Assembly (NCBI GenBank): GCA_023667285.1
Contig: JAMPAK010000001.1
Span: 964,324-1,028,323 of the forward strand
Direction of reading: 5' to 3'
DNA from: Muribaculaceae bacterium
GTDB taxonomy: Bacteria > Bacteroidota > Bacteroidia > Bacteroidales > Muribaculaceae
DNA length: 64,000 bases
Below, piece after piece: positions 1 to 64,000 of the stretch (positions are counted from its first letter, which is position 1; every line of letters starts with the position of its first letter). The notes below the pieces were generated by a model that saw nothing but the letters and a program-made list of their open reading frames with translations, did no database searches and was not told the DNA's origin. Both the position numbers and the translations under genes were made by a program.

Positions 1-2
1 TC

Positions 3-386
3 ACCTACCGCCGCCCCGACAGCATCCGCGGACACACACTCGCCTACATACTCCTGCTCAACACCCAGGACGCCAAAACCTTCTCACCCCTGCAGGCACG
101 GCCCGACGGCTTCCTCCGGCTCTGGAACGCCCTGCTCCCCGCCCTCTCAGGCTGCGGATTCTTCATCGTCCACATCACCGCGCCGCGCACCCGCGGCCAC
201 GCCGAGAAACTCGCCCGGCTATTCGGACGGCGCATGCACCGCATCCTCAAACCCGACACTAGCAAGACGCCCGACGACCCGCAACCCACCATCGTCATCA
301 CCATCCCCGTAAAACTGCCCCCCTTATCACCCCCATCACCCCCGTCAACCCCCACAACCTACACCACCCCTCCACACCCACTCTAG
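3..386 (+). CDS. C-terminal fragment of an unrecognised protein (5' end outside window)
   Basis: Frame 3 of the plus strand is open from the first bases of the window to a TAG stop at 384-386, giving 127 residues without a start codon. The residues look like real protein: a hydrophobic strand-like stretch (ILLLN), a Trp/Leu/Phe-rich core around LRLWNALLP and GCGFFIVHI, and a basic helix around EKLARLFGRRMHRIL. The last 30 or so residues are a Pro/Thr/Ser-rich tail encoded by a C-rich, repeat-like stretch. I do not recognise the family. The opposite-strand reading frame over the same bases is a shadow caused by high GC content. Confidence 0.6.
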   Translation, partial: TYRRPDSIRGHTLAYILLLNTQDAKTFSPLQARPDGFLRLWNALLPALSGCGFFIVHITAPRTRGHAEKLARLFGRRMHRILKPDTSKTPDDPQPTIVITIPVKLPPLSPPSPPSTPTTYTTPPHPL

Positions 387-491
387 CGGTACGCCGTGCT
401 CCGCGACCCAAAGTCAAACCGCACGGCAAGCGATCTTTGACATTTTGGAAAAACCATTTCGGCATTTGCACACTATTCTGTCAACCTCCTA

Positions 492-1430
492 TCATATTGA
501 TATAGGGAAGAGGATTCTGGCGAGGGGCCAGGTGAGGCGGCCGAAGATGAGGTTGTGGCGGTAGATGATGCGCATGCGCACGGGATATGGGGTGCGGCTC
601 AACACCTGCTCCCTGAGGCAGTCTGCGAGGCTCTGTGAGCCCTCGGCGGCATATCGGGCTGCGAGTATCATGGAGCGCGCGTCAATCCATTTCAGCAGGT
701 CGTCTCGTCCGGCTGCTATGACAGCCTCACGGGCCGTCAAGAGGGCGGTTTCCCAATCGCCGGGACGGGCGGAGAATGAGAGGCCCGTCAAGGACTCCTC
801 TGTGAAGACTGCATGATAGGTGGGTTCACCCCCTATATCCACAACCTTAGGATTTTGGAGCAGGAGACGCACCCCAAGTTCCCAGTCGTCCCAGCCGCGC
901 AGGCTCTCGTTCCAGCCCCCTGCCTGGCGGCCAAGGGAGGTGCGATAGACTATTCTGGCTGTGGCACATGTGGCGCGGAAGATATGACTGAACAGAGGGG
1001 CGCGGGCTGAGAAATAGTTTCTCACACTGCTCCCATCTGGCATCAAGGTGAGGACATCCCGACCGAAAAGGTCAGCATCAGGATGACTCGCAATGGCGCG
1101 GGCATAGTCACTGACATGAGATGGAAGAAGGATGTCATCTGAGTCGACAAACATCACCCAGGGAGTCTTGACCATCGCCAGGCCGCAGTTTCTTGCACAG
1201 CAAGCGCCGCGGCGTCTCTCGACAGCCACGGCGGCATAGGGCCGTGATTCGGCCCAGTGATTGAGAATGGAAAGAGAGGAGTCTGTCGAGCCATTGTCGA
1301 CAAGGATAACGGCGGCCGGGGGGAGCGTCTGAGAGTCGATGGAGTCAAGCAGGCGCCCGACGGTGGCTGCGCGGTTGTAGACGGGAACGACAATTGTGAT
1401 GAGATTGCCGCCCGTGGGGGTGCTGACCAT
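492..1430 (-). CDS. Family 2 glycosyltransferase
   Basis: A 312-residue GT-A fold glycosyltransferase, expected to transfer a sugar from a nucleotide-sugar donor to a cell-surface glycan; donor and acceptor cannot be read from sequence. The N-terminal strand TIVVPVYNR (about 12-20), the VDNGSTD motif (44-50) and the metal-binding DSDD (96-99) are the classic family 2 landmarks, and GWDDWELGVRL near 180 fits the catalytic-base region. There is no membrane segment. Its ATG overlaps the gldN stop codon by one base (TGATG), so it is probably translated from the end of the T9SS operon. A role in glycosylating exported or surface material is possible but is inferred only from position. Confidence 0.9.
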   Translation of the reverse strand: MVSTPTGGNLITIVVPVYNRAATVGRLLDSIDSQTLPPAAVILVDNGSTDSSLSILNHWAESRPYAAVAVERRRGACCARNCGLAMVKTPWVMFVDSDDILLPSHVSDYARAIASHPDADLFGRDVLTLMPDGSSVRNYFSARAPLFSHIFRATCATARIVYRTSLGRQAGGWNESLRGWDDWELGVRLLLQNPKVVDIGGEPTYHAVFTEESLTGLSFSARPGDWETALLTAREAVIAAGRDDLLKWIDARSMILAARYAAEGSQSLADCLREQVLSRTPYPVRMRIIYRHNLIFGRLTWPLARILFPISI

Positions 1431-2575
1431 CAGCGGCGACGGTTGCGCACAGAGCGGGTGGCAGACGATGATGAGCTTGTACCCTTGGGTTTCTTCACCT
1501 TGGGGGTCTTTTTCTTGGCAGGCTTGGCTGCGCTCGACGATGAGCCACGCTTTGAGCGTGTGGCGCGCACATTCCTGGGCTTGTCCTCAGCGGCGGCTAC
1601 GGCGCTATCATCACCCTCTGCTGCAGCCTCGGCCTCAGCCTCAGCCTTCTCTGCTGCCTCACGGCGAGCCTGAAGCTCCTCGAGCGAAGGCACCCAAAGT
1701 TTCTTCTCATAAGAGTCAAGGCGCTGCTGGATAGAGTCGCGTGCATGGGCGAGCTCATCGGGGTCAGGATACATCTGCATGAGCGAGCGGTTCTTCAAGT
1801 TGCGCGTCTTATAGATGTCACCCTTATAGAGGCCGAGCTGGAAGAAATCATCGTAGGTGTATGTGGCCAGATTGTTGTCGTCGTCAGTAAAGATGTTCTG
1901 AGTGGTGAGATAGGGACGGAGGTCAGCATAGCGCACCCAGAACATGGGATACTTGATGGCCTCGCCGCCGAAATCGCCCGAGCGGTGAAGCACGGGGCAG
2001 ATTGCCTCGACAACTGTGCGCATGCGGTTTGAGCGTTTGTCAAACTCCCAGCGCTCTATGATGTAGTAGGTCAGCACCTCAGTGGTAGGGATATCTGACT
2101 CCTCGATGGTGAACTTAGGATTTTTCTCAGTCGAGCCCTTGGCCTGGGTGTAAGGGATATAGAAGCGGTCGAGGACATCGTTCATCTTCACGCGGAAGTC
2201 ATCGTTGAAGACCTCGCGGCCGTCAAGATACTCATATCCGCCGAGCGAGCCGTCGGCCATACGGTGCATGATGATGCGGAAGAGGTTATCCTGGCCCTCC
2301 ACGTGTTCATCGGGGTAATATAAGGCGCCATTCTCGTCCTTGGTGAGGTCGAGTTCACGATACATGACACGCATCCACTGGAGCTCGCTCTCGTCGGCTT
2401 CAGATGTGCCGAGGCGGGCCTGCATGCGCTGTGTCACACCGGGGGTCTCCGTCTTGTTGCGGTCAGCGGGACCACGGCGGCGCACAACGCTGCCGCTCGA
2501 CGATGACTCCTGCTGCCCGAAGGCAGTGGCGGCGGTGATGAGTGTGATGGCTATGAGAAGAAACTTCTTTATCAT
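1430..2575 (-). CDS. gldN: Type IX secretion protein GldN/PorN
   Basis: GldN/PorN is a periplasmic partner of the GldK/PorK outer-membrane lipoprotein ring in the type IX secretion and gliding machinery. The 381-residue product starts with a signal peptide (residues 1-20, ending AFGQ). It has the conserved middle of the family, including YRELDL, FYIPYTQ, YYIIERWEFD, MFWVRYADLRPYL and the MQMYPDPDE segment. After about residue 295 comes a low-complexity tail: first Ala/Glu-rich, then Lys/Ser/Arg-rich, ending in RSVRNRRR. The tail is longer and more basic than I expect for the family. The gene lies 35 bp after gldM and is last of the por/gld set before the glycosyltransferase. Identification rests on family motifs and gene order. 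Confidence 0.93.
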   Translation of the reverse strand: MIKKFLLIAITLITAATAFGQQESSSSGSVVRRRGPADRNKTETPGVTQRMQARLGTSEADESELQWMRVMYRELDLTKDENGALYYPDEHVEGQDNLFRIIMHRMADGSLGGYEYLDGREVFNDDFRVKMNDVLDRFYIPYTQAKGSTEKNPKFTIEESDIPTTEVLTYYIIERWEFDKRSNRMRTVVEAICPVLHRSGDFGGEAIKYPMFWVRYADLRPYLTTQNIFTDDDNNLATYTYDDFFQLGLYKGDIYKTRNLKNRSLMQMYPDPDELAHARDSIQQRLDSYEKKLWVPSLEELQARREAAEKAEAEAEAAAEGDDSAVAAAEDKPRNVRATRSKRGSSSSAAKPAKKKTPKVKKPKGTSSSSSATRSVRNRRR

Positions 2576-2610
2576 GGGGATGGGAGATGATGACAGAGGG
2601 GATTGGGGTA

Positions 2611-4176
2611 TTAATTGACTATGACCTCCATGGGCGAGAGTGTGCGCTCGATTCCGTCAGGGCCCTTGGCACGGATGCGCGATATGTAGAAGCGCTTTCC
2701 ACGTGACAGACGCTTGAACTGGTCGCGCTGACGCTGGGAGAAGGCTGCTCCCTGTGAGACCTCAGGGATGGCATTGCCCATCTGGTCGAAGAACACAGTC
2801 TCAAACCCAAGCACCTGGAAATCAATGTTGAGCATATCGTCGTCGATAGCGGCCTCGATTCCGGGGGCGGTGTTGAGGAGAGCCTTCGATATGGGCTTCC
2901 CGCCTTTATAGCGGTCCTTGGCACCTCCGGCAGCCGTGAAGGTTATGAAGGCTGTGGGGTCAGGGAGCTTGCGGACACGGAAAGTGGAGGTCGACACTGT
3001 CTGAGGGTGTCCGTCAATGTTGGCGGTCACGGTGATAGTGGCATCCTCGCCCACCTTTGAGGGGCGGGCTATCCAGGTGTCCCCCTGACGGGTCAGAGTG
3101 CCGTTTGTCATTGTGGCAGACACTCCGTTCATGGCCACGCCCGGGACAGAGATGCTCATGGGGTTATTGATGCCGGCATAAAGCACATTCATCATCGTGG
3201 CAGATACGGTGGCCGTAGGCTCCATTACGGTGTATGAGGACGAGAATGGGTGGCGTGTGGTCGAGCCATCACCGTGGGCCACCTCGATGTAGCCGGAGTA
3301 GTCGAATGTGCCGGTGGAGGAGGTGTTGAACTCATAGAGCCCCTTGTCGCCTGGGAGCTGCTTGCCCCCGATGAAGATGTCAGGACGGGCTGTGGTGTCG
3401 ACAGCCGCAAGGACAATGGATGCGGAGTAACGGCCGCCTCTCATCACCATCCTGGACTGAGGAATGACGAAAGCGTTGAGCTCGTTGACGCGGACATCAC
3501 CGGCATCGACAGCGGCCAGAAGGTTGGCGAGAGCCTCACCCTCGGCATAGCGGATGTCGTTCTGGAGTTTTGTGAGCAGGGTCACAGATGCCACCACGGG
3601 CTGGTTCTCAAACTTGGCCTCCTCCCAAGGCTGCGGGGTCACTGTGCCGGGACGGCGGAAGGGAGCTGTGGAGAGAGCCTCGTTGATTGAGGCGCGCTTG
3701 ATTGAGTCAGAGACAAGAGTGGTGACAAAGTCGCGATATGTGTCGATGCGGCCACGCAGGCGCTCACCCTGGCTGTTGCCTGGTGCTAGCATCACCACAG
3801 CGGCGCTCTCAAGGTCGTCGCGGCGGTTGATGGCAGAGACATCACCCTTGGGGCCGTCGGCCTCACGGACAATGGCGAGTTTGAGCGAGTCGACATACTC
3901 ATAGAGCGCGGCGGCGCGGCGGCGCACGTCAGATGCCTTCTCGAGCCATGGTGTACCCTTGCCGGGATTCTGCTCCGTGAAACTCTCAAGCTGACGATAT
4001 ATGGCATCGTTTCTCCTCCCCACACTGGCGTTGGTGCGCGCCAGACCATCCTCGACCTGGACAAAGCCGTCGAGGACGTCGCTGGACACATTGAGAGCCA
4101 GCATGGCAGTGAGGACGATATACATGAGGTTTATCATCTTCTGCCTTGGTGAGAGGCGTACTACTGATTCAGCCAT
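2611..4176 (-). CDS. gldM: Type IX secretion motor protein GldM/PorM
   Basis: GldM/PorM is anchored in the inner membrane by one N-terminal helix and has a long periplasmic rod; with GldL it forms the proton-driven motor of the T9SS. The 521 residues begin with RQKMINLMYIVLTAMLALNVS, the conserved cytoplasmic lead and single membrane helix (about 11-31). The following region holds the helical-bundle domain, then beta-rich Ig-like domains (for example ASIVLAAVDTT and SISVPGVAMNGV), and the conserved C-terminal FKRLSRGKRFYI segment. It sits 41 bp downstream of gldL and 35 bp upstream of gldN. The length agrees with P. gingivalis PorM (about 516 residues). Confidence 0.96.
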   Translation of the reverse strand: MAESVVRLSPRQKMINLMYIVLTAMLALNVSSDVLDGFVQVEDGLARTNASVGRRNDAIYRQLESFTEQNPGKGTPWLEKASDVRRRAAALYEYVDSLKLAIVREADGPKGDVSAINRRDDLESAAVVMLAPGNSQGERLRGRIDTYRDFVTTLVSDSIKRASINEALSTAPFRRPGTVTPQPWEEAKFENQPVVASVTLLTKLQNDIRYAEGEALANLLAAVDAGDVRVNELNAFVIPQSRMVMRGGRYSASIVLAAVDTTARPDIFIGGKQLPGDKGLYEFNTSSTGTFDYSGYIEVAHGDGSTTRHPFSSSYTVMEPTATVSATMMNVLYAGINNPMSISVPGVAMNGVSATMTNGTLTRQGDTWIARPSKVGEDATITVTANIDGHPQTVSTSTFRVRKLPDPTAFITFTAAGGAKDRYKGGKPISKALLNTAPGIEAAIDDDMLNIDFQVLGFETVFFDQMGNAIPEVSQGAAFSQRQRDQFKRLSRGKRFYISRIRAKGPDGIERTLSPMEVIVN

Positions 4177-4217
4177 TTGACTAAGAGGGTACTAATTTGA
4201 TCGGTGTGATTTGAATT

Positions 4218-5177
4218 TTAGATTGTGCCTGAGGATGCAGCGCCGGGGATGTCGTTCATCATGGGGCGATACATGCTGACAGTCATCGCATTGAGCATCT
4301 TCTCATAGACCTGGTTGAGCTGCTGGATGTGGCGCGACATCTTCTCGGTCTCCTCACAGTAGCGGGCGCTCTGCGAGGCGCTTTTCTCATACATGTCGCG
4401 TATATCCTTGATGCCGCGGTTGACACGGTCGATTGAGTCGAGCTGTGTGGAGACACTCTTGAGCTGGATCTCATAGATTGTGTTGAGGCCGCCGAGATTG
4501 CGGTTGAGATCAGCCATGCGGGCAATATAGCCCTGCGAGTTGGCAGTGATGTCGGCAGAGTTCTCAGTGATTGTCTTGTATGACTCAAGGAGGACGGACG
4601 ACACCTGGTTGAGAGCCTCGGTGGTGCGGCTCAGTTGCTCCATCTGCTCGGCTATGGTGCTCATGCGGGCCAGATAATCCTGAGTGGCCGAAGCGAGGTC
4701 AGCCATCTGCGAGAGCTGGTCAGCGGCGGCAGTCATGCGGGTGATAGAGTTTGAGAGGGCCTCGGTGTCAGACTTGGAAAGCCCGGCCACCTCGCCGAGA
4801 GCCGTAGCAGCAGGCTGCAGGACCACTGGACCATCGGCGGGCTGGCCGCCAACAATGACAGTGCCGCCGTTGCCGCCAAGGAGACGGCTGCCGGCTTCCT
4901 CATCGGCTGCCTGGCGCTTGTCGAGCTCAGGGAAGACCTCCTCCCAATGATACTCCTTGGGGGGACGGTCGAAGGCTGTGAGGATAAACATAAGCACCTC
5001 AGTGCCCATGCCTATACAGAGGAGAGCATTGCCACCGGGAAGGTGGAGAATCTTGAAGAGCGCGCCCCAGATGACGATGGCTGCGCCGACAGAGTAGGCG
5101 AAGTTGAAGAGGCGCTGACCCCCTTCCCACGTCATTATGGTGTCAAATTTATTCTTGAGTTTTTCTTTTTCCATCAT
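4218..5177 (-). CDS. gldL: Type IX secretion motor protein GldL/PorL
   Basis: GldL/PorL is the cytoplasmic-membrane motor partner of GldM. The 319-residue protein has two closely spaced membrane helices (about 26-42 and 51-67), with the short loop LHLPGGN that is typical of the family. A conserved glutamate in the second helix (GMGTEVLMF) is the expected proton-channel residue. The rest is a long cytoplasmic helical region with many Gln/Ser/Leu heptads, likely coiled coil. Met1 and Met2 are adjacent; either could be the start. It lies between gldK (39 bp upstream) and gldM (41 bp downstream) on the same strand. Confidence 0.95.
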   Translation of the reverse strand: MMEKEKLKNKFDTIMTWEGGQRLFNFAYSVGAAIVIWGALFKILHLPGGNALLCIGMGTEVLMFILTAFDRPPKEYHWEEVFPELDKRQAADEEAGSRLLGGNGGTVIVGGQPADGPVVLQPAATALGEVAGLSKSDTEALSNSITRMTAAADQLSQMADLASATQDYLARMSTIAEQMEQLSRTTEALNQVSSVLLESYKTITENSADITANSQGYIARMADLNRNLGGLNTIYEIQLKSVSTQLDSIDRVNRGIKDIRDMYEKSASQSARYCEETEKMSRHIQQLNQVYEKMLNAMTVSMYRPMMNDIPGAASSGTI

Positions 5178-5216
5178 GGTTTTGAGAGAGAGCTATGGTG
5201 CTTATTTTTATGGTGC

Positions 5217-6656
5217 TTATTTCTTGAGTTTATTGCCTTTTGCAAATCCTATCTGTGAGCGGACACAGCGGAAGCCAATGTAGGAGCGCTGCTCGTTCTG
5301 ATATTCCCACATGCGGATGTCGGAGCGGACATTGTGGGCCACGTCCTTCCATGAGCCGCCGCGCACAATCTTGCGTTTGAGTTTGTAGGGGTCCTCCTTG
5401 GCGGCGTCATACCTGAACTCAGGGTTGAGGTCGGAGGTGAGCTTGCCCACACTCTCATTGTAGGCCGTGGAGGTCCACTCGCTCACGTTTCCGGCCATGT
5501 CATAGAGTCCGAAGTCGTTAGGCGAGTATGTGCCCACACGGGCTGTGATGAGCTGGCCGTCCTGGACGAAGTTTCCTTCCTGAGGCTTGAAGTTGGCATA
5601 GAAGCATCCCTGGTCCTCGGTGAGGGGGAGGTCGCCGTCCCATGGGAACATGTTCTCACTCTTGCCGGCGCGGGCTGCATATTCCCACTCGGCCTCGGTG
5701 GGGAGGCGGTAAGGCTCGATATAGACCCCCTCGCGCCCCAATGAGCGGCGCAGGAAGTCGGTGCGCCAGTTGGCGAAGGCATTTGCCTGCTCCCAGCTGA
5801 CGCCTACGACGGGATAGTCGCTGTATCCGCCGTGAGAGAAGTATAGGCGGACGTAGGGCTCATTGTATGCGTTGTCGAAGTCGTTGATCCAGGCTGTGGT
5901 GTCGGGATAGACGTTGACGATATATGTGTTGAGGAAGTCGTAGTCGCCGGTAAGAGCGCGTGTGACTGTCTCGCGGCGGATCTCGCCGTCGTCATCGATA
6001 TATGCGGTGTCCTTCGAGATGATGGGGAGGTCAGTGGGGACAGGGCGGTCGGTGTTATACTCGCGGCGCGATGCGTCGAGGCGGTTCTTGCGCTTGGCAG
6101 CCTCGGTGAGATTGTAGATCTCATATCTGTAGTTGAGCTGGGTGGGGTCGAGCTCGCGCACACCTGTGATAGGGTTGTTGCGATAGAGGCTCTCGATGGC
6201 CCTCTGCTCATCCTCGTTGGCGTTGCGCCAGGGGATTGGCTTGGCCCAGTTGAGATGTGGGGTGACGGGGTTGCCCTCGCGGTCCTCCTCGATCTTGAAC
6301 TCCTCGTTGCCGCCATATCGGGGGTCAGCGAGGCGCTCGCGAATGATGGAGTCGCGCACCCAGAAGACGAACTGCTTGTATTTGGCGTTGGTCACTTCGG
6401 TCTCGTCCATCCAGAACGCATCGACCGAGACGCCGCGCTGGTCAGCGCGGATATTCCAGAGGGAATCATCCTGGGCGGGGCCCATCTTGACGGATCCACG
6501 CCCCACAAGCACCATGCCGTAAGGTGTAGGCTCTGACCACGACATGCCGCCGACGCCGGTGACCTCGCCGCCCATGGAACTGCGTGACCCTGAGGCACAC
6601 GCCACAGCCATGAGCAGGAGAGAGAGTGAGAAGAGTATGTGTATGATACGTTTCAT
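5217..6656 (-). CDS. gldK: Type IX secretion lipoprotein GldK/PorK
   Basis: GldK/PorK is an outer-membrane lipoprotein that forms the large periplasmic ring of the T9SS with GldN. The 479-residue product has a lipoprotein signal with lipobox AVAC (acylated Cys at residue 20). It carries a formylglycine-generating-enzyme-like (SUMF1) domain, seen in GRGSVKMG, MDETEVTNAKY, YRLPTEAEWEYAAR, YDMAGNVSEW and IVRGGSWKD. These motifs are characteristic of PorK/GldK even though it is not an enzyme. It starts 3 bp after the porP stop codon, so the two are almost certainly co-translated. Confidence 0.96.
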   Translation of the reverse strand: MKRIIHILFSLSLLLMAVACASGSRSSMGGEVTGVGGMSWSEPTPYGMVLVGRGSVKMGPAQDDSLWNIRADQRGVSVDAFWMDETEVTNAKYKQFVFWVRDSIIRERLADPRYGGNEEFKIEEDREGNPVTPHLNWAKPIPWRNANEDEQRAIESLYRNNPITGVRELDPTQLNYRYEIYNLTEAAKRKNRLDASRREYNTDRPVPTDLPIISKDTAYIDDDGEIRRETVTRALTGDYDFLNTYIVNVYPDTTAWINDFDNAYNEPYVRLYFSHGGYSDYPVVGVSWEQANAFANWRTDFLRRSLGREGVYIEPYRLPTEAEWEYAARAGKSENMFPWDGDLPLTEDQGCFYANFKPQEGNFVQDGQLITARVGTYSPNDFGLYDMAGNVSEWTSTAYNESVGKLTSDLNPEFRYDAAKEDPYKLKRKIVRGGSWKDVAHNVRSDIRMWEYQNEQRSYIGFRCVRSQIGFAKGNKLKK

Positions 6657-6659
6657 AAG

Positions 6660-7676
6660 TTACATTATGCGGATGCTCTTGTGTTTGTTGCGGTTTTTCT
6701 CGGAGAAATCGAGTTTAAGGTTGTAGCCGGCGAAGATCTCGTGGCTTCCGGATGATGCCTTGGCGATGTCTGAGATATGATAGTCATAGCTGTAGCCTAT
6801 GAATATCCCCTTCAGTTCGGCCGAGAGGAGAAGCGAGACGGCGTCGTTGTGACGGTAGCCCACGCCCGCGCTGAACATCTTGTTGTAGCGGACGCGCCCC
6901 GTGACGGCAAAGTCAGTGAATGTGAAATCGCTGCGCACCAGCACGGAGGGTAACACTTCAAATAACGTATTGCGGACGGGAATATTGCCCTCGGCGCTGA
7001 AATAGAGGGTGCGGTCAGCGGTGAATTGATATTTTTTAGCAGTTTCTGAGGCTGCGCCCCCCATGCCGCTGCCTGAACTCTGGTCGTTCTCGTCGGTGAA
7101 GGTGACTGTGGGTGAGTTGGCATGCAGAAGTGATATGCCTGTCTTGAAGTATTTGTGGACGTAGTAGACACCCAGGCCGAGGTCGAGTGCGTTTCCGGCC
7201 ACATCGTTCTGAGGGATGGCGTCGTCAGCGCTCTGATGGTAGTCATCATCGTCAGGGATGTATACTTCCGACCCCTTGAACTGTTCGTTGAAGAAGCCCA
7301 CCTGGAGCGAGGCTGTGAACTCTCCCTTGAGGAGTTTAAACTTGTAGCCTATCTGGGCGTCGACAGTGAGATTGCGGAAGAGGCCATATGACTCCTGCTG
7401 GATGGTGAGTCCGGTGCCGAAGCGCTTGCCGAGAAACTTGAAGGGCATGTCGGCTGCGGCGAGAAATGTGCGCGGGGCGTTGTCGATGCCCACCCACTGC
7501 ATTCTCATTCCGCCGCGGATGCGTATGTTGTCAGTGTCGCCTGCGGCTCCTGGATTATAATATGTGGGGACGGCCCAGTATTGCGTGAGCATGGCGTCGC
7601 CCTGGGCGCGGAGCACAGGGACAGCGGCAAGCACACAGAGGAGTGTGCAGAGCAGTCGGAGCATTGGTTTCATCAT
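6660..7676 (-). CDS. porP: PorP/SprF family type IX outer-membrane protein
   Basis: PorP/SprF proteins are outer-membrane barrels associated with the T9SS; in P. gingivalis porP heads the porPKLMN operon. The 338-residue product starts with two Met codons and a signal peptide ending at LRAQ. It shows the family opening QYWAVPTYYNPGAAG and the closing pattern of alternating aromatic and polar residues, with FAGYNLKLDF near the end. The ATG overlaps the porT stop (ATGA), coupling it to the gene upstream, and gldK follows after 3 bp. Gene order and N-terminal motif together make the call firm. Confidence 0.94.
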   Translation of the reverse strand: MMKPMLRLLCTLLCVLAAVPVLRAQGDAMLTQYWAVPTYYNPGAAGDTDNIRIRGGMRMQWVGIDNAPRTFLAAADMPFKFLGKRFGTGLTIQQESYGLFRNLTVDAQIGYKFKLLKGEFTASLQVGFFNEQFKGSEVYIPDDDDYHQSADDAIPQNDVAGNALDLGLGVYYVHKYFKTGISLLHANSPTVTFTDENDQSSGSGMGGAASETAKKYQFTADRTLYFSAEGNIPVRNTLFEVLPSVLVRSDFTFTDFAVTGRVRYNKMFSAGVGYRHNDAVSLLLSAELKGIFIGYSYDYHISDIAKASSGSHEIFAGYNLKLDFSEKNRNKHKSIRIM

Positions 7677-8404
7677 TCGAAATAGAAGGTAAACACAACC
7701 ATTCGCGACAGAGCCTTCTTGAGCGAGCGCGATATCTTGAGTTTGTCAGGCTCGTCCTCAAGATCGGGGCGGTCGTGGTCGATGACGTCAGTCAGGCCGA
7801 AGCAGAACTTCACCTCGGGGATAAACTTGAAATAAGGGAGATAGAAGTCACACCCGAATCCGGCGGTGAGATAGAACTCCATGGGCTTGGTGCGCAGATA
7901 GTCAGCCTTCTTGACTGTGACATTGAAGGCGGGCATGATTCCGGCAGTGAGATAGGGCCGGGAGTTGTGGAGGCGGAGGCCTGAGAACTTGAGGTCGACT
8001 GGGAGAACCACATATGCTGCCTTGACATTCTGGCGGAGCTCAGCGCCGGTGTTGTACTCGCGCATGGTGACATCACGGTTGCCGAAATACATGCCGGGAG
8101 TGAACCTGAGGTTGAAGAGGTTGTTGAGGCGGTAGTCAATGAGGCCGTTGACACAGAATCCGGGTGAGAAGGCGGGCTGCTCCATGTACCACTCCTCGCC
8201 CGCATCGCTGACATAGCCGTTGTGGGTGAAGATGAAGTCCTGGGTGTGGACACCGACTGAGAATCCGAGGTGCCAGCGGCGCATGTCGGCATAAGGGCGG
8301 TTCAGCACTTTGTCGTTGAAGCCTTGAGCCATAACGCCAAAAGCCGCTGTCATCATGATGAGCAGCGACAGGAGCCTGTGATATGATTGGAAATGCCGGT
8401 TCAT
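7673..8404 (-). CDS. porT: Type IX secretion protein PorT
   Basis: PorT is an outer-membrane barrel needed for T9SS export in P. gingivalis (244 residues). I place the start at 8404 rather than at an ATG 135 bp further upstream. The shorter form begins MNRHFQSYHR and has a clean signal peptide ending GVMAQ; the longer one would run into the upstream gene. The 243-residue protein has the PorT landmarks NRPYADMRRWHLGF, the HNGY turn, PVDLKFSG, GFGCDFYLPYFKFIPEVKF and the C-terminal VVFTFYFE, ending in an aromatic residue as barrels do. It overlaps porP by 4 bp (ATGA) and lies 28 bp after the DUF4834-like gene. Confidence 0.92.
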   Translation of the reverse strand: MNRHFQSYHRLLSLLIMMTAAFGVMAQGFNDKVLNRPYADMRRWHLGFSVGVHTQDFIFTHNGYVSDAGEEWYMEQPAFSPGFCVNGLIDYRLNNLFNLRFTPGMYFGNRDVTMREYNTGAELRQNVKAAYVVLPVDLKFSGLRLHNSRPYLTAGIMPAFNVTVKKADYLRTKPMEFYLTAGFGCDFYLPYFKFIPEVKFCFGLTDVIDHDRPDLEDEPDKLKISRSLKKALSRMVVFTFYFE

Positions 8405-8432
8405 TAGTATCTTAACGCACGGCAGGGTCGAT

Positions 8433-8777
8433 TTATTGTATCTCTTCCCAATCAGCGTCTGACACTTGTGGTTCCATTGGTGTGTGGCGAGTCTCCGGAG
8501 GGGGCGGGAGCGGAATCTCGGTCTCCTCAAACTCCACATATTCGCCCACGTCGCGAGTGAATATCTTCCCTGTGCGGCGAGTGGAGCGGCGCCGGGACTC
8601 GTGAGGGGGCTGCTGGCGGGGGGTGTCGAAGTTCATCCCGAACTGCTCGCGAAACATGTTGTGGAGCCTCTCCTCCATCTTGCGGCGCGCATAGCGGGCC
8701 ATCCATGTCTTCACGATGGGCCACACGAGGTAGACCGTCAGATAAACTATGGCTATGGTAAGAAAAAATTCAATCAT
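8433..8777 (-). CDS. Small DUF4834-like membrane protein
   Basis: A short protein with one N-terminal membrane helix (FFLTIAIVYLTVYLVW) followed by a basic cytoplasmic stretch (RYARRKMEERL) and a hydrophilic Pro-rich, acidic tail. This is the architecture of the Bacteroidales DUF4834 proteins usually found beside pssA; the function is unknown. I chose the ATG at 8777, giving 114 residues and an 8-base overlap with the pssA stop (ATGATTGA). Two upstream ATGs in frame (8786 and 8807) would lengthen the overlap. Its position between pssA and porT suggests an envelope role, which is inference only. Confidence 0.75.
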   Translation of the reverse strand: MIEFFLTIAIVYLTVYLVWPIVKTWMARYARRKMEERLHNMFREQFGMNFDTPRQQPPHESRRRSTRRTGKIFTRDVGEYVEFEETEIPLPPPPETRHTPMEPQVSDADWEEIQ

Positions 8778-9486
8778 GTTTTGCATCGGGGTCAGCCCGC
8801 TTGCCAAAGAGTGATATGAGTATGTAAAGCACGATGGTCCATGCGAGGCCGGCGAGGCCGTCGGTGATGAGGAAAAGGATGCATGCGAGTATGATGACGT
8901 AGCGGCGCACGTTCTCGCGGAGACCCCACGATGAGAATTTGAGTGAGAACATCTTCACCTCGCTCACCATGAGGAGTGAGATGACGGCGACAAGCACACA
9001 CATCACTATGTCGCCGGGATAGCCATGGACATTGATCCACCCCAGCGCTCCTATCCAGAAGATGGCGTTGGCAGGGATGGGAAGCCCTATGAAGGAGGTG
9101 GTCTGACGGGTGTCGACGTTGAACTTGGCCAGACGGAGCGCGCCACAGACCACAATCATGAGGCTCACAAATGGGATGACGGGGCTGCTTGAGCACTCGC
9201 GCATCAGGGACAGCACCAGCATGGCGGGTGCGATGCCGAAACTGACGAGGTCGCTGAGGGAATCGAGTTCCTTGCCCATGGGGGAGTATGCCTTGAGGAG
9301 CCGCGCTGAGAAGCCGTCGCAGAAATCGAAGACGGCCGCGGCGGCGATGAGGATGAAAGCCAGTGATTGGGGCGACAGCCCCCATGGCGTAATCTGTGGC
9401 GACAGAGCCATGACGACGGCCAGGGTGCCACAGAGGAGGTTGAGACAGGTGATTGTGTTAGGTATGAATGAGCTGAAGGATTTCAA
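8770..9486 (-). CDS. pssA: CDP-diacylglycerol--serine O-phosphatidyltransferase
   Basis: This enzyme makes phosphatidylserine from CDP-diacylglycerol and serine at the cytoplasmic membrane, the committed step to phosphatidylethanolamine. The 238-residue protein shows the CDP-alcohol phosphotransferase signature D-G-x2-A-R-x8-G-x3-D-x3-D, read here from DGFSAR through GKELDSLSD (roughly residues 75-100), and several membrane helices. The next enzyme of the pathway, psd, lies 43 bp upstream on the same strand, which fixes the pathway assignment. Its 3' end overlaps the small membrane protein gene by 8 bp. Confidence 0.95.
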   Translation of the reverse strand: MKSFSSFIPNTITCLNLLCGTLAVVMALSPQITPWGLSPQSLAFILIAAAAVFDFCDGFSARLLKAYSPMGKELDSLSDLVSFGIAPAMLVLSLMRECSSSPVIPFVSLMIVVCGALRLAKFNVDTRQTTSFIGLPIPANAIFWIGALGWINVHGYPGDIVMCVLVAVISLLMVSEVKMFSLKFSSWGLRENVRRYVIILACILFLITDGLAGLAWTIVLYILISLFGKRADPDAKHD

Positions 9487-9529
9487 AGTAGAGATGGGAG
9501 TTGAGAGTTTGTGGTGAGGGGATTGATGA

Positions 9530-10195
9530 TTATTTCAGTCGGGCGACGGTGGTGACGCCACCAACAGTCTTATCGCCTATCTTCACGAAGATCTCGGCGT
9601 CGAGCGGCAGATAGATGTCGACTCGCGAACCAAACTTGATGAAGCCCATGTGGTCCTCAATGTCGGCCTGCTCTCCGGGAGCGGCATATGTGACGATGCG
9701 CCGGGCCACAGCACCCGCTATCTGACGCATGAGTATCTCTTGGCCGTTTGTGGCGCGGATGAGCACCGTGGAGCGCTCGTTCTCGATGCTTGCCTTGGGG
9801 AGATATGCGCTGAGGAAGCGTCCTTTGTGATGGCGCACCATCAGCACCTCTCCGTCGACGGGAAACCAGTTGGCATGCACATTGAACACCGACATGAACA
9901 CCGAGAGCATCCTGACACGGCGCCTAAGCACCTCAGGCTCAAAAACCTCCTCGAGAGCCACGACGGTCCCGTCGACGCTTGAGACGACCACGCGCTCGCG
10001 GTCGCCGCGAAATGTGCGCCGCGGTGAGCGGAAGAAGTTCACCACGAGGAGATAGAACACGCCGCAGATGCTTGAGAAGACGATGGGTATGGCCACAGGG
10101 CGAATGAACATCCATGCCGACAGATTGATGACAATCATTATCAGCATTAATACTATCAGGATGTTTGTGCCTTCGCTGTGGATTTTTACTCTCAT
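9530..10195 (-). CDS. psd: Phosphatidylserine decarboxylase proenzyme
   Basis: This enzyme decarboxylates phosphatidylserine to phosphatidylethanolamine using a pyruvoyl group made by self-cleavage. The 221-residue protein is the short form of the family, with two N-terminal membrane helices (about 12-31 and 34-55). It has the VDG motif near 75, the FNVHANWFPVDG segment near 104-115, and a Gly-Ser cleavage site in KFGSRVD (Ser190 becomes the pyruvoyl group of the small alpha chain). It is the first gene of the apparent psd-pssA-DUF4834-porT-porP-gldKLMN run; the 115 bp to asd upstream is a likely place for the promoter. Confidence 0.95.
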   Translation of the reverse strand: MRVKIHSEGTNILIVLMLIMIVINLSAWMFIRPVAIPIVFSSICGVFYLLVVNFFRSPRRTFRGDRERVVVSSVDGTVVALEEVFEPEVLRRRVRMLSVFMSVFNVHANWFPVDGEVLMVRHHKGRFLSAYLPKASIENERSTVLIRATNGQEILMRQIAGAVARRIVTYAAPGEQADIEDHMGFIKFGSRVDIYLPLDAEIFVKIGDKTVGGVTTVARLK

Positions 10196-10310
10196 TTCTA
10201 TGTAGAGTGGACGCGGTGAGCGAGCCGACCGATGCAGGATTTGGATTAATTGCGCAAATATAGCGATTTTTCTGCAAATATGTGCAATCGGCGCTGTGCT
10301 TTATAATCCT

Positions 10311-11330
10311 TTAACCCTTCCGGCCTTTGGTTTTGAGCATGTATTGGGCAATCTGGACTGCGTTGAGGGCTGCACCTTTCTTGATCTGGTCTCCAACAAG
10401 CCAGAAGGCCAGTCCGCATGGATTGTCGAGGTCTCGACGGAGACGCCCCACATAGACGGGGTCTGTCCCGCTGGCGTCAAGGGGCATGGGATAGAGCTTC
10501 TCAGCGGGATTGTCGACCACGACAAGTCCTGGGGCTTTCTCAAAGGCTGCGCGGACAGCCTCGAGCGAGAGTGGCTCGCGTGTCTGCACCCATAGAGCCT
10601 CGCTGTGGGCTCTGAGCACCGGGACGCGCACGCAGGTAGCGCTGACGCTAAGGTCAGGGGCATGCATGATCTTGCGGGTCTCGTTATACATCTTCATCTC
10701 CTCCTTGGTGTAGTCGTTGTCGGTGAAGACATCTATCTGGGGGATGAGGTTGTTGGCGAGCTGATAGGCAAACTTCTCGACCGTAGGCTTCTTGCCGGCG
10801 AGGAGCTCGGCATACTGGTTGACGAGCTCGTCCATGGCTGAGGCTCCGGCGCCGCTTGCGGCTTGATAAGAGGCCACGTGGACGCGCTCGATGGGCGAGA
10901 GGTCCATGATGGGCTTCAGGGCCACCACCATGATGATGGTTGTGCAGTTGGGGTTGGCAATGATGCCTCGCGGTGCATCGAAGGCGTCGTCGCCGTTGAC
11001 CTCAGGCACTACCAGGGGGACATCGGGGTCCATGCGGAAGGCCGAGGAATTGTCAATCATCACGGCGCCACGGGCAGTGATGACCGAAGCATATTTCTTA
11101 GACACGCCGGCGCCGGCCGAGGTGAAGGCGAAATCTACGCCATCAAAGTCGGCAGGCTCCTCGCGGAGGAGACGGACGGTGTATTCCTTGCCGCGGAATG
11201 TGTATCTGCGTCCGGCAGAACGCTCTGAGCCGAACAGAAGAAGATTTTCGACAGGGAAGCCCTGTTCATCAAGCACACGGAGAAACTCCTGGCCCACGGC
11301 GCCGCTGGCGCCAACTATAGCAATTTTCAT
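10311..11330 (-). CDS. asd: Aspartate-semialdehyde dehydrogenase
   Basis: The enzyme reduces aspartyl phosphate to aspartate semialdehyde with NADPH, feeding lysine/diaminopimelate, threonine and methionine synthesis. I place the start at 11330 ([13 protein letters not shown]), which puts the dinucleotide-binding loop GASGAVG at residues 7-13; an ATG 27 bp upstream would add an unlikely leader and overlap the upstream gene. The catalytic cysteine is in NPNCTT (Cys129), and the expected histidine is in [10 protein letters not shown]. The product is 339 residues, normal for the family. It follows the acyl-CoA ligase gene by 7 bp, so the two are probably cotranscribed although metabolically unrelated. 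Confidence 0.95.
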
Positions 11331-11337
11331 CGTTGAT

Positions 11338-13140
11338 TTAATTATACATCTTCTCAATCGCCTTCTTGTACTTCTCAGCTACAACGCGGCGCTTGAGTTT
11401 GAGCGTATTTGTGAGTTCGCCCGCCTCCATTGAGAATTCGCGGGGCATGATGGTGAAGCGTTTGATTCTCTCGTAAGAGGCCAGGGGGCGCTGGAGTTTC
11501 TCGAGTCGTGCCTCCATCATCTTGTGGACCTCGGGGGAGTTGGCAATCTGATCAGGTGTCGAGATGTCGAGCTTATTGTCTTTTGCCCAGAGGCGGATGG
11601 CCTCGTAGTTTGGGACAATGAGGGCTGAGACAAACTTGCGGTTGTCTCCTATGACGGCCACCTGCTCAATCAGTTTGTCGGTTCCCAGCAGGGCCTCGAT
11701 GGCCTGGGGAGCAATATACTTTCCGTTTGAGGTCTTGAAGAGGTCTTTGATTCGGTCTGTGAGGAATAGTGCGCCATGGGAGTCGATGCGCCCGGCGTCG
11801 CCGGTCTTGAACCATCCGTCGGCTGTGAATGCCTCTTCGGTGGCATAGGGCTTGTTGTAGTAGCCTCTCATCACAGTGGGGCCTTTGACCTCGACCTCGG
11901 AGTTGGGGCCTATCCTCACCTCCACACCCGGGAGAGTCGTGCCTACGGAGCCTATCTCATAGCCCTCCATTGGGAAGCATGTGACAGTGGCCGTGGTCTC
12001 TGAGAGTCCGTAGCCCACCATGAGGAAGAGTCCGCAGGAGTGGAAGAACTCCACGATAGTATCAGACACGGGGGCGCCGGCTGTCGGGAAGATGTTGGGG
12101 TTGTCAATGCCGATGGCGCTGCGCAGCAGCGAGAACACCTTGGCGTCAAAGAATTGATATGACTTCTCGAGCATTGCGGGAACCGGGCGGCCACGGCGGA
12201 CATAGTCGATGTTGCGCTTGTGGCCAACACGGAGCGCGAGCCTCACCATCAAGCGCTGTGCAATCCCCATGGTCGAGATTTTCTCCTGGACGGCGGTGTA
12301 GACCTTCTCCCAGAATCTCGGGACAGCACACATGCAGGTGGGCCTCACCACTTTTATGGTGTCCTGGATGAGATGAGGGTCGCGGTTTACGGCAACTTTT
12401 GCCCCTACTAGCAGGCAATAATATGTGAATCCCTTCTCGAAGATGTGGCTTAAGGGGAGGAAGGCCATCGAGACATCGGTGGGCTTGACCATTGTGAGCC
12501 TCTCGAGGTGAGCGTTGAGAGCATATGTGTAATTTGAGTGAGTCAGCACGGCTCCCTTCGGCTCGCCTGTTGTGCCTGAAGTGTAGACAAGGGTTGCAAT
12601 ATCCTCAGGGATGGCTGTCGAGGTGAGTGCCTCGACCGTTTTGGCAATGTCAGGGGAGGCCTCGCGGCCAAGTTTCATGAAGTCGTCCCAGAGGAGCGAC
12701 GTCTCGTCGTCGGCATCAAGGGTGATGGGCTTGATGACAATGATCTGCTTCAGCCCCGGGAGCATGCGCTGCACTTCGCGGGCATGATGATATTGTGTGG
12801 CGTTTCCGGCAAAAAGTACCTCACACTTGGCGTCGTCCACGATATATGTGGCCTGCTCTATCGAGGAGGTTGCGTAGATGGACACCGAGACGGCGCGCAG
12901 CCTGTAGAGCGCGAAGTCGGTGACAAGATTTTCAGGGCGATTGGCCGAGAATGTGGCCACACAGTCCTGGCGTCCCACACCAAGGGACGCAAGGGCTTTG
13001 GCGGCACACTCGACGTCGCTGTTGAAGGATGCCCAGGATATGTCGTGCCAGTTTCCTTCTGCATCGGGCGCGGCGAGCGCCGGAGCATCAGGATGCTCGG
13101 CGGCATGGCGCGCAGGCAGAAGTGTCAGGATATTCTCCAT
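11338..13140 (-). CDS. Long-chain acyl-CoA synthetase (AMP-forming)
   Basis: A 600-residue AMP-binding enzyme that activates fatty acids to acyl-CoA through an acyl-adenylate. The P-loop-like motif [11 protein letters not shown] lies near residue 185, the [11 protein letters not shown] motif near 380, and the TGDAGRID and [16 protein letters not shown] motifs in the C-terminal half. These match the FadD15-like group common in Bacteroidetes. There is no signal peptide or membrane segment, so it is a cytosolic or peripheral enzyme. A promoter-like TAACTTTG box lies just upstream (13164-13171). The exact acyl chain preference cannot be read from sequence. Confidence 0.93.
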
Positions 13141-13162
13141 AGTTGAAAAGTGTTGTGGAAGT

Positions 13163-13196
13163 GCAAAGTTAACCCTAATTTCATTGTGGCGGGCAA
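13163..13196 (-). promoter_or_regulatory. Promoter of the acyl-CoA ligase-asd unit
   Basis: On the minus strand, TAACTTTGC (13163-13171) matches the Bacteroidetes -7 consensus, with a TTG at 13194-13196 in about the -33 place. The spacing of 22 bp is slightly long. It lies 24 bp before the ATG of the acyl-CoA ligase. Confidence 0.5.
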
Positions 13197-13388
13197 TTAT
13201 GGGGCTTAAAAGTTGATGATTGTTAACATTTCCTCATAATCTGCACACTTTCGTTAACTTTTCGTAACATAGACGCTTGTGATGATGAATGTCCTCGAAT
13301 TTTAATGAGATAGATGACTCGGCGGCGGATAGAATATTTGTGAAAATATGTTAAAACTAAAGAGGGTCATGAACTTTCCTGTAGGACG

Positions 13389-13418
13389 GATTGTATTAAT
13401 GTTGTAGTTACTATATTT
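13389..13418 (+). promoter_or_regulatory. Promoter-like element without an obvious gene
   Basis: A TTG followed, after about 18-19 bp, by TATATTTG fits the Bacteroidetes promoter pattern on the plus strand. Transcription from here would meet the hairpin at 13453-13490 after some 30-40 bases, so only a short RNA of about 60-70 bases would be made. Confidence 0.4.
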
Positions 13419-13452
13419 GCACTGTGTTTTCATGGTATTAGATTTAAGGTTA

Positions 13453-13490
13453 AAAAAACGGATCGTCGTGATGACGGTCCGTTTTTTGTT
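13453..13490. terminator. Terminator hairpin, copy 1 of a 38-bp repeat
   Basis: An A6 run, a 15-bp stem (one G-T pair) around a GTGAT loop, and a T6 run make this a strong terminator that would work on both strands. All 38 bases are identical to 15327-15364. No gene ends just upstream on the plus strand. In the minus direction it would terminate reading out of the lipoprotein-hicBA island. Confidence 0.75.
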
Positions 13491-13630
13491 ACACCCGTCC
13501 ATCCATGGACAATTTAGTCGAATGTCCTCATTTGTGATACACGTTGTCGCCGAATTGGCCACAGGAAATCCGACTTACAAATCCCCTTTTATGTACTTTT
13601 GCAGAATAAATAACTCATAATAAACATTCA

Positions 13631-14482
13631 ATGGAAAAGTTGATTAAACCACTCTTCCTATTCATCTTAACAATCTCAATATCGGCTGTCCTTATATCAT
13701 GCGGTGGCGATGAGGAAAAAGAAGATGAACCGGAAATGCCAAAGGTTAGCAAGACCCTGTTAACCAAAATAACGGGAGATGAAATCTTTCAGTTTTCCTA
13801 TAATCCTGATGGTTGCTTATCCAAAATATACGATGGAGACGAATTTACTATAACCATCTCTTACAATCCTATCCTCATCAATATAGATGGCAATCAAATC
13901 AACGTAACCACAAACAATGATGGTTATATAAAGGTCTTGCATGATGAATATTACGATACGTACACAACATATACCTACGACTCAGCAGGACATCTCACCA
14001 AATATGAAATGACTTTTTTACAAAGTCCGGGACAATATGAACAGAGTGAATACACCTGGGAAAACGATGTGATAACTCACGTTATACTCGAACGCTATGT
14101 CATGCAAGGATCTGAGAAAATTAGCAGATGGCAAATTTCTACTGATATAGAATATTCTGGAACAACAAACAATGGGGTAATAACCCAAATGATAGACAAT
14201 ATATTTGGCTACTATATCAGTGGGTATGATGCTCCATATTTAATAATGAGTGGACTTTTCGGAAAAATACCGTCTAAACTGCCATCTAAAATCAGTTCAT
14301 TTAACAATGTCATTGAAGCCGACGAATGCTCTTGGCATGATTATAATATCATCTATCGTACCAATAACGAAGGTAATCCCATCAGAGAAGAAATAATTTA
14401 TAATTATTCTAACTCATATGGTGGCTCATATGAGGAGCGCTACACCAACAATTACTCCTATGAAACTATTTGCCTTCCCTAG
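13631..14482 (+). CDS. Surface lipoprotein, DUF4595-like
   Basis: A 283-residue lipoprotein with the lipobox LISC (acylated Cys24), followed at once by GGDEEKEDE, an acidic stretch of the kind that sends Bacteroidetes lipoproteins to the outer surface. The body has repeated beta-strand pairs with YD/YN motifs (FSYNPDG, TYTYDSAGHL, YRTNNEGNP), resembling RHS/YD-like folds of DUF4595 proteins; the function is unknown. The gene is much richer in A and T than its neighbours, which suggests transfer. Its signal peptide closely resembles that of the lipoprotein at 51196-51594 (MEK start, Cys at 24, GGD next). Confidence 0.8.
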   Translation: MEKLIKPLFLFILTISISAVLISCGGDEEKEDEPEMPKVSKTLLTKITGDEIFQFSYNPDGCLSKIYDGDEFTITISYNPILINIDGNQINVTTNNDGYIKVLHDEYYDTYTTYTYDSAGHLTKYEMTFLQSPGQYEQSEYTWENDVITHVILERYVMQGSEKISRWQISTDIEYSGTTNNGVITQMIDNIFGYYISGYDAPYLIMSGLFGKIPSKLPSKISSFNNVIEADECSWHDYNIIYRTNNEGNPIREEIIYNYSNSYGGSYEERYTNNYSYETICLP

Positions 14483-14498
14483 GGCGAAATATCTGTAT

Positions 14499-14591
14499 AA
14501 CCGTCCGCGATAGCAGAGGGTTCCTAAACAAGATAGCTGCCCATGATGGGGTGGCTATCTTTTTTATGTCTAGATGCTAACGCGGACAGTT
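14499..14591 (+). terminator. Terminator nested in a longer inverted repeat
   Basis: The inner hairpin pairs AAGATAGC (14530-14537) with GCTATCTT (14554-14561) and is followed by a T run, giving a normal terminator for the lipoprotein gene. It sits inside a second pair of 17-base arms (14499-14515 and 14575-14591) that match at 15 of 17 positions. The outer arms are far apart and are not needed for termination; they may be a recombination or processing structure. Confidence 0.65.
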
Positions 14592-14637
14592 ATACTCAGG
14601 TGCATGGAGGATCTTACTGACACGGGAATTCCGTACT

Positions 14638-14988
14638 TTAGACTGGGGCAATATCATGCTCCACTTCTTTTCTGACGGCTCTATTGATTATTTCATTGAT
14701 TGTTGTGCCAGTCGCTTCAGCCAGAGCGGCAACGCGGCTATGGAGGTCGGAAGCCATACGCACTACAAATTTACCGCTGTATGGTTTAGCCGGCTCAATC
14801 CCTCGTTCCTTGCAACTTGCGAGGTAGTCATCAATCGCGCCCTCGAAATCCTCCTTAATCTCTTCAACGGTCATACCCTCGTAGGAAATGAGTGTGCCGT
14901 GGAGTCCTTGAACTTTTCCGAAAAGACAATTATCTTCATCGTTGAACTCCACAGAGCCGGTGTAACCTTTGTATTTCAAATATCCCAT
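14638..14988 (-). CDS. hicB: HicB-family antitoxin
   Basis: A 116-residue antitoxin of a type II HicAB pair. The N-terminal half is the degraded RNase-H-like HicB fold (YKGYTGSVEF, FGKVQGL, ISYEGMTVEEIKEDF). The C-terminal part is a ribbon-helix-helix DNA-binding motif (GKFVVRMASDLHSRVAALAE, about 69-88). It should bind and block HicA and repress their shared promoter. The gene starts 2 bp after hicA. Having toxin first and antitoxin second is the usual hicAB order. Confidence 0.9.
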   Translation of the reverse strand: MGYLKYKGYTGSVEFNDEDNCLFGKVQGLHGTLISYEGMTVEEIKEDFEGAIDDYLASCKERGIEPAKPYSGKFVVRMASDLHSRVAALAEATGTTINEIINRAVRKEVEHDIAPV

Positions 14989-14990
14989 AT

Positions 14991-15242
14991 TCAGACAAGT
15001 TTTAATGTTTGCAATGTTTCAATTATCTGCTTCACTTGATATGGCTTCAGCACACCAGAGGGATGCGGCTTGTGAAGCAATATCGTATCCTTACCTTTGG
15101 CATACTCAACTCTTGACCCCGACGTCTTTCCTTTGCTTCTCTCTTCAAAACCGAGAGCGCAAAGCAAAGTCCTTGCTTCATCATACGTGAAGTCCTTCGG
15201 ACGTGCCAAAAGTCTTGCGACCAGTTTCTCTTTCTTGCTCAT
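14991..15242 (-). CDS. hicA: HicA-family mRNA interferase toxin
   Basis: An 83-residue HicA-like toxin with a double-stranded-RNA-binding fold, expected to cleave mRNA independently of ribosomes. The catalytic histidine lies in LLHKPHPS, after the SGSRVEYAKGKD strand, and the C-terminal helix reads YQVKQIIETL. It is somewhat longer than the classic 55-65-residue HicA because of an N-terminal helix (KKEKLVARLLARPKDFTYDEA). Partner hicB follows directly. A palindromic operator lies in its promoter. Composition and position mark it as part of the same AT-rich island as the lipoprotein. Confidence 0.88.
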   Translation of the reverse strand: MSKKEKLVARLLARPKDFTYDEARTLLCALGFEERSKGKTSGSRVEYAKGKDTILLHKPHPSGVLKPYQVKQIIETLQTLKLV

Positions 15243-15257
15243 GCCAGTAAATCCTAT

Positions 15258-15290
15258 GCAAAGATACTAAATTTAGTATCAATAACAAAA
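15258..15290 (-). promoter_or_regulatory. hicAB promoter with palindromic operator
   Basis: On the minus strand, TTTTG (15286-15290) and TATCTTTGC (15258-15266) form a promoter. A perfect 18-bp palindrome, GATACTAAATTTAGTATC (15263-15280), fills the spacer and touches the -7 box. That is where the ribbon-helix-helix domain of HicB would be expected to bind and repress. Confidence 0.7.
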
Positions 15291-15326
15291 TTTTCCATGG
15301 AAAAGTTTCTTGCCCGTTATGTTTAC

Positions 15327-15364
15327 AAAAAACGGATCGTCGTGATGACGGTCCGTTTTTTGTT
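15327..15364. terminator. Terminator of the xyl-eda operon, copy 2 of the 38-bp repeat
   Basis: This copy lies 17 bp after the KDPG aldolase stop and is a natural terminator for that minus-strand operon. It is identical over 38 bases to 13453-13490, and similarity stops almost exactly at the ends of the A and T runs. Confidence 0.85.
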
Positions 15365-15380
15365 TTGTGTCAGAGTGGAA

Positions 15381-16049
15381 TTACTTGCGTGCCTCTGCTA
15401 CGTAGCCGAGAGCCTCACGACACTTGTCGGTGACATATTTCCAGTCCTGGGCAGCTACGCGATCCTTGGGGAAGAGCTTTGAGCCCATGCCTACGCAGAA
15501 CACGCCGGCCTTGATCCAACCCTCGATGTTCTCCTTGGTAGGCTCAACACCGCCGGTGACCATGAGTTTGCTCCAGGGCATTGGAGCGAGAAGACCCTTG
15601 ACGAGCTTTGCGCCGAGGACGTCGCCGGGGAAGATCTTGCACAGGTCGCATCCGGTCTCCTGAGCGGCGCCAACCTCGCTGACAGAGCCGCAGCCGGGGG
15701 TGTAGGGGACGAGACGGCGGTTGCAGATTTTTGAGATCTCAGGGTTGAAGAGGGGGCCGACAACGAAGCATGCTCCGAGCTGGATATAGAGTGCTGCAGT
15801 GGCGGGATCGACGATTGAGCCTACGCCCATTGCCATTTCGGGACACTCCTTGGCTGCGAACTTCACAACCTCGGCGAAGACCTCGTGAGCGAAGTCGCCA
15901 CGGTTTGTGAACTCGAAGGCGCGCACACCTCCGTCATAGCAAGCCTTGACGACCTGCTTTGCCACTTCGGGATCTTTGTGATAGAACACGGGTACCATGC
16001 CGGTCGAGCCAATCTTCTCGAGGACGGCAATCTTATCAAACTTTGCCAT
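15381..16049 (-). CDS. eda: KDPG/KHG aldolase
   Basis: A 222-residue class I aldolase that splits 2-keto-3-deoxy-6-phosphogluconate to pyruvate and glyceraldehyde 3-phosphate, and may also act on 4-hydroxy-2-oxoglutarate. The TIM-barrel motifs are clear: [11 protein letters not shown] with the catalytic Glu, [11 protein letters not shown], and the Schiff-base lysine in CKIFPGD. It follows the sugar symporter by 36 bp. This enzyme belongs to uronate or Entner-Doudoroff breakdown, not to the xylose isomerase route, so its place at the end of the xyl cluster suggests joint control of pentose and hexuronate use, as would suit glucuronoxylan. Confidence 0.95.
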
Positions 16050-16085
16050 TTTTCTTTACAATGATATTTAGTTAGTAAGGTTATG

Positions 16086-17567
16086 TTATTTCTTGTTGCG
16101 GTTGCGCCAGAGGGCTGTCATGTCCTCGAGGGTCTTGCCCTTAGTCTCGGGAACGAGGCGGGCCACAAACCATGCGGCTATGACGCAGATGACACCGTAG
16201 AGAGCGTAGGCGAACATGTGGCCGAACTTATCGCCCATGCCGAGTCCCTGCATGTTATACATGGGGACGAAGGTCGATGAGACGATGAAGTTGAATATCC
16301 ACTGGAAGGCCACTGCGATGGCCACGGCCTGGGAGCGGATGGTGTTGGGGAAGATCTCTGCGATGAGAACCCAGCAGATGGGACCCCATGAGAACATGAA
16401 CGAGGCTGAGTAGACCATGATTGAGACTACGGGCACGATGGGAGCGGTCTCGACAACGTTTGAGAGAGCCACACCGAAGGCGCCGATGGCCATGCCGATG
16501 GAGCCCCAGATGAGGAGGGGCTTGCGGCCGAGTTTCTCAACAGTGAATACAGCCACGAGGGTGAACGATATGTTGACGATGCCCATGATGACGGTCTGAA
16601 CCATCGGATTGCCCATGTTCATCGACTCGAAGATGCGGGGAGCATAGTAGAGGACGGCATTGATGCCCACTGCCTGCTGGAACACTGAGAGCATGACTCC
16701 AACGAAGATGACCATGACGCCAAACGAGAAGAGGTTCTCGCTCTTGACATCGACAGATGTCTTGATTTGATTCAGGATCTCCTTGGCCTTATCGTAGCCA
16801 TTGATGTGAGATAGCACCATGAGGGCCTTGTCGTCCTGACCGGTGAGGGCGAGATAGCGTGGAGACTCAGGCACGAGACACACGAGGAGGGTGAAGAGAC
16901 CGGCCACGATGGCCTCTGAGCCGAACATATAGCGCCATCCGGTGGCTATGGTCCAGGGGTCGGATGACTCTGAGACTCGGTAGATGGTCTCACCAATTTT
17001 CTCGATGACGGGTTGTGTGTGCTCGCCGAGGATGAGGAAATTGACGAAGTAGACCACGAGCTGACCGAAGATGATGGCAAACTGGTTCCAGGACACGAGG
17101 GTGCCGCGGAGGTTTGAGGGAGCTACCTCAGCGATATACATGGGGCAGATGGCCGATGCGAGACCTACGCCAATGCCGCCGAGGACACGATAGATATTGA
17201 ATGCGACGAGCAGGGAGGCTGTGGGGACTCCGTGGTCGAAGAACATGAATTCAGGAGCATAGCTGCCGAGGGCAGAGAGGAAGAAGAACACGCCGGCGAT
17301 GGCGAGACTCTTCTTGCGGCCAAACATTGTGGCGAAAAATCCGGAGAAAGCCGAGCCGAGAATACAACCCAGAAGGGCGCTGGAGGAGGTGATTCCGTGA
17401 ATGGTGTCGGTGTAGACAAAGTCCTTTGCGCCAAGGAAGAAGGCTTGCAGGCCTTTCTCGGCACCAGAGATTACGGCTGTGTCATAGCCGAACAGCAGAC
17501 CTCCGAGCACCGCCACGAGGACGATGGAAAAGAGATATGCCTTGCTTCCGTTGCGGGGGTAGTCCAT
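16086..17567 (-). CDS. xylE: Sugar:proton symporter, XylE-like
   Basis: A 493-residue major facilitator superfamily sugar porter with twelve predicted membrane helices. It has the family signatures GYDTAVISGAEKGL near the N-terminus, FGRKKS after helix 2, PESPRYL in the central loop, QQAVGINAVLYYAP in helix 7, EKLGRKPLL and VPETKGKTLEDM at the C-terminus. The position beside xylA and xylB makes xylose the likely substrate. It is separated from xylA by 111 bp holding a GC-rich hairpin, so its expression may be lower than that of the two enzymes. Confidence 0.92.
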   Translation of the reverse strand: MDYPRNGSKAYLFSIVLVAVLGGLLFGYDTAVISGAEKGLQAFFLGAKDFVYTDTIHGITSSSALLGCILGSAFSGFFATMFGRKKSLAIAGVFFFLSALGSYAPEFMFFDHGVPTASLLVAFNIYRVLGGIGVGLASAICPMYIAEVAPSNLRGTLVSWNQFAIIFGQLVVYFVNFLILGEHTQPVIEKIGETIYRVSESSDPWTIATGWRYMFGSEAIVAGLFTLLVCLVPESPRYLALTGQDDKALMVLSHINGYDKAKEILNQIKTSVDVKSENLFSFGVMVIFVGVMLSVFQQAVGINAVLYYAPRIFESMNMGNPMVQTVIMGIVNISFTLVAVFTVEKLGRKPLLIWGSIGMAIGAFGVALSNVVETAPIVPVVSIMVYSASFMFSWGPICWVLIAEIFPNTIRSQAVAIAVAFQWIFNFIVSSTFVPMYNMQGLGMGDKFGHMFAYALYGVICVIAAWFVARLVPETKGKTLEDMTALWRNRNKK

Positions 17568-17618
17568 GGTAGATTAAGGGAGTGAGATGTTGAAAAGTGA
17601 ATAAAGGTATGCCGGCAT

Positions 17619-17644
17619 CCCGGCCCCTCCTCGGGAGGGGCGGG
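17619..17644 (-). terminator. GC-rich hairpin between xylA and the symporter gene
   Basis: A 7-bp perfect stem (CCCCTCC/GGAGGGG, loop TCG), extended by further pairs across one mismatch, lies between the two genes. No long T run follows, so it is more likely an mRNA-stabilising or attenuating element than a full terminator. Confidence 0.5.
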
Positions 17645-17678
17645 ACACCCGCACACCGGTATGTGTGATGGATGGAGA

Positions 17679-18995
17679 TTAGCAATACATGTTGATGATT
17701 GCCTCGTAGAGCTCCTGCTTGCCTGAGGTCATCTTGGGCTCGGGCTGAGTCTTTGCATAGGCCACGACGTCCTCGAGGGTAAGCTTGCCCTCCTCAAACT
17801 TCTTGCCCTCGCCGGCGTCAAACGAAGCGTAGCGCTCCTTGAGCATGCCGCAGAGGGGTGACTTCTCGATGATCTCGACTGCACACTCGAGCGCGCGGGC
17901 CATGGCGTCCATGCCGGCGATGTGAGCGATGAAGATGTCCTCGAGGTCAGTTGAGTTGCGACGGGTCTTGGCGTCGAAGTTTGTGCCGCCGTTGCCGAGG
18001 CCGCCGTTGCGTACAATCTGCATCATGGCCTGGGTGAGCTCGTAGTTGTCCACAGGGAACTGGTCAGTGTCCCAGCCGTTCTGATAGTCGCCGCGGTTAG
18101 CGTCGATGCTGCCGAGCATGTTGTTGTCGACGGCGACACAGAGCTCATGCTCGAATGTGTGGCCAGCGAGAGTGGCGTGGTTCACCTCGATGTTCACCTT
18201 GAAGTCCTTGTCGAGGCCGTTGGCCTTGAGGAAGCCTACAACAGTCTCGGTGTCGACGTCATACTGGTGCTTGCTTGGCTCCATGGGTTTGGGTTCGATG
18301 AGGAATGTGCCTGTGAAACCCTTTGAGCGTGCATAGTCGCGGGCCATCTTGAGCATGGTGGCGAGGTGTTCCTTCTCACGCTTCTGGTCTGTGTTGAGGA
18401 GGCTCATGTAGCCTTCGCGGCCACCCCAGAACACATAGTTCTGACCGCCGAGGGCGATGGTGGCGTCGATGGCGTTCTTGATCTGGACAGCAGCACGGGC
18501 CACAACGTCGAAGTCGGGGTTTGTGGCGGCGCCGTTCATGTAGCGGCCGTTGCCGAAGACGTTTGCAGTGCCCCAGAGGTTCTTGATGCCGGTGGCGGCC
18601 ATCTTCTCCTTGAGGTAAGCGACAATCTCCTTCATGCGGGCCTCATAGCTGTCGATGTCGCCGAGGTCACCGATGAGGTCTGTGTCGTGGAAGCAGAAAT
18701 ATTCGACACCGAGTTTCTGCATGATCTCGAAGCCGGCGTCGGCCTTCTGCTTTGCCACTGTCATGACATCCTCGCCTTCGTTCCAGGGGAACTTCTTGGT
18801 ACCTGTGCCGAACTGGTCGCCGCCCTCAGCGCAGAGAGTGTGCCACCATGCCATGGCAAACTTGAGCCATTCCTTCATGGGTTTGCCGAGGATCATCTTT
18901 TCAGCGTCATAGTAACGGTATGCGAGGGGATTCTTTGAATCTTTGCCCTCAAACTTGATTTTCCCAATCTCGGGGAAATATTCTTTCACTGCCAT
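17679..18995 (-). CDS. xylA: Xylose isomerase
   Basis: Converts D-xylose to D-xylulose in the cytosol. The 438-residue protein has the metal and substrate motifs of class II xylose isomerases: FCFHDTDL with the catalytic His, WGGREGY, LIEPKPMEPSKHQYD with metal-binding Glu, VNHATLAGHTFEHE and GSIDANRGD. The length is normal for the larger Bacteroidetes type. It lies 46 bp after xylB on the same strand. Confidence 0.98.
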   Translation of the reverse strand: MAVKEYFPEIGKIKFEGKDSKNPLAYRYYDAEKMILGKPMKEWLKFAMAWWHTLCAEGGDQFGTGTKKFPWNEGEDVMTVAKQKADAGFEIMQKLGVEYFCFHDTDLIGDLGDIDSYEARMKEIVAYLKEKMAATGIKNLWGTANVFGNGRYMNGAATNPDFDVVARAAVQIKNAIDATIALGGQNYVFWGGREGYMSLLNTDQKREKEHLATMLKMARDYARSKGFTGTFLIEPKPMEPSKHQYDVDTETVVGFLKANGLDKDFKVNIEVNHATLAGHTFEHELCVAVDNNMLGSIDANRGDYQNGWDTDQFPVDNYELTQAMMQIVRNGGLGNGGTNFDAKTRRNSTDLEDIFIAHIAGMDAMARALECAVEIIEKSPLCGMLKERYASFDAGEGKKFEEGKLTLEDVVAYAKTQPEPKMTSGKQELYEAIINMYC

Positions 18996-19041
18996 TGTGA
19001 TAAAAAATTATTAGGTTTAGAATTATTTTTCAAATTTCGTG

Positions 19042-20532
19042 TCATGCCTTGAGGACGGCGGCGAGCCGTTGCTTCCAGAGGTCGTAGGCGGCGCGATAGG
19101 CGGCGCGGTCAGCCTCGACCGGCTCAATCACCTCAATCTTCTCGAGCGATGCAAACGCCTCGTTGTTGTCGGCATAGATTCCGGCGCCCATGCCTGCGCC
19201 CTTGGCAGCGCCGACGGAGCCGTCGGTGTCGTAGAGCTCGATGGTGGCGCCGCTCACACCGGCGAGGGTGTCGCGGAAGAGGGGCGAGAGGAACATGTTG
19301 GCATGTCCGGCATGAATCTTGCTGAGTTTCATGCCCATCTGCTCCATGATCTCCATGCCATACATGAATGAGAAGACGATTCCCTCCTGCTCGGCGCGGA
19401 GAAGATGACTCTTGTCGTGGGTGAGGAAGTTGACTCCATGGATGGAAGCACCCACCTCTTTATTGCGCAACACACGCTCGGCGCCGTTGCCGAAGGGAAT
19501 CACTGAGACTCCGGCGGAGCCTATGGGAGCCTTGGCGGCGAGGTCGTTCATGCCGGGATAAGATATGCCTTCCGGCGCAATCACGCGCTTGGACCATGAG
19601 TTGAGAATGCCTGTTCCGTTGATGCAGAGCAGCACTCCGAGACGAGTCTGCTCAGGGGTGTGGTTGACGTGGGCGAATGTGTTGACGCGGCTCTGGGGGT
19701 CGTAGTTGACGTCGCCAAGCACACCATAGACTACGCCTGAGGTGCCTGCGGTCGATGCGACCTCGCCGGGGTTGAACACATTGAGAGAGAGGGCATTGTT
19801 GGGCTGGTCGCCAGCGCGATAGCTGACGGGGGTGCCGGGAGCCAGGCCGAGCTCGGCGGCGGCCTCAGGTGTCACCTCACCCTGGATTGAGAATGTGGGG
19901 ACAATCTCCGGGAGGATGTCCGGGTCAAAGCCGAGATAGTCGAGCAGGAAGGCTGCGGGGCGCGATTCCTTGAAGTCCCAGAGCATCATCTCTGAGAGGC
20001 CTGAGAGGGTTGTGCAGAGACGCCCTGTGAGACGCATGGCGGCATAGTCGCCGGGGAGCATTATCTTATAGATCTTCTCAAATATCTCAGGCTCGTTCTC
20101 CTTGACCCATGCCAGTTTTGTGGCTGTGAAGTTGCCTGGAGAGTTGAGGAGGGTGCTCAGGCATGCTGTCTCACCGAGTTCGGTGAAGGCTTTCTCACCA
20201 TAGGGGACACCGCGGGAGTCACACCAGATGATGGCGGGGCGCAGGGGCTGAAGGTCCTTGTCGACAACAACGAGGCCGTGCATCTGATAAGATATGCCGA
20301 TGGCGGCGATATCCTTGGGGTCAATCTTAGAGGATGCGAGCACTGAGGCTGTAGCCTCCTTCATGCAGTCCCACCACTGCTGCGGGCGCTGCTCGGCCCA
20401 TCCGGGACGGAGCGCGATGATCTCCGCCTCTGTGCGAGGATAGAAATCGGAGGCCACGGTCTTGCCGCTCTGAGCGTCGACCAGGCTGGCCTTGACAGAC
20501 GAACTGCCTATGTCATATCCGAGAAGATACAT
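19042..20532 (-). CDS. xylB: Xylulokinase
   Basis: Phosphorylates D-xylulose to xylulose 5-phosphate for entry to the pentose phosphate pathway. The 496-residue FGGY-family kinase has the N-terminal phosphate-binding GYDIGSSSVKASLVD, the substrate motif SYQMHGLVVVD, WCDSRG, and the C-terminal GAAKGAGMGAGIYA signature. It follows the Nudix regulator by 5 bp and precedes xylA by 46 bp. Confidence 0.97.
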   Translation of the reverse strand: MYLLGYDIGSSSVKASLVDAQSGKTVASDFYPRTEAEIIALRPGWAEQRPQQWWDCMKEATASVLASSKIDPKDIAAIGISYQMHGLVVVDKDLQPLRPAIIWCDSRGVPYGEKAFTELGETACLSTLLNSPGNFTATKLAWVKENEPEIFEKIYKIMLPGDYAAMRLTGRLCTTLSGLSEMMLWDFKESRPAAFLLDYLGFDPDILPEIVPTFSIQGEVTPEAAAELGLAPGTPVSYRAGDQPNNALSLNVFNPGEVASTAGTSGVVYGVLGDVNYDPQSRVNTFAHVNHTPEQTRLGVLLCINGTGILNSWSKRVIAPEGISYPGMNDLAAKAPIGSAGVSVIPFGNGAERVLRNKEVGASIHGVNFLTHDKSHLLRAEQEGIVFSFMYGMEIMEQMGMKLSKIHAGHANMFLSPLFRDTLAGVSGATIELYDTDGSVGAAKGAGMGAGIYADNNEAFASLEKIEVIEPVEADRAAYRAAYDLWKQRLAAVLKA

Positions 20533-20537
20533 AGTTT

Positions 20538-21254
20538 TTATCGTGAGGTGTTATAGATTTTACGATCGAATTTGAAATAACGGGCAGCGCGGTGTGCCAC
20601 ACCCTTCTGTCGCTCCTCGAGAGCCACCACATATGGCATCTGGGCTATCTTCTTGTGGAAGTTTCGGACATCTAGGGGCTTGTTGTAGATAATCTCGGTG
20701 AGCATGCGCAGCTGTGAGGCTGTGAACTTCTTGGGCAGGAGGTCAAAGAGGATTGTGCGGTTGTTGTCGGCCTCGCGCCTCATGAACTTGAGGGCATCTC
20801 TGATGATGATGTTGTGGTCGAAAGCGAGGTGGCCGACGGCATTGACCGGCACCCACTCCACCTCCTCGCGCTCGGCCACGCGCATCATGGCGGAGTCGAG
20901 TTTCACCACGGCGAGATAAGCGATTGTGACGATGCTGTCGACATGAGCCTGCTGGGCGCGCTCGAGCCAGATGACGTCGCGGGGGTCTTTTGTGCGGTCC
21001 TTTGAGCCGAATGCCTTGAACTGTGCGAGTTTCACTTCCTTGACACCGGTGAGTTCCGTGAGCACACGGGCGGCAGCCTGGTCAAGGTCCTCATCTTTAT
21101 AAATGAGCGACCCCGGGAGTTTCATGTCGTTAAACTCACCGGCATGATCCTGGCCGTTTCGCTTCACGAGCAGCACACGCAGGCTCTCGCCGTCAAATCC
21201 GATGACGACACAGTCCACGGAGATATGGTTGTTAGCTAACGGAGTCATGGTCAT
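20538..21254 (-). CDS. Nudix-type sugar-responsive regulator (XylR/AraR-like, NrtR family)
   Basis: A 238-residue transcription factor with an N-terminal Nudix-fold effector domain and a C-terminal winged helix (FTASQLRMLTEIIYNKPLDVRNFHKKI). The Nudix box is degenerate: the REUxEExGU core reads RVLTELTGV, so two of three conserved glutamates are lost, as expected for a ligand sensor rather than a hydrolase. In Bacteroidetes, regulators of this family control arabinose and xylose genes. It heads the xylB-xylA cluster with a 5-bp gap, which supports control of its own operon by xylose or a phosphorylated intermediate. Confidence 0.87.
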   Translation of the reverse strand: MTMTPLANNHISVDCVVIGFDGESLRVLLVKRNGQDHAGEFNDMKLPGSLIYKDEDLDQAAARVLTELTGVKEVKLAQFKAFGSKDRTKDPRDVIWLERAQQAHVDSIVTIAYLAVVKLDSAMMRVAEREEVEWVPVNAVGHLAFDHNIIIRDALKFMRREADNNRTILFDLLPKKFTASQLRMLTEIIYNKPLDVRNFHKKIAQMPYVVALEERQKGVAHRAARYFKFDRKIYNTSR

Positions 21255-21647
21255 TGATAGATTATAGGCTTTTTGTGCGGGCCGTACCCGTGAGGAGGCC
21301 GTTTCCCGCTATGGTAATGACACCGCAAATTTACAAATCTTTTTTTGAATAATCAAAATAAAAACATGGCAAATACTGTGTTATAAAACATTAAAATATA
21401 CATTTTTAGTTTTCATATCCTCAACAATATCCCACCGCAGGGCGGAGGGTGCCTTCCAAAACACTGAACATCAAAACTTCACAAATGAAATGGCATTTTC
21501 TTCAACCTTTCCCAATGCCGATTGTTTAGAAAAATAGAAGGGAGGCTGAGACGCTCCTCCCGGACCGTGGCAAACAACATAAAACGATCAACTATCAAAC
21601 ACGTCTTCAACCAAAACATCAAAGAAAAACAACCAACACATTCTGTT
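21255..21647. other. 393-bp divergent intergenic region (xyl / ompA)
   Basis: The xyl-side promoter lies at 21325-21357. The remaining bases before the OmpA-family gene are AT-rich, then a leader with a small hairpin (GGGAGG/CCTCCC, near 21540-21562). I found no clear TAnnTTTG box for the OmpA gene. An in-frame ATG at 21522 gives no signal peptide and is taken as leader. Confidence 0.55.
21325..21357 (-). promoter_or_regulatory. Promoter of the xyl operon
   Basis: On the minus strand TTTG (21354-21357) and TAAATTTGC (21325-21333) are 20 bp apart, an excellent Bacteroidetes promoter, about 70 bp ahead of the regulator start. An operator for the regulator should overlap or follow it; I could not identify one with confidence. 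Confidence 0.65.
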
Positions 21648-22754
21648 ATGAAACGACTATTACTCGCGGCAGCCGCCATCACTTCAGGCTGTCTGTTCGG
21701 GATCAGCGCCCAGAACGTCATCGAACGCCCCACATTGGCTGACAACTGGAACATCGGTATCGACGCCGGTGTGACCACTCCCCTCAAGGGCCACTCCTTC
21801 TTCCAGAACATGCGTGGACAGTATGGTCTGCACTTCGGAAAACAGCTCACACCCATTATCGGCGCCGGTATCGAAGGCGCATGGGGTGTCAACACAACCC
21901 GCTCAGCCACAGCTTTCGACACCCAGTATGTGGGTCTCTACGGAACGGCTGACCTCATGACCCTCTTCGGAGGCTTCAGCTGCACACCGCGCTGCTTCAC
22001 CATCGACGCTGTTGTTGGTGCCGGCTGGCTGCACGGATACTATGCTCACGCTCACGACACCAATGACATGGGCGCCAAGTTTGGCCTCAACTTCAATTTC
22101 AATGTGTCTGAGAAGGTCAGCATCTCTCTTAAGCCGTCTGTGGTCTACAATGTCACCAACGGAAAGGCCGACCTCGATGCCAGAAGAGCCACATTCAACT
22201 GCATGGTGGGCATCAACTACAACTTCGGCCCCGGTTTCAAGTGTGTGAATGTTCCTCAGGACTACTCGGCTGACGTCGCCGCGCTCAACGCTCAGGTCAA
22301 CGCCCTGCGTGCCGACCTCGACGGAACCGCTGCCGCCCTTGCCGCCACAACTGCTGAGAACGCAGCCCTGGCTGCATCGCTCGCAGAGTGCCAGAACCGT
22401 CCCGCCACAGTAGTCGCCGACAGTACTCTCCAGTCTGTCCGCTACATCTTCTTCAAGATTGGCTCATCAGTCATCACTCCGGACCAGCAGCCTAACGTTG
22501 AGATGGTTGCGGCTTATCTCAACAACCACCCCGAGAGCATCGTAGTAGTCAAGGGTTATGCATCGCAGGATGGCAACCTCGATTTCAACCTCAAGCTCGC
22601 CGCCAAGCGTGCTGAGGCTGTGAAGACCGCCCTCATCAAGCGCTACAAGATCAACCCCGACCGCATCAAGGCAGAGGGTCAGGGCATCGGCCACATGTTC
22701 TCTGAGGAGTCATGGAACCGCGTTTCAATCTGTACGCTCGAGACTAACAAATAA
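21648..22754 (+). CDS. OmpA-family outer-membrane protein
   Basis: A 368-residue protein that should form an N-terminal outer-membrane barrel and bind peptidoglycan through a C-terminal OmpA domain. The start at 21648 gives a signal peptide (MKRLLLAAAAITSG, cleavage after ISAQ); an ATG 126 bp upstream would put 42 charged residues before it. The barrel covers about 20-200. An Ala/Asp/Leu helical linker follows (SADVAALNAQVNALRADL), then the OmpA domain with FFKIGSSVITPDQ, VKGYASQDG, AAKRAEAVKTAL and a divergent C-terminal end WNRVSICTLE. The gene stands alone, with a terminator behind it. Confidence 0.92.
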   Translation: MKRLLLAAAAITSGCLFGISAQNVIERPTLADNWNIGIDAGVTTPLKGHSFFQNMRGQYGLHFGKQLTPIIGAGIEGAWGVNTTRSATAFDTQYVGLYGTADLMTLFGGFSCTPRCFTIDAVVGAGWLHGYYAHAHDTNDMGAKFGLNFNFNVSEKVSISLKPSVVYNVTNGKADLDARRATFNCMVGINYNFGPGFKCVNVPQDYSADVAALNAQVNALRADLDGTAAALAATTAENAALAASLAECQNRPATVVADSTLQSVRYIFFKIGSSVITPDQQPNVEMVAAYLNNHPESIVVVKGYASQDGNLDFNLKLAAKRAEAVKTALIKRYKINPDRIKAEGQGIGHMFSEESWNRVSICTLETNK

Positions 22755-22777
22755 ACACTTCTAAGTGACACAATATT

Positions 22778-22816
22778 CAATCCCCCGACCGCTGCTAATG
22801 AGCGGCCGGGGGATTG
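22778..22816. terminator. Shared terminator of the OmpA-family and GH3 genes
   Basis: CAATCCCCCG pairs with CGGGGGATTG, extended by CCGCT/AGCGG across one mismatch. It sits between two convergent genes and could stop transcription from both sides, though the flanking T runs are weak. Confidence 0.65.
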
Positions 22817-22835
22817 TTCCATTTTATGGTGTGCC

Positions 22836-25358
22836 TCAAATGTTCACATCCACGCCATCGGTGGCCTCAGAAGAGGAGCCGATGAGCAGACGGTATGAGC
22901 CGGGGCGGGTAGTCATGCGGCCTGCGGAATGGTCATATGTGGCAAACTGGATCGGGGCGAGCGTGAACTTGACCTCGACGGTCTCCCCGGCTGGGATGGA
23001 GACGCGCTTGTAGGCGCGGAGAGCCTTGGATGGGCCTGAGGGGTCGGAGGGATTCTGGAGATATACCTGCACAACCTCGTCGCCGTCCATGGCGCCTGTG
23101 TTGGTGACGGGCACCGTGAGAAGGACATCGTCGCCTGAGCGCTCAGCCTTTGCCTCACCATATTTGAATGTGGTGTAGCTGAGGCCGTGGCCGAATGGAT
23201 AGAGGGGCTTGCCGGTAAAATAGCGGTAGGTGCGGCCCGCCATCGAATAGTCCTGGAAGTCGGGGAGCTGGTCGTCTGAGGCATAGAAGGTGACGGGGAG
23301 ACGCCCTGCGGGATTGTAGTCGCCGAAAAGCACCTCGGCCACGGCCTGTCCGCCTGCCTGTCCGGGATACCATGCCTGTAGAACGGCAGAGCTGATGGAG
23401 TCCTCGGGGGTGAGGGCTAAGGCAGAGCCTGAGCAGTTGACAAACACGACTTTCTTGCCTGCATCATGAGCGCGGCGGACGAGGTCGCGCTGGACAGCGG
23501 GAAGCTCGATGGTCTCGCGGTCGCCGCCACGGAATCCGGGGACAGTGACCTTCATCTCCTCGCCCTCTAGTTTGGGCGAGATGCCGCCAACGAATATCAC
23601 CACATCTGCATCGGCGAAGTCTATCACCTCTCTTGAGGGAGCAAGAACGTCAAACTTCAGAGCCGCATCGCCCTCATATGTACGGTAGTCTACCTCGATG
23701 TCGACGGGTATACCTTTCACAGCGTGGAACATATATGAGCCTGTATGAGCGTTTCGGCCGCCCGGCTCGCGGACTATCACCTCCTTGCCGTTGACCTTGA
23801 CGACCTCACGACCGAGGCCACCCTTTAGGTCGAGGATATAGTCGCCGTCCTCGTTGGGGATGAACTTGCCTGTATATCGGGCTGAGAAGTCAGTGAGGTT
23901 GACGCCGGGAGCAAAGACAGTGGCACCTCCGTTGTCGAAGCTGAGGGGCTGTGTGTAGGTGGCCTCGGCTGCGGGGGCTGAGGCGTCGGCGTCGCCATTC
24001 CAGTAAGTGCCCTTCATGCCTCCGTCAAAGAGATTGAACACTGAGACCTTGTCGGCGCTGACCACATGGTCGCATCCGCGGAGGTATCGGGCGTCGGGAT
24101 AATACTCGCGGATGCCGTCGAGGATTGTGGTGGTGAATGTGGGGAATCCGTTGTAGTTGCCCCACTGCATGGCAGAGTCAGCGGCATTCGGGCCCATCAC
24201 AAGCACTTTGAGGCCGGACTTGGCCAGGGGAAGGATGCCGTCGTTCTTGAGCATGGTCATAGACTTGCGGGCCATGTCGAGGGCTATCTGGCGGTGAGCC
24301 GGGATATCGACAGTGTTCTCGACGGTGAGGGTGTCCCAAGGCACGCTGGCATGGTCTATCTCGCCCAGACGGAAGCGCTCTGTGAGCACTCGGAGGACTG
24401 CCTGGTCAATGGCTGCCTCGGTGATCAGCCCCTGGTCGTAGGCTGCGCGGAGATTTTTGAAGAATGGGCCGCACTCGAGGTCGGTTCCGGATGCCACTGC
24501 GTCAGAGGTTGATTCGGCGTCAGAGGCGTGGGTGTGATGCCCCCAGTCGGCGGTAAAGTCGCGCATGGCCCAGCAGTCGGTGACGATGACGCGGTCATAG
24601 CCCCACTCGCCACGCAGAATCTGAGTGAGCAGGCGCTTGTTGGAGCAGCAAGGCTCACCTTCAAAACGGTTGTAGGCACACATCACCTGAGCCACGCCTG
24701 AGTCTACGAGAGCCTTGAATGAGGGGAGATATGTCTCCCAGAGGTCACGGGGATCGATATCCTTGGCGTCAAACTCGTGTCGGTTCCATTCAGGGCCGCT
24801 GTGGACGGCAAAGTGCTTGGCTCCCGCGAGGGTCTTGATGTAGGGTAGGTCGCGCGGGCCCTGCAGACCGCGCAGCACAGCCACACCCATTGTCTCTGTG
24901 AGCCACGGGTCCTCGCCATAGGTCTCCTGGCCTCGTCCCCAACGCGGGTCGCGGAAGATGTTGACATTAGGGGTCCAGAATGCCAGGCCCTCATAGCGCT
25001 TGATGCCGTCGCCGCTGTCGCGGAAACCGTTAAACTTGGCACGAGCCTCATCGCTCACCATAGTGAAAGCCTCTAGAACTGCGGCATCATCGAAGGTGGC
25101 AGCCATACCGATGGCCTGTGGAAGCACTGTGGCTGTCCCGGCGCGGGCCACACCGTGGAGAGCTTCGCTCCACCAGTTGAACTGCGGGATATTGAGACGC
25201 GGGATGGCGGGGGAGCCGTCCATCATCAGCGAGATTTTCTCATCGAGGGTGAGCTGCTGCAACATATCCTCGGCCTTCTGTCGGGCCGGATCCGGACTGG
25301 CTGCAAGCGCCGCCACGGCCAGGGAGGCTGTGGCCAGAAGGGTGGCAAGTCTTTTCAT
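22836..25358 (-). CDS. GH3 glycoside hydrolase, beta-xylosidase type
   Basis: An exported family 3 glycoside hydrolase of 840 residues, likely releasing xylose or glucose from short oligosaccharides in the periplasm. A signal peptide covers about residues 1-20. The substrate-pocket motifs NWWSEALHGVAR, RDPRWGRGQETYGEDP and KHFAVHSGPE, and the nucleophile Asp261 in IVTDCWAM, point to the xylosidase-like branch. A PA14-type insert lies at about 440-570 in the C-terminal sandwich domain, and a fibronectin-III-like domain ends the protein. The xyl genes nearby support xylo-oligosaccharides as substrate; beta-glucosidase activity remains possible. Confidence 0.92.
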   Translation of the reverse strand: MKRLATLLATASLAVAALAASPDPARQKAEDMLQQLTLDEKISLMMDGSPAIPRLNIPQFNWWSEALHGVARAGTATVLPQAIGMAATFDDAAVLEAFTMVSDEARAKFNGFRDSGDGIKRYEGLAFWTPNVNIFRDPRWGRGQETYGEDPWLTETMGVAVLRGLQGPRDLPYIKTLAGAKHFAVHSGPEWNRHEFDAKDIDPRDLWETYLPSFKALVDSGVAQVMCAYNRFEGEPCCSNKRLLTQILRGEWGYDRVIVTDCWAMRDFTADWGHHTHASDAESTSDAVASGTDLECGPFFKNLRAAYDQGLITEAAIDQAVLRVLTERFRLGEIDHASVPWDTLTVENTVDIPAHRQIALDMARKSMTMLKNDGILPLAKSGLKVLVMGPNAADSAMQWGNYNGFPTFTTTILDGIREYYPDARYLRGCDHVVSADKVSVFNLFDGGMKGTYWNGDADASAPAAEATYTQPLSFDNGGATVFAPGVNLTDFSARYTGKFIPNEDGDYILDLKGGLGREVVKVNGKEVIVREPGGRNAHTGSYMFHAVKGIPVDIEVDYRTYEGDAALKFDVLAPSREVIDFADADVVIFVGGISPKLEGEEMKVTVPGFRGGDRETIELPAVQRDLVRRAHDAGKKVVFVNCSGSALALTPEDSISSAVLQAWYPGQAGGQAVAEVLFGDYNPAGRLPVTFYASDDQLPDFQDYSMAGRTYRYFTGKPLYPFGHGLSYTTFKYGEAKAERSGDDVLLTVPVTNTGAMDGDEVVQVYLQNPSDPSGPSKALRAYKRVSIPAGETVEVKFTLAPIQFATYDHSAGRMTTRPGSYRLLIGSSSEATDGVDVNI

Positions 25359-25504
25359 GGCATTAAATATATATATTGTGTTTCTGACACAAAGGTATGT
25401 AAAATTTTCCGAAACTTCTACACTGGCATAGATATTTGCCTCTTCTTTGATCGAAAATCACTATATTTGTCAGCCGGTTTCAACATAGAAGACACAAACG
25501 TTTC

Positions 25505-26386
25505 ATGAAAAAATCCATCTTGCAGCAGTGCATGCGTCACATACATCGTCTTCTCATCATCATTGCGCTCCTGATGTGTCAGGTGCAGGACCTTTCGGGG
25601 CAGATCGTCGAGAAGATAGGAAACGAGGATATCAAGGTCAACAGCGACAGTGTGCGCCGCGCCTTTGACTCGGGGCCTTACTTCGGGCTATACAAGGACA
25701 ACTATTTCATATTCGGTCCTCCCATCGGGCAGCGCATACGAAAGGACAACACCAATATCAAGTTTCAGATATCTATAGCCCAGAGGCTCACCCGCAGCAC
25801 TCTCCCTCTGGGGTCGTATCTCTATCTTTTTTATTCGCAGAAGTGTTTCTGGAATGTCCTGGAGAACTCCATGCCCATGACCGACCTCAACTTCAATCCC
25901 GGCATCGGCCTGACCAAGCCACTGTTTGTCAAGGGGAGATATGTGGGTAAGGTCAGCCTCATAGTGGAGCATGAGTCCAACGGACGCGACGGCACTGACT
26001 CGCGCTCATGGAACAAGATCTCGCTCGGGGGGAGCATACTCATTGACCCGCAGATCATGGTGCATGCCAAATTTTGGATACCCATCATCGATGGCATGGA
26101 GAACAAGGATATCCTCGACTACTCCGGCATCTATCAGATGGGCACAAGCTTCACGTCGCTCAATGAGCGTTTCGGGGCAGCCGTCACCCTTGTTAAGAGA
26201 AAGGGATGGAAGCTCAACTACAACACTATCCTTGAGTTCAACTACAGGCTCTTCAAGTCTGAGAATCAGTATTTCTTCGTCCAGTATTACAACGGATATG
26301 GCGAGGGGCTCCTGGCCTACAAGGAGTTTCACTCACAGTTGCGCGTAGGGCTTGTCATCAAGCCTCGCCTCTTCAGCGACTATTGA
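25505..26386 (+). CDS. pldA: Outer-membrane phospholipase A (OMPLA-like)
   Basis: A 293-residue outer-membrane phospholipase that hydrolyses phospholipids misplaced in the outer leaflet. The catalytic set is intact and has exactly the spacing of E. coli OMPLA: His156, Ser158 and Asn170 here, within EHESNG and SRSWNK, against His142, Ser144 and Asn156. The C-terminal strand region FFVQYYNGYGEGLLAY is also the family signature. The signal region is the hydrophobic stretch at about 15-32. It converges with the regulator gene and overlaps its end by 7 bp. The fit with nearby psd and pssA is thematic only. Confidence 0.93.
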   Translation: MKKSILQQCMRHIHRLLIIIALLMCQVQDLSGQIVEKIGNEDIKVNSDSVRRAFDSGPYFGLYKDNYFIFGPPIGQRIRKDNTNIKFQISIAQRLTRSTLPLGSYLYLFYSQKCFWNVLENSMPMTDLNFNPGIGLTKPLFVKGRYVGKVSLIVEHESNGRDGTDSRSWNKISLGGSILIDPQIMVHAKFWIPIIDGMENKDILDYSGIYQMGTSFTSLNERFGAAVTLVKRKGWKLNYNTILEFNYRLFKSENQYFFVQYYNGYGEGLLAYKEFHSQLRVGLVIKPRLFSDY

Positions 26387-28017
26387 TTCTGGATGAACCC
26401 GTCGAGGTCTGTGTCCTTGTCGAGATTCAGCCGGCGCCGCAGACGGTAGCGGGCGCTGTTGAGGCTCGCCCTCGAGATGCCCAGAGATGCGGCCATGTCG
26501 ATTGACGGGACTTTCAGATAGATGAGCATACAGAGGAGTTCATCGCCCTGTGTCAGAGCCGGATAGTCTCTGCGGAGTTTCTTCAGGACATGAGGATGGA
26601 GCGACATGAAAGCCCTGCGGAAGTTTGTCCCGTCCTCGCCGTTGAGCATGGCAGGATTGATCTGTTCGGTCACACGGTCGATCACGGCATCGTTCTCCTT
26701 TTTCTCCAGCTGCTCATTGAGCATTTCAATCTGATTGTTGAGCATCACCTGTTTCGATAGGATATCAGAGATTTCCATCTGATGGGACTCCCTCTCCTTT
26801 CTCGATTTTGACTTGAGCTTGATATAGATGAAGGCCAGGAATGCGCCCGCGATAAGTCCGAGCAACAGCACCACACCTCCCAGAAGAATGATTTTCTGCG
26901 AGATTGCATTCTCTTCCCTGAGGGTGTCGACCTGATGCTGCTTGTCTCTGAGCCGGTACTTGAAGTCGGCACCAATGAGGGTGTTGAGTTTCGCACGGTT
27001 CATCAGGTCGTCCTCCGTGGCGTCCACCTCAGGATATAAAGCAGCCAACTTGTCGCCACGCCCGGCCTGGGCATAGCTCATGGCAAGGAGCTGCAGGCCC
27101 CATTCGACCCCCTCTTTCCAGTTCTGGGCACGATACTCCTGCAGTCCGCGCTCCATCAGGTCCAATCCTTCATTGTGACGCCCGGCCAGCACATAGGCAC
27201 GTCCGAGCATCATCTTCGCCGATGAGCCGGAGAACCGGCCGGCCTCATGTTGCTCCAGAAGTTTGATGGCAGTGCCCAGTGAGTCAGGATATAAATCAGG
27301 AAACTCAACAAAAAGCCCGGCTTTCTCTAAATTACACTTGTCAAGATGTAGTTCCTGCACATCGGGCCGCATCTTGGGTACGAAGGAATAAGCCATGTTG
27401 ATGCAGTAGAGCATCGAGTCGCACAGCTCCTGTTTATTTTCCGCACCATTTATAAATAAGGAGTAGATAGCGCTCCTCATTCGCCAGAGGTCCACCATGT
27501 GAGCGTATCCATTGAGAGCAGAGACCTCAATGGCCCTGGCGTTCTCAGCAAGGGCCTCGTCCATAAGCCCATATCGCGCTATCACTGAACCGAGATTGCC
27601 ATGGAGCTGTATCGTCCCTGCCTCCACACGCCCTTCCTGCACCCGGACGCGGGCGGAGTCTGAAGCCTCCTGCAGATATTCCAGGGCCTCTATATAGTCG
27701 CCATGCCGCATTAGGAAATGTCCGGTCTGTGAGAGAATCAGGATGGCATCGTCCTGAGGATGGCCGCTGCGCAGCTGAGCCACTGCCTCCATCTGCACGG
27801 GCATATATTCCTCAAACGGCCTCCCATCCCTCACCATGTTGAAGGCACGGGTCAATGGAGACACCGTGTCATTGGCCGATTCAGTGAGTGGAGCATTGTC
27901 CTTCTGAGTGTGTTTCTTACAGCCAACGGTCGAAAACAAGACAAATATCAGAACCAAAACTACAATTTGGCTCCTTCTTAGAGAAAAATCAGAGCGATTC
28001 ATAGCGGAAATATTCAA
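26380..28017 (-). CDS. Membrane-anchored TPR/HTH transcriptional regulator
   Basis: A 545-residue regulator of the Bacteroidetes type that joins a periplasmic TPR sensor to a cytoplasmic DNA-binding end. Residues 16-33 are a hydrophobic segment ending in STVGC, which could be a lipobox (Cys33) or a signal anchor. TPR-like helices fill about 60-340. A membrane helix spans 376-398, a coiled coil about 400-445, and a LuxR-like helix-turn-helix 485-535 (IDMAASLGISRASLNSARYRLRRRL). The next genes, on the other strand, are a fimbrial operon, which it probably controls. Met6 is an alternative start. The effector is unknown. Confidence 0.85.
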   Translation of the reverse strand: MNISAMNRSDFSLRRSQIVVLVLIFVLFSTVGCKKHTQKDNAPLTESANDTVSPLTRAFNMVRDGRPFEEYMPVQMEAVAQLRSGHPQDDAILILSQTGHFLMRHGDYIEALEYLQEASDSARVRVQEGRVEAGTIQLHGNLGSVIARYGLMDEALAENARAIEVSALNGYAHMVDLWRMRSAIYSLFINGAENKQELCDSMLYCINMAYSFVPKMRPDVQELHLDKCNLEKAGLFVEFPDLYPDSLGTAIKLLEQHEAGRFSGSSAKMMLGRAYVLAGRHNEGLDLMERGLQEYRAQNWKEGVEWGLQLLAMSYAQAGRGDKLAALYPEVDATEDDLMNRAKLNTLIGADFKYRLRDKQHQVDTLREENAISQKIILLGGVVLLLGLIAGAFLAFIYIKLKSKSRKERESHQMEISDILSKQVMLNNQIEMLNEQLEKKENDAVIDRVTEQINPAMLNGEDGTNFRRAFMSLHPHVLKKLRRDYPALTQGDELLCMLIYLKVPSIDMAASLGISRASLNSARYRLRRRLNLDKDTDLDGFIQNQ

Positions 28018-28020
28018 GGC

Positions 28021-28029
28021 GCAAATTTA
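28021..28029 (-). promoter_or_regulatory. -7 box of the TPR/HTH regulator gene
   Basis: TAAATTTGC on the minus strand, only a few bases before the start codon, so the transcript would be nearly leaderless if Met1 is used. This slightly favours Met6 as the true start. No good -33 element is visible at the right distance. Confidence 0.4.
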
Positions 28030-28219
28030 AAGATAATATTCAATTTCCACCTATCCACCGCGCCAAAATTTGAGCATAAATGACGACACAGATCAATAGA
28101 TTTTTTAATAGACAATAAGCACTTTAAACTGATTTTAAGTGTTTTAAGCGTTGTTGATGCATCCGGGAGTCTATCATCTAATCTATATGTCTCTAACCGC
28201 TCGCACGGGGGAAACATCA

Positions 28220-28227
28220 TAACTTTG
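28220..28227 (+). promoter_or_regulatory. -7 box of the fimbrial operon
   Basis: TAACTTTG lies 70 bp before the first fimbrial gene. There is no TTTG at -33, which fits a promoter that needs an activator, possibly the TPR/HTH regulator next door. Confidence 0.4.
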
Positions 28228-28297
28228 CGCCTGTGTTTTCAAAAAAATATCTCTTCCCCACCGGAGCGATGAAGACACCGGTGCATAATCTCGATAT

Positions 28298-28972
28298 ATG
28301 AGGAAATTTAAATTTGCCATAACCTTAAACCTTATGCTGCTATTGGCTCAGTCAGTGGCCTCGGCTCAGTGTGTGGCTGATGCTCCCTCTGACTCGGTCA
28401 GTGGAAACACCCACAGGTCGTTCTGCATGAGTGCCCGCACCAATATGCTGTATGACGCACTAGCCTTACCTAACATCGGGGTGGAGTTCTATCTTGGCAA
28501 AAACATCACCATAGGCGCCAACTGGATGTACGGTTGGTGGTCGCGCCCCACAAGCCACCGCTACTGGCGGGCATATGGGGGCGAGATAAATGTAGGATAT
28601 TGGTTTGGCCGGGAGGCTGTGAACAAACCTTTGACAGGCCACCACGCGGGTCTGTATGCCGGAGCCTATATCTACGACTTTGAATTCGGCGGCAAGGGAC
28701 AGTTGGGAGGCACTCCCGGCAAGCCTATCTGGCATAATCCGAGCTATATGGTGGGTATATCCTATGGCTACTCACTCCCCATAGCCCGGCGGCTGAACCT
28801 TGATTTCACAGCCGGTGTAGGATATTTCGGAGGCAAATACTATGAATACAGACCTGTAGACAACCACTATGTGTGGACCCGGACCAAGCGGCGCAACTGG
28901 CTGGGCCCGACAAAACTTGAGGTGACGCTCGTGTGGCTGATTGGCCACGACAACTTCAACAAACGGAAGTGA
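28298..28972 (+). CDS. DUF3575 outer-membrane protein of fimbrial operon
   Basis: A 224-residue protein with a signal peptide (about 1-23, ending ASAQ) and a beta-barrel-like body. DUF3575 landmarks are ARTNMLYDALALPNIGVEFYLGKN, the GWWSRPTSHRYWRAYGG segment and GYWFGR. Such proteins stand at the head of FimA/Mfa-type fimbrial operons in Bacteroidales; they may take part in assembly at the outer membrane, but their function is unproven. The DUF5119 gene follows after 9 bp. Confidence 0.85.
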   Translation: MRKFKFAITLNLMLLLAQSVASAQCVADAPSDSVSGNTHRSFCMSARTNMLYDALALPNIGVEFYLGKNITIGANWMYGWWSRPTSHRYWRAYGGEINVGYWFGREAVNKPLTGHHAGLYAGAYIYDFEFGGKGQLGGTPGKPIWHNPSYMVGISYGYSLPIARRLNLDFTAGVGYFGGKYYEYRPVDNHYVWTRTKRRNWLGPTKLEVTLVWLIGHDNFNKRK

Positions 28973-28981
28973 AAAACCGGC

Positions 28982-30031
28982 ATGAAAACTCTACAACTAA
29001 CGCTCTCTCTGCTGGCCCTGCTGTGGCTCTCATCGTGCAACGAGAAGGACCTCTGTTTCGACCATTGGGACCATGCCTCGAGATATTCCGTGGACTTTCG
29101 GGCCTCATGGGTGCTGGACTGGCAACAGCCTGAGGGGAATGGCACAGACTGGGAACAGGCCTGGGGGACACATGACTTCGGGATGACCTACAACTCACTG
29201 CGACCCACGCGCCCCACCGGCATCCGCTCACAGGTCTATACCGATGGACACGACAATGACAACTCCAATATCCCGGCCGATGGTGGCATCGTCGATATGA
29301 CACCCGGCGAGCATCAGATACTCTTCTACAACAATGACACTGAATATATTGTGATCAACGACATCACTTCTTTGGCCAGTGCGAAGGCCACTACTCGCAG
29401 CCGCTCGCGCTCAACCTACATAGGCAACTCCTATGTGGAGGGTGACGCCAAGGAGAATACTGTCAATCCACCTGACTTCCTCTTCGGACACTACATACCA
29501 GAATATACCGCACAGAAAAGCCATGTGCCACCAATTGTCGACATCACCATGCGTCCGCTTGTCTACCGCTACCTTGTCAGATACAGGTTCAAATACGGGC
29601 TAGGCTATGTGGCCCTGGGGCGAGGAGCCATGGCCGGAATGGCGGGCTCAGTCTATCTTAACGACGGACATACGGGTGACGATGCCGTGACCGTGCTTTA
29701 TGACTGCTATCTCACCGAGGGGGGCGTCGAGGCAATCGTAAACACATTTGGAGTGCCTGACTATCCCAATCCCGAATACTCCCGTGCATCGCGCAAATAT
29801 GGACTCAACCTGGAGGTTAGGCTCACTAACGGCCGAATCCTCAACTTCGATTTCGATATCTCACGCCAGATAGAGGCCCAGCCCCGCGGAGGTGTCATAG
29901 AGGTGGATGGCATTGAGATCTCAGACGAACTGGGCAAGGACCAGTCAGGTTCATTTGACGTAGACCTGGAGGGGTGGGGTGAATATGAGGATGTGACAAT
30001 AGACTTCGGGAACCCGAAGGATCAAGGATAA
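28982..30031 (+). CDS. DUF5119 lipoprotein of fimbrial operon
   Basis: A 349-residue lipoprotein with lipobox LSSC (Cys19) followed by NEKDLCFDHWDH, typical of DUF5119 proteins. These occur with DUF3575 and fimbrillin genes and resemble accessory or anchor subunits of type V pili. The second half contains MRPLVYRYLVRYRF and a run of beta strands ending in an acidic tail. It lies 9 bp after the DUF3575 gene and 42 bp before the first fimbrillin gene. Confidence 0.8.
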   Translation: MKTLQLTLSLLALLWLSSCNEKDLCFDHWDHASRYSVDFRASWVLDWQQPEGNGTDWEQAWGTHDFGMTYNSLRPTRPTGIRSQVYTDGHDNDNSNIPADGGIVDMTPGEHQILFYNNDTEYIVINDITSLASAKATTRSRSRSTYIGNSYVEGDAKENTVNPPDFLFGHYIPEYTAQKSHVPPIVDITMRPLVYRYLVRYRFKYGLGYVALGRGAMAGMAGSVYLNDGHTGDDAVTVLYDCYLTEGGVEAIVNTFGVPDYPNPEYSRASRKYGLNLEVRLTNGRILNFDFDISRQIEAQPRGGVIEVDGIEISDELGKDQSGSFDVDLEGWGEYEDVTIDFGNPKDQG

Positions 30032-30073
30032 AGAAAAATCAACCCAATTACTAATATTAAAATACTCAGACGT

Positions 30074-31132
30074 ATGAAGAAAACATTCTTGCTTCTCAGC
30101 TGTGTCGGGATGCTCGCATCCTGCTCCAATGACGAGGTGATCGATGTTGCGAAGACCACCACGATAGGGTTCAACACCTTCGTGAACAACTCATCGCGCG
30201 CCACAGATCTCACCACCGCCAACTTCACCAGTTTCGATGTCTGGGGCGTCACCACCGACCCCGACAATGCCGCCACCGGCCTCACCGCCCTCTTCAATGA
30301 CCAGCAGGTGACAAAGCAGGCCGACGGCAGTTGGACATACACCCCCCTCCGCTACTGGGTTGTGGGCAACGACTATCGCTTCACCGCGCTTGCCCCCTCA
30401 GGAGCCACCGGAATCACCAACATTGTTCAGAATCTTGATCCGGCCGCTGTTATCGCCGATGCCCAGGGTGGCCTTACCATCACCTTCAACAACCAGACAG
30501 CAGCAGCTAACGTAGACCTCTGCTATGCTTTCGCCAAGGCCCTCAACGTGACAGCCACCCAGGGAGCTGTGAATCTTGAATTCAGCCACATGCTCAGCCG
30601 TGTGAAGTTCACCTTCAAGAACACCTTTGCGGCCGAAGGCTCACTGATCCGCATCCAGAATGTCAAGATCACCGATGCCACCGCTGAGGCTACCATCAAC
30701 AAGGTGAACGGCGAGACAACATGGTCAGAGCCTAACGGAGTGTTCACGATTCCCTTCACCAACGTTCGCAATTCGACAATGATTCAGAACACATCCTTTG
30801 TGCCGGGTGGCGGGACAGCCTATGTAGCCACAGACCATCAGTATATCATTCCTCTGACAGCCGAGACATCATATCAACTCAGCTTTACCGCAACTCTCAT
30901 GAACTATAATGAGATCAAGGAGGAATATGATGTGGTGCGTGCCTACGACCACGTTGTGGACCTTCCCACAATGGCTTACCTGAGCAACCACAGCTACAAC
31001 TTCATTGCTGAGATAAACGATGAGACCATCGACCCCGAGCATGCCCTGCGCCCCATCGAGTTCACAGCCTCCATCTCAGACTGGGAGGACTTTGAGGACA
31101 ATGACGTGACCTTCCCAGACAAAACCGAATAA
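30074..31132 (+). CDS. Fimbrillin family lipoprotein
   Basis: A 352-residue FimA/Mfa-like fimbrillin with lipobox LASC (Cys17). It has the usual fimbrillin layout: an N-terminal transthyretin-like domain with FTSFDVWGVT and YTPLRYWVVGNDYRFTALAP, and a second beta domain with LEFSHMLSRVKFTFKN. In type V pili the lipid-bearing N-terminus is cut by a gingipain-like protease and the first strand is displaced for donor-strand polymerisation; no such protease is visible in this window. It may be the main stalk subunit of this operon. Confidence 0.85.
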   Translation: MKKTFLLLSCVGMLASCSNDEVIDVAKTTTIGFNTFVNNSSRATDLTTANFTSFDVWGVTTDPDNAATGLTALFNDQQVTKQADGSWTYTPLRYWVVGNDYRFTALAPSGATGITNIVQNLDPAAVIADAQGGLTITFNNQTAAANVDLCYAFAKALNVTATQGAVNLEFSHMLSRVKFTFKNTFAAEGSLIRIQNVKITDATAEATINKVNGETTWSEPNGVFTIPFTNVRNSTMIQNTSFVPGGGTAYVATDHQYIIPLTAETSYQLSFTATLMNYNEIKEEYDVVRAYDHVVDLPTMAYLSNHSYNFIAEINDETIDPEHALRPIEFTASISDWEDFEDNDVTFPDKTE

Positions 31133-31160
31133 TCCATCCATCCCCCCAATTGACTGAACT

Positions 31161-33290
31161 ATGAGAACGACCGTGCTGAGAACGCTTGCAATGATGAGCA
31201 TCTGCGCCTTTACGGCAGGATGCTCCGACGACACTGTGCTCAACCGCGAGCCGGCCATCGACTCAGAGGGGTCAGGCTGCATTGTTTTCACGGTCAGTCA
31301 ATCAGACAGCCGCGGACGCGGCGGCTCCCCCCTCGGGAGCCGCCCGGCCGGGAGCTGCTATATATTCTCAGGTCCGGACTCCTTATATATGGATGTTGAG
31401 GAGAGCCAGATCAGCCCCGCCCGTGAGAGCCGTGCCTCATACATCACCGGCGATGACATGAACACACTGATGATGACATGTCGCCGCCGCACATCTGCCA
31501 CCGCATACGACTATTATTTCACCGACATCCCCTTCACACTGTCTGATGGGACATGGAAGTCAGACCCTCCCTACTGGTGGCTGTCAGACAATTCACATTA
31601 CACCTTCTACGGCTATGCCCCTTCGGATGCTCCCGGAGTGACTTTCACTGCAGATGAGACTGACTGGCAGCCCAAACTGCGATATGCCCTCCCCACAGAC
31701 GCAAAGCAACAGGCAGACATTGTGTTCAACTCCTCGGTGCCTGAATACATCTCGTCGGCCAATCAGACCGTGCCGCTGACCATGCGCCATGCCTTGGCCA
31801 ACATCACGTTTGTGACCGGAGACGACATGCAGCGGGGCCGCATCACAGCCGTGAGGCTGAAAAATGTGATAGGGAGCGGTGTCCTCAACCTCACCACCGG
31901 AGACTGGACACTCGACGAAGCCACCATCGACTGCACAGCCTCTGTCAACGTGCAGTCAGCAGACAACACAGACATCACCACCGGAGAGACGGATACTTAT
32001 TTCATGCTTCTGCCGGGGTCGTGTACCCGAGATACACAAGTTGAGGTTGACATCACAATGCCGAGCGGAGCAAATAAGACATTCTCAAGTCCGCTTTCCA
32101 CTGTGTGGGAGGCCGGGCGGCAATACAAGTACACCATATCCATATATCCGCAGGTGAGCATCGATCTCGTGCCTGAGACCCAGGATGCCCACTATGTCAT
32201 AACCCGTGTCCATGTGAGCGCCGAGCTTGGGGTGGGCCAGTCGTGGCATCTCACAGCCAGTGCCTCAGACGGAGCCGATGTCACCATCCTCCCCGCTGAC
32301 CAGATCAACGAGTTTCAGGCTGACGGGTTCTGGGTCGACAAGATCATTGAGAATGGCGTGGCCACCAATGCCCGTGGCACAGCAACCGCCGCAGGCTCAG
32401 GCTCGACATATCTCTATATCTTCCTCCCCGAAAATATCTCTGATGACAACCGCGTGGTGACCCTCTCGCTGAAATCGGGCGAGAGCGGCCGTGAATATGA
32501 CGTGGAGACCTTTGAGCAGTTCCATCCGGCCTGGACACAGTCCGGCCACGGGTGGGAGCAGACTCACGACTCCTCAGCACAGTTCGGATTTGCCTGGGAC
32601 TACAAGGTTTCCTATGGCTATCTATACTCAGCCATAGGATCAAACCGGACATATCGTGATTACTGCCAGTCGATAATCGACGAGAACAACGCCGCCTCCT
32701 ATGCCTCTGTTGAGACCTATCGTTACTCATGGTTACAAATAAGATATTGCATCACCATCGACTATTCAAAACTGAGCTCGCTGAACTATGTGAACAGCCT
32801 TGACAACGGCCTTGGCAACACACGCGAGATGAACCAACTGGCGGGAATCGCTGTGACAAATGCATTTGAGACAGTGATTCAGAACATCAAGAAAACCGAG
32901 AGCGGACATCAGTCGGAAAACGCTTTCCGCAAAGGCAATGGCGCCTCAGGAGAGGCACCGGCTCCATCAGGCACCGAAATCACGAGCAGTCCGGCCATCG
33001 GAGAGTGTCTGAAGAAGAACCGCTATACCCTGTTGAAGACCACCACCACAGTGGACGGGCAGGTGAACACGGCCTATATCCCTCAGATAGCCCAAGAGGA
33101 TATCGTGTGGTATCTGCCGGCTGTCAATCAGTTTGCCTCGCGCCCCTCTGACGTGAGAGATGCGATAGTCCCCGGAGAGTGCTGGTCATCAAACACACAG
33201 GCATCCTCCAACACGAACGCCTATCTTGGAGACGGTTCCGTGGCCGGACGCCTCACCGAGCATAAAATCCGAGCCTGCCGCGACCGTTGA
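31161..33290 (+). CDS. Large fimbrillin-like lipoprotein, possible tip subunit
   Basis: A 709-residue lipoprotein with lipobox TAGC (Cys21). Residues up to about 330 repeat the fimbrillin pattern (YWWLSDNSHYTFYGYAP, MRHALANITFV). A second beta-rich part follows to about 460. The C-terminal third has aromatic-rich segments and ends with IVWYLPAVNQF, GECWSSNTQ and HKIRACRDR, which resembles the DUF1566/C-type-lectin-like ends of fimbrial tip adhesins. It is twice the size of the preceding fimbrillin and last in the operon, so a tip or adhesin role is likely. The ligand is unknown. Confidence 0.75.
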   Translation: MRTTVLRTLAMMSICAFTAGCSDDTVLNREPAIDSEGSGCIVFTVSQSDSRGRGGSPLGSRPAGSCYIFSGPDSLYMDVEESQISPARESRASYITGDDMNTLMMTCRRRTSATAYDYYFTDIPFTLSDGTWKSDPPYWWLSDNSHYTFYGYAPSDAPGVTFTADETDWQPKLRYALPTDAKQQADIVFNSSVPEYISSANQTVPLTMRHALANITFVTGDDMQRGRITAVRLKNVIGSGVLNLTTGDWTLDEATIDCTASVNVQSADNTDITTGETDTYFMLLPGSCTRDTQVEVDITMPSGANKTFSSPLSTVWEAGRQYKYTISIYPQVSIDLVPETQDAHYVITRVHVSAELGVGQSWHLTASASDGADVTILPADQINEFQADGFWVDKIIENGVATNARGTATAAGSGSTYLYIFLPENISDDNRVVTLSLKSGESGREYDVETFEQFHPAWTQSGHGWEQTHDSSAQFGFAWDYKVSYGYLYSAIGSNRTYRDYCQSIIDENNAASYASVETYRYSWLQIRYCITIDYSKLSSLNYVNSLDNGLGNTREMNQLAGIAVTNAFETVIQNIKKTESGHQSENAFRKGNGASGEAPAPSGTEITSSPAIGECLKKNRYTLLKTTTTVDGQVNTAYIPQIAQEDIVWYLPAVNQFASRPSDVRDAIVPGECWSSNTQASSNTNAYLGDGSVAGRLTEHKIRACRDR

Positions 33291-33331
33291 CCTTCGGAGT
33301 GCCGGCCGCAGATTTTTCAACAGTCCATTCA

Positions 33332-33360
33332 TTGCAGTTCATAAAATTGTTGTACCTTTG
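33332..33360 (+). promoter_or_regulatory. Promoter of the Na/Pi cotransporter gene
   Basis: TTG (33332-33334) and TACCTTTG (33353-33360) are 18 bp apart. The start codon follows 26 bp later. This is a textbook Bacteroidetes promoter. Confidence 0.7.
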
Positions 33361-33386
33361 CGATACGTATCATTTTCAACTTTTTT

Positions 33387-35207
33387 ATGAACTACAGTTT
33401 CTTAGACTTCCTCTGCCTGATAGGCTCAGTAGCCCTGTTCCTGTATGGAATGAAGGTGATGAGCGAGGGTTTGCAGAAAGCCGCGGGCGACCGACTCCGC
33501 AACATCCTCTCGGCCATGACCCGCAATAGGTTCACAGGCATGCTCACGGGCATCCTTATCACTGCGCTTATACAGTCTTCGTCAGCCTCCACTGTGATGG
33601 TGGTGAGTTTCGTGAACGCGGGTCTGATGTCGCTGGGGCAGTCCATGGCCGTCATCATGGGCGCCAATGTCGGCACGACGTTCACCGCATGGGTCATCGC
33701 CCTCTTCGGGTTCAAAGTCAACATTTCGGCATTTGTCCTGCCGCTCATCGGCCTCTCCATTCCCCTGCTTTTCACCAAGAGCAGCCGCAACAAGTCAATC
33801 GGAGAGTTCTTCATAGGCTTCTCGTTCCTCTTCATGGGTCTCGACCTGATCAGCCAGTATGTGCCTGACCTGCAGAGCAACCCTGAGATGTTTGCCTTCC
33901 TGCAGCGCTACACCACCATGGGCTTCGGCTCAGTCCTCATCTTTGCGTTTGTAGGACTTCTGCTCACCATGGTCATACAGTCGTCAGCAGCCACATTTGC
34001 CATCACCCTTATCATGTGTTCAAAGGGTTGGATTGATTTCGACCTCTCATGCGCACTGGTGCTGGGCTCTAACATCGGAACGACCATCACGCCGCTCATG
34101 GCCTCGCTCGGTGGAAATATCGCTGCGAAACGCGCCTCCATGGGCCACCTGCTCTTCAATGTCCTGGGCACAGTCTGGACCCTGGCCATATTCTTCCCGT
34201 TCTGTCATCTGGCACAGTGGCTCACAGAGGAGCTCGGTCAAGGTGACCCCGCCGCCCTCTCCGCCTTTGTGAACCACATCGAGGCCACCGACCCCGACAC
34301 ATACAACCATCTGTTTGACAACTCACTTCCCGCCGGCCATCCCGTGGCCATCCAAGTGGCGGCCATGCAGCAGAGCGTTTCGATAGGCCTGTCTGTGTTC
34401 CACACCATCTTCAACCTCATCAATCTCTCCATCATGATCTGGCTGACGGGCCTCTATGTCAAGATTGTTGAGCGCCTTGTCCCGGCCAAGCCCAACCAGG
34501 AGGAGGAGTTCCAGCTCAAGTTCATCCAGGGCGGTATGGTGTCAGCCTCCGAGCTCAACCTCTCGCAGGCTGAGAAGGAGCTTGTGGTCTATGCACAGCG
34601 TGTCCAACGAATGGTTGGTATGGCCCAGAACATCGTCCACACTAAGGTCAACTCCGAGGATTTCACAAAGCAGTTCACCCGGCTCGAGAAATATGAGGAA
34701 ATCTCAGACCGCATGGAGATCGAGATTGCCGACTATCTGAACCGATGCTCCGAAGGCCGTCTCTCCAATGAGGGCAAGCATAGGATTGCTGCCATGTTCC
34801 GCATAGTGAGCGAGACGGAGTCGATAGCTGACTGCTGCTATGGCATAGGGAAGGTGCTGATCCGCAAGCGCGAGAGCGGCGCCAAGTTCAACGACGAGAT
34901 ATATCACAACATCGACACGATGTTCATAGCCGTTGAGGCCGCTGTGGCCAACCTGATTGTGCTGCTGCGCGACTTCGAGCATACTGAGGAGAAGGACATC
35001 ATCACCTCCTACAACTGTGAGCGTGAGATCAACAACCTCCGCAACCAGCTCCGCACGGCAAATGTGGCCAACATCAACGACCACCACTATGAGTATCAGG
35101 CCGGAACATACTACATGGATATCATCGGCTCGCTCGAGAAGATTGGCGACTATATAATAAATGTGGTCGACGAGCTCAAGAACCTCTCGCGCAATAAGGC
35201 CGCCTGA
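33387..35207 (+). CDS. Na/Pi cotransporter family protein with PhoU-like domain
   Basis: A 606-residue inner-membrane phosphate transporter of the NptA/PNaS type. The two inverted transport repeats are marked by QSSSAST (about 62-68) and QSSAATF (about 195-201), each followed by a GANVGTT or GSNIGTT loop. After about residue 380 the chain becomes soluble and helical, as in PhoU, with the typical SETESIADCCYGIGK and DIIGSLEKIGDYIINV segments. The fusion with a PhoU-like domain suggests that phosphate uptake is regulated within one chain. Confidence 0.92.
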   Translation: MNYSFLDFLCLIGSVALFLYGMKVMSEGLQKAAGDRLRNILSAMTRNRFTGMLTGILITALIQSSSASTVMVVSFVNAGLMSLGQSMAVIMGANVGTTFTAWVIALFGFKVNISAFVLPLIGLSIPLLFTKSSRNKSIGEFFIGFSFLFMGLDLISQYVPDLQSNPEMFAFLQRYTTMGFGSVLIFAFVGLLLTMVIQSSAATFAITLIMCSKGWIDFDLSCALVLGSNIGTTITPLMASLGGNIAAKRASMGHLLFNVLGTVWTLAIFFPFCHLAQWLTEELGQGDPAALSAFVNHIEATDPDTYNHLFDNSLPAGHPVAIQVAAMQQSVSIGLSVFHTIFNLINLSIMIWLTGLYVKIVERLVPAKPNQEEEFQLKFIQGGMVSASELNLSQAEKELVVYAQRVQRMVGMAQNIVHTKVNSEDFTKQFTRLEKYEEISDRMEIEIADYLNRCSEGRLSNEGKHRIAAMFRIVSETESIADCCYGIGKVLIRKRESGAKFNDEIYHNIDTMFIAVEAAVANLIVLLRDFEHTEEKDIITSYNCEREINNLRNQLRTANVANINDHHYEYQAGTYYMDIIGSLEKIGDYIINVVDELKNLSRNKAA

Positions 35208-35268
35208 CATAGGCTCCAGCTGACTCTCTCCATCCTTCATCTCTGAACCAACATCATCCCAACCATCT

Positions 35269-36693
35269 ATGCAGTCTCTCCAAGCCGTACGCGACTATTT
35301 CAAGGGATATTTCGACCTCAGGCCCTGGCTCGTCAGCCAGGCTGAGGCCGAGGCATCAATCCGCGAAGGTGTCACCTTCCGTGGCACCAATATCCTCATC
35401 CTCATCCTGGCCATCTTCATAGCCTCACTGGGATTGAACACCAACTCGACAGCCGTCATCATCGGCGCGATGCTCATATCTCCCCTAATGGGGCCTATCA
35501 TAGGCATAGGCCTAGGTGTGGGTATCCAGGACTTCCCCCTCATCAAGAGAGCCCTGCGCAATCTAGTGATGGCAGCCGGGTTCTCAGTGCTCACGTCGAC
35601 ACTCTACTTCATCATCTCACCCGTGTCTGAGGGACACTCAGAGCTGCTGGCGCGCACATCGCCCACCATCTACGATGTGCTTATAGGGTTCTTTGGCGGA
35701 GGTGCCGGCATCATAGGGATAGGCTCGAAGTCGAAGGGAAATGTCATCCCCGGTGTGGCCATCGCCACCGCCCTCATGCCCCCGCTCTGCACCGCGGGCT
35801 ATGGCATAGCCACCCTGCAGCCCACCTACATTCTGGGAGCCTCCTATCTGTTTCTCATCAACGCCATCTTCATAGCCCTCTCGACATTCATCGGTGTGAA
35901 ACTGATGCACTTCACACCCGCCGCCACCGATAATCCCGTGCGTGCAAAGAAGGTGAGACGTCTGGTCTACACGGTAGCCATCCTGACGCTCCTACCGTCG
36001 CTCTATCTCACTTACACCATGCTGAGGCAGACCAAGTTTGACAAAGACGCACAGTCGTTTGTGTCTCATGAATGTATATTCCCGGCCACAAGGGTCCTCT
36101 CCTCAGAGGCCGATATGGTGAATGGACAGAAGGTGCTGACCATTACGCTCATCGGAAAGATTCTCCCCACTGACTCACTCAACCTGGCTCTCTCCTCGCG
36201 TCTGAGGTTCTACGGACTTGAGGGCACCAAGATTCACATTGTGCAGGGAGACATGGGATATAATCCGGGCGACAACGCATCGCAGTCTGTCAAGGATATC
36301 TATGAGATGGCCCAGGCTTCGCTTGTGTCCAAGCAGGCAGCCATCGACTCGCTCACCAACATAATCCACGAGGCTAACATCAACGACACCATAGCGGGAC
36401 GCATAGCCCCCGAGGTGAGAGTGCTCTTCCCGCAGGTGAAGGAACTGGCGGTTACACGGGCCATCTTCGGCAATATAGCGACAGCATCGCTCGACACAGT
36501 CTATGTGGCCCTCGCATCGTTCAGCCACGCGATGCCCGCGGCCAAAGAGCGCGAGATGGCACGCTATCTTGAGGCGAGGCTGCAGCTGAAATCTGTTTCA
36601 ATCGTAAATATCGGCAATCTGAAAATCAGCACATCTGACAACAAGAATAAAGATGACGGAAAATCATCAAAACACACCGGCACCCGTCCCTGA
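35269..36693 (+). CDS. DUF389 membrane protein
   Basis: A 474-residue protein of the DUF389 (TIGR00341-like) family, with about six membrane helices in the first half, including GTNILILILAIFIASLGL, STAVIIGAMLISPLMGPI and GNVIPGVAIATALMPPLCT. The second half (about 240-474) is soluble and may be periplasmic. Function is unknown. It follows the Na/Pi cotransporter by 61 bp and its 3' end overlaps the next gene by 41 bp, so it is translated just before the glycosyltransferase. Confidence 0.85.
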   Translation: MQSLQAVRDYFKGYFDLRPWLVSQAEAEASIREGVTFRGTNILILILAIFIASLGLNTNSTAVIIGAMLISPLMGPIIGIGLGVGIQDFPLIKRALRNLVMAAGFSVLTSTLYFIISPVSEGHSELLARTSPTIYDVLIGFFGGGAGIIGIGSKSKGNVIPGVAIATALMPPLCTAGYGIATLQPTYILGASYLFLINAIFIALSTFIGVKLMHFTPAATDNPVRAKKVRRLVYTVAILTLLPSLYLTYTMLRQTKFDKDAQSFVSHECIFPATRVLSSEADMVNGQKVLTITLIGKILPTDSLNLALSSRLRFYGLEGTKIHIVQGDMGYNPGDNASQSVKDIYEMAQASLVSKQAAIDSLTNIIHEANINDTIAGRIAPEVRVLFPQVKELAVTRAIFGNIATASLDTVYVALASFSHAMPAAKEREMARYLEARLQLKSVSIVNIGNLKISTSDNKNKDDGKSSKHTGTRP

Positions 36694-37951
36694 CAAACTC
36701 AAGGGCAAGAAGATTGTCCTTGTGAACCACAGCGACACCCTCGGGGGTGCCTCTGTCGTCACATTCAGACTCCTGCAAGCGTTGAGAAAACGCGGCCTGG
36801 ACGTCAGGATGGTAGTATTCACCAAGACCTCAAACGAGAGCTACGTCTCGGCCAACGGCTCACGGTTCGGGCGCGCGATGCGCTTCTGCATGGAGCGGTT
36901 GTGGATGCTTGTCCGCGGTTCCATCCCTTACGACAAGATATTCCAGGTCTCCACCGGCGACTTCGCGCTCAATGTCCATAACCATCCCTGGATCAAGGAG
37001 GCTGACATCGTCTGCCTCAACTGGATAAACCAGGGGCTGATGGGGCTCGACGGCATCCGCCATCTGCACAAGATGGGGAAGAAGATTGTGTGGACTCTCC
37101 ACGACATGTGGGCCTTCACTGGGATTTGTCACCATGCCTACGACTGCGACCACTATCGCGACCAGTGTGGCGGCTGCATGTTTGTCGACGGGGGTGGCTC
37201 GCTCGACGACCTCTCTCACCGGGTGTGGAATAAGAAGATGGCTCTCTACTCATCGGTGCCCATCACGTTTGTCACCGTGTCGCGCTGGCTCGAGAAGAGA
37301 GCGCGCTCATCATCGCTCCTTCACGACCGTCCCGTGATGACTATCCACAATGCTTTTCCCATTGAGACATTCTACACCACACCTCCCGCACATATCGACT
37401 CACTGCTGTCGTTGACGAAGCCTAACCTCATCCTCTTTGGAGCGGCTCGTCTAGACGACCCCATCAAGGGTCTGCAATATGCCATCGATGCCTTCAACTA
37501 CATCTTCGACCACTATCCGGAACTGGCCACAACCACGGCGGTCTATCTCTTCGGAAGCATGAAGACCCCCGAGATGCTCGACTCAATCCGCATGTCCCAC
37601 CGATGGCTCGGCATGGTGAAAGACATCAAGATACTCCGCTATCTATATGCCTCAGCCAAGGTTGTCGTGTCGACCTCTCTGAGTGAGTCGCTTCAAGGCA
37701 CCCTCATCGAGGGTCAGGCTGCCGGAGCAATCCCCGTGACATTCGGAGGGGATGGACGCGAGGATATAGTCAGCCATCTCAAGACCGGCTATATAGCGCG
37801 CTATATGGACATAGAGGATGTAGCCAACGGCATTAAATGGGCCTTGGAGGCCGACATCTCACGCGACTACCTGCACCAGACTGTGGCTGAACGCTTTGGA
37901 GCCGACCGAATCACCGAACGATACATGGATCTCTTCTCAAGCCTGTTATGA
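36653..37951 (+). CDS. GT4-type glycosyltransferase
   Basis: A 432-residue GT-B glycosyltransferase resembling WcaC-like enzymes. The N-terminal glycine loop is in NHSDTLGGASVVTFRLL, the WTLHDMWAFTGICHHAYDC segment (Cys-containing loop) is typical of the group, and the donor-binding half has SLSESLQGTLIEGQAAG with its conserved Glu. The only reasonable start, at 36653, lies 41 bp inside the DUF389 gene. Its stop overlaps the epimerase start (ATGA). The acceptor is unknown; the epimerase neighbour suggests surface glycan synthesis. Confidence 0.9.
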   Translation: MTENHQNTPAPVPDKLKGKKIVLVNHSDTLGGASVVTFRLLQALRKRGLDVRMVVFTKTSNESYVSANGSRFGRAMRFCMERLWMLVRGSIPYDKIFQVSTGDFALNVHNHPWIKEADIVCLNWINQGLMGLDGIRHLHKMGKKIVWTLHDMWAFTGICHHAYDCDHYRDQCGGCMFVDGGGSLDDLSHRVWNKKMALYSSVPITFVTVSRWLEKRARSSSLLHDRPVMTIHNAFPIETFYTTPPAHIDSLLSLTKPNLILFGAARLDDPIKGLQYAIDAFNYIFDHYPELATTTAVYLFGSMKTPEMLDSIRMSHRWLGMVKDIKILRYLYASAKVVVSTSLSESLQGTLIEGQAAGAIPVTFGGDGREDIVSHLKTGYIARYMDIEDVANGIKWALEADISRDYLHQTVAERFGADRITERYMDLFSSLL

Positions 37952-38928
37952 AAAAAGTACTTATAGTGGGAGCCGGGGGATTCATCGGCGGATTTATTGC
38001 CGCTGAGGCCCTGAGACGTGGCTATGAGACCTGGTGTGGAGTCCGCGAGACCACCTCACGGCGCTATCTCACAGACCCGGCACTCAAATTCATCACGCTC
38101 GATTATGACGACCCCGACAAACTGCGGGAACAACTGTCAGGACATTCGTGGGACTATGTGGTCTATAATCTCGGAGCCACCAAATGCATCAACTTCACCG
38201 ACTTCAACCGCATCAACTATGGCTATCTCAGGGATTTCACTGAGACATATCTAGAGGCTGTGGGGATGCCTGAGAGATTCCTGTACATGTCGTCGCTCTC
38301 AGCGCTCGGCCCAGGCGACGAGGAGAACTACACACCTCTGGACAGCCGCACCATCCCGTCGCCCAACACCCGCTATGGGGTGTCGAAAATCAAGGCAGAG
38401 ACCTTTCTAGAGACCCTTCCGGGCCTCCCATGGATAATACTGCGCCCCACCGGGGTCTATGGCCCCCATGAGCAGGACTATCTGATGATGATCAAGTGCA
38501 TCGACTCACACTTCGACTTCGGAGTGGGCTTCAGGAAGCAGATGCTCACATTTATCTATGTCGAGGACCTCGCCCGAGCCATCTTTGACGCCTTGGAGAG
38601 GTCAGAGCCACGCAGGAAGTATATCATCTCGGAGCCTCGCGCCTATACTCAGGGGGAGTTCCGCAAGATAGTGTCGAAGGCTCTGGGCCGCAAGTTTGTT
38701 ATTCCTGTGAGGCTCCCCCTGTGGATGCTCTCCATCGCATGCAAGGTCTCAGAGAAGTGGGGCGCCGCTAAGATGAAGGCCGTCACCCTGAACTCAGACA
38801 AATACCGCATCATGGCCCAGCGCAACTGGGACTGCGATGTGAGCGATGCCGTCAAGGGATTTGGCTTCATGCCTAAGATAGACCTTGCAGAGGGTATAAG
38901 AAGAACCGTCAAAGCCTATAAGGAATGA
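37948..38928 (+). CDS. NAD-dependent epimerase/dehydratase
   Basis: A 326-residue extended short-chain dehydrogenase. The Rossmann loop GAGGFIGGFIA lies at residues 8-18. The catalytic Ser and YxxxK motif are in SSLSALG and YGVSKIKAE, and RPTGVYGPHEQDY gives the sugar-nucleotide side. It is expected to act on a nucleotide sugar or a sterol-like substrate, which cannot be told from sequence. It is coupled by ATGA overlaps to the glycosyltransferase upstream and to a small membrane protein downstream. Confidence 0.9.
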   Translation: MKKVLIVGAGGFIGGFIAAEALRRGYETWCGVRETTSRRYLTDPALKFITLDYDDPDKLREQLSGHSWDYVVYNLGATKCINFTDFNRINYGYLRDFTETYLEAVGMPERFLYMSSLSALGPGDEENYTPLDSRTIPSPNTRYGVSKIKAETFLETLPGLPWIILRPTGVYGPHEQDYLMMIKCIDSHFDFGVGFRKQMLTFIYVEDLARAIFDALERSEPRRKYIISEPRAYTQGEFRKIVSKALGRKFVIPVRLPLWMLSIACKVSEKWGAAKMKAVTLNSDKYRIMAQRNWDCDVSDAVKGFGFMPKIDLAEGIRRTVKAYKE

Positions 38929-39200
38929 AGCGACCGCCTCTCTGGATCACTCTGATGATCATCATTGTCTCCCTCCCGCTCTTCTCCTTCCCGTGGCTGC
39001 TCGCATCTATCCCAGGCGGAGAGATGGCCGGGGTGGTGAAGGGGTTCGTGTGGGTCTATCCCTTCTACATGCTCCTGTCCTCATGGCTGGCATGGAAAGC
39101 CTGGACACAGCGGCCTGAGGTGACATGGATACTGCTTGCAGTGATGGTGATGACCACTGTGGCCATATACATTCTTGTCAATAATGCCGAAATGCTATGA
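38925..39200 (+). CDS. Small membrane protein of unknown function
   Basis: A 91-residue protein with three likely membrane helices: LWITLMIIIVSLPLFSFPWLL near the start, VWVYPFYMLLSSWLAW in the middle, and VTWILLAVMVMTTVAIYILV at the end. I do not recognise the family. It overlaps the epimerase and aroQ genes by 4 bp each (ATGA), which makes it a real, translated link in the chain. Confidence 0.75.
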   Translation: MKRPPLWITLMIIIVSLPLFSFPWLLASIPGGEMAGVVKGFVWVYPFYMLLSSWLAWKAWTQRPEVTWILLAVMVMTTVAIYILVNNAEML

Positions 39201-39610
39201 AGATATTGATAATCAACGGTCCCAATCTCAATATGCTGGGTACACGCGAACCTGACATCTATGGCTCGCGCTCGTTTGAATCTTATCTCGCCCAATTGCG
39301 CGAGATGCTCGACGGCGATGAGATAGAATACCGTCAGTCAAACCATGAGGGAGACATCATTGACTGGCTGCAGGATGCCGACGCCGATGGGATAATCCTC
39401 AATGCCGGAGCCTATACCCACACATCGCTCGCCATTGCCGATGCCATAGCCTCGATCTCCATACCTGTCATCGAGGTGCACATCTCCAATGTGGCCGCCC
39501 GTGAGCCAATCCGCCACACCTCACTGATAGCCCCCGTCTGCCAGGGAACCATAGCCGGATTCGGACTGAAATCCTATTTCCTTGCCGCACAGGCCATAAT
39601 CCTGGGCTGA
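39197..39610 (+). CDS. aroQ: 3-dehydroquinate dehydratase, type II
   Basis: Dehydrates 3-dehydroquinate to 3-dehydroshikimate in aromatic amino acid synthesis. The 137-residue protein has all type II motifs: INGPNLNMLGTREPDIYG with the catalytic Tyr, NAGAYTHTS, and EVHISN. The length is normal. It is coupled to the membrane protein upstream and lies 6 bp before the methyltransferase gene. Confidence 0.97.
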   Translation: MKILIINGPNLNMLGTREPDIYGSRSFESYLAQLREMLDGDEIEYRQSNHEGDIIDWLQDADADGIILNAGAYTHTSLAIADAIASISIPVIEVHISNVAAREPIRHTSLIAPVCQGTIAGFGLKSYFLAAQAIILG

Positions 39611-39616
39611 CACACT

Positions 39617-40243
39617 ATGACCCGCGACGAATATATCCTCAGCCACATCTCGCCCGAGCCTGCCCACCTTGAGCGTCTCTATCGCCACACCCACCTCACA
39701 TGCCTCTATCCGCGCATGTGCTCCGGTCATCACCAAGGTCGGGTGCTAGCGATGCTCACAGCCATGATAAAGCCCCGGAGAGTGCTTGAACTAGGCACCT
39801 TCACAGGCTACTCCGCCCTCTGCCTGGCCGAGAATCTCCCAGAGGGAGCAGAAGTCCACACAGTCGAGGTCGACGATGAGATGGCCGACAGCCTCGAGGA
39901 ACTCTTCGCCACATCGCCCGGGGGGGACAGAATAAGGCTCCACATAGGGGATGCACTCAAAATTGTCCCTGAGATTCCGGGCAAATGGGACATGGCCTAC
40001 ATAGACGCCAACAAACGCGACTATACGGCCTATCTCGACATGCTACTGCCACTGATGAGCCCAGGAGGTTTCATTCTGGCAGACAACACTCTGTGGGACG
40101 ACAAAGTGCTCGACACCACCACGAACCACGATGCTCAGACTCGTGGGCTCGATGAGTTCAACCGCGTGGCTGCATCCCATCCCCGACTCTCCACAGTGAT
40201 TCTCCCGCTCCGCGACGGACTGACGCTAATGCAGGTGAAATGA
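39617..40243 (+). CDS. Class I SAM-dependent O-methyltransferase
   Basis: A 208-residue methyltransferase of the cation-dependent catechol/caffeoyl-CoA type. SAM motif I is LELGTFTGYSALCLAE, and the metal-binding Asp is in YIDANKRDY; GGFILADNTLWDD follows. The natural substrate is not known for most bacterial members. It is the end of the run from the cotransporter to this gene. Confidence 0.9.
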   Translation: MTRDEYILSHISPEPAHLERLYRHTHLTCLYPRMCSGHHQGRVLAMLTAMIKPRRVLELGTFTGYSALCLAENLPEGAEVHTVEVDDEMADSLEELFATSPGGDRIRLHIGDALKIVPEIPGKWDMAYIDANKRDYTAYLDMLLPLMSPGGFILADNTLWDDKVLDTTTNHDAQTRGLDEFNRVAASHPRLSTVILPLRDGLTLMQVK

Positions 40244-40263
40244 GATTTTTAATAGCAAAATGA

Positions 40264-40293
40264 TTGCATTTTGCCAAAAATTGCGTATATTTG
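40264..40293 (+). promoter_or_regulatory. Promoter of the Lrp-family gene
   Basis: TTG (40264-40266) and TATATTTG (40286-40293) are 19 bp apart, and the chosen ATG lies 41 bp downstream. This promoter falls inside the longer open frame that begins at 40260 and so supports the shorter start. Confidence 0.7.
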
Positions 40294-40334
40294 CCACGCT
40301 TTTCACAATATTCATCAGTATCAGCAAAGCGGAT

Positions 40335-40802
40335 ATGGAAAAAATTGACAATCTCGACCGTAAAATCCTCGAAATTGTGATGCGCAATGCCCGAATCGCC
40401 TCCAAGGATGTCGCACAGGAGTGTGGAGTGTCGCGCGCAGCCATCCATCAGCGCATACAGCGGATGGTTGACCTGAACGTCATTACAGGCTCAGGCTACA
40501 ATGTGGATCCCAAGGTGCTTGGCTACACCACCTGCACATACATCGGGGTGAACCTTGAGAGAGGCGCCATGTATAGAGAGGTGGTTCCTGAGCTTGAGAA
40601 GATTCCCGAGGTGGTGGAATGCCACTTCACCACCGGCCCATACACGATGCTCATCAAGCTGTTTGCCCGCGACAACGAACATCTCATGGACCTCCTCAAC
40701 AACAAACTGCAGAATATCCCCGGGGTTGTCGGCACAGAGACCCTCATCTCCCTCGACCACTCCATTTCCCGTGTCCTCCCGGTCACATACGAAGAATCCT
40801 AA
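40335..40802 (+). CDS. Lrp/AsnC family transcriptional regulator
   Basis: A 155-residue leucine-responsive-type regulator. Residues 1-60 hold the helix-turn-helix (LDRKILEIVMRNARIASKDVA and VSRAAIHQRIQRM), and the rest is the RAM effector-binding domain ending in GVVGTETLISLDHSIS. The start at 40335 gives the usual MEKIDNLDRKIL opening; the frame extends 75 bp upstream but a promoter lies there. Targets are unknown; such proteins often sense amino acids. Confidence 0.93.
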   Translation: MEKIDNLDRKILEIVMRNARIASKDVAQECGVSRAAIHQRIQRMVDLNVITGSGYNVDPKVLGYTTCTYIGVNLERGAMYREVVPELEKIPEVVECHFTTGPYTMLIKLFARDNEHLMDLLNNKLQNIPGVVGTETLISLDHSISRVLPVTYEES

Positions 40803-40820
40803 TCCCACTTGACTCCAGTT

Positions 40821-41336
40821 ATGAAGAAGACAATCACGCTGATACTGATGCTCTGCTGCATCATGCTCCCCGTAGCCGCCCAGGAATATGTCATGGTCGG
40901 AAAGACCACCAACCTTTACTCCGAGCCATCCACCTCGACCCCCATGCTCAACCAGTGGGACGACACAATCGAACTTCTCCCCGGCATGGCCTTCGAGATG
41001 AAGGGAGAGAGCGGCGACTACTATATCATCGACATCCCCGGATGGAAGGGAGCCTATCTGCCTAAGTCGGCATGCGCCACACCTGAGGCGTTTGAGTTCA
41101 CTCCAGGGACATATCAGTTCAAATATGAGTCAGACTCATTCCCTGTCACCTTCACCCGGACAGCTGACGGGACATATGACATCACCGGCTACAGGCTCGA
41201 CGATCTCAAGGCCAAGGAAGTGCCCGGCAACATCATAGTAATCACTTGGGACGGAGAGCCTTATGGCAGCGTCACCACCCTTGGCGGTACAATGCGTGTG
41301 TGGCTCTACGACACCACAGTCCTCCCCTGGAACTGA
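40821..41336 (+). CDS. Secreted SH3-like protein
   Basis: A 171-residue protein with a signal peptide (MKKTITLILMLCCIML, cleaved after VAAQ). The next 60 residues resemble a bacterial SH3 domain (MVGKTTNLYSEPST, FEMKGESGDYYIIDIPGWKGAYLPKS). The remainder is beta-rich without a family I recognise. The start at 40821 is preferred over an ATG 12 bp upstream because it gives a clean signal peptide. It follows the Lrp-type gene by 18 bp. Confidence 0.8.
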   Translation: MKKTITLILMLCCIMLPVAAQEYVMVGKTTNLYSEPSTSTPMLNQWDDTIELLPGMAFEMKGESGDYYIIDIPGWKGAYLPKSACATPEAFEFTPGTYQFKYESDSFPVTFTRTADGTYDITGYRLDDLKAKEVPGNIIVITWDGEPYGSVTTLGGTMRVWLYDTTVLPWN

Positions 41337-41363
41337 CCCGGGGGCACCCCTGACTCGACTTCC

Positions 41364-41391
41364 GTCACCGCCTGCGGTTACAGTGCGGTGA
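41364..41391 (+). terminator. Hairpin after the SH3-like gene
   Basis: GTCACCGC pairs with GCGGTGAC over a 12-base loop, followed by ATTTCTCT. It is a possible terminator with a weak T run, placed between the SH3-like gene and the glmS promoter. Confidence 0.45.
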
Positions 41392-41431
41392 CATTTCTCT
41401 GCTTATATTAGGTTATCTCGCTGATTTTCGC

Positions 41432-41439
41432 TAACTTTG
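41432..41439 (+). promoter_or_regulatory. -7 box of glmS
   Basis: TAACTTTG lies 65 bp before the glmS start. A matching -33 TTTG is not evident. The leader is too short and has no sign of a glmS ribozyme. Confidence 0.45.
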
Positions 41440-41504
41440 CAGCCCCGATTCCTCAGTAAAACAAATTTTTTGATCCGTAACTAACAAAGATATACAACAA
41501 ACGA

Positions 41505-43352
41505 ATGTGTGGAATAGTAGGATATATAGGCTCACAAGGAGCCTATGACATACTTATACAGGGACTTAAGCGTCTCGAATATCGTGGATATGACAGTGCC
41601 GGCGTGGCGCTCGTCGACACTGACGGCTGCATGACTGTTCACAAGAGCCATGGCAAGGTGGCCAATCTTGAGCATACGGCTGCCGCCGGCAACATCAAGG
41701 GACAACTCGGCATTGCCCACACCCGCTGGGCCACCCACGGAGAGCCCAACGACATCAACGCCCATCCTCATGTGAGCCAGGGCGGTGAGATAGCGCTTGT
41801 CCACAACGGCACAATAGAGAACTATGCTGTGCTCAAGAAAGTGCTTGCCGACCATGGCTATTCATTCAAGTCTGACACAGACACCGAAGTGCTGGTCCAG
41901 CTCATCGAATACATCAAACTCACCACCTCTTGCTCTCTCCTTGAGGCCGTGCGCGAGGCACTCCTCCAAGTTGAGGGCGCATATGCCATCGCCGTCGTTG
42001 AGAAGGGCGACCCAGACACACTGATCGTGGCCCGCAAGAGCTCACCCCTTGTGATCGGCGTGGGCGAGAATGAGACATTCATCGCATCGGACGCCACCCC
42101 CATTGTGGGCTATACAGACCAGGTCATCTATCTTAAGGACAACGAGATTGCAAAGATAACCCGCAACGAGCCAATCCAGATCATATCCATTGACTCCAAC
42201 ACTCCATCCAAGATTGACATTCAGAAGCTCCAGCTCTCGCTGGCGCAGCTTGAGAAGGGGGGATATGACACCTTCATGCTCAAGGAGATTTTCGAGCAGC
42301 CCACCACCCTGCGCGACTGCCTGCGTGGCCGCATCACCGACGACGGCTCACGAGTGGTGCTCTCTGGTGTGGAACTCAATAAGGACAAGTTCCTCAACTG
42401 CTCACGCATCACCCTCGTGGCATGTGGCACCTCATGGCACGCAGCACTGATAGGCAAGCGCCTCATCCAGGATTTCTGCCGCATTCCCGTGCAGGTTGAG
42501 TATGCCTCGGAGTTCCGCTACAGCAACCCCGTGCTTGGCTCCAGCGACATCGTCATAGCCATCTCCCAGTCAGGCGAGACGGCCGACACTCTCGCCGCCA
42601 TCCAGATAGCCCGCGAGAAGGGCGCCTTTGTCTATGGTGTCTGCAATGTGGTGGGCGCATCCATCCCCCGCAACACTCATGCCGGAACCTACATCCATGT
42701 GGGCCCGGAGATAGGTGTGGCCTCCACAAAAGCCTTCACCGGCCAGGTGACCGTCCTCACGCTCATGGCGCTCGCCATCGGCCAGCTCCGCGGCTATCTC
42801 GATGAGAAGACTGTCAAGGACGTGGCCTCATCCCTGCTTAAGATGCCTGAGATTCTCGAGGAGACTCTGGAGTGTGACGCTGAGGTTCACAAACTCTCAC
42901 GCATATTCACATATGCCCACAACTTCCTCTATTTGGGCCGCGGCTACAACTATCCCACAGCCCTCGAGGGAGCGCTCAAACTCAAGGAAATCTCCTATAT
43001 ACACGCTGAGGGCTATCCCGCAGCCGAGATGAAACATGGACCCATCGCTCTTATCGACCATGAGATGCCCAGTGTCATCATCGCGCCGAGCGACTCGCTC
43101 TACGACAAGATCATCTCCAATGTCCAGCAGGTGAAGAGCCGCGGAGGCGCCGTCGTCGCCATCGTCAGCAAGGGGAACACCGCCATGTCTGACATAGCCG
43201 ACTTCTGCATCGAGATTCCCGAGGTGCCTGAGTGTCTCACACCCATTGTGGCCTCAGTGCCGCTGCAGCTCCTGGCTTACTATATCGCTGTCGGGAAGGG
43301 CAAGGATGTAGACCAGCCCCGCAATCTGGCAAAATCCGTGACTGTGGAGTAA
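41505..43352 (+). CDS. glmS: Glutamine--fructose-6-phosphate aminotransferase
   Basis: Makes glucosamine 6-phosphate, the first step to UDP-GlcNAc for peptidoglycan and lipopolysaccharide. The 615-residue protein begins MCGIVGYIGS, so the N-terminal nucleophile Cys is at position 2 after Met removal. HTRWATHGEP and HNGTIENY mark the glutaminase domain. Two SIS sugar-isomerase domains follow (VACGTSWHAA, SQSGETADTLAA, and ALEGALKLKEISYIHAEGYPAAEMKHGP). The C-terminus ends with QPRNLAKSVTVE, the standard ending. It meets the converging ABC gene with no space between the stop codons. Confidence 0.98.
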   Translation: MCGIVGYIGSQGAYDILIQGLKRLEYRGYDSAGVALVDTDGCMTVHKSHGKVANLEHTAAAGNIKGQLGIAHTRWATHGEPNDINAHPHVSQGGEIALVHNGTIENYAVLKKVLADHGYSFKSDTDTEVLVQLIEYIKLTTSCSLLEAVREALLQVEGAYAIAVVEKGDPDTLIVARKSSPLVIGVGENETFIASDATPIVGYTDQVIYLKDNEIAKITRNEPIQIISIDSNTPSKIDIQKLQLSLAQLEKGGYDTFMLKEIFEQPTTLRDCLRGRITDDGSRVVLSGVELNKDKFLNCSRITLVACGTSWHAALIGKRLIQDFCRIPVQVEYASEFRYSNPVLGSSDIVIAISQSGETADTLAAIQIAREKGAFVYGVCNVVGASIPRNTHAGTYIHVGPEIGVASTKAFTGQVTVLTLMALAIGQLRGYLDEKTVKDVASSLLKMPEILEETLECDAEVHKLSRIFTYAHNFLYLGRGYNYPTALEGALKLKEISYIHAEGYPAAEMKHGPIALIDHEMPSVIIAPSDSLYDKIISNVQQVKSRGGAVVAIVSKGNTAMSDIADFCIEIPEVPECLTPIVASVPLQLLAYYIAVGKGKDVDQPRNLAKSVTVE

Positions 43353-44318
43353 TCAGTCCAACTCCCTGAGGAGACTGGCTATGGAGTCAAACTCCAAGCC
43401 TCCCAGGCTGATAACATTTTCTCCGACCTTTATGACGGGTCCTGTTGAGCCGGGCGTGTAGCCCGCGCGACGCAGGGCCCGTTCTGTCAACCTGCAGCGC
43501 CTCCCCTCGCCACTCAGCACCACAGACTTTCCTGTCGGCTCCATCACCACTCTGAAGACACCCTCGTCTACGTCAAACTCAATGCCTGGACGCTCGAAAT
43601 ATCGGGCCAGGTCACCGCTCAGAGCCAGATCCTCAGGGATTCCGGCCGTGATGCCATAGTGCCTGTCCATAAGCCAGACGGTGTCCGCCGTGCCTAAGGC
43701 GAGTTCGAGGTCGTGTGTTGACATCAGAATGGTCTTGCCGTCGCGATGGGCCAGAGTGTGGAGCAGCCTCATGGTCTCCACCTTGCTCGGATAGTCCAGA
43801 AAAGCCGTTGGCTCGTCGAGCAGAATCATCGGAGTCTCCTGTGCAAGCGCCTTTGCTATCATCACCTTCTGCCGCTCACCGTCGCTGAGTGTGTGGACCG
43901 ACCTCCCGGCCATCTTCTCCGCGCCCACAGCCTTGAGCGAGTCACTCACTATGCGGCGGTCTGAGCCCGAGAGCCTGCCCCAGAAACCGGTGTAAGGAGC
44001 GCGTCCCATCCCCACGAGTTCACTGACAGTCATCTCGCTGACCATCACCTTCTCTGTCAGCACCACACTGATGAGCCGTGAGAGTTCAGAGGATGAATAG
44101 GCCTGAAGCGGCTTGCCCATCAGCAGGACCTCACCCTCGAGAGGGTGGCTGAACCCAGAGAGGGTTCTGAGCAGCGTAGACTTTCCCGCGCCGTTAGGGC
44201 CAAGGAGGCACGTCAGCTCGCCACTGTTGAGCGACACGTCCATCCCTTCCCCTATCACCTTCCGGCCATGACGGGTATGATAGCCCGTTGTGAGGTCTTT
44301 GAGTTGCATCGTAGTCAT
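43353..44318 (-). CDS. ABC importer ATP-binding protein (iron/heme/cobalamin type)
   Basis: The ATPase of a BtuCDF/FecBCDE-type importer. Walker A is LLGPNGAGKSTLL, the signature is LSDGERQKV, Walker B is MILLDEPTAFLD and the switch His lies in STHDLE. I chose the ATG at 44318, which overlaps the permease stop (ATGA), giving 321 residues. After the standard 250-residue domain there is an extra 70-residue C-terminal part with repeated short beta strands, not found in BtuD. The substrate could be a siderophore, haem or corrinoid. Confidence 0.92.
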   Translation of the reverse strand: MTTMQLKDLTTGYHTRHGRKVIGEGMDVSLNSGELTCLLGPNGAGKSTLLRTLSGFSHPLEGEVLLMGKPLQAYSSSELSRLISVVLTEKVMVSEMTVSELVGMGRAPYTGFWGRLSGSDRRIVSDSLKAVGAEKMAGRSVHTLSDGERQKVMIAKALAQETPMILLDEPTAFLDYPSKVETMRLLHTLAHRDGKTILMSTHDLELALGTADTVWLMDRHYGITAGIPEDLALSGDLARYFERPGIEFDVDEGVFRVVMEPTGKSVVLSGEGRRCRLTERALRRAGYTPGSTGPVIKVGENVISLGGLEFDSIASLLRELD

Positions 44319-45343
44319 GACACGCGCGATTTTTGTCGTTTGAACAGCACCCACATCACCACCGGGGCGCCGATGAGCGCCGTCACTGAGTTGACCGGGA
44401 GCGCACCCTCAAACCCGGGCAGACGGGCTAATAGATTGCAGAGCAGAGCCAGGGCCGCTCCCACCAGCAATGAGGCAGGCAGAAGCACCGCGTGGTTCGA
44501 TGTTCGGAAAAGACCCCGACAGAGATGAGGGACGGCGAGCCCGAGAAACATGATGGGGCCACAATAAGCCGTCACTACCGCCACCAGCACACCTGAGCAG
44601 ACTATCACCTGCAGCCTGGCCCGCTCGATGTCGAGTCCCAGATTGCGGGCATATGAGTCGCCGAGCAGCATGAGATTGAGCGGCTTTATGAGCAGCAGCG
44701 AGAAGGGGAGCAGACACACCATCAGAATCACAAAGACCATGGTCTCCCCCCCAGAGACACGGGCAAAACTCCCGAGTCCCCACACGACATAGGCTCGTAT
44801 ATCCTCCTCCGCACTGAAAAACTTCAGCACCCCGATTATGGCATTGGCCAGATAGCCTATCATCACACCCATTATCAGCAGCGTGACATTTCCCCTCACC
44901 TTCCCGGCGGTGTAGGCTATGAGGGCCATGACAAGGAGCGAACCCATGACGGCCGAGACGGTTATAGCCACACTCCCTATGGCGCCGAGGCGGCTCAATG
45001 CAGTCCCCCCAATGCTCCCTGACAGAAGCACCACGAAGGCCACACCAAGGCTGGCGCCTGAGCTTATGCCTAGCACTGACGGCCCGGCGAGGGGGTTGTG
45101 GAAGACCGTCTGCATCAGCAGGCCGCTCACTGCAAGCCCGGCTCCGGCCACAATGGCCGTGAGAGCCTGCGGGAGACGCGATTTCAGGATGATGGTGCGC
45201 GAGACATTGTCCACCTCCGCGCCCCGCCCGGTGATGACCTTCACGACATCCTCAAGCGGAATCTCCACACTTCCCAACACCAGATTGAGTGCAAGGAGCA
45301 GCAGGATGGCCCCCACCACCAGCAATATCTTTCCCGGATTCAC
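44315..45343 (-). CDS. FecCD/BtuC-type ABC permease
   Basis: A 342-residue membrane permease with about ten helices. FecCD landmarks include SRLPQALTAIVAGAGLAVSG, NPLAGPSVLGISSGA and PIMFLGLAVPHLCRGL, the cytoplasmic loop that touches the ATPase. It overlaps the substrate-binding protein gene upstream and the ATPase gene downstream by 4 bp each, so the three subunits form one coupled operon. Confidence 0.95.
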   Translation of the reverse strand: MNPGKILLVVGAILLLLALNLVLGSVEIPLEDVVKVITGRGAEVDNVSRTIILKSRLPQALTAIVAGAGLAVSGLLMQTVFHNPLAGPSVLGISSGASLGVAFVVLLSGSIGGTALSRLGAIGSVAITVSAVMGSLLVMALIAYTAGKVRGNVTLLIMGVMIGYLANAIIGVLKFFSAEEDIRAYVVWGLGSFARVSGGETMVFVILMVCLLPFSLLLIKPLNLMLLGDSYARNLGLDIERARLQVIVCSGVLVAVVTAYCGPIMFLGLAVPHLCRGLFRTSNHAVLLPASLLVGAALALLCNLLARLPGFEGALPVNSVTALIGAPVVMWVLFKRQKSRVS

Positions 45344-46467
45344 TTCTCGAGCAACTTATAGTAAGCGGGTGTATAGTCCGGGAGGAGCTCTGGATGAAAG
45401 ACATACACAAAGTCAGCCAGAATCAGGTCAGGCTCCACCGGCATGCTCTCATAGAACGGGCGCTTCTTCATGTTGCAGTAGATGACACCACCATCCTTCC
45501 ATGCCTTGAAGTCGGCATATCGGGCATCGGAAGCCTTCAGCACATCATAGGAATACTCGCCGTCATAGCTGTTGACGATGCGCCAGTAGTCCGCGTCGGA
45601 GGCGGTGGCAAAGACGGTCTCATAGTCGAGCGTGACGCCCCCTGACTCGTTGTTGTCCTTAAGAAAATAGTCCCCTCCGGCATCTCGCATCAGCTCAGCC
45701 AGAAAACTCTTGCCACCCACGGCATACCAGTTGCCGCCCCTCATCTCGCCGCTGAACACCTTGGGTCTCCTGCCGTCGGCGACAACAGAGTCAACACGCG
45801 CTTTCAGCGAATTGTAGCGCGCGGCTATTGAGTCGAACGCCTCAGCGGCCTCACGCTCATTTCCGGTGAGCAGGCCTGTCACCTTCAGCCACTCAGCCTG
45901 CCCCAGGGGTGAGAGTTCCTTATAGCCCAGATGGGGGACAGTGGGTGCACCGGCATCGCGCAGAGCCTCAAAGCCGCCACGTTTGAAAGGGCTCACCATG
46001 ATGACGTCAGGTGTCAGGGCCATGATAACCTCGCGGTCAAAGTTGCCCTCGATGCCTATTTTCTTTGTGTGGCCTGAGCGGAGCTGCTCATTCATCACCG
46101 GGTCCTTGAGATGGCGTGTGCTGGTGATGCCCGTCACATAATCCTGCAGCCCCAGGCGTATGAAGTTGGACAGCTGCAGTGATGTCATGCACACCACGGA
46201 GCGCACAGGGATGTCAATGCGTGTATATCCGTCAGGAATCTCCGCCTCCTCACCTCTCGGCACGAGGGCATAGTGAAATGTCTCAGCCTGGACACCCTCA
46301 GGGTCCTTTATGTCGAGCAGCCTCACCCCTGAGGGGAGCTCGCTGATCTCAAACCCTTCGGCATACTCATTTGTCAGGGGTTTCCCCTCGTCGACCTTTG
46401 AGGCACCCCCTCTACAACCACTGAGGAGAAGGAGTATCAATACAGAAAATATTATGCACTTTTTCAT
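45340..46467 (-). CDS. ABC importer substrate-binding lipoprotein
   Basis: A 375-residue lipoprotein (lipobox LSGC, Cys18) with the two-lobed TroA/BtuF fold. Conserved parts are RSVVCMTSLQLSNFIRLG, GNFDREVIMALTPDVIMV, and the C-terminal PDLILADFVYVFHPEL. It carries substrate to the FecCD-type permease encoded next. The presence of RPFYESMPVEPDLILAD resembles proteins handling haem, siderophores or cobamides in Bacteroidetes, and the ligand cannot be decided here. The 108 bp upstream hold a TAATTTTGC box (46514-46522) but no room for a cobalamin riboswitch. Confidence 0.92.
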   Translation of the reverse strand: MKKCIIFSVLILLLLSGCRGGASKVDEGKPLTNEYAEGFEISELPSGVRLLDIKDPEGVQAETFHYALVPRGEEAEIPDGYTRIDIPVRSVVCMTSLQLSNFIRLGLQDYVTGITSTRHLKDPVMNEQLRSGHTKKIGIEGNFDREVIMALTPDVIMVSPFKRGGFEALRDAGAPTVPHLGYKELSPLGQAEWLKVTGLLTGNEREAAEAFDSIAARYNSLKARVDSVVADGRRPKVFSGEMRGGNWYAVGGKSFLAELMRDAGGDYFLKDNNESGGVTLDYETVFATASDADYWRIVNSYDGEYSYDVLKASDARYADFKAWKDGGVIYCNMKKRPFYESMPVEPDLILADFVYVFHPELLPDYTPAYYKLLEK

Positions 46468-46531
46468 GGCGGATTAATGTCTCTTTAGTTGTTTTTAATC
46501 GTCACTTAACCTCGCAAAATTACAAAATATC

Positions 46532-46562
46532 TTGCAATCTCGCTCCGTTTTGGCTAACTTTG
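46532..46562 (+). promoter_or_regulatory. Promoter of the RecD-like helicase gene
   Basis: TTG (46532-46534) and TAACTTTG (46555-46562) lie 20 bp apart. The chosen ATG is 19 bp further on. The start at 46582 is preferred over a TTG codon at 46576. Confidence 0.65.
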
Positions 46563-46581
46563 TATATCTCAACAATTGAAC

Positions 46582-47997
46582 ATGACTATCCGGGAATTTG
46601 CCGACAGTGTCAGAAAAGCCTTGCCATATGAGGCCAATGCGCAGCAGTCACAGCTCATCGACGCATTGGCCCGCTTCTGTGGCGGCCACTCCGACATCGG
46701 TGCTGTCTTCATTGTCAACGGCTATGCCGGCACGGGCAAGACGTCGCTGACAGGTGCTCTCGTCAAGGCTCTCACCGCTGCCGGGAGACCGGTGGTGCTG
46801 ATGGCTCCGACGGGGAGAGCGGCTAAGGTGTTCTCAGCCCATGCCGGGCATCCCGCACACACCATCCACCGCAAAATATACCGTGGGCCCTCCGGAGACC
46901 TCACCATGGGCAACACTTTCCTCCAGCACAACACCCTCAGCAATGCGGTCTTCATTGTCGACGAGGCTTCCATGATAGGGGACGGCTCAGGGGAGGCCGA
47001 TGCGCCAAACCTGCTCGAGGACCTGACGGAATATGTGTTCACCCCTGACAACAACCGCCTCATCCTCCTGGGGGATGTGGCTCAGCTCCCGCCTGTGGGC
47101 TCCACAGAGTCGCCGGCCATGGCGGCTGCCTCCTTCAAGCGCCTGGGGCTGAAAGTGAGCCGCGCCACACTCACCGACACTGTGCGCCAGGCCCGCGGCT
47201 CAGGGATTCTGCGCAACGCCACATGGCTCCGGCGCGCCATGCTCATGGACCCGCTCCCCACCCCTCGGCTCACCGTGGATGGTTGTGACGATATCTTCGT
47301 GACCGACAGCAACGAGGTGGCAGACATCGTGGGTGAGTGCTACCGCACAGACGGGCCGGGGGAGACCATCATTGTGACGCGCTCCAACCGCCGTGCCACA
47401 GCCTTCAACCTGGGCATACGCGCACGCATCCTCGACCTCGAGGAGGAGCTCAGCAAGGGGGAGCGGCTCCTGGTGGCCAAGAACAACTACACCTGGGCGG
47501 CCAAGACAAAAGGCCTCGATTTCATAGCCAACGGAGATGTGGCCATCGTCACCGCCATTCATGCCATCGAGGAGCGATATGGCTTCAGGTTTGCCATCGT
47601 CACCCTCAACCTCCCCGACAGAGATGTCGACGTGAGGTGCCGAATCTTCCTTGACACTCTCACCGATGAGAATGCCTCTCTGCCGCGTGAGCGGATGCAG
47701 GCTCTGGCTGAGGCCCGTATGGCTGACCCCGAGGTCAACGCTCCAACCGACACCTATGAGACGCGCCTGCGCCGCCTGCGGAAGGATGAGTATTTCAACG
47801 CCCTGCAGGTCAAGTATGCCTACGCTGTCACATGCCACAAGGCTCAGGGCGCCCAGTGGAGCAATGTCATTGTCGACCTGGGGGGCATTCCTCCTGAGGC
47901 TCAGGGCCTCGACTTCTATCGCTGGCTCTACACGGCCGTGTCGCGCGCCACACATCGTCTTTTCCTCCTCAACCCGGGTGAGATGACGGGGGACTGA
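46582..47997 (+). CDS. RecD-like superfamily 1 DNA helicase
   Basis: A 471-residue SF1B (RecD/Pif1-like) helicase. Walker A is GYAGTGKTS near residue 50, motif Ia MAPTGRAAKVFS, Walker B FIVDEASMI, motif III LLGDVAQLPPVG, and the C-terminal UvrD-like motifs VTCHKAQGAQW and YTAVSRATHRLFLLNPG are complete. It lacks the extra domains of RecD2. Likely roles are DNA repair or replication restart; there is no recB or recC nearby. The ATG at 46582 is used because the longer version would need a TTG start. Confidence 0.93.
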   Translation: MTIREFADSVRKALPYEANAQQSQLIDALARFCGGHSDIGAVFIVNGYAGTGKTSLTGALVKALTAAGRPVVLMAPTGRAAKVFSAHAGHPAHTIHRKIYRGPSGDLTMGNTFLQHNTLSNAVFIVDEASMIGDGSGEADAPNLLEDLTEYVFTPDNNRLILLGDVAQLPPVGSTESPAMAAASFKRLGLKVSRATLTDTVRQARGSGILRNATWLRRAMLMDPLPTPRLTVDGCDDIFVTDSNEVADIVGECYRTDGPGETIIVTRSNRRATAFNLGIRARILDLEEELSKGERLLVAKNNYTWAAKTKGLDFIANGDVAIVTAIHAIEERYGFRFAIVTLNLPDRDVDVRCRIFLDTLTDENASLPRERMQALAEARMADPEVNAPTDTYETRLRRLRKDEYFNALQVKYAYAVTCHKAQGAQWSNVIVDLGGIPPEAQGLDFYRWLYTAVSRATHRLFLLNPGEMTGD

Positions 47998-48027
47998 CAC
48001 ACTTTTTTGAAAATTTTCCCGAAAAAA

Positions 48028-48059
48028 TTTTGTGGTTTCAAAAATTGCTCCTATCTTTG
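48028..48059 (+). promoter_or_regulatory. Promoter of the ABC exporter-GntR operon
   Basis: TTTTG (48028-48032) and TATCTTTG (48052-48059) are 19 bp apart, 28 bp before the ATG. The direct ACTATTATACTAATA stretch just behind it could be an operator for the GntR regulator encoded in the same operon, which is a guess. Confidence 0.65.
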
Positions 48060-48087
48060 CGGTGTACTATTATACTAATACACCCAT

Positions 48088-48930
48088 ATGCTTGAAATCA
48101 ATAAACTCACATTCTCCTACCGGCGCTCGTCCGGAAGAGTGCTGGATGGCTTCTCGCTCAACATCGGAGATGGCGGCATCTATGGTCTCCTTGGGCCGAA
48201 CGGTGCCGGGAAGTCGACGCTGCTCTATCTTGTGGCCGGACTTCTGACACCGGCCTCCGGGAGCGTGACGCTCAACGGGGTCAACACCCGCCGGCGTATC
48301 CCTTCCACCATGGCCGAGATGTTTATCGTTCCCGAGGAGTTCGACCTCCCCAAAATGAAGCTGAGCAGATTCATCAAGGCCAACGCGCCCCTCTATCCCC
48401 GGTTCTCAGTCGACGACATGAGGCGCCACCTCGATGTTTTCGGGATGGCAGACGACCTCAACACCGGCGAGCTCTCGATGGGTCAGAAGAAGAAGGTCTA
48501 CCTGAGCTTCGCACTGGCCACAAACGTGCCCCTCGTGCTGATGGACGAGCCTACGAACGGTCTCGACATTCCCGGCAAGGATGCCTTCCGCCGCTTCATA
48601 GCCGGAGGGATGACAGACGAGAAGAGCATAGTCCTCTCCACTCACCAGGTATGGGATGTGGAGAGCCTGCTCGACCACATCATCATCATGGACAAGTCGC
48701 GCGTGGTGCTGGACCAGAGCGTGGTCTCGATAATGGAGCGGCTGAAGTTCTCCACCGTCAACGACCGTGCCTCAATCGGGGCCGCTCTTTATGCCCATCC
48801 AACCGCCGGGGGCACCGACATCATCACCCTCAACAACGATGGCTCAGAGACCGCCCCTGACCTCGAGATGCTTTTCAACTTTGCCACAGAGCGCCCCGGC
48901 TCCGTCGAACACATATTTAATAAGCCATGA
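48088..48930 (+). CDS. ABC transporter ATP-binding protein
   Basis: A 280-residue ATPase with Walker A LLGPNGAGKSTLL, signature LSMGQKKKV, Walker B PLVLMDEPTNGLD and switch His in STHQVWD. It has a C-terminal extension of about 60 residues, as in the YtrB/bacitracin-type exporters. The membrane protein gene follows with an ATGA overlap, and a YtrA-like GntR regulator completes the set. In Firmicutes such sets respond to cell-wall-active peptides; here the inducer is unknown. Confidence 0.93.
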   Translation: MLEINKLTFSYRRSSGRVLDGFSLNIGDGGIYGLLGPNGAGKSTLLYLVAGLLTPASGSVTLNGVNTRRRIPSTMAEMFIVPEEFDLPKMKLSRFIKANAPLYPRFSVDDMRRHLDVFGMADDLNTGELSMGQKKKVYLSFALATNVPLVLMDEPTNGLDIPGKDAFRRFIAGGMTDEKSIVLSTHQVWDVESLLDHIIIMDKSRVVLDQSVVSIMERLKFSTVNDRASIGAALYAHPTAGGTDIITLNNDGSETAPDLEMLFNFATERPGSVEHIFNKP

Positions 48931-49730
48931 ATACCCACGAACTCTTCAGCCTCCTGCGTCTGAGGATGCTGCTGTCAAAATATCTTCTCGAGAACCATCG
49001 CCGCCTCCTGCTCCAGGGTCTGATGCTCACAGCACTGATGATTATTGTGGCCACCCTGTGCGGGCTTATGTCAGACTGGGACAGCTATCTCATGAGCGGC
49101 ACCTCATCATCCATCAAGCCTGAGTTGAGATGGTTTACCGCCATCACGTTCCTGATGGGATTGGTTGTGGCCTCATCGGCCTTCTCGACCATGTCTACAA
49201 CCCGCGAGTCTCTCCACACACTGACATGTCCCGCCTCTTGGCTCGAGGCCTTCACGGTGAGATGGATAGTGGCAGTCCCCCTCTTCATTCTCTGGGCTTT
49301 GGCCAGCGCGCTTGTGGCCGACAGCGTGAGGGTGCTCATCACCTGGCTCACCCTCCCCTCGGCCTCCCCGTTCGCGCCAATCATTCCCCTCATATTCGGC
49401 CGTTCCTCCATCTTCGGAGCCGACCCGGGGGATTTCTGGGAACTGCTGCTCTTCATGCTGTCCCTCCAGTCGTTCTTTCTGCTTGGGGCGATTGTGTGGC
49501 GCACACACCACTTCATCAAGACGTTCATCTCACTCTGGGCCATCGGCCTGGCCTACTGCATCACCGGTTTCGGTGTAGTCCTCAGCACCTACGGTCCCTG
49601 CTTCTGGCTGAAGCAGCCCACCATAGATGTCGACACTCTGGTCAACATCGTACTGACCGTCATCATCCTCATCAACTATTCCCTCACCTGCCTCCGCTTC
49701 AAGGAGGCTGACTTGATAAACCGCTGGTAA
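48927..49730 (+). CDS. ABC transporter membrane subunit
   Basis: A 267-residue membrane protein with about six helices, for example LMLTALMIIVATLCGLM, FLMGLVVASSAFSTM, VPLFILWALASALVADS and a last helix before LINYSLTCLRF. There is little conserved sequence, as usual for such partners, and the call rests on the coupled ATPase gene upstream. LTCPASWLEAFTVRW is a motif shared with Bacteroidetes relatives in my reading. The GntR gene starts 9 bp after. Confidence 0.85.
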   Translation: MNTHELFSLLRLRMLLSKYLLENHRRLLLQGLMLTALMIIVATLCGLMSDWDSYLMSGTSSSIKPELRWFTAITFLMGLVVASSAFSTMSTTRESLHTLTCPASWLEAFTVRWIVAVPLFILWALASALVADSVRVLITWLTLPSASPFAPIIPLIFGRSSIFGADPGDFWELLLFMLSLQSFFLLGAIVWRTHHFIKTFISLWAIGLAYCITGFGVVLSTYGPCFWLKQPTIDVDTLVNIVLTVIILINYSLTCLRFKEADLINRW

Positions 49731-49739
49731 CCGTCCGCC

Positions 49740-50108
49740 ATGATATTCAAGGAAAACACCAAGGCTATCTATCTCCAGATAGCTGACCGCATCTGCGACA
49801 GTGTGCTGGACGGGACCTTTGACGAGGAGTCGAGAATACCCTCCGTACGCGAGTATGCCGCAGAGCTCCAGGTGAACCCAAACACCGTGATGCGTACCTA
49901 CGAGCATCTCACACGCGAGGAGATTATTTTCAACCGCCGCGGCATAGGATTCTTCATAGCGCCGGGAGCCAAGGGGAGGATTGAGGCTATGAACCGCGAG
50001 ACATTTCTCAACGGCGAGCTCTGCGACACATTCCGCCGCCTCAGGATGCTCGGTGTCACCCCGGCTCAACTCGCTGATAGATACGACGAATGGATAAAAG
50101 AGAATTAA
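49740..50108 (+). CDS. GntR family regulator, YtrA subfamily
   Basis: A 122-residue regulator with the GntR winged helix (IYLQIADRICDSVLDGTFDEE and SVREYAAELQVNPNTVMRTYEHL) and only a short C-terminal dimerisation helix pair, the YtrA layout. It follows the ABC exporter genes rather than preceding them, the reverse of the usual order, and probably represses the operon from the promoter at 48028-48059. Confidence 0.92.
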   Translation: MIFKENTKAIYLQIADRICDSVLDGTFDEESRIPSVREYAAELQVNPNTVMRTYEHLTREEIIFNRRGIGFFIAPGAKGRIEAMNRETFLNGELCDTFRRLRMLGVTPAQLADRYDEWIKEN

Positions 50109-50114
50109 GAAGAT

Positions 50115-50765
50115 ATGAAACTATCAACATACATAATGGCAGGAATCTTCCTGTCCGGATTTCTGGTCACGGCTATTATAGCCAAAAAATGTGCAGTCAC
50201 ACGAACTCTTCAACCCACTCAGGAATATGAGCATGTCCTCGGAGGGGACACCGTGAGGATCCCGCTGGAGAGGTTTGACACCTTCGACTTCACCCAGCTG
50301 CAGTCCGACCGGGGAATCAAGATCAATAATTATAAAGGTGTAGCCGTGTGTGAGAGCGACACTGCCTCTACCCCCTGGCTCGTGACACGCGAGGACTGGG
50401 CTCCATTCCTACAGGCCGATGTCGCCAATGGGTCCCTCACCCTCTGTCTTAACCGACAGTTGCTTGACGACTACTATGGAGGAGCCTCCAGGGTTACCAC
50501 CGAAGATTTTGTGCTTGCCACTGTGGTGGTGCCGCGTGGTATGGCCGACAACTTCTATGCCTCATCCCACACTCTCTATCTCGACTCGATCAAGGCTCGG
50601 AAAGTAACGGCCATGTCCAAGGACCGCATTGTGCTGAACGATTGTGACATAGACAGTCTCCTTGTTCCCGGCCATGCGCCTGAAGAGCTCAAGCTGGCCA
50701 ACTCCCGCATTGGTAAGGTCTCTGTGGATGGCTCGCCGTTCCACACCCCCGGCGAGATGGAATAA
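50115..50765 (+). CDS. Membrane-anchored protein of unknown function
   Basis: A 216-residue protein with one N-terminal hydrophobic segment (YIMAGIFLSGFLVTAIIA, about 6-23), then a mostly beta periplasmic part. The alternating pattern in NGSLTLCLN, ATVVVPRGM, TLYLDSIKARKVTAMS and IVLNDCDIDSLLV suggests a small beta-helix, like DUF2807 adhesin-head proteins. It starts 6 bp after the GntR gene and probably belongs to that operon, so it may work with the ABC exporter. No family was firmly recognised. Confidence 0.7.
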   Translation: MKLSTYIMAGIFLSGFLVTAIIAKKCAVTRTLQPTQEYEHVLGGDTVRIPLERFDTFDFTQLQSDRGIKINNYKGVAVCESDTASTPWLVTREDWAPFLQADVANGSLTLCLNRQLLDDYYGGASRVTTEDFVLATVVVPRGMADNFYASSHTLYLDSIKARKVTAMSKDRIVLNDCDIDSLLVPGHAPEELKLANSRIGKVSVDGSPFHTPGEME

Positions 50766-50864
50766 ACCACATCGCCCCTCCCGAGCGTTAATGTATGTTA
50801 AATTCGGGGGGGGTAATTTTATATAGTTGTTTTTAGTTACCTTTGTTGGAAATTTACATGAGAA

Positions 50865-51071
50865 ATGCACATCGGTAACAGGATTAAGGATGTTTTGAAG
50901 CAGCAACGTCGCTCGGCAGCCTGGTTGGCGGCCGAAATTTTTGTCACGCGCACACACATATACAAAATACTCTCCAAGGAAAGCATTGATTCACAATTGC
51001 TTATGAGAATATCAAAGGCACTTGGCCATGATTTTTTTGCTGATTTGTCGCGCAATTTAGACTCAAAATAA
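50865..51071 (+). CDS. Small HTH (XRE-like) DNA-binding protein
   Basis: A 68-residue protein that is little more than a helix-turn-helix (IKDVLKQQRRSAAWLAAEI, TRTHIYKILSKESIDSQLLMRISKAL). A TACCTTTG box at 50838-50845 lies 19 bp before the start. A 9-bp inverted repeat sits 19 bp after the stop. AT-rich codons set it apart from its neighbours and match the small lipoprotein that follows, suggesting a common accessory origin. Regulators of this type are often part of small mobile or defence-like units; no partner was found. Confidence 0.75.
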   Translation: MHIGNRIKDVLKQQRRSAAWLAAEIFVTRTHIYKILSKESIDSQLLMRISKALGHDFFADLSRNLDSK

Positions 51072-51090
51072 TTCTGAATCCAATTTGGAA

Positions 51091-51124
51091 ACAAAATGTC
51101 GCTTATTTGGCTACAACATTTTGT
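51091..51124. promoter_or_regulatory. Inverted repeat between HTH gene and lipoprotein gene
   Basis: ACAAAATGT (51091-51099) and ACATTTTGT (51116-51124) are perfect inverted arms with a 16-base spacer. There is no T run after it, so an operator for the small HTH protein is as likely as a terminator. A TAATTTTG box (51147-51154), 42 bp before the lipoprotein start, may be the promoter it would control. Confidence 0.4.
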
Positions 51125-51195
51125 GATTTGTTTGCAGTTTTTCAAATAATTTTGCAAAGAATATTCACACAAATCATTTTCAAAACAAAATTTCA

Positions 51196-51594
51196 ATGGA
51201 AAAGTTTCTAAAATCACTCTTCCTTGTCCTCATCACTCTCACACTCTCAGTCAGCATGACCGCATGTGGTGGAGACGATGATGATGATGAGCCCGCAAAT
51301 CTCTCTTCACGTATCACCGGGACATATGTGGGTGAACTCACATCAGGAGGATATGTAATTGACGACACCTATACAGTGTATGTAGGCTCTGTTTCAAACA
51401 CAGTAGTTAGCGTGACTGCCAAACTGTTCACAAACGGGTCAGCAAACTTCAATGTTGAGAAATCAGGCAATGCATATGTCCTCAAAAGTGTCAATCAGTC
51501 CAACATGAATATCACAATCCAGGGCAGAAGCATGACAATTAACTTCTTGAACAATGCTGGTACTATGACTACGTTCATCGGCACACGAGACTAA
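51196..51594 (+). CDS. Small surface lipoprotein
   Basis: A 132-residue lipoprotein with lipobox MTAC (Cys24) followed by GGDDDDDEP, a strong acidic surface-export signal. The remainder is a small beta-rich, lipocalin-like domain (SRITGTYVGEL, NTVVSVTAKLF, NITIQGRSMTINFL). No named family is certain. Its signal peptide is very like that of the DUF4595-like lipoprotein at 13631: both start MEK, have Cys at 24 and continue with GGD. A good terminator follows. Confidence 0.75.
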   Translation: MEKFLKSLFLVLITLTLSVSMTACGGDDDDDEPANLSSRITGTYVGELTSGGYVIDDTYTVYVGSVSNTVVSVTAKLFTNGSANFNVEKSGNAYVLKSVNQSNMNITIQGRSMTINFLNNAGTMTTFIGTRD

Positions 51595-51622
51595 AACAAC
51601 ACACATTTGCGATAATTCGACA

Positions 51623-51662
51623 GCCGGATGATGAGACCACCTCATCATCCGGCTTCATTTTT
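51623..51662 (+). terminator. Terminator of the small lipoprotein gene
   Basis: GCCGGATGATGAG pairs fully with CTCATCATCCGGC over a five-base loop and is followed by a T-rich stretch. Confidence 0.85.
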
Positions 51663-51711
51663 ATGGAGCATGTGCCTTCGGGGTGGAAAATGATTGGTCG
51701 AAACGTAATTC

Positions 51712-51733
51712 GGCGCCCTCCGGGCGCCTTTTT
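51712..51733 (+). terminator. Second plus-strand terminator
   Basis: GGCGCCC and GGGCGCC form a compact 7-bp stem with a 3-base loop, followed by TTTTT. It comes 50 bp after the previous terminator and no gene ends between them, so it is a backup or the remnant of a lost gene. Confidence 0.7.
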
Positions 51734-51764
51734 GGGGTGGTGTATCGGCTTTCATGGATGTCGC

Positions 51765-51806
51765 AAAAAAATATCCGGCCACTCCCGTTGGCGGGGGTGG
51801 CCGGAT
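51765..51806 (-). terminator. Terminator of the PFOR gene
   Basis: On the minus strand ATCCGGCCAC pairs with GTGGCCGGAT, with CCCG/CGGG pairs near the loop, and a run of seven T follows. It lies 23 bp after the nifJ stop. Confidence 0.85.
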
Positions 51807-51828
51807 TGGTCTATGTCACCGTGATGGC

Positions 51829-54800
51829 TTATTCAGCGACGGGTGAGGGCTCTGTGCCCCACTGCTGCTGTGCCAGACGGAGGTAGTTGTTGTAGCGCCA
51901 CTGTGCGTTGGCCTTGGCGGCTGCGAACAGTTCGGCTGCCTCTGCGGGATACTGCTTTGCTACGGAAGCATAGCGTACCTCGCCCTTGAGGAAGTCCTCA
52001 AACTTGTCCCAATCGGGAGCCTTTGAGTCGAGAGAGAAGGGGTTCTTGCCTTCCATCTCGAGGGCGGGGTTGTAGCGCCAGAGGTGCCAGTAGCCACACT
52101 CAACGGCTGCTGCCTGCTCTTCCTGTGCGTGGCCCATGCCCTTGCGGATGCCGTGGTTGATACAGGGTGAGTAAGCGATGATGAGTGAGGGACCGTCATA
52201 AGCCTCAGCCTCGCGGATGGCCTTGAGGGTCTGGGCATTGTCAGCACCCATGGCGATCTGGGCAACGTAAACGTAGCCGTAGGTTGATGCGATGAGGCCG
52301 AGGTCTTTCTTGCGGACACGCTTGCCGGCAGCGGCAAACTTGGCGATGGCGCCCAGAGGTGTAGCCTTGGATGACTGACCGCCGGTGTTTGAGTAGACCT
52401 CAGTGTCGAGCACGAGGACGTTGACATTCTTGTCAGAAGCGAGAACGTGGTCGAGACCGCCGAAGCCTATGTCGTAAGCGGCGCCGTCGCCGGCGATGAT
52501 CCACTGTGAGCGCTTGGCGATGTGCTCCTTGACTGAGAGGAGACCCTTGCAGACGTCGCAGCCGCAAGCCTCGCAGAGAGGAACGATGGCTGCTGCAACC
52601 TCCTTGGTGGCGGCAACGTCATTCTTGTTCTCAAGCCACTTGGTGGCGAGAGCCTTGATCTCTGCAGAGCATGAGGGGCAGTCGAGAGCCTTCTGCATGT
52701 AGTCGGCCACACGCTTCTGGAGTTTCTCGTGAGCGAGGCTCATGCCGAGACCGAACTCAGCGAAGTCCTCGAAGAGTGAGTTGGCCCATGCCACACCCTC
52801 GCCCTTGGCGTTCTTGGTGTAAGGAGTAGAGGGAACTGAGCCTGAGTAGATTGATGAGCAGCCTGTGGCGTTGGCAACGATCTCGTGGTCGCCGAAGAGC
52901 TGTGAGATGAGTTTCACATAAGGTGTCTCGCCGCAGCCTGAGCAAGCGCCTGAGAACTCGAAGAGGGGCTGTGCGAACTGTGAGTTCTTCACATTGGCCT
53001 TGATGTCGACGAGGTCCTGCTTGCTGGCCACCTTAGCCACGCAGTAGTCCCACTCCTTCTGAACGTCGAGCTGAGTCTCGAGAGGCTTCATTACGAGAGC
53101 CTTCACGCCCTTCTTGCCGGGGCAGACAGCCACACAGTTGGTGCAGCCGAGACAGTCGAGCACGTCGACGCTCTGGATGAAGCGCATGCCAGCGAAGCTC
53201 TTGCCCATTGCGGGGATAGTCTTGTCCTCGCCGAAGGGAGCTGCTGCCATCTCTGCAGCGTCGAGCACGAAGGGACGGATAGCGGCGTGAGGGCAGACAA
53301 ATGCACACTTGTTACACTGGATACAGTTCTCCTCGAGCCATTCGGGGACGAAGGCGGCTACGCCACGCTTCTCGTAGGCAGCGGTGCCCTGCTCCCAGGT
53401 GCCATCCTCGCGCCCCTTGAAGGCGCTGACAGTGAGGAGGTCGCCGTCCTGAGCGTTGATGGGGCGAACGATTTCGTTGATGAATGCGGGATCGTTGTTG
53501 GCAGCCTTGGCCTCCTCGGTGAGGTTGCTCCAAGCCTTGTCGACGGGGAGTTCCTTGTATTCGCCGCCGCGGTCGACAGCTGCATAGTTCTTGTCGACAA
53601 CGTCCTGTCCCTTCTTGCCGTAGCTCTTGACGATGAACTTCTTCATCTGCTCGACAGCGAGGTCGACGGGGATCACCTCTGTGATGCGGAAGAATGCGCT
53701 CTGGAGGATGGTGTTGGTGCGGTTGCCCAGGCCGATTTCCTGTGCAATCTTGGTGGCGTTGATGTAGTAAACGCGGATGTTGTGGTCAGCGAAATACTTC
53801 TTGATCTTGTTGGGGAGGTTCTTGGCCAGTTCCTCGCCTTCCCAGATGGTGTTGAGAAGGAATGTGCCGCCGTCGCGGAGACCGCGGGTGACGTCATACA
53901 TGTGGAGGTAAGCCTGAACGTGGCAAGCCACGAAGTTAGGTGTTGTCACCAGATAAGTGGAGCGGATGGGCGCGTCGCCGAAACGGAGGTGAGAGCAGGT
54001 GAAACCGCCTGACTTCTTTGAGTCGTAAGCGAAGTATGCCTGGCAATACTTGTTGGTGTTGTCGCCGATGATCTTCACTGAGTTCTTGTTTGCACCTACA
54101 GTACCGTCGGCACCGAGGCCATAGAACTTAGCCTCAAAAGTGCTCTCGTCGCCCAGAGCGATCTCCTCCTTCTGGGGGAGTGAGGTGAAGGTGACGTCGT
54201 CGACGATGCCCACTGTGAAGTGATCCTTGGGTGTGGGGAGAGCGAGGTTCTCGAACACTGCGAGAATCTGGGCAGGAGTGGTGTCCTTTGATGCGAGACC
54301 ATAGCGGCCACCCACGATGACGGGGGCGTCAGCCTGGCCATAGAAGCAGTCGCGTACGTCGAGATAGAGGGGCTCGCCGTTTGCTCCGGGTTCTTTTGTG
54401 CGGTCGAGGACTGCGATGCGCTTTGCAGTCTTGGGGACAGCTGCGAGGAAGTGCTTGGCAGAGAAGGGGCGATAGAGGTGAACGCTCACGAGACCGACCT
54501 TCTCACCCTTCTTGACGAGGTAGTCGATGGCCTCCTGGGCGGCCTGGGTGACAGAACCCATGGCGATGATGACGCGCTCTGCGTCAGCTGCGCCATAGTA
54601 GTTGAAGAGTTTGTATTCGCGGCCGGTGATGCGTGTGATTTCCTTCATGTAGTCCTCAACGATCTCAGGAACGCGGTTGTAGTATTCGTTGCATGACTCG
54701 CGGTGTTGGAAGAACACGTCGCCGTTCTCAGCCATGCCGCGTGCCACGGGCTTGCCGGGGTTGAGGCCGCGTGCGCGGAACTCGGCGAGAGCCTCCTGGT

Positions 54801-55392
54801 CAACGAGGGGAGCGAGATCGTCCTGGTCCATAGCCTCGATCTTCTGGATCTCGTGAGATGTGCGGAATCCGTCGAAGAAGTTGATGAAGGGGACACGTGA
54901 ACGGAGGGTTGAGAGGTGTGCTACACCTGCGAGGTCCATCACCTCCTGAACAGAACCCTCAGCCAGCATTGCGAAGCCTGTCTGGCGGCATGACATCACG
55001 TCCTGGTGGTCACCGAAGATTGAGAGGGCGTGGCTGGCGAGTGTACGTGCTGAAACATGGAAGACGCAGGGGAGAAGCTCGCCGGCAATCTTATACATGT
55101 TGGGGATCATCAGGAGAAGACCCTGTGAGGCGGTGTAGGTTGTGGTAAGAGCACCGGCCTGGAGAGAGCCGTGGACGGCACCGGCGGCGCCACCCTCACT
55201 CTGCATTTCCTGCACGAGGACAGTCTCGCCGAAGATGTTTTTGCGTCCGGCGGCGGCCCACTCGTCGACATACTCAGCCATTGTTGACGACGGGGTGATG
55301 GGGTAGATGGCCGCTACCTCTGAGAACATATAGCTCACATGGGCTGCAGCCTGGTTGCCATCACAAGTCAAGAATTTTTTTTCTTTACTCAT
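51829..55392 (-). CDS. nifJ: Pyruvate:ferredoxin (flavodoxin) oxidoreductase
   Basis: A 1187-residue single-chain enzyme that oxidises pyruvate to acetyl-CoA and CO2 and reduces ferredoxin, central to anaerobic energy metabolism. The order of domains is: POR N-terminal domain with YPITPSSTMAEYVDEW; the gamma domain (about 420-600); two 4Fe-4S motifs CIQCNKCAFVCPHAAI and CLGCTNCVAVCPGKKG (about 680-770); and the thiamine diphosphate domain with CSGCGETPY, GDGAAYDIGFGG and DTEVYSNTGGQSSKATP. All cysteines are present. The promoter is part of a repeated 62-bp terminator/promoter junction. Confidence 0.98.
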   Translation of the reverse strand: MSKEKKFLTCDGNQAAAHVSYMFSEVAAIYPITPSSTMAEYVDEWAAAGRKNIFGETVLVQEMQSEGGAAGAVHGSLQAGALTTTYTASQGLLLMIPNMYKIAGELLPCVFHVSARTLASHALSIFGDHQDVMSCRQTGFAMLAEGSVQEVMDLAGVAHLSTLRSRVPFINFFDGFRTSHEIQKIEAMDQDDLAPLVDQEALAEFRARGLNPGKPVARGMAENGDVFFQHRESCNEYYNRVPEIVEDYMKEITRITGREYKLFNYYGAADAERVIIAMGSVTQAAQEAIDYLVKKGEKVGLVSVHLYRPFSAKHFLAAVPKTAKRIAVLDRTKEPGANGEPLYLDVRDCFYGQADAPVIVGGRYGLASKDTTPAQILAVFENLALPTPKDHFTVGIVDDVTFTSLPQKEEIALGDESTFEAKFYGLGADGTVGANKNSVKIIGDNTNKYCQAYFAYDSKKSGGFTCSHLRFGDAPIRSTYLVTTPNFVACHVQAYLHMYDVTRGLRDGGTFLLNTIWEGEELAKNLPNKIKKYFADHNIRVYYINATKIAQEIGLGNRTNTILQSAFFRITEVIPVDLAVEQMKKFIVKSYGKKGQDVVDKNYAAVDRGGEYKELPVDKAWSNLTEEAKAANNDPAFINEIVRPINAQDGDLLTVSAFKGREDGTWEQGTAAYEKRGVAAFVPEWLEENCIQCNKCAFVCPHAAIRPFVLDAAEMAAAPFGEDKTIPAMGKSFAGMRFIQSVDVLDCLGCTNCVAVCPGKKGVKALVMKPLETQLDVQKEWDYCVAKVASKQDLVDIKANVKNSQFAQPLFEFSGACSGCGETPYVKLISQLFGDHEIVANATGCSSIYSGSVPSTPYTKNAKGEGVAWANSLFEDFAEFGLGMSLAHEKLQKRVADYMQKALDCPSCSAEIKALATKWLENKNDVAATKEVAAAIVPLCEACGCDVCKGLLSVKEHIAKRSQWIIAGDGAAYDIGFGGLDHVLASDKNVNVLVLDTEVYSNTGGQSSKATPLGAIAKFAAAGKRVRKKDLGLIASTYGYVYVAQIAMGADNAQTLKAIREAEAYDGPSLIIAYSPCINHGIRKGMGHAQEEQAAAVECGYWHLWRYNPALEMEGKNPFSLDSKAPDWDKFEDFLKGEVRYASVAKQYPAEAAELFAAAKANAQWRYNNYLRLAQQQWGTEPSPVAE

Positions 55393-55472
55393 AGTGATAT
55401 AATAAAATGTAGTCTGATTGTTCTTTGATTGTGTTGAATCAGGTGAGATTTGAGGTTGTTAAATACCACTTT

Positions 55473-55505
55473 GCAAAAATACAGATTTTTTTCAAAATCC
55501 CCAAA
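55473..55505 (-). promoter_or_regulatory. Promoter of the PFOR gene
   Basis: On the minus strand TTTG (55502-55505) and TATTTTTG (55474-55481) are 20 bp apart. The TTTG belongs to the repeated junction 55489-55550, so the -33 element is shared, base for base, with the promoter at 56278-56309. Confidence 0.65.
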
Positions 55506-55550
55506 AAAATCCGCATCATGGACCCGGGTGAGGTGATGATGCGGATGTTT
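55489..55550. repeat. 62-bp direct repeat, copy 1 (terminator plus -33 element)
   Basis: This stretch is identical over 62 bases to 56293-56354. It contains a hairpin (ATCCGCATCAT, 55509-55519, with ATGATGCGGAT, 55536-55546) followed on the minus strand by a T7 run, thus an intrinsic terminator for the gene at 55564-56235, and then the TTTG of the next promoter. Weaker similarity continues through the -7 box (TACAG and CAAA blocks, 55473-55488 against 56277-56292). Confidence 0.9.
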
Positions 55551-55563
55551 AAGGGGCGTAAAG

Positions 55564-56235
55564 TCAGTTTTGTCCCTCTTGGCGGCCTTTGGCGGAAAAT
55601 CGCTTGTTGTCTTCCTTCTGATATTGCTTTATTTTGTTTGACTCGATGCACTCAATCTTTCTGATGGTGACGGTTATTGTGTCGTTACATTCAACGGGCA
55701 CATTACCGAATATTCTTTTGAAGTTTTTTCCTTTTACCGTATAGGCTACTCGCGAACTGAGGCTTTTTAAAGTTTTGAGGCTTACGTCATGTAAAAATGA
55801 TTCCTGTATGCTGCATCCGGTGATCTCGAGTCCAAGGCCGATGGTGCGGAGGGCTTTGATGGAGTTGTTGTTGTCAGAGATTTCGTATTTGAAATTCAAG
55901 ACTAAAGTGTCCCCACAGCATTCAAGGCTGTCATAGTTGTCATTAACGTCTAATATGGGAGAGGGACAGAATGAATTGCTTATAGGGTTTAACCTCTTCG
56001 TTGAATCTGAACATGGATATAGATGTTTTTGGTATTCTGTCTCACCATTTTTTTGAGCATGTGAGTAATAGACAACTATGCCCTCTTCACTGTATTCCTC
56101 ATCGATTGATTCTCCTCTGAGTGATCCGGATACATAGTATACTCCCTCTATCCTAATGGAATTCTTTGTCTCACAATGGATAGAAATGGTAGAATACATG
56201 AATAACAAGAGAAATGTGAGTCGTAACATAATCAA
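55564..56235 (-). CDS. AT-rich secreted protein of unknown function
   Basis: A 223-residue protein with a signal peptide (LRLTFLLLFMYSTISIHC, about 4-21); the Cys could be a lipid site but the motif is poor. The body has short beta strands and four further cysteines, with acidic patches (SIDEEYSEEGIVVYY) and a strongly basic C-terminus (KGKNFKRIF, IKQYQKEDNKRFSAKGRQEG). I do not recognise a family. Its AT content and codon use differ sharply from the PFOR and peptidase genes on each side, and identical 62-bp junctions bracket it, so it is very likely a later insertion. Confidence 0.75.
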   Translation of the reverse strand: MIMLRLTFLLLFMYSTISIHCETKNSIRIEGVYYVSGSLRGESIDEEYSEEGIVVYYSHAQKNGETEYQKHLYPCSDSTKRLNPISNSFCPSPILDVNDNYDSLECCGDTLVLNFKYEISDNNNSIKALRTIGLGLEITGCSIQESFLHDVSLKTLKSLSSRVAYTVKGKNFKRIFGNVPVECNDTITVTIRKIECIESNKIKQYQKEDNKRFSAKGRQEGQN

Positions 56236-56277
56236 TCTGTCTCCTCGGCCTCATTGGCCTTGATTATTTCGTTTTTA

Positions 56278-56309
56278 CAAAGATACAGCGGATTTTCAAA
56301 ATCCCCAAA
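56278..56309 (-). promoter_or_regulatory. Promoter of the AT-rich secreted-protein gene
   Basis: TTTG (56306-56309) and TATCTTTG (56278-56285) on the minus strand are 20 bp apart, the same arrangement as in front of the PFOR gene. The -33 element lies in the repeat 56293-56354. Confidence 0.6.
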
Positions 56310-56354
56310 AAAATCCGCATCATGGACCCGGGTGAGGTGATGATGCGGATGTTT
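56293..56354. repeat. 62-bp direct repeat, copy 2 (terminator plus -33 element)
   Basis: Identical to 55489-55550. Here the hairpin and T run terminate the M3 peptidase gene, 24 bp after its stop, and the same bases supply the -33 element of the next promoter. As this copy directly follows a long, ordinary gene, it or its twin is the ancestral junction between the peptidase and PFOR genes. Confidence 0.9.
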
Positions 56355-56377
56355 TGTGGTGTCGGAGGCAGGGTGTG

Positions 56378-58546
56378 TTATTTGCCGCCGGGGGTGTTGA
56401 TTTGCTCAGGCTTTTTGTCGTCCTTGAGGAGACCGCGGTTGCGGAGCAGGGCGTTGACAGAGGGCTTGTGGCCGCGGAACTTCACGAACAGTTCCATGGG
56501 GTCGTCGCTTCCACCCATCTCGAGGATGTTTTCCTTGAATGACTTGGCTGTGGCGGGGTCGAAGATTCCCTTTTCGGCGAATAGCTCGAAGCCGTCGGTG
56601 TCGAGGACCTCGGCCCAGAGATATGTGTAGTAGCCTGAGGCATAGCCGTCGCTGCCGAAGATGTGTTTGAAGTAGGGTGAGCGATAGCGATAGGCCACTT
56701 GTGAGGGCATGTTGAGTTTTGCGGCGATGTCTGCCTCAAACTTGTTGACGTCGATTGAGTCGCCGGGGGCTGGATTGTAGGCGCCCCAAGCGAGATCGAG
56801 GAGGGCTGCTCCGGCAAGCTCGGTGGTGGTGAAGCCCTGGTTGTGGGTCGAGGCGGCCTGGAGTTTGTTGATGAGCTCGGTTGGAATCACCTCTCCGGTC
56901 TTGTAGTGGAAGGCGAAGTCCTTGAGGAGCTCAGGCTCGAGTGCCCAGTGCTCGGTGATCTGAGAGGGGAGCTCGACAAAGTCGCGGTCGACGTTTGTGC
57001 CGCTCTGAGAGCGGAGTTTGGCGCGTGAGAGCATGCCGTGGAGGCCGTGGCCGAACTCATGGAACATTGTCTCGACCTCATCGATGGTGAGGAGGGCGGG
57101 TGTGTCAGCCGTGGGGCGTGTGAAGTTGCCGACGTTATAGATGATGGGGCGTCCCACCTTGCCGTCAGGGTCGGCATATGAGCCCTTGAATTCGCTCATC
57201 CAGGCTCCTTGGCGCTTGGAGGCGCGGGGGAAGTAGTCGGTCATGAACACTGCGATATGCTCGCCGGTGTTGGCGTCGGTGACGTCATAGACGTTGACCT
57301 CGGGGTTGTATTTAGGGGCGTCGGGCATCTCTGTGAACTTGACGCCATAGAGCTTCTCGGCGAGGGTGAAGATGCCTTTGCGGACATTGTCGAGCGAGAA
57401 GTAGGCGCTCACCTCATTCTCGTCGAGGTCGAACTTCTTAGCCCTCACCTTTTCGGCATAATAGTAGTAGTCCCAAGGCTCTATGGTTATGCCGGCGCCC
57501 TCGGAGTCAGCGAAGGTCTGCATCTCGGCCACTTCCTCTTTCACCTTGGCTGTGGCGGGTTCCCAGATCTGCATGAGGAGGTCTGTGGCAGCCTCGGGGG
57601 TCTTGGCCATGACGTTGTCGGTCATATATGAGGCGTAGTCCTTGAAGCCGAGCAGGCGGGCCTTCTCTGCGCGTGTGCGCACGATGTCGGCGATGACGGG
57701 GCGGTTGTCGTAGGGGGCCTCAGAGGCTAGAAGGGCGTAGGCATTGTACATGCGCTCGCGCAGGGCGCGGTTGTCGGCATATTTCAGCACCAGGAGGCGG
57801 CTGGGGGCATGGAGTGTGAAGACCCATTTGCCATCCTTGGAGCGCTGCTTGGCCTCGGAGGCTGCAGTGGCGACGATGCCGGCAGGGATTCCGGCGAGGT
57901 CGGCCTCGTTGTCGACGATGATCTCGCAGGCGTTTGTGGATGCGAGGAGGTTCTTGTTGAATGTGAGATAGAGGTCTGTGAGCCGTTTGTTGATGGCCTT
58001 GAGTTCCTCTTTCTTCTCGGGGGAGAGGAGGGCGCCGTTGCGTGTGAAGTTTTTGTATGACTCCTCGATGGCGCGTATCTGGGGCTTGTCCAGGCCGAGG
58101 GAGTTGCGGGTGTCATAGAGTTTCTTGACGCGCTCGAAGAGCTTGGAGTTCATCGAGATCTCGTCTGATGCCTCGGAGTAGAGGGGATATAGCACCTCGG
58201 AGATTTCCTGCATCTCGGGTGTGTTGTCGGTCTCGTCGAGCGAGGCAAACACGAGCATCACTTTGTTAACCAGCTCGCCAGACTTCTCCATGGCGAGGAT
58301 GGTATTGTCGAAGGTGGGGGCCTCAGGATTCTCGGCGATGGCCTTGATCTCGGCCTTCTGGATCTCTATGCCCTGGCGCATGGCCGGAAGGTAGTCGGCA
58401 TAGGTTATCTCACTGAATGGTGGAATCTCGTAGGGGGTGGTGTAGGGGACGGTGAAGGGATTGACCCTCTCTGCAGTCTGAGCGTTCATGGCCAGGGGGA
58501 TTGACAAGGCCGCGGCCGCGACCGTTGCTGTGATGATTGATTTCAT
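56378..58546 (-). CDS. M3 family metallopeptidase (Dcp/oligopeptidase A-like)
   Basis: A 722-residue zinc peptidase that cleaves short peptides. The HExxH motif is HEFGH at 496-500, followed by the second-zinc-ligand region with TELAGAALLDLAWG. A signal peptide (residues 1-22, ending MNAQ) suggests a periplasmic enzyme, whereas E. coli Dcp and OpdA lack one. SQITEHWALEPELL and the C-terminal SDGYASGYYTYLWAEVLDTDGFE are standard M3A motifs. It is probably used for peptide nutrition or turnover of exported protein fragments. Confidence 0.96.
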   Translation of the reverse strand: MKSIITATVAAAALSIPLAMNAQTAERVNPFTVPYTTPYEIPPFSEITYADYLPAMRQGIEIQKAEIKAIAENPEAPTFDNTILAMEKSGELVNKVMLVFASLDETDNTPEMQEISEVLYPLYSEASDEISMNSKLFERVKKLYDTRNSLGLDKPQIRAIEESYKNFTRNGALLSPEKKEELKAINKRLTDLYLTFNKNLLASTNACEIIVDNEADLAGIPAGIVATAASEAKQRSKDGKWVFTLHAPSRLLVLKYADNRALRERMYNAYALLASEAPYDNRPVIADIVRTRAEKARLLGFKDYASYMTDNVMAKTPEAATDLLMQIWEPATAKVKEEVAEMQTFADSEGAGITIEPWDYYYYAEKVRAKKFDLDENEVSAYFSLDNVRKGIFTLAEKLYGVKFTEMPDAPKYNPEVNVYDVTDANTGEHIAVFMTDYFPRASKRQGAWMSEFKGSYADPDGKVGRPIIYNVGNFTRPTADTPALLTIDEVETMFHEFGHGLHGMLSRAKLRSQSGTNVDRDFVELPSQITEHWALEPELLKDFAFHYKTGEVIPTELINKLQAASTHNQGFTTTELAGAALLDLAWGAYNPAPGDSIDVNKFEADIAAKLNMPSQVAYRYRSPYFKHIFGSDGYASGYYTYLWAEVLDTDGFELFAEKGIFDPATAKSFKENILEMGGSDDPMELFVKFRGHKPSVNALLRNRGLLKDDKKPEQINTPGGK

Positions 58547-58571
58547 ATATGTGTGGTTATTGTCATAATTT

Positions 58572-59750
58572 TCAGTTGTCCAGGAGGAATGTGGCTACCA
58601 GAGGGTAGTGGTCGCTCGAGGGGATGGCGGGGCGCTTGATGGAGACGGCGCTGAAGTCTCCCTTGTAGAGTATCTGGTCTATGCGGAAATAGAACTTGTT
58701 GCCGTGATATGTGATGGTTGGGCCCATGGCCTCGTCGGCATAAGCGTCGTGCATGTCGTCACCCATGATGGTGCGGACGGCATAGCAGGCGGGAATGTCG
58801 TTGAAGTCTCCGGCCACAATCCAGTTGCCACCGATGGAGTCGATGCACTGGCGGATGTATTGTGCCTGGAGTTTGCGCTGCTTGAATGCGGCCTGGAGCT
58901 TGGTGACGAGTCGGCTCTTCACCTCTTCCATCTCGCGCGGGATCATCCTTGCGGCTCCGGGCGATTTCTTGAGCAGGCCCTCATATAGTTCCTTGTCCTT
59001 GGGGTCTAGGCCTATTGACTGGAGATGGCAGTTGGCCAGATGGAGAATCTGTCCGTTCATGCTGATGCGGTAGAAGGACACATGGGGCTTCATATTCTCC
59101 GGGATCTCTATGCGGTCCTCGGTGAAGGGGTATTTCGACAGGACTGTGTATTGGTCCTGGACGCCGACGGCTCTGAATGGGTAGCGGTCAGCGAGCTGGC
59201 GCAGTTGGGCGCCGGTGATGTGCCATAGTGGCCATTCCTTTATCATCTCGGTCTCCTGCATGCTCACGATGTCGGCATCCTCGTTGAGGATGAAGTCGAT
59301 GGTGGCGTTTGACTCCAGTCCCTCGACCTCGCCTCTGAAGTCCATGAAGTGGAGGGTGTTGTAGGTCATGAAGGTGAATGACCGTTCTTTTTCCTCAGGT
59401 GAGAGGGAGCCCGATGGGATATTTATCGGGGCGAAGGCCATGATGGGCGGGGCTGAGAGGATCCATCCGGCCAGAATGGCGAAGGCTGCCTTGCGCCACA
59501 GCAGGAGGTCGATGAGCAGGAAGGCGCATCCAAGAATAAGCACAAGCGGAAGCGCCATGGCTGCCAGAGATGCGAGCACACACTTGTCGGGGTCTATGGA
59601 GCCGCCATAGGCTGAGAAGATGGTGGTCATGGCAAGGCCTACGTTGAGTCCGGCGACTATGGCTCTCAATGTGGCCAGCCACGGACGTGATATGTATTTC
59701 TCAAGCAATGACATGTCAGGGAGAAGATGTTTGGACTTTATTGGGGTCAT
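58572..59750 (-). CDS. Endonuclease/exonuclease/phosphatase family membrane protein
   Basis: A 392-residue protein with an N-terminal membrane part of about three helices (TLRAIVAGLNVGLAMTTIFS, ALPLVLILGCAFLLIDLLLW, AFAILAGWILSAPPIMAFAP) and a C-terminal EEP phosphohydrolase domain. The catalytic residues are present in FMTYNTLHF, SMQETE, NCHLQS, VAGDFNDIP and SSDHYPL. The active site most likely faces the periplasm. Substrates of this family range from nucleic acids to phospholipids. Its start overlaps the end of the rhomboid gene by 4 bp, so it belongs to the rhomboid operon. Confidence 0.9.
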   Translation of the reverse strand: MTPIKSKHLLPDMSLLEKYISRPWLATLRAIVAGLNVGLAMTTIFSAYGGSIDPDKCVLASLAAMALPLVLILGCAFLLIDLLLWRKAAFAILAGWILSAPPIMAFAPINIPSGSLSPEEKERSFTFMTYNTLHFMDFRGEVEGLESNATIDFILNEDADIVSMQETEMIKEWPLWHITGAQLRQLADRYPFRAVGVQDQYTVLSKYPFTEDRIEIPENMKPHVSFYRISMNGQILHLANCHLQSIGLDPKDKELYEGLLKKSPGAARMIPREMEEVKSRLVTKLQAAFKQRKLQAQYIRQCIDSIGGNWIVAGDFNDIPACYAVRTIMGDDMHDAYADEAMGPTITYHGNKFYFRIDQILYKGDFSAVSIKRPAIPSSDHYPLVATFLLDN

Positions 59751-60577
59751 TTGATGCCCCGGCTGACTTCGAAGAGTCGCTTGCGCTCGTCGGGGGTTAG
59801 GGCGGAGTAGCCGGTGCGCTTTATCTTGTCAAGGATGGCGTCGAGGTCGCGGCGGTCATCGTTGCTGATGGTGGGGTTGGTGAGTGGGGCGCGGCGGCGT
59901 GTCAGCAGCCATGCGGCCGGGCGTGTGATGTCGACTCCGCGGCGGAGTGTGAGGGCGAAGATGGCTCCCATGAGGATGCCTCCGATGTGTGCCACCTCGC
60001 CTCCGGCATTCTCGCCGCTCACGCCCAGAAGGACAAGGGCGATGGTGGCGGCGGCAATCCACTTGAGCCTCACGTCGCCGATGAAGAGGAGCCTCAGCCT
60101 GAAGTCTGGGAGCAGCAAGGCGGTGGCTGTGACAATGGCCATCACAGAGGCCGATGAGCCTATGAGCATGCCTGTGGTGCCTGAGAAGAAGGGGATGGTG
60201 TTGTAGGCTATGAGGAACAGCGCTGCGCCTGCGAGGCCGCCATAGATATAGAGGACGAGCATCCGGCCGGGGGTGCATCTGAGCAGCATCACCTGGCCGA
60301 ACCAGTAGAGCCACAGCATGTTGAAGATGATGTGCATGACATCATACTGCGAGAACATGTAGGTGACGATGGTCCAGGGCGCTGTCAGGAGCATGGACGG
60401 GCGGCTGGGGAGCTCGACGGCTCTGAGGACTGAGCCCAAAGGGTCGGCGGCTCCGGCCAGGAGGCCTATGATGACGGCGAGGCGCAGCATTAAGAACACA
60501 GCCACATTGACACCGATGAGCCTTGCGGGCATCGATGCGTTGACCCATGCCCGGCGCAGGGTGTCAGTAGCCTCCAT
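59747..60577 (-). CDS. Rhomboid-family intramembrane serine protease (second copy)
   Basis: A 276-residue rhomboid with six helices. The catalytic Ser142 lies in LIGSSASVMA, a variant of the usual GxSG loop with Ala in place of the last Gly, and His197 in EVAHIGGILMG. The chain ends with a soluble region (ILDKIKRTGYSALTPDERKRLFEVSR) that matches the DUF6576-like tail of Bacteroidetes rhomboids. It overlaps the first rhomboid gene by 14 bp and the EEP gene by 4 bp. The substrate is unknown. Confidence 0.9.
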   Translation of the reverse strand: MEATDTLRRAWVNASMPARLIGVNVAVFLMLRLAVIIGLLAGAADPLGSVLRAVELPSRPSMLLTAPWTIVTYMFSQYDVMHIIFNMLWLYWFGQVMLLRCTPGRMLVLYIYGGLAGAALFLIAYNTIPFFSGTTGMLIGSSASVMAIVTATALLLPDFRLRLLFIGDVRLKWIAAATIALVLLGVSGENAGGEVAHIGGILMGAIFALTLRRGVDITRPAAWLLTRRRAPLTNPTISNDDRRDLDAILDKIKRTGYSALTPDERKRLFEVSRGIK

Positions 60578-61346
60578 AGCTGCCCCCTCCGAAGGTGCCT
60601 TGCTTTTTCCAGTAGAGGATGATGAGGAAGCCGAATATCATGCCACCGAGGTGGGCGAAATGGGCCACACCGTCGGGCCTTCCTGCTGCCTCGCTGAGCC
60701 CGATGAGGAGCTCGATGACACACATGCCCGTCACCATCCACTTTGCCTTGACCGGCACGGGGATGAAGAAGAGATAGAGGGGCGCGTTGGGGAAGAGCAT
60801 GCCGAAGGCGAGGAGGATGCCGTAGATGGCACCTGAGGCTCCGATGGTGACGAGGGCGTTGAGCCACTGGCTGACCATCTTGTCGCCCTGGGGTGTCTGC
60901 ATCAACTGGTGGAGAGCCTCGCGGGCCTCGGGGAAGTCTAGTCCGTTCTGATTGGCGAGCAGCGGGACGAAGGTGTTCTCCCAGGTGAGCGCCCAGGTGA
61001 GTTCCTGGATCAATCCGGCGCCAATGCCACATGAGAGGTAGAAGAAGAGGAAGCGCCCGCTCCCCATGACCCTCTCGAGCGTCATGCCGAACATCCACAG
61101 AGAGAACATGTTAAAGAATATATGGGCAAAACTGTGGGTGGAGTGCATGAACATGTAGGTGATCAGCTGGACCGGATTGAAGTCCGATGCCTTGAAATAG
61201 TGCAATCCGCCAAACTCCTCAAGCCCCGCGCCGATGCGTCCGGGAAGCACGAACATGGCTAGCCAGACAATCAGGTTGATTATAATCAGGTTCTTGGTCA
61301 CCGGTGGCATTTCACCGAAGAATGACCCTCGAGAATTGAAATTCAT
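60564..61346 (-). CDS. Rhomboid-family intramembrane serine protease (first copy)
   Basis: A 260-residue rhomboid with six helices and the standard catalytic pair: Ser171 in IGASGAIYG and His232 in VAHFAHLGGMIFG. FMHSTHSFAHIFFNMFSLWMFG is the family loop with the structural histidines. It heads the operon of two rhomboids and an EEP-family protein. A TATTTTTG box lies on the minus strand 25-33 bp upstream (61371-61379). Confidence 0.94.
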   Translation of the reverse strand: MNFNSRGSFFGEMPPVTKNLIIINLIVWLAMFVLPGRIGAGLEEFGGLHYFKASDFNPVQLITYMFMHSTHSFAHIFFNMFSLWMFGMTLERVMGSGRFLFFYLSCGIGAGLIQELTWALTWENTFVPLLANQNGLDFPEAREALHQLMQTPQGDKMVSQWLNALVTIGASGAIYGILLAFGMLFPNAPLYLFFIPVPVKAKWMVTGMCVIELLIGLSEAAGRPDGVAHFAHLGGMIFGFLIILYWKKQGTFGGGSYGGY

Positions 61347-61469
61347 CTTGTAGTGTGAAGCAAATTAACTGCAAAAATACAAAATTCCTACGACATATTC
61401 CCACGCCATGACGAATTTTGTACCGGAAAGGACAGTTAATTATTTTTAACACAATTGATGGCGTGTGGA

Positions 61470-61501
61470 TTTGGCTGTTTCGGAAAAAGTTCCTACCTTT
61501 G
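61470..61501 (+). promoter_or_regulatory. Promoter of the initiator tRNA gene
   Basis: TTTG (61470-61473) and TACCTTTG (61494-61501) are 20 bp apart, and the tRNA begins 18 bp later. Confidence 0.75.
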
Positions 61502-61519
61502 CACCACTGAAAACGACAT

Positions 61520-61591
<72 letters not shown>

Positions 61592-61606
61592 CTAAACTAA
61601 ACTATG

Positions 61607-61646
61607 GAGATTGCGTCAAATAGATGCAATCTCTTTTCTTTTTTTG
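61607..61646 (+). terminator. Terminator of the tRNA gene
   Basis: GAGATTGC (61607-61614) pairs with GCAATCTC (61626-61633), followed by TTTTCTTTTTTT. Confidence 0.85.
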
Positions 61647-61664
61647 TTAAACCGCGACTTTCCC

Positions 61665-61695
61665 TTGGCTTTTTCAAAAACATCCCGTATCTTTG
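61665..61695 (+). promoter_or_regulatory. Promoter of the LRR protein gene
   Basis: TTG (61665-61667) and TATCTTTG (61688-61695) are 20 bp apart. The ATG is 117 bp further on, so the leader is long; I see no clear riboswitch in it. Confidence 0.6.
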
Positions 61696-61812
61696 CGAAA
61701 ATCAGTCATCCTCTATCTTTGTCATAAGATCATGGGACGAGGATTATAATCTTGTACTCACACTAGTAAGAATTGTTGATTGAATAGGTCACATTAACTG
61801 AAAGAATTAGCC

Positions 61813-63027
61813 ATGAATGAAATTTTAAGAACAGTCGTTGTAACTATTGTTGTGTCAATGTCGGCTATTTCGGCTATAGCAGCAAATGTCCCGATATGCT
61901 ATTTTGATAATGCCGAATATAAAATAATTCCTGAAGAAGGGTGTGCAGAACTCGAAGAGATTATGAAACCAAATCTCGTGCCTTCTGTCTTGGTGATTCC
62001 GGACTCCATTGACTATGGAGGAGCGAGCATACAATATCATGGGAGATATCCTGTGAAAAAAATCAAGAATATAAGGGGCTGCGAAAACCTGGAGACACTG
62101 ATTTTGCCGGAAGATGTCGTATCCTTCAATGATATTTCTGACAATGTTAAGTTGAAATCAATTAGTTTGCCGAAAAGTCTTACATCTCTCGGCACTATGA
62201 TGAATTGTAAAAGTTTGGAATCAATAATCATACCCGATGGAGTAGAAAGTATAGGCTATATGCGTTTTTATGGCTGTACAAGCCTTAAGGATGTCTCGCT
62301 GCCTGAGAATCTGAAGGAAATTGGATATCAAGCTTTCGCTAATTGTGACAGTCTCAGGTCTTTTACGATTCCGGGTTCGGTCTCCAAAGTGGGGAGTGGC
62401 ATATTTCAAGATTGCGATAAAATTGAAGTATTGACTTTTGAGGTATCAGACGCTGAGATTGAAGGGGGCAACATGCTGGTAGAAAATTGTCCAAATTTCA
62501 AAGAACTCAGGTTGGGTAGATTTGTGGAATTATCTTATCACGATGAGCATCATAATTGGATTCTTTCTTTTGGTGATTCTCCGGTAGACATCGTGATTTT
62601 AGATGAGGCTAATTTAAAATATGACGATTATTTCAGGTATCATTTCTCATATAACAAGCGTGTGCCTAATCTGACTTTGGGGAGGGATCTTAAGGTCTTT
62701 CCATCAGACTTGTCTACGCTCAGATTCCTCGAGACTCTGACTCTGAGGGATGTGACACCGCCGGCATGTCCACAATTTAAAGATTCGCAATACTCTACTG
62801 TGAAACTGATTGTCCCCGAGGGGAGCATTGAGGCATATCGTCAGGCCGAAGGCTGGAACAGATTCCTCACCATCCAGGAGACTGCTATCAATAATCCCGA
62901 TGCTATCTCAGACAAGACCGTCATCTCCAGGCATGACCTGCAGGGACGCCGTGTCAGGGACGACTATAGGGGCATCGTCATAGAGCGATACTCCGACGGT
63001 TCCGTCGGCAAAGTTCTGAAGAGGTGA
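61813..63027 (+). CDS. Secreted LRR_5 (BspA-like) protein with T9SS-like tail
   Basis: A 404-residue exported protein with a signal peptide (about 1-23, ending AIAA). At least six leucine-rich repeats of the BspA/LRR_5 type follow, for example LKSISLPKSLTSLG, LESIIIPDGVESIG, LKDVSLPENLKEIG and LRSFTIPGSVSKVG. The last 35 or so residues (HDLQGRRV, RGIVIERYSDGSVGKVLK) resemble the C-terminal sorting domain of T9SS cargo, which would tie it to the por/gld operon in this window. The first four-fifths are AT-rich and the last 200 bases GC-rich, suggesting a mosaic origin. BspA-like proteins often bind host or bacterial surfaces. Confidence 0.85.
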   Translation: MNEILRTVVVTIVVSMSAISAIAANVPICYFDNAEYKIIPEEGCAELEEIMKPNLVPSVLVIPDSIDYGGASIQYHGRYPVKKIKNIRGCENLETLILPEDVVSFNDISDNVKLKSISLPKSLTSLGTMMNCKSLESIIIPDGVESIGYMRFYGCTSLKDVSLPENLKEIGYQAFANCDSLRSFTIPGSVSKVGSGIFQDCDKIEVLTFEVSDAEIEGGNMLVENCPNFKELRLGRFVELSYHDEHHNWILSFGDSPVDIVILDEANLKYDDYFRYHFSYNKRVPNLTLGRDLKVFPSDLSTLRFLETLTLRDVTPPACPQFKDSQYSTVKLIVPEGSIEAYRQAEGWNRFLTIQETAINNPDAISDKTVISRHDLQGRRVRDDYRGIVIERYSDGSVGKVLKR

Positions 63028-63100
63028 GATTGTGATTGACCCGCGGTTAATTGCCTTGCCTCGAATGGTTGGCGTAGGGACCAATCCGCACAGAGGTCGC

Positions 63101-64000
63101 TTAGTTTTTCCTTAAGCGGCGGAGGATGTTCATGAAGTGGGTGTAGATGGGTGAGGGTGGGGCCACCATATCGGTGGCCATGATCTCGGCCATCGTCATG
63201 GGCTGCTCGGTGCCGAACTGGCCCGGGTAAAGCACTATGAGGTTGTGGTAAGGAAAATATTTCTGCAGGAAGTGGGGCACCTCCTCCATGTCTGAGTCGA
63301 AAGAGACTGAGGCACGGCGGGCGCTCACCACGATGAGCAAGTCGTCAGGCCCGACAGCGCTCTGCTTCAATACGAAGTCGTCGAAGCTCTCCACGCGCTC
63401 GAAAGAGGCGGTAATGCCTATCTTGCTCTGACGGAGTATGGTGCGTATCATAGGGGCGGTCTGATCCTCACACCAGAATGTCGCCGGGCGGCCGATGTGG
63501 CGACACAAGTTTCCTATGGCCTGGACCCAGCGGCGGAAGCCGGTCTCAAACTGAGCCTTCTTGGGGACAGCCACGAAGATGTGGGCGATGGTGGGGAGTG
63601 GGTTGAAGCAACGCGTGATGCACACCTGGCGGTTGGTGGACTGGAGCAGATGCTCAATCTTGCTGCCGAGGAAGGAGTCGATGATGGCGGTGCGCCGGTG
63701 CAGTCCAATGATGACCTCGGTGATGTCGCGCTCCTCCATAGTATTAAGGACGCCGGTGATGAAGTTTAGGTCGTAGCGCTCTATGGGGGTGAGCTCCACC
63801 TCGACTGTGGCGGCTGCGCGCTCGGCCACATCGAGCGAGTTGCGCGAGATGGAGCGCGATGACGCCGAATTGTCGTTGCGGACATGGAGCGCATAGAAGT
63901 CGCCGGGGATGGAGGAGTCCGGAAAGCGCATGGCCAGGGCCAGTTCCACAATTCCCGGGGCCGTGAGTGGGTTGGAAATGGCGATGAGTGTGCGCGGATG
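63101..64000 (-). CDS. C-terminal part of a cation:proton antiporter-like protein (5' end outside window)
   Basis: The frame is open from the window edge to the stop at 63101, giving 299 residues. It has two weakly similar halves of the universal-stress-protein type: one with TLIAISNP and ITEVIIGLHRRTAIIDSFLGSKIEHLL, the second with DDLLIVVSARRASVSF. Bacteroidetes cation:proton antiporters have such a cytoplasmic C-terminal region after their membrane domain. The GTG codon inside the frame at 63949 is not a real start because the family sequence continues upstream without a break. It ends in NILRRLRKN. Confidence 0.75.
   Translation of the reverse strand, partial: HPRTLIAISNPLTAPGIVELALAMRFPDSSIPGDFYALHVRNDNSASSRSISRNSLDVAERAAATVEVELTPIERYDLNFITGVLNTMEERDITEVIIGLHRRTAIIDSFLGSKIEHLLQSTNRQVCITRCFNPLPTIAHIFVAVPKKAQFETGFRRWVQAIGNLCRHIGRPATFWCEDQTAPMIRTILRQSKIGITASFERVESFDDFVLKQSAVGPDDLLIVVSARRASVSFDSDMEEVPHFLQKYFPYHNLIVLYPGQFGTEQPMTMAEIMATDMVAPPSPIYTHFMNILRRLRKN

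Follow-up and report, generated by a model that had tools for sequence, protein, structure and literature searches.

Identical copies of a terminator hairpin bracket an accessory gene upstream of PFOR, and two further inserts, in a Muribaculaceae genome: possible gene capture with duplication of the target

The stretch of DNA that we analyzed (the window) comprises 64,000 nucleotides of a Muribaculaceae bacterium. On its minus strand, a gene for an M3 family peptidase (56378..58546; Pfam Peptidase_M3) is followed by a gene of 223 aa that we call X (55564..56235) and then by the gene for pyruvate:ferredoxin (flavodoxin) oxidoreductase (PFOR; 51829..55392; Pfam POR_N, POR, EKR and others). We found that X is bracketed by a direct repeat whose maximal identical block is 62 bp long, with one copy on the PFOR side (55489..55550, minus strand) and the other on the M3 side (56293..56354, minus strand). 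These coordinates are exactly those of an earlier note on this DNA, which had read X as a gene inserted between two copies of a combined terminator/promoter junction. Extended without gaps, the repeat covers 55470-55550 and 56274-56354 (81 bp at 93% identity) and takes in the -7 region, where the same note had seen weaker similarity. Chance is excluded as the source of the 62-bp identity. When we searched the genome's own assembly with a 104-base query (E <= 0.001), the junction was present in two places only and there was no third copy, so the unit is not scattered.

Read on the minus strand, each junction copy consists of a hairpin of 14 pairs (one mismatch) with a 16-nt loop, then a T-run and then the start of a promoter; in the PFOR-side copy the hairpin lies at 55505-55550. 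In both copies, the -33 TTTG of the promoter that follows overlaps the T-run of the intrinsic terminator, and each copy thus holds a terminator together with the -33 element of the gene that follows, as had been proposed. The pattern TTTG-N20-TAnnTTTG, which is the promoter consensus of such bacteria, is found before PFOR (55474-55505), before X (56278-56309) and before the PFOR gene of G014, the best-matching congener. The presumed PFOR promoter (55474..55505, minus strand) reads TTTG-N20-TATTTTTG and has equal spacing in G014; the identical block, the hairpin and this promoter spacing are the evidence for the PFOR-side copy. The identical block stops within the promoter spacer, and the presumed promoter of X (56278..56309, minus strand) would be a hybrid in which the -33 element and part of the spacer come from the duplicated junction and the -7 box, at a spacing of 20, comes from the insert. 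The signals are intact on both sides of X. Both terminator loops contain an 8-base palindrome that may be due to chance (ACCCGGGT here, within 55505-55550, and ACGGCCGT in the PFOR junction of G014); apart from it, the PFOR terminator loops of the window and G014 differ. An exact 25-base loop pattern found nothing in the genome contig collection, from which close kin may be missing.

The open frame of X (55564-56235) begins with TTG, and the ATG two codons in, at 56229, is the likelier start. The N-terminus looks hydrophobic by eye, and searches of Pfam and NCBIfam gave no match to any known family. The GC content is 0.40 for X and 0.41 for its insert, as compared to 0.54 over 544 kb of the genome, which agrees with its description as AT-rich. 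The earlier note had considered the case that all relatives carry the gene, and none of 26 congeners has it. A single relative is present in the family (198 genomes, this one included), in G202, with 27% identity and an E value of 1e-10, and the 3.6 kb around that relative contain no direct repeats at the settings used. In the genome contig collection, 24 stretches fitted the pattern of X and none was confirmed. X as phage or plasmid cargo was considered and ruled out, as there was no match among plasmid or phage records.

To see the locus without X, we turned to the congeners. A DNA match to PFOR is present in 24 of 26, and the match passes the leader into the junction in G014 only, where window 51829-55520 corresponds to G014:C7:746434-750112. 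In G014 the PFOR junction is single and X is absent. The promoter is the same and the 3' arm of the hairpin nearly the same, and the loop and the 5' arm have diverged from those of the window. The 24 nt upstream of the G014 hairpin match the flank on the M3 side of our locus at 16 of 24 positions, ten of them in a row (binomial P about 2e-5), as compared to 7 of 24 for the flank on the X side; the outer flank of the M3-side copy thus resembles the flank that the PFOR junction had upstream in its ancestral state. Both outer flanks of the X arrangement appear to be ancestral to one junction. The single junction without X in G014, taken together with the fit of the flank on the M3 side, indicates that X was inserted and that the junction was duplicated, as the earlier note had held.

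One part of that note did not stand, namely that removal of X and one copy would restore an ordinary junction between M3 peptidase and PFOR. Both genes are clearly matched in 23 of 26 congeners and are neighbors in none of the 23: in 18 they lie on different contigs, and in the other 5 they share a contig, where 5.6 to 604 kb separate the matched pieces. Even the closest pair, in G015, has two open frames between the genes, which are convergent there. The empty site is that of PFOR with a different neighbor upstream, and because M3 lies outside the ancestral state, PFOR and its junction became neighbors of M3 within this lineage, with X entering before or after that change. The G014 counterpart of window 517-22754 starts directly behind PFOR, and here that stretch lies about 30-50 kb off: PFOR has changed its place between the two species. 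In G014, about 135-157 kb separate PFOR from the counterpart of window 22754-42000, and the 19 kb upstream of the G014 PFOR have only short, weak matches in this genome. We also considered a simple inversion involving PFOR and M3, which are 35 kb apart in G014, and the comparison of blocks does not fit it. The rearrangement that gave PFOR its new neighbor leaves room for a more complicated history. Elsewhere in the window, window 61520-63116 (an insert of about 1.5 kb) is absent from the collinear stretch of G014 and has no duplicated terminator; it holds a gene at 61813-63027, beside a tRNA, that by eye resembles leucine-rich-repeat secreted proteins.

We found that two other junctions of the same genome hold different genes between duplicated terminators, and the first of these lies in the same window. 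A terminator of 38 bp is present on the plus strand at 13453..13490, where it forms the 3' hairpin of a FopS-type sRNA (13424-13491; Rfam RF04319, 65 bits), and again at 15327..15364, where a KDPG/KHG aldolase gene (15381-16049, minus strand) adjoins it with its 3' end. The insert between the copies (13491..15326; GC 0.40) carries a DUF4595-like lipoprotein gene (13631-14482, plus strand; Pfam score below the cut-off) and, on the minus strand, a HicB/HicA pair (HicB 14638-14988, HicA 14991-15242). In G014, the FopS sequence passes one hairpin and is followed directly by the aldolase gene, with no insert. G018 and G024 have the same arrangement as G014, with a single hairpin, and the hairpins have diverged. 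Among the matches listed, none spans the second insert in any of the 26 congeners. The FopS sRNA family is described as highly conserved within Bacteroidaceae in the part of PMC11697453 that we draw on, and several congeners have more than one match to the FopS sequence among the matches listed.

The third case is at the era locus, where a terminator of 36 bp is present as a direct repeat at G000:C11:1348427-1348462 and 1351753-1351788. Between the copies are two genes for WG-repeat lipoproteins (GC 0.45), with a terminator copy 52 nt behind the stop codon of a WG gene; era flanks the insert on one side and a gene that looks permease-like from its sequence on the other. G014 lacks this insert: its matches to one flank and to the other stop 110 bp from each other, and the insertion itself is plain. 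The G014 era spacer has no hairpin of the 36-bp terminator sequence, so a single-copy ancestor is seen at PFOR and FopS only. The sequence behind era varies from species to species (22 congener loci).

To place these three loci among all repeats of this kind, we surveyed 944 kb of the genome (43%) for direct repeats with a minimum length of 26-28 bp and copies no more than 8-10 kb from each other, with a hairpin filter in one scan. Before counting, we removed arrays of dispersed repeats, pairs of tRNAs, paralogous genes and repeats of coding appearance. Three repeat pairs remained (62, 38 and 36 bp), and all three are intrinsic terminators, located within one 1.8 Mb contig. We also noted arrays of GC-rich repeats of roughly 100 bp (core CATGGCCGGGGCTACG) at approximately G000:C11:842084-842600 and 881985-890800. 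The same 944 kb contain 279 predicted terminators on both strands, with a two-way hairpin counted twice. Among 573 near pairs of terminators (100-8000 bp apart), eight rows were alike, representing the three loci and a tandem repeat at 1456550, which looked coding and was left out. Among 38,168 far pairs, two were alike (Fisher P about 3e-5 for 3 near vs 2 far).

When we scanned 1.68 Mb of four congeners (480 kb of G014 and 400 kb each of G016, G015 and G012), there were 0 accepted cases. G014, G016 and G015 had both the repeat scan and the terminator scan and G012 the repeat scan alone, and in the congeners only repeats with a hairpin were listed. Left uncounted in G014 were a 30-bp hairpin pair 5.3 kb apart (776032), since its motif seems to be a dispersed one (G014 has 10 far pairs alike), and a pair within a longer duplication (831835). 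A pair 142 bp apart in G016 (1183169) and several repeats in G012 that we took to be dispersed were likewise left out. The contrast between this genome and the four congeners is weak (P about 0.05), and with no accepted case in the four, a habit of the whole genus is unsupported. What is new here is the recurrence, that is, three AT-rich accessory inserts between identical terminators in one genome.

We next compared the edges of the duplicated blocks with the position of the hairpin. Each block comprises a complete hairpin and T-run. The 5' edge of the block, taken in the direction of termination, lies 0, 0 and 1 nt from the hairpin base for the 62, 38 and 36 bp blocks, and the 3' edge lies 16, 3 and 6 nt past the hairpin. 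Selection for a terminator alone would allow the upstream edge to lie anywhere, and that it lies at the hairpin base every time points to the hairpin as a guide; this rule comes from three cases and was recognized in hindsight. No two of the three terminators are alike, the length of the duplication varies (62, 38 and 36 bp) and, comparing 25 nt per end by eye, we saw no motif common to the ends of the three inserts.

None of the three inserts contains a transposase or recombinase gene: X, the only coding gene of its insert, has no Pfam match, which bears out the earlier remark that no such enzyme is visible there, and the others encode the lipoprotein with HicBA and the WG-repeat proteins. 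The genome has five matches to tyrosine recombinases (PF00589), each of which either lies on a contig without inserts or keeps a distance of at least about 29 kb from every insert. Serine recombinases (PF00239) gave no match. The match nearest to X (G000:C11:1049625, about 29 kb away) is an open frame of 310 aa, a Xer-like size. Inserts without a recombinase, ends that are unlike by eye and blocks of unequal length make a transposase unlikely. Since the terminators differ among the three loci and the hairpins at PFOR and FopS are native there, the second copy most likely came from the target and not from the insert. A mobile unit bringing its own terminator was considered and is rejected for PFOR and FopS, where G014 has the hairpins without the inserts.

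What we observed directly is that the blocks are duplicated, that empty sites exist, that the inserts are foreign in composition and that the blocks have an edge at the base of the hairpin. The reading that we favor, with modest confidence, is that X was captured at the terminator before PFOR with a target duplication bounded by the hairpin, and with it, at the same confidence, that X is a horizontally acquired, foreign-looking gene; the two further inserts were probably made likewise at other, unrelated terminators. Such a capture would duplicate the terminator hairpin, the T-run and the overlapping -33 element; one copy would then follow the upstream gene and lend X its -33 element, and the other would close X and leave the PFOR promoter whole. 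The hairpin would guide the event, most likely through polymerase switching at a stalled or broken hairpin, or through a cut across both of its bases with fill-in. By the first route, a replication or repair fork would stall at the hairpin, switch to incoming DNA and re-enter at the hairpin base, and the hairpin would be copied twice. By the second, the extruded hairpin would be cut across both bases and filled in on both sides. Among the points against this reading is that, in its loop and 5' arm, the PFOR hairpin of G014 is unlike the one here.

X and the WG genes are oriented like the terminators and have one of them behind their stop codon (13 nt behind it for X), so the duplicate can close the new transcript. 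This geometry, in which the genes are closed by the downstream terminator copy, is present in two of the three inserts; the HicBA insert differs and ends at the promoter side of HicBA. To judge from sequence, the other copy still serves the old neighbor at the X and WG loci.

Which alternatives could give the same arrangement? In the first, X arrived together with one copy of the terminator on a circle or circularized fragment, which was integrated by one homologous crossover within the terminator. Such a crossover would yield terminator, X, terminator as its exact product, and X could leave in the same way. There is a precedent in E. coli, described in passages of PMC3240628: of 60 Lac- clones tested for one-ended capture, 56 instead gave the PCR product expected from a duplication, and sequencing of 14 clones showed duplications of 109-950 bp that were read as a single crossover of a circle. 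The incoming DNA must, however, carry a perfect copy of the terminator, and the PFOR terminator is found only in its two copies. Three cases with three different terminators would moreover have their origin shifted elsewhere and left unexplained, and 36-62 bp is short for ordinary recombination. We therefore think this route unlikely.

An integrative-element remnant, in which the repeats are the attL and attR of a terminator-targeting integrase whose gene was lost or acts from elsewhere, is improbable. Integrative mobilizable elements with tyrosine integrases do sit at gene ends between direct repeats, and one repeat preserves the end of the gene, according to a passage of PMC5704250. Against this, three unlike targets would require three specificities, and the inserts lack a recombinase, in a genome without serine recombinases and with its nearest tyrosine recombinase match about 29 kb from X.

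The arrangement could also be old, the relatives having lost the genes by deletion between the repeats, which happens easily and would leave a single copy, the state that G014 has at PFOR and FopS. This too has little probability in our judgment, given that the congeners lack X, that none of their listed matches spans the second insert, that the FopS site has a single hairpin in three congeners and that the copies here are 100% identical while the terminators differ between species. Nor did tandem duplication, one origin raised in the earlier note, hold up, as X has no long likeness to its flanks; the cassette reading of that note survives in the insertion, the duplicated junction and the intact signals, and falls for the ancestral M3-PFOR adjacency and the tandem duplication.

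Least probable is an assembly artefact or a mixture of strains joined at the repeat: the assembly has 22 contigs and such a repeat is a branching point in an assembly graph, but repeats of 36-62 bp are shorter than usual sequencing reads, the outer flanks are ancestral at PFOR and FopS, and three loci are alike in one 1.8 Mb contig.

The question addressed by these data is how single accessory genes enter bacterial genomes with no transposon or integrase in sight. Taken together, the three loci suggest that a genome can take up new genes next to a DNA hairpin, which is then left in two copies, with no visible mobile-element enzyme. A further, tentative idea, which we hold to be doubtful, is that terminator hairpins are physical capture sites, where a fork or break at an extruded hairpin takes up DNA and copies the hairpin twice. 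If so, a terminator would insulate each captured gene from its arrival on, half a promoter would come with it wherever the terminator overlaps one, and gene cassettes could be built without a dedicated recombinase. Duplicated terminators bounded by the hairpin around inserts are a specific signature that can be searched for in any collection of close strain pairs. Should this signature hold, terminators would be part of the cause, beyond neutral landing places, and the duplication would explain why the neighbors of such insertions are undisturbed. We found no description of terminator duplication with gene capture in the open-licence literature.

Several known systems resemble these loci in part. 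In a transposon or IS insertion with target-site duplication, the insert is likewise bracketed by direct copies of the target; here, in contrast, the inserts have no transposase and no shared ends were seen by eye (25 nt per end), and the duplication, which is constant in length for those elements, is unequal (36-62 bp) and consists of a terminator in every case. Integrative elements whose att repeats lie at gene ends are alike in that a repeat keeps the neighbor's gene end intact, but our inserts are without an integrase and the three unlike terminators have no common att core. An integron gene cassette consists of a gene followed by an attC hairpin, a folded palindrome, and is captured one at a time. 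The order of gene and folded palindrome and the single capture are shared with our loci; the difference is that the hairpins at PFOR and FopS derive from the target and not from the cassette. Homology-facilitated illegitimate recombination also captures foreign DNA without a mobile-element enzyme; its outcome, as stated in the part of PMC3240628 used here, is generally an insertion coupled to a deletion, whereas here the insertion comes with a duplication. The descriptive class that fits is insertion with target duplication, as seen from a single-copy empty site and both outer flanks at PFOR (in G014) and at FopS (in G014, G018 and G024).
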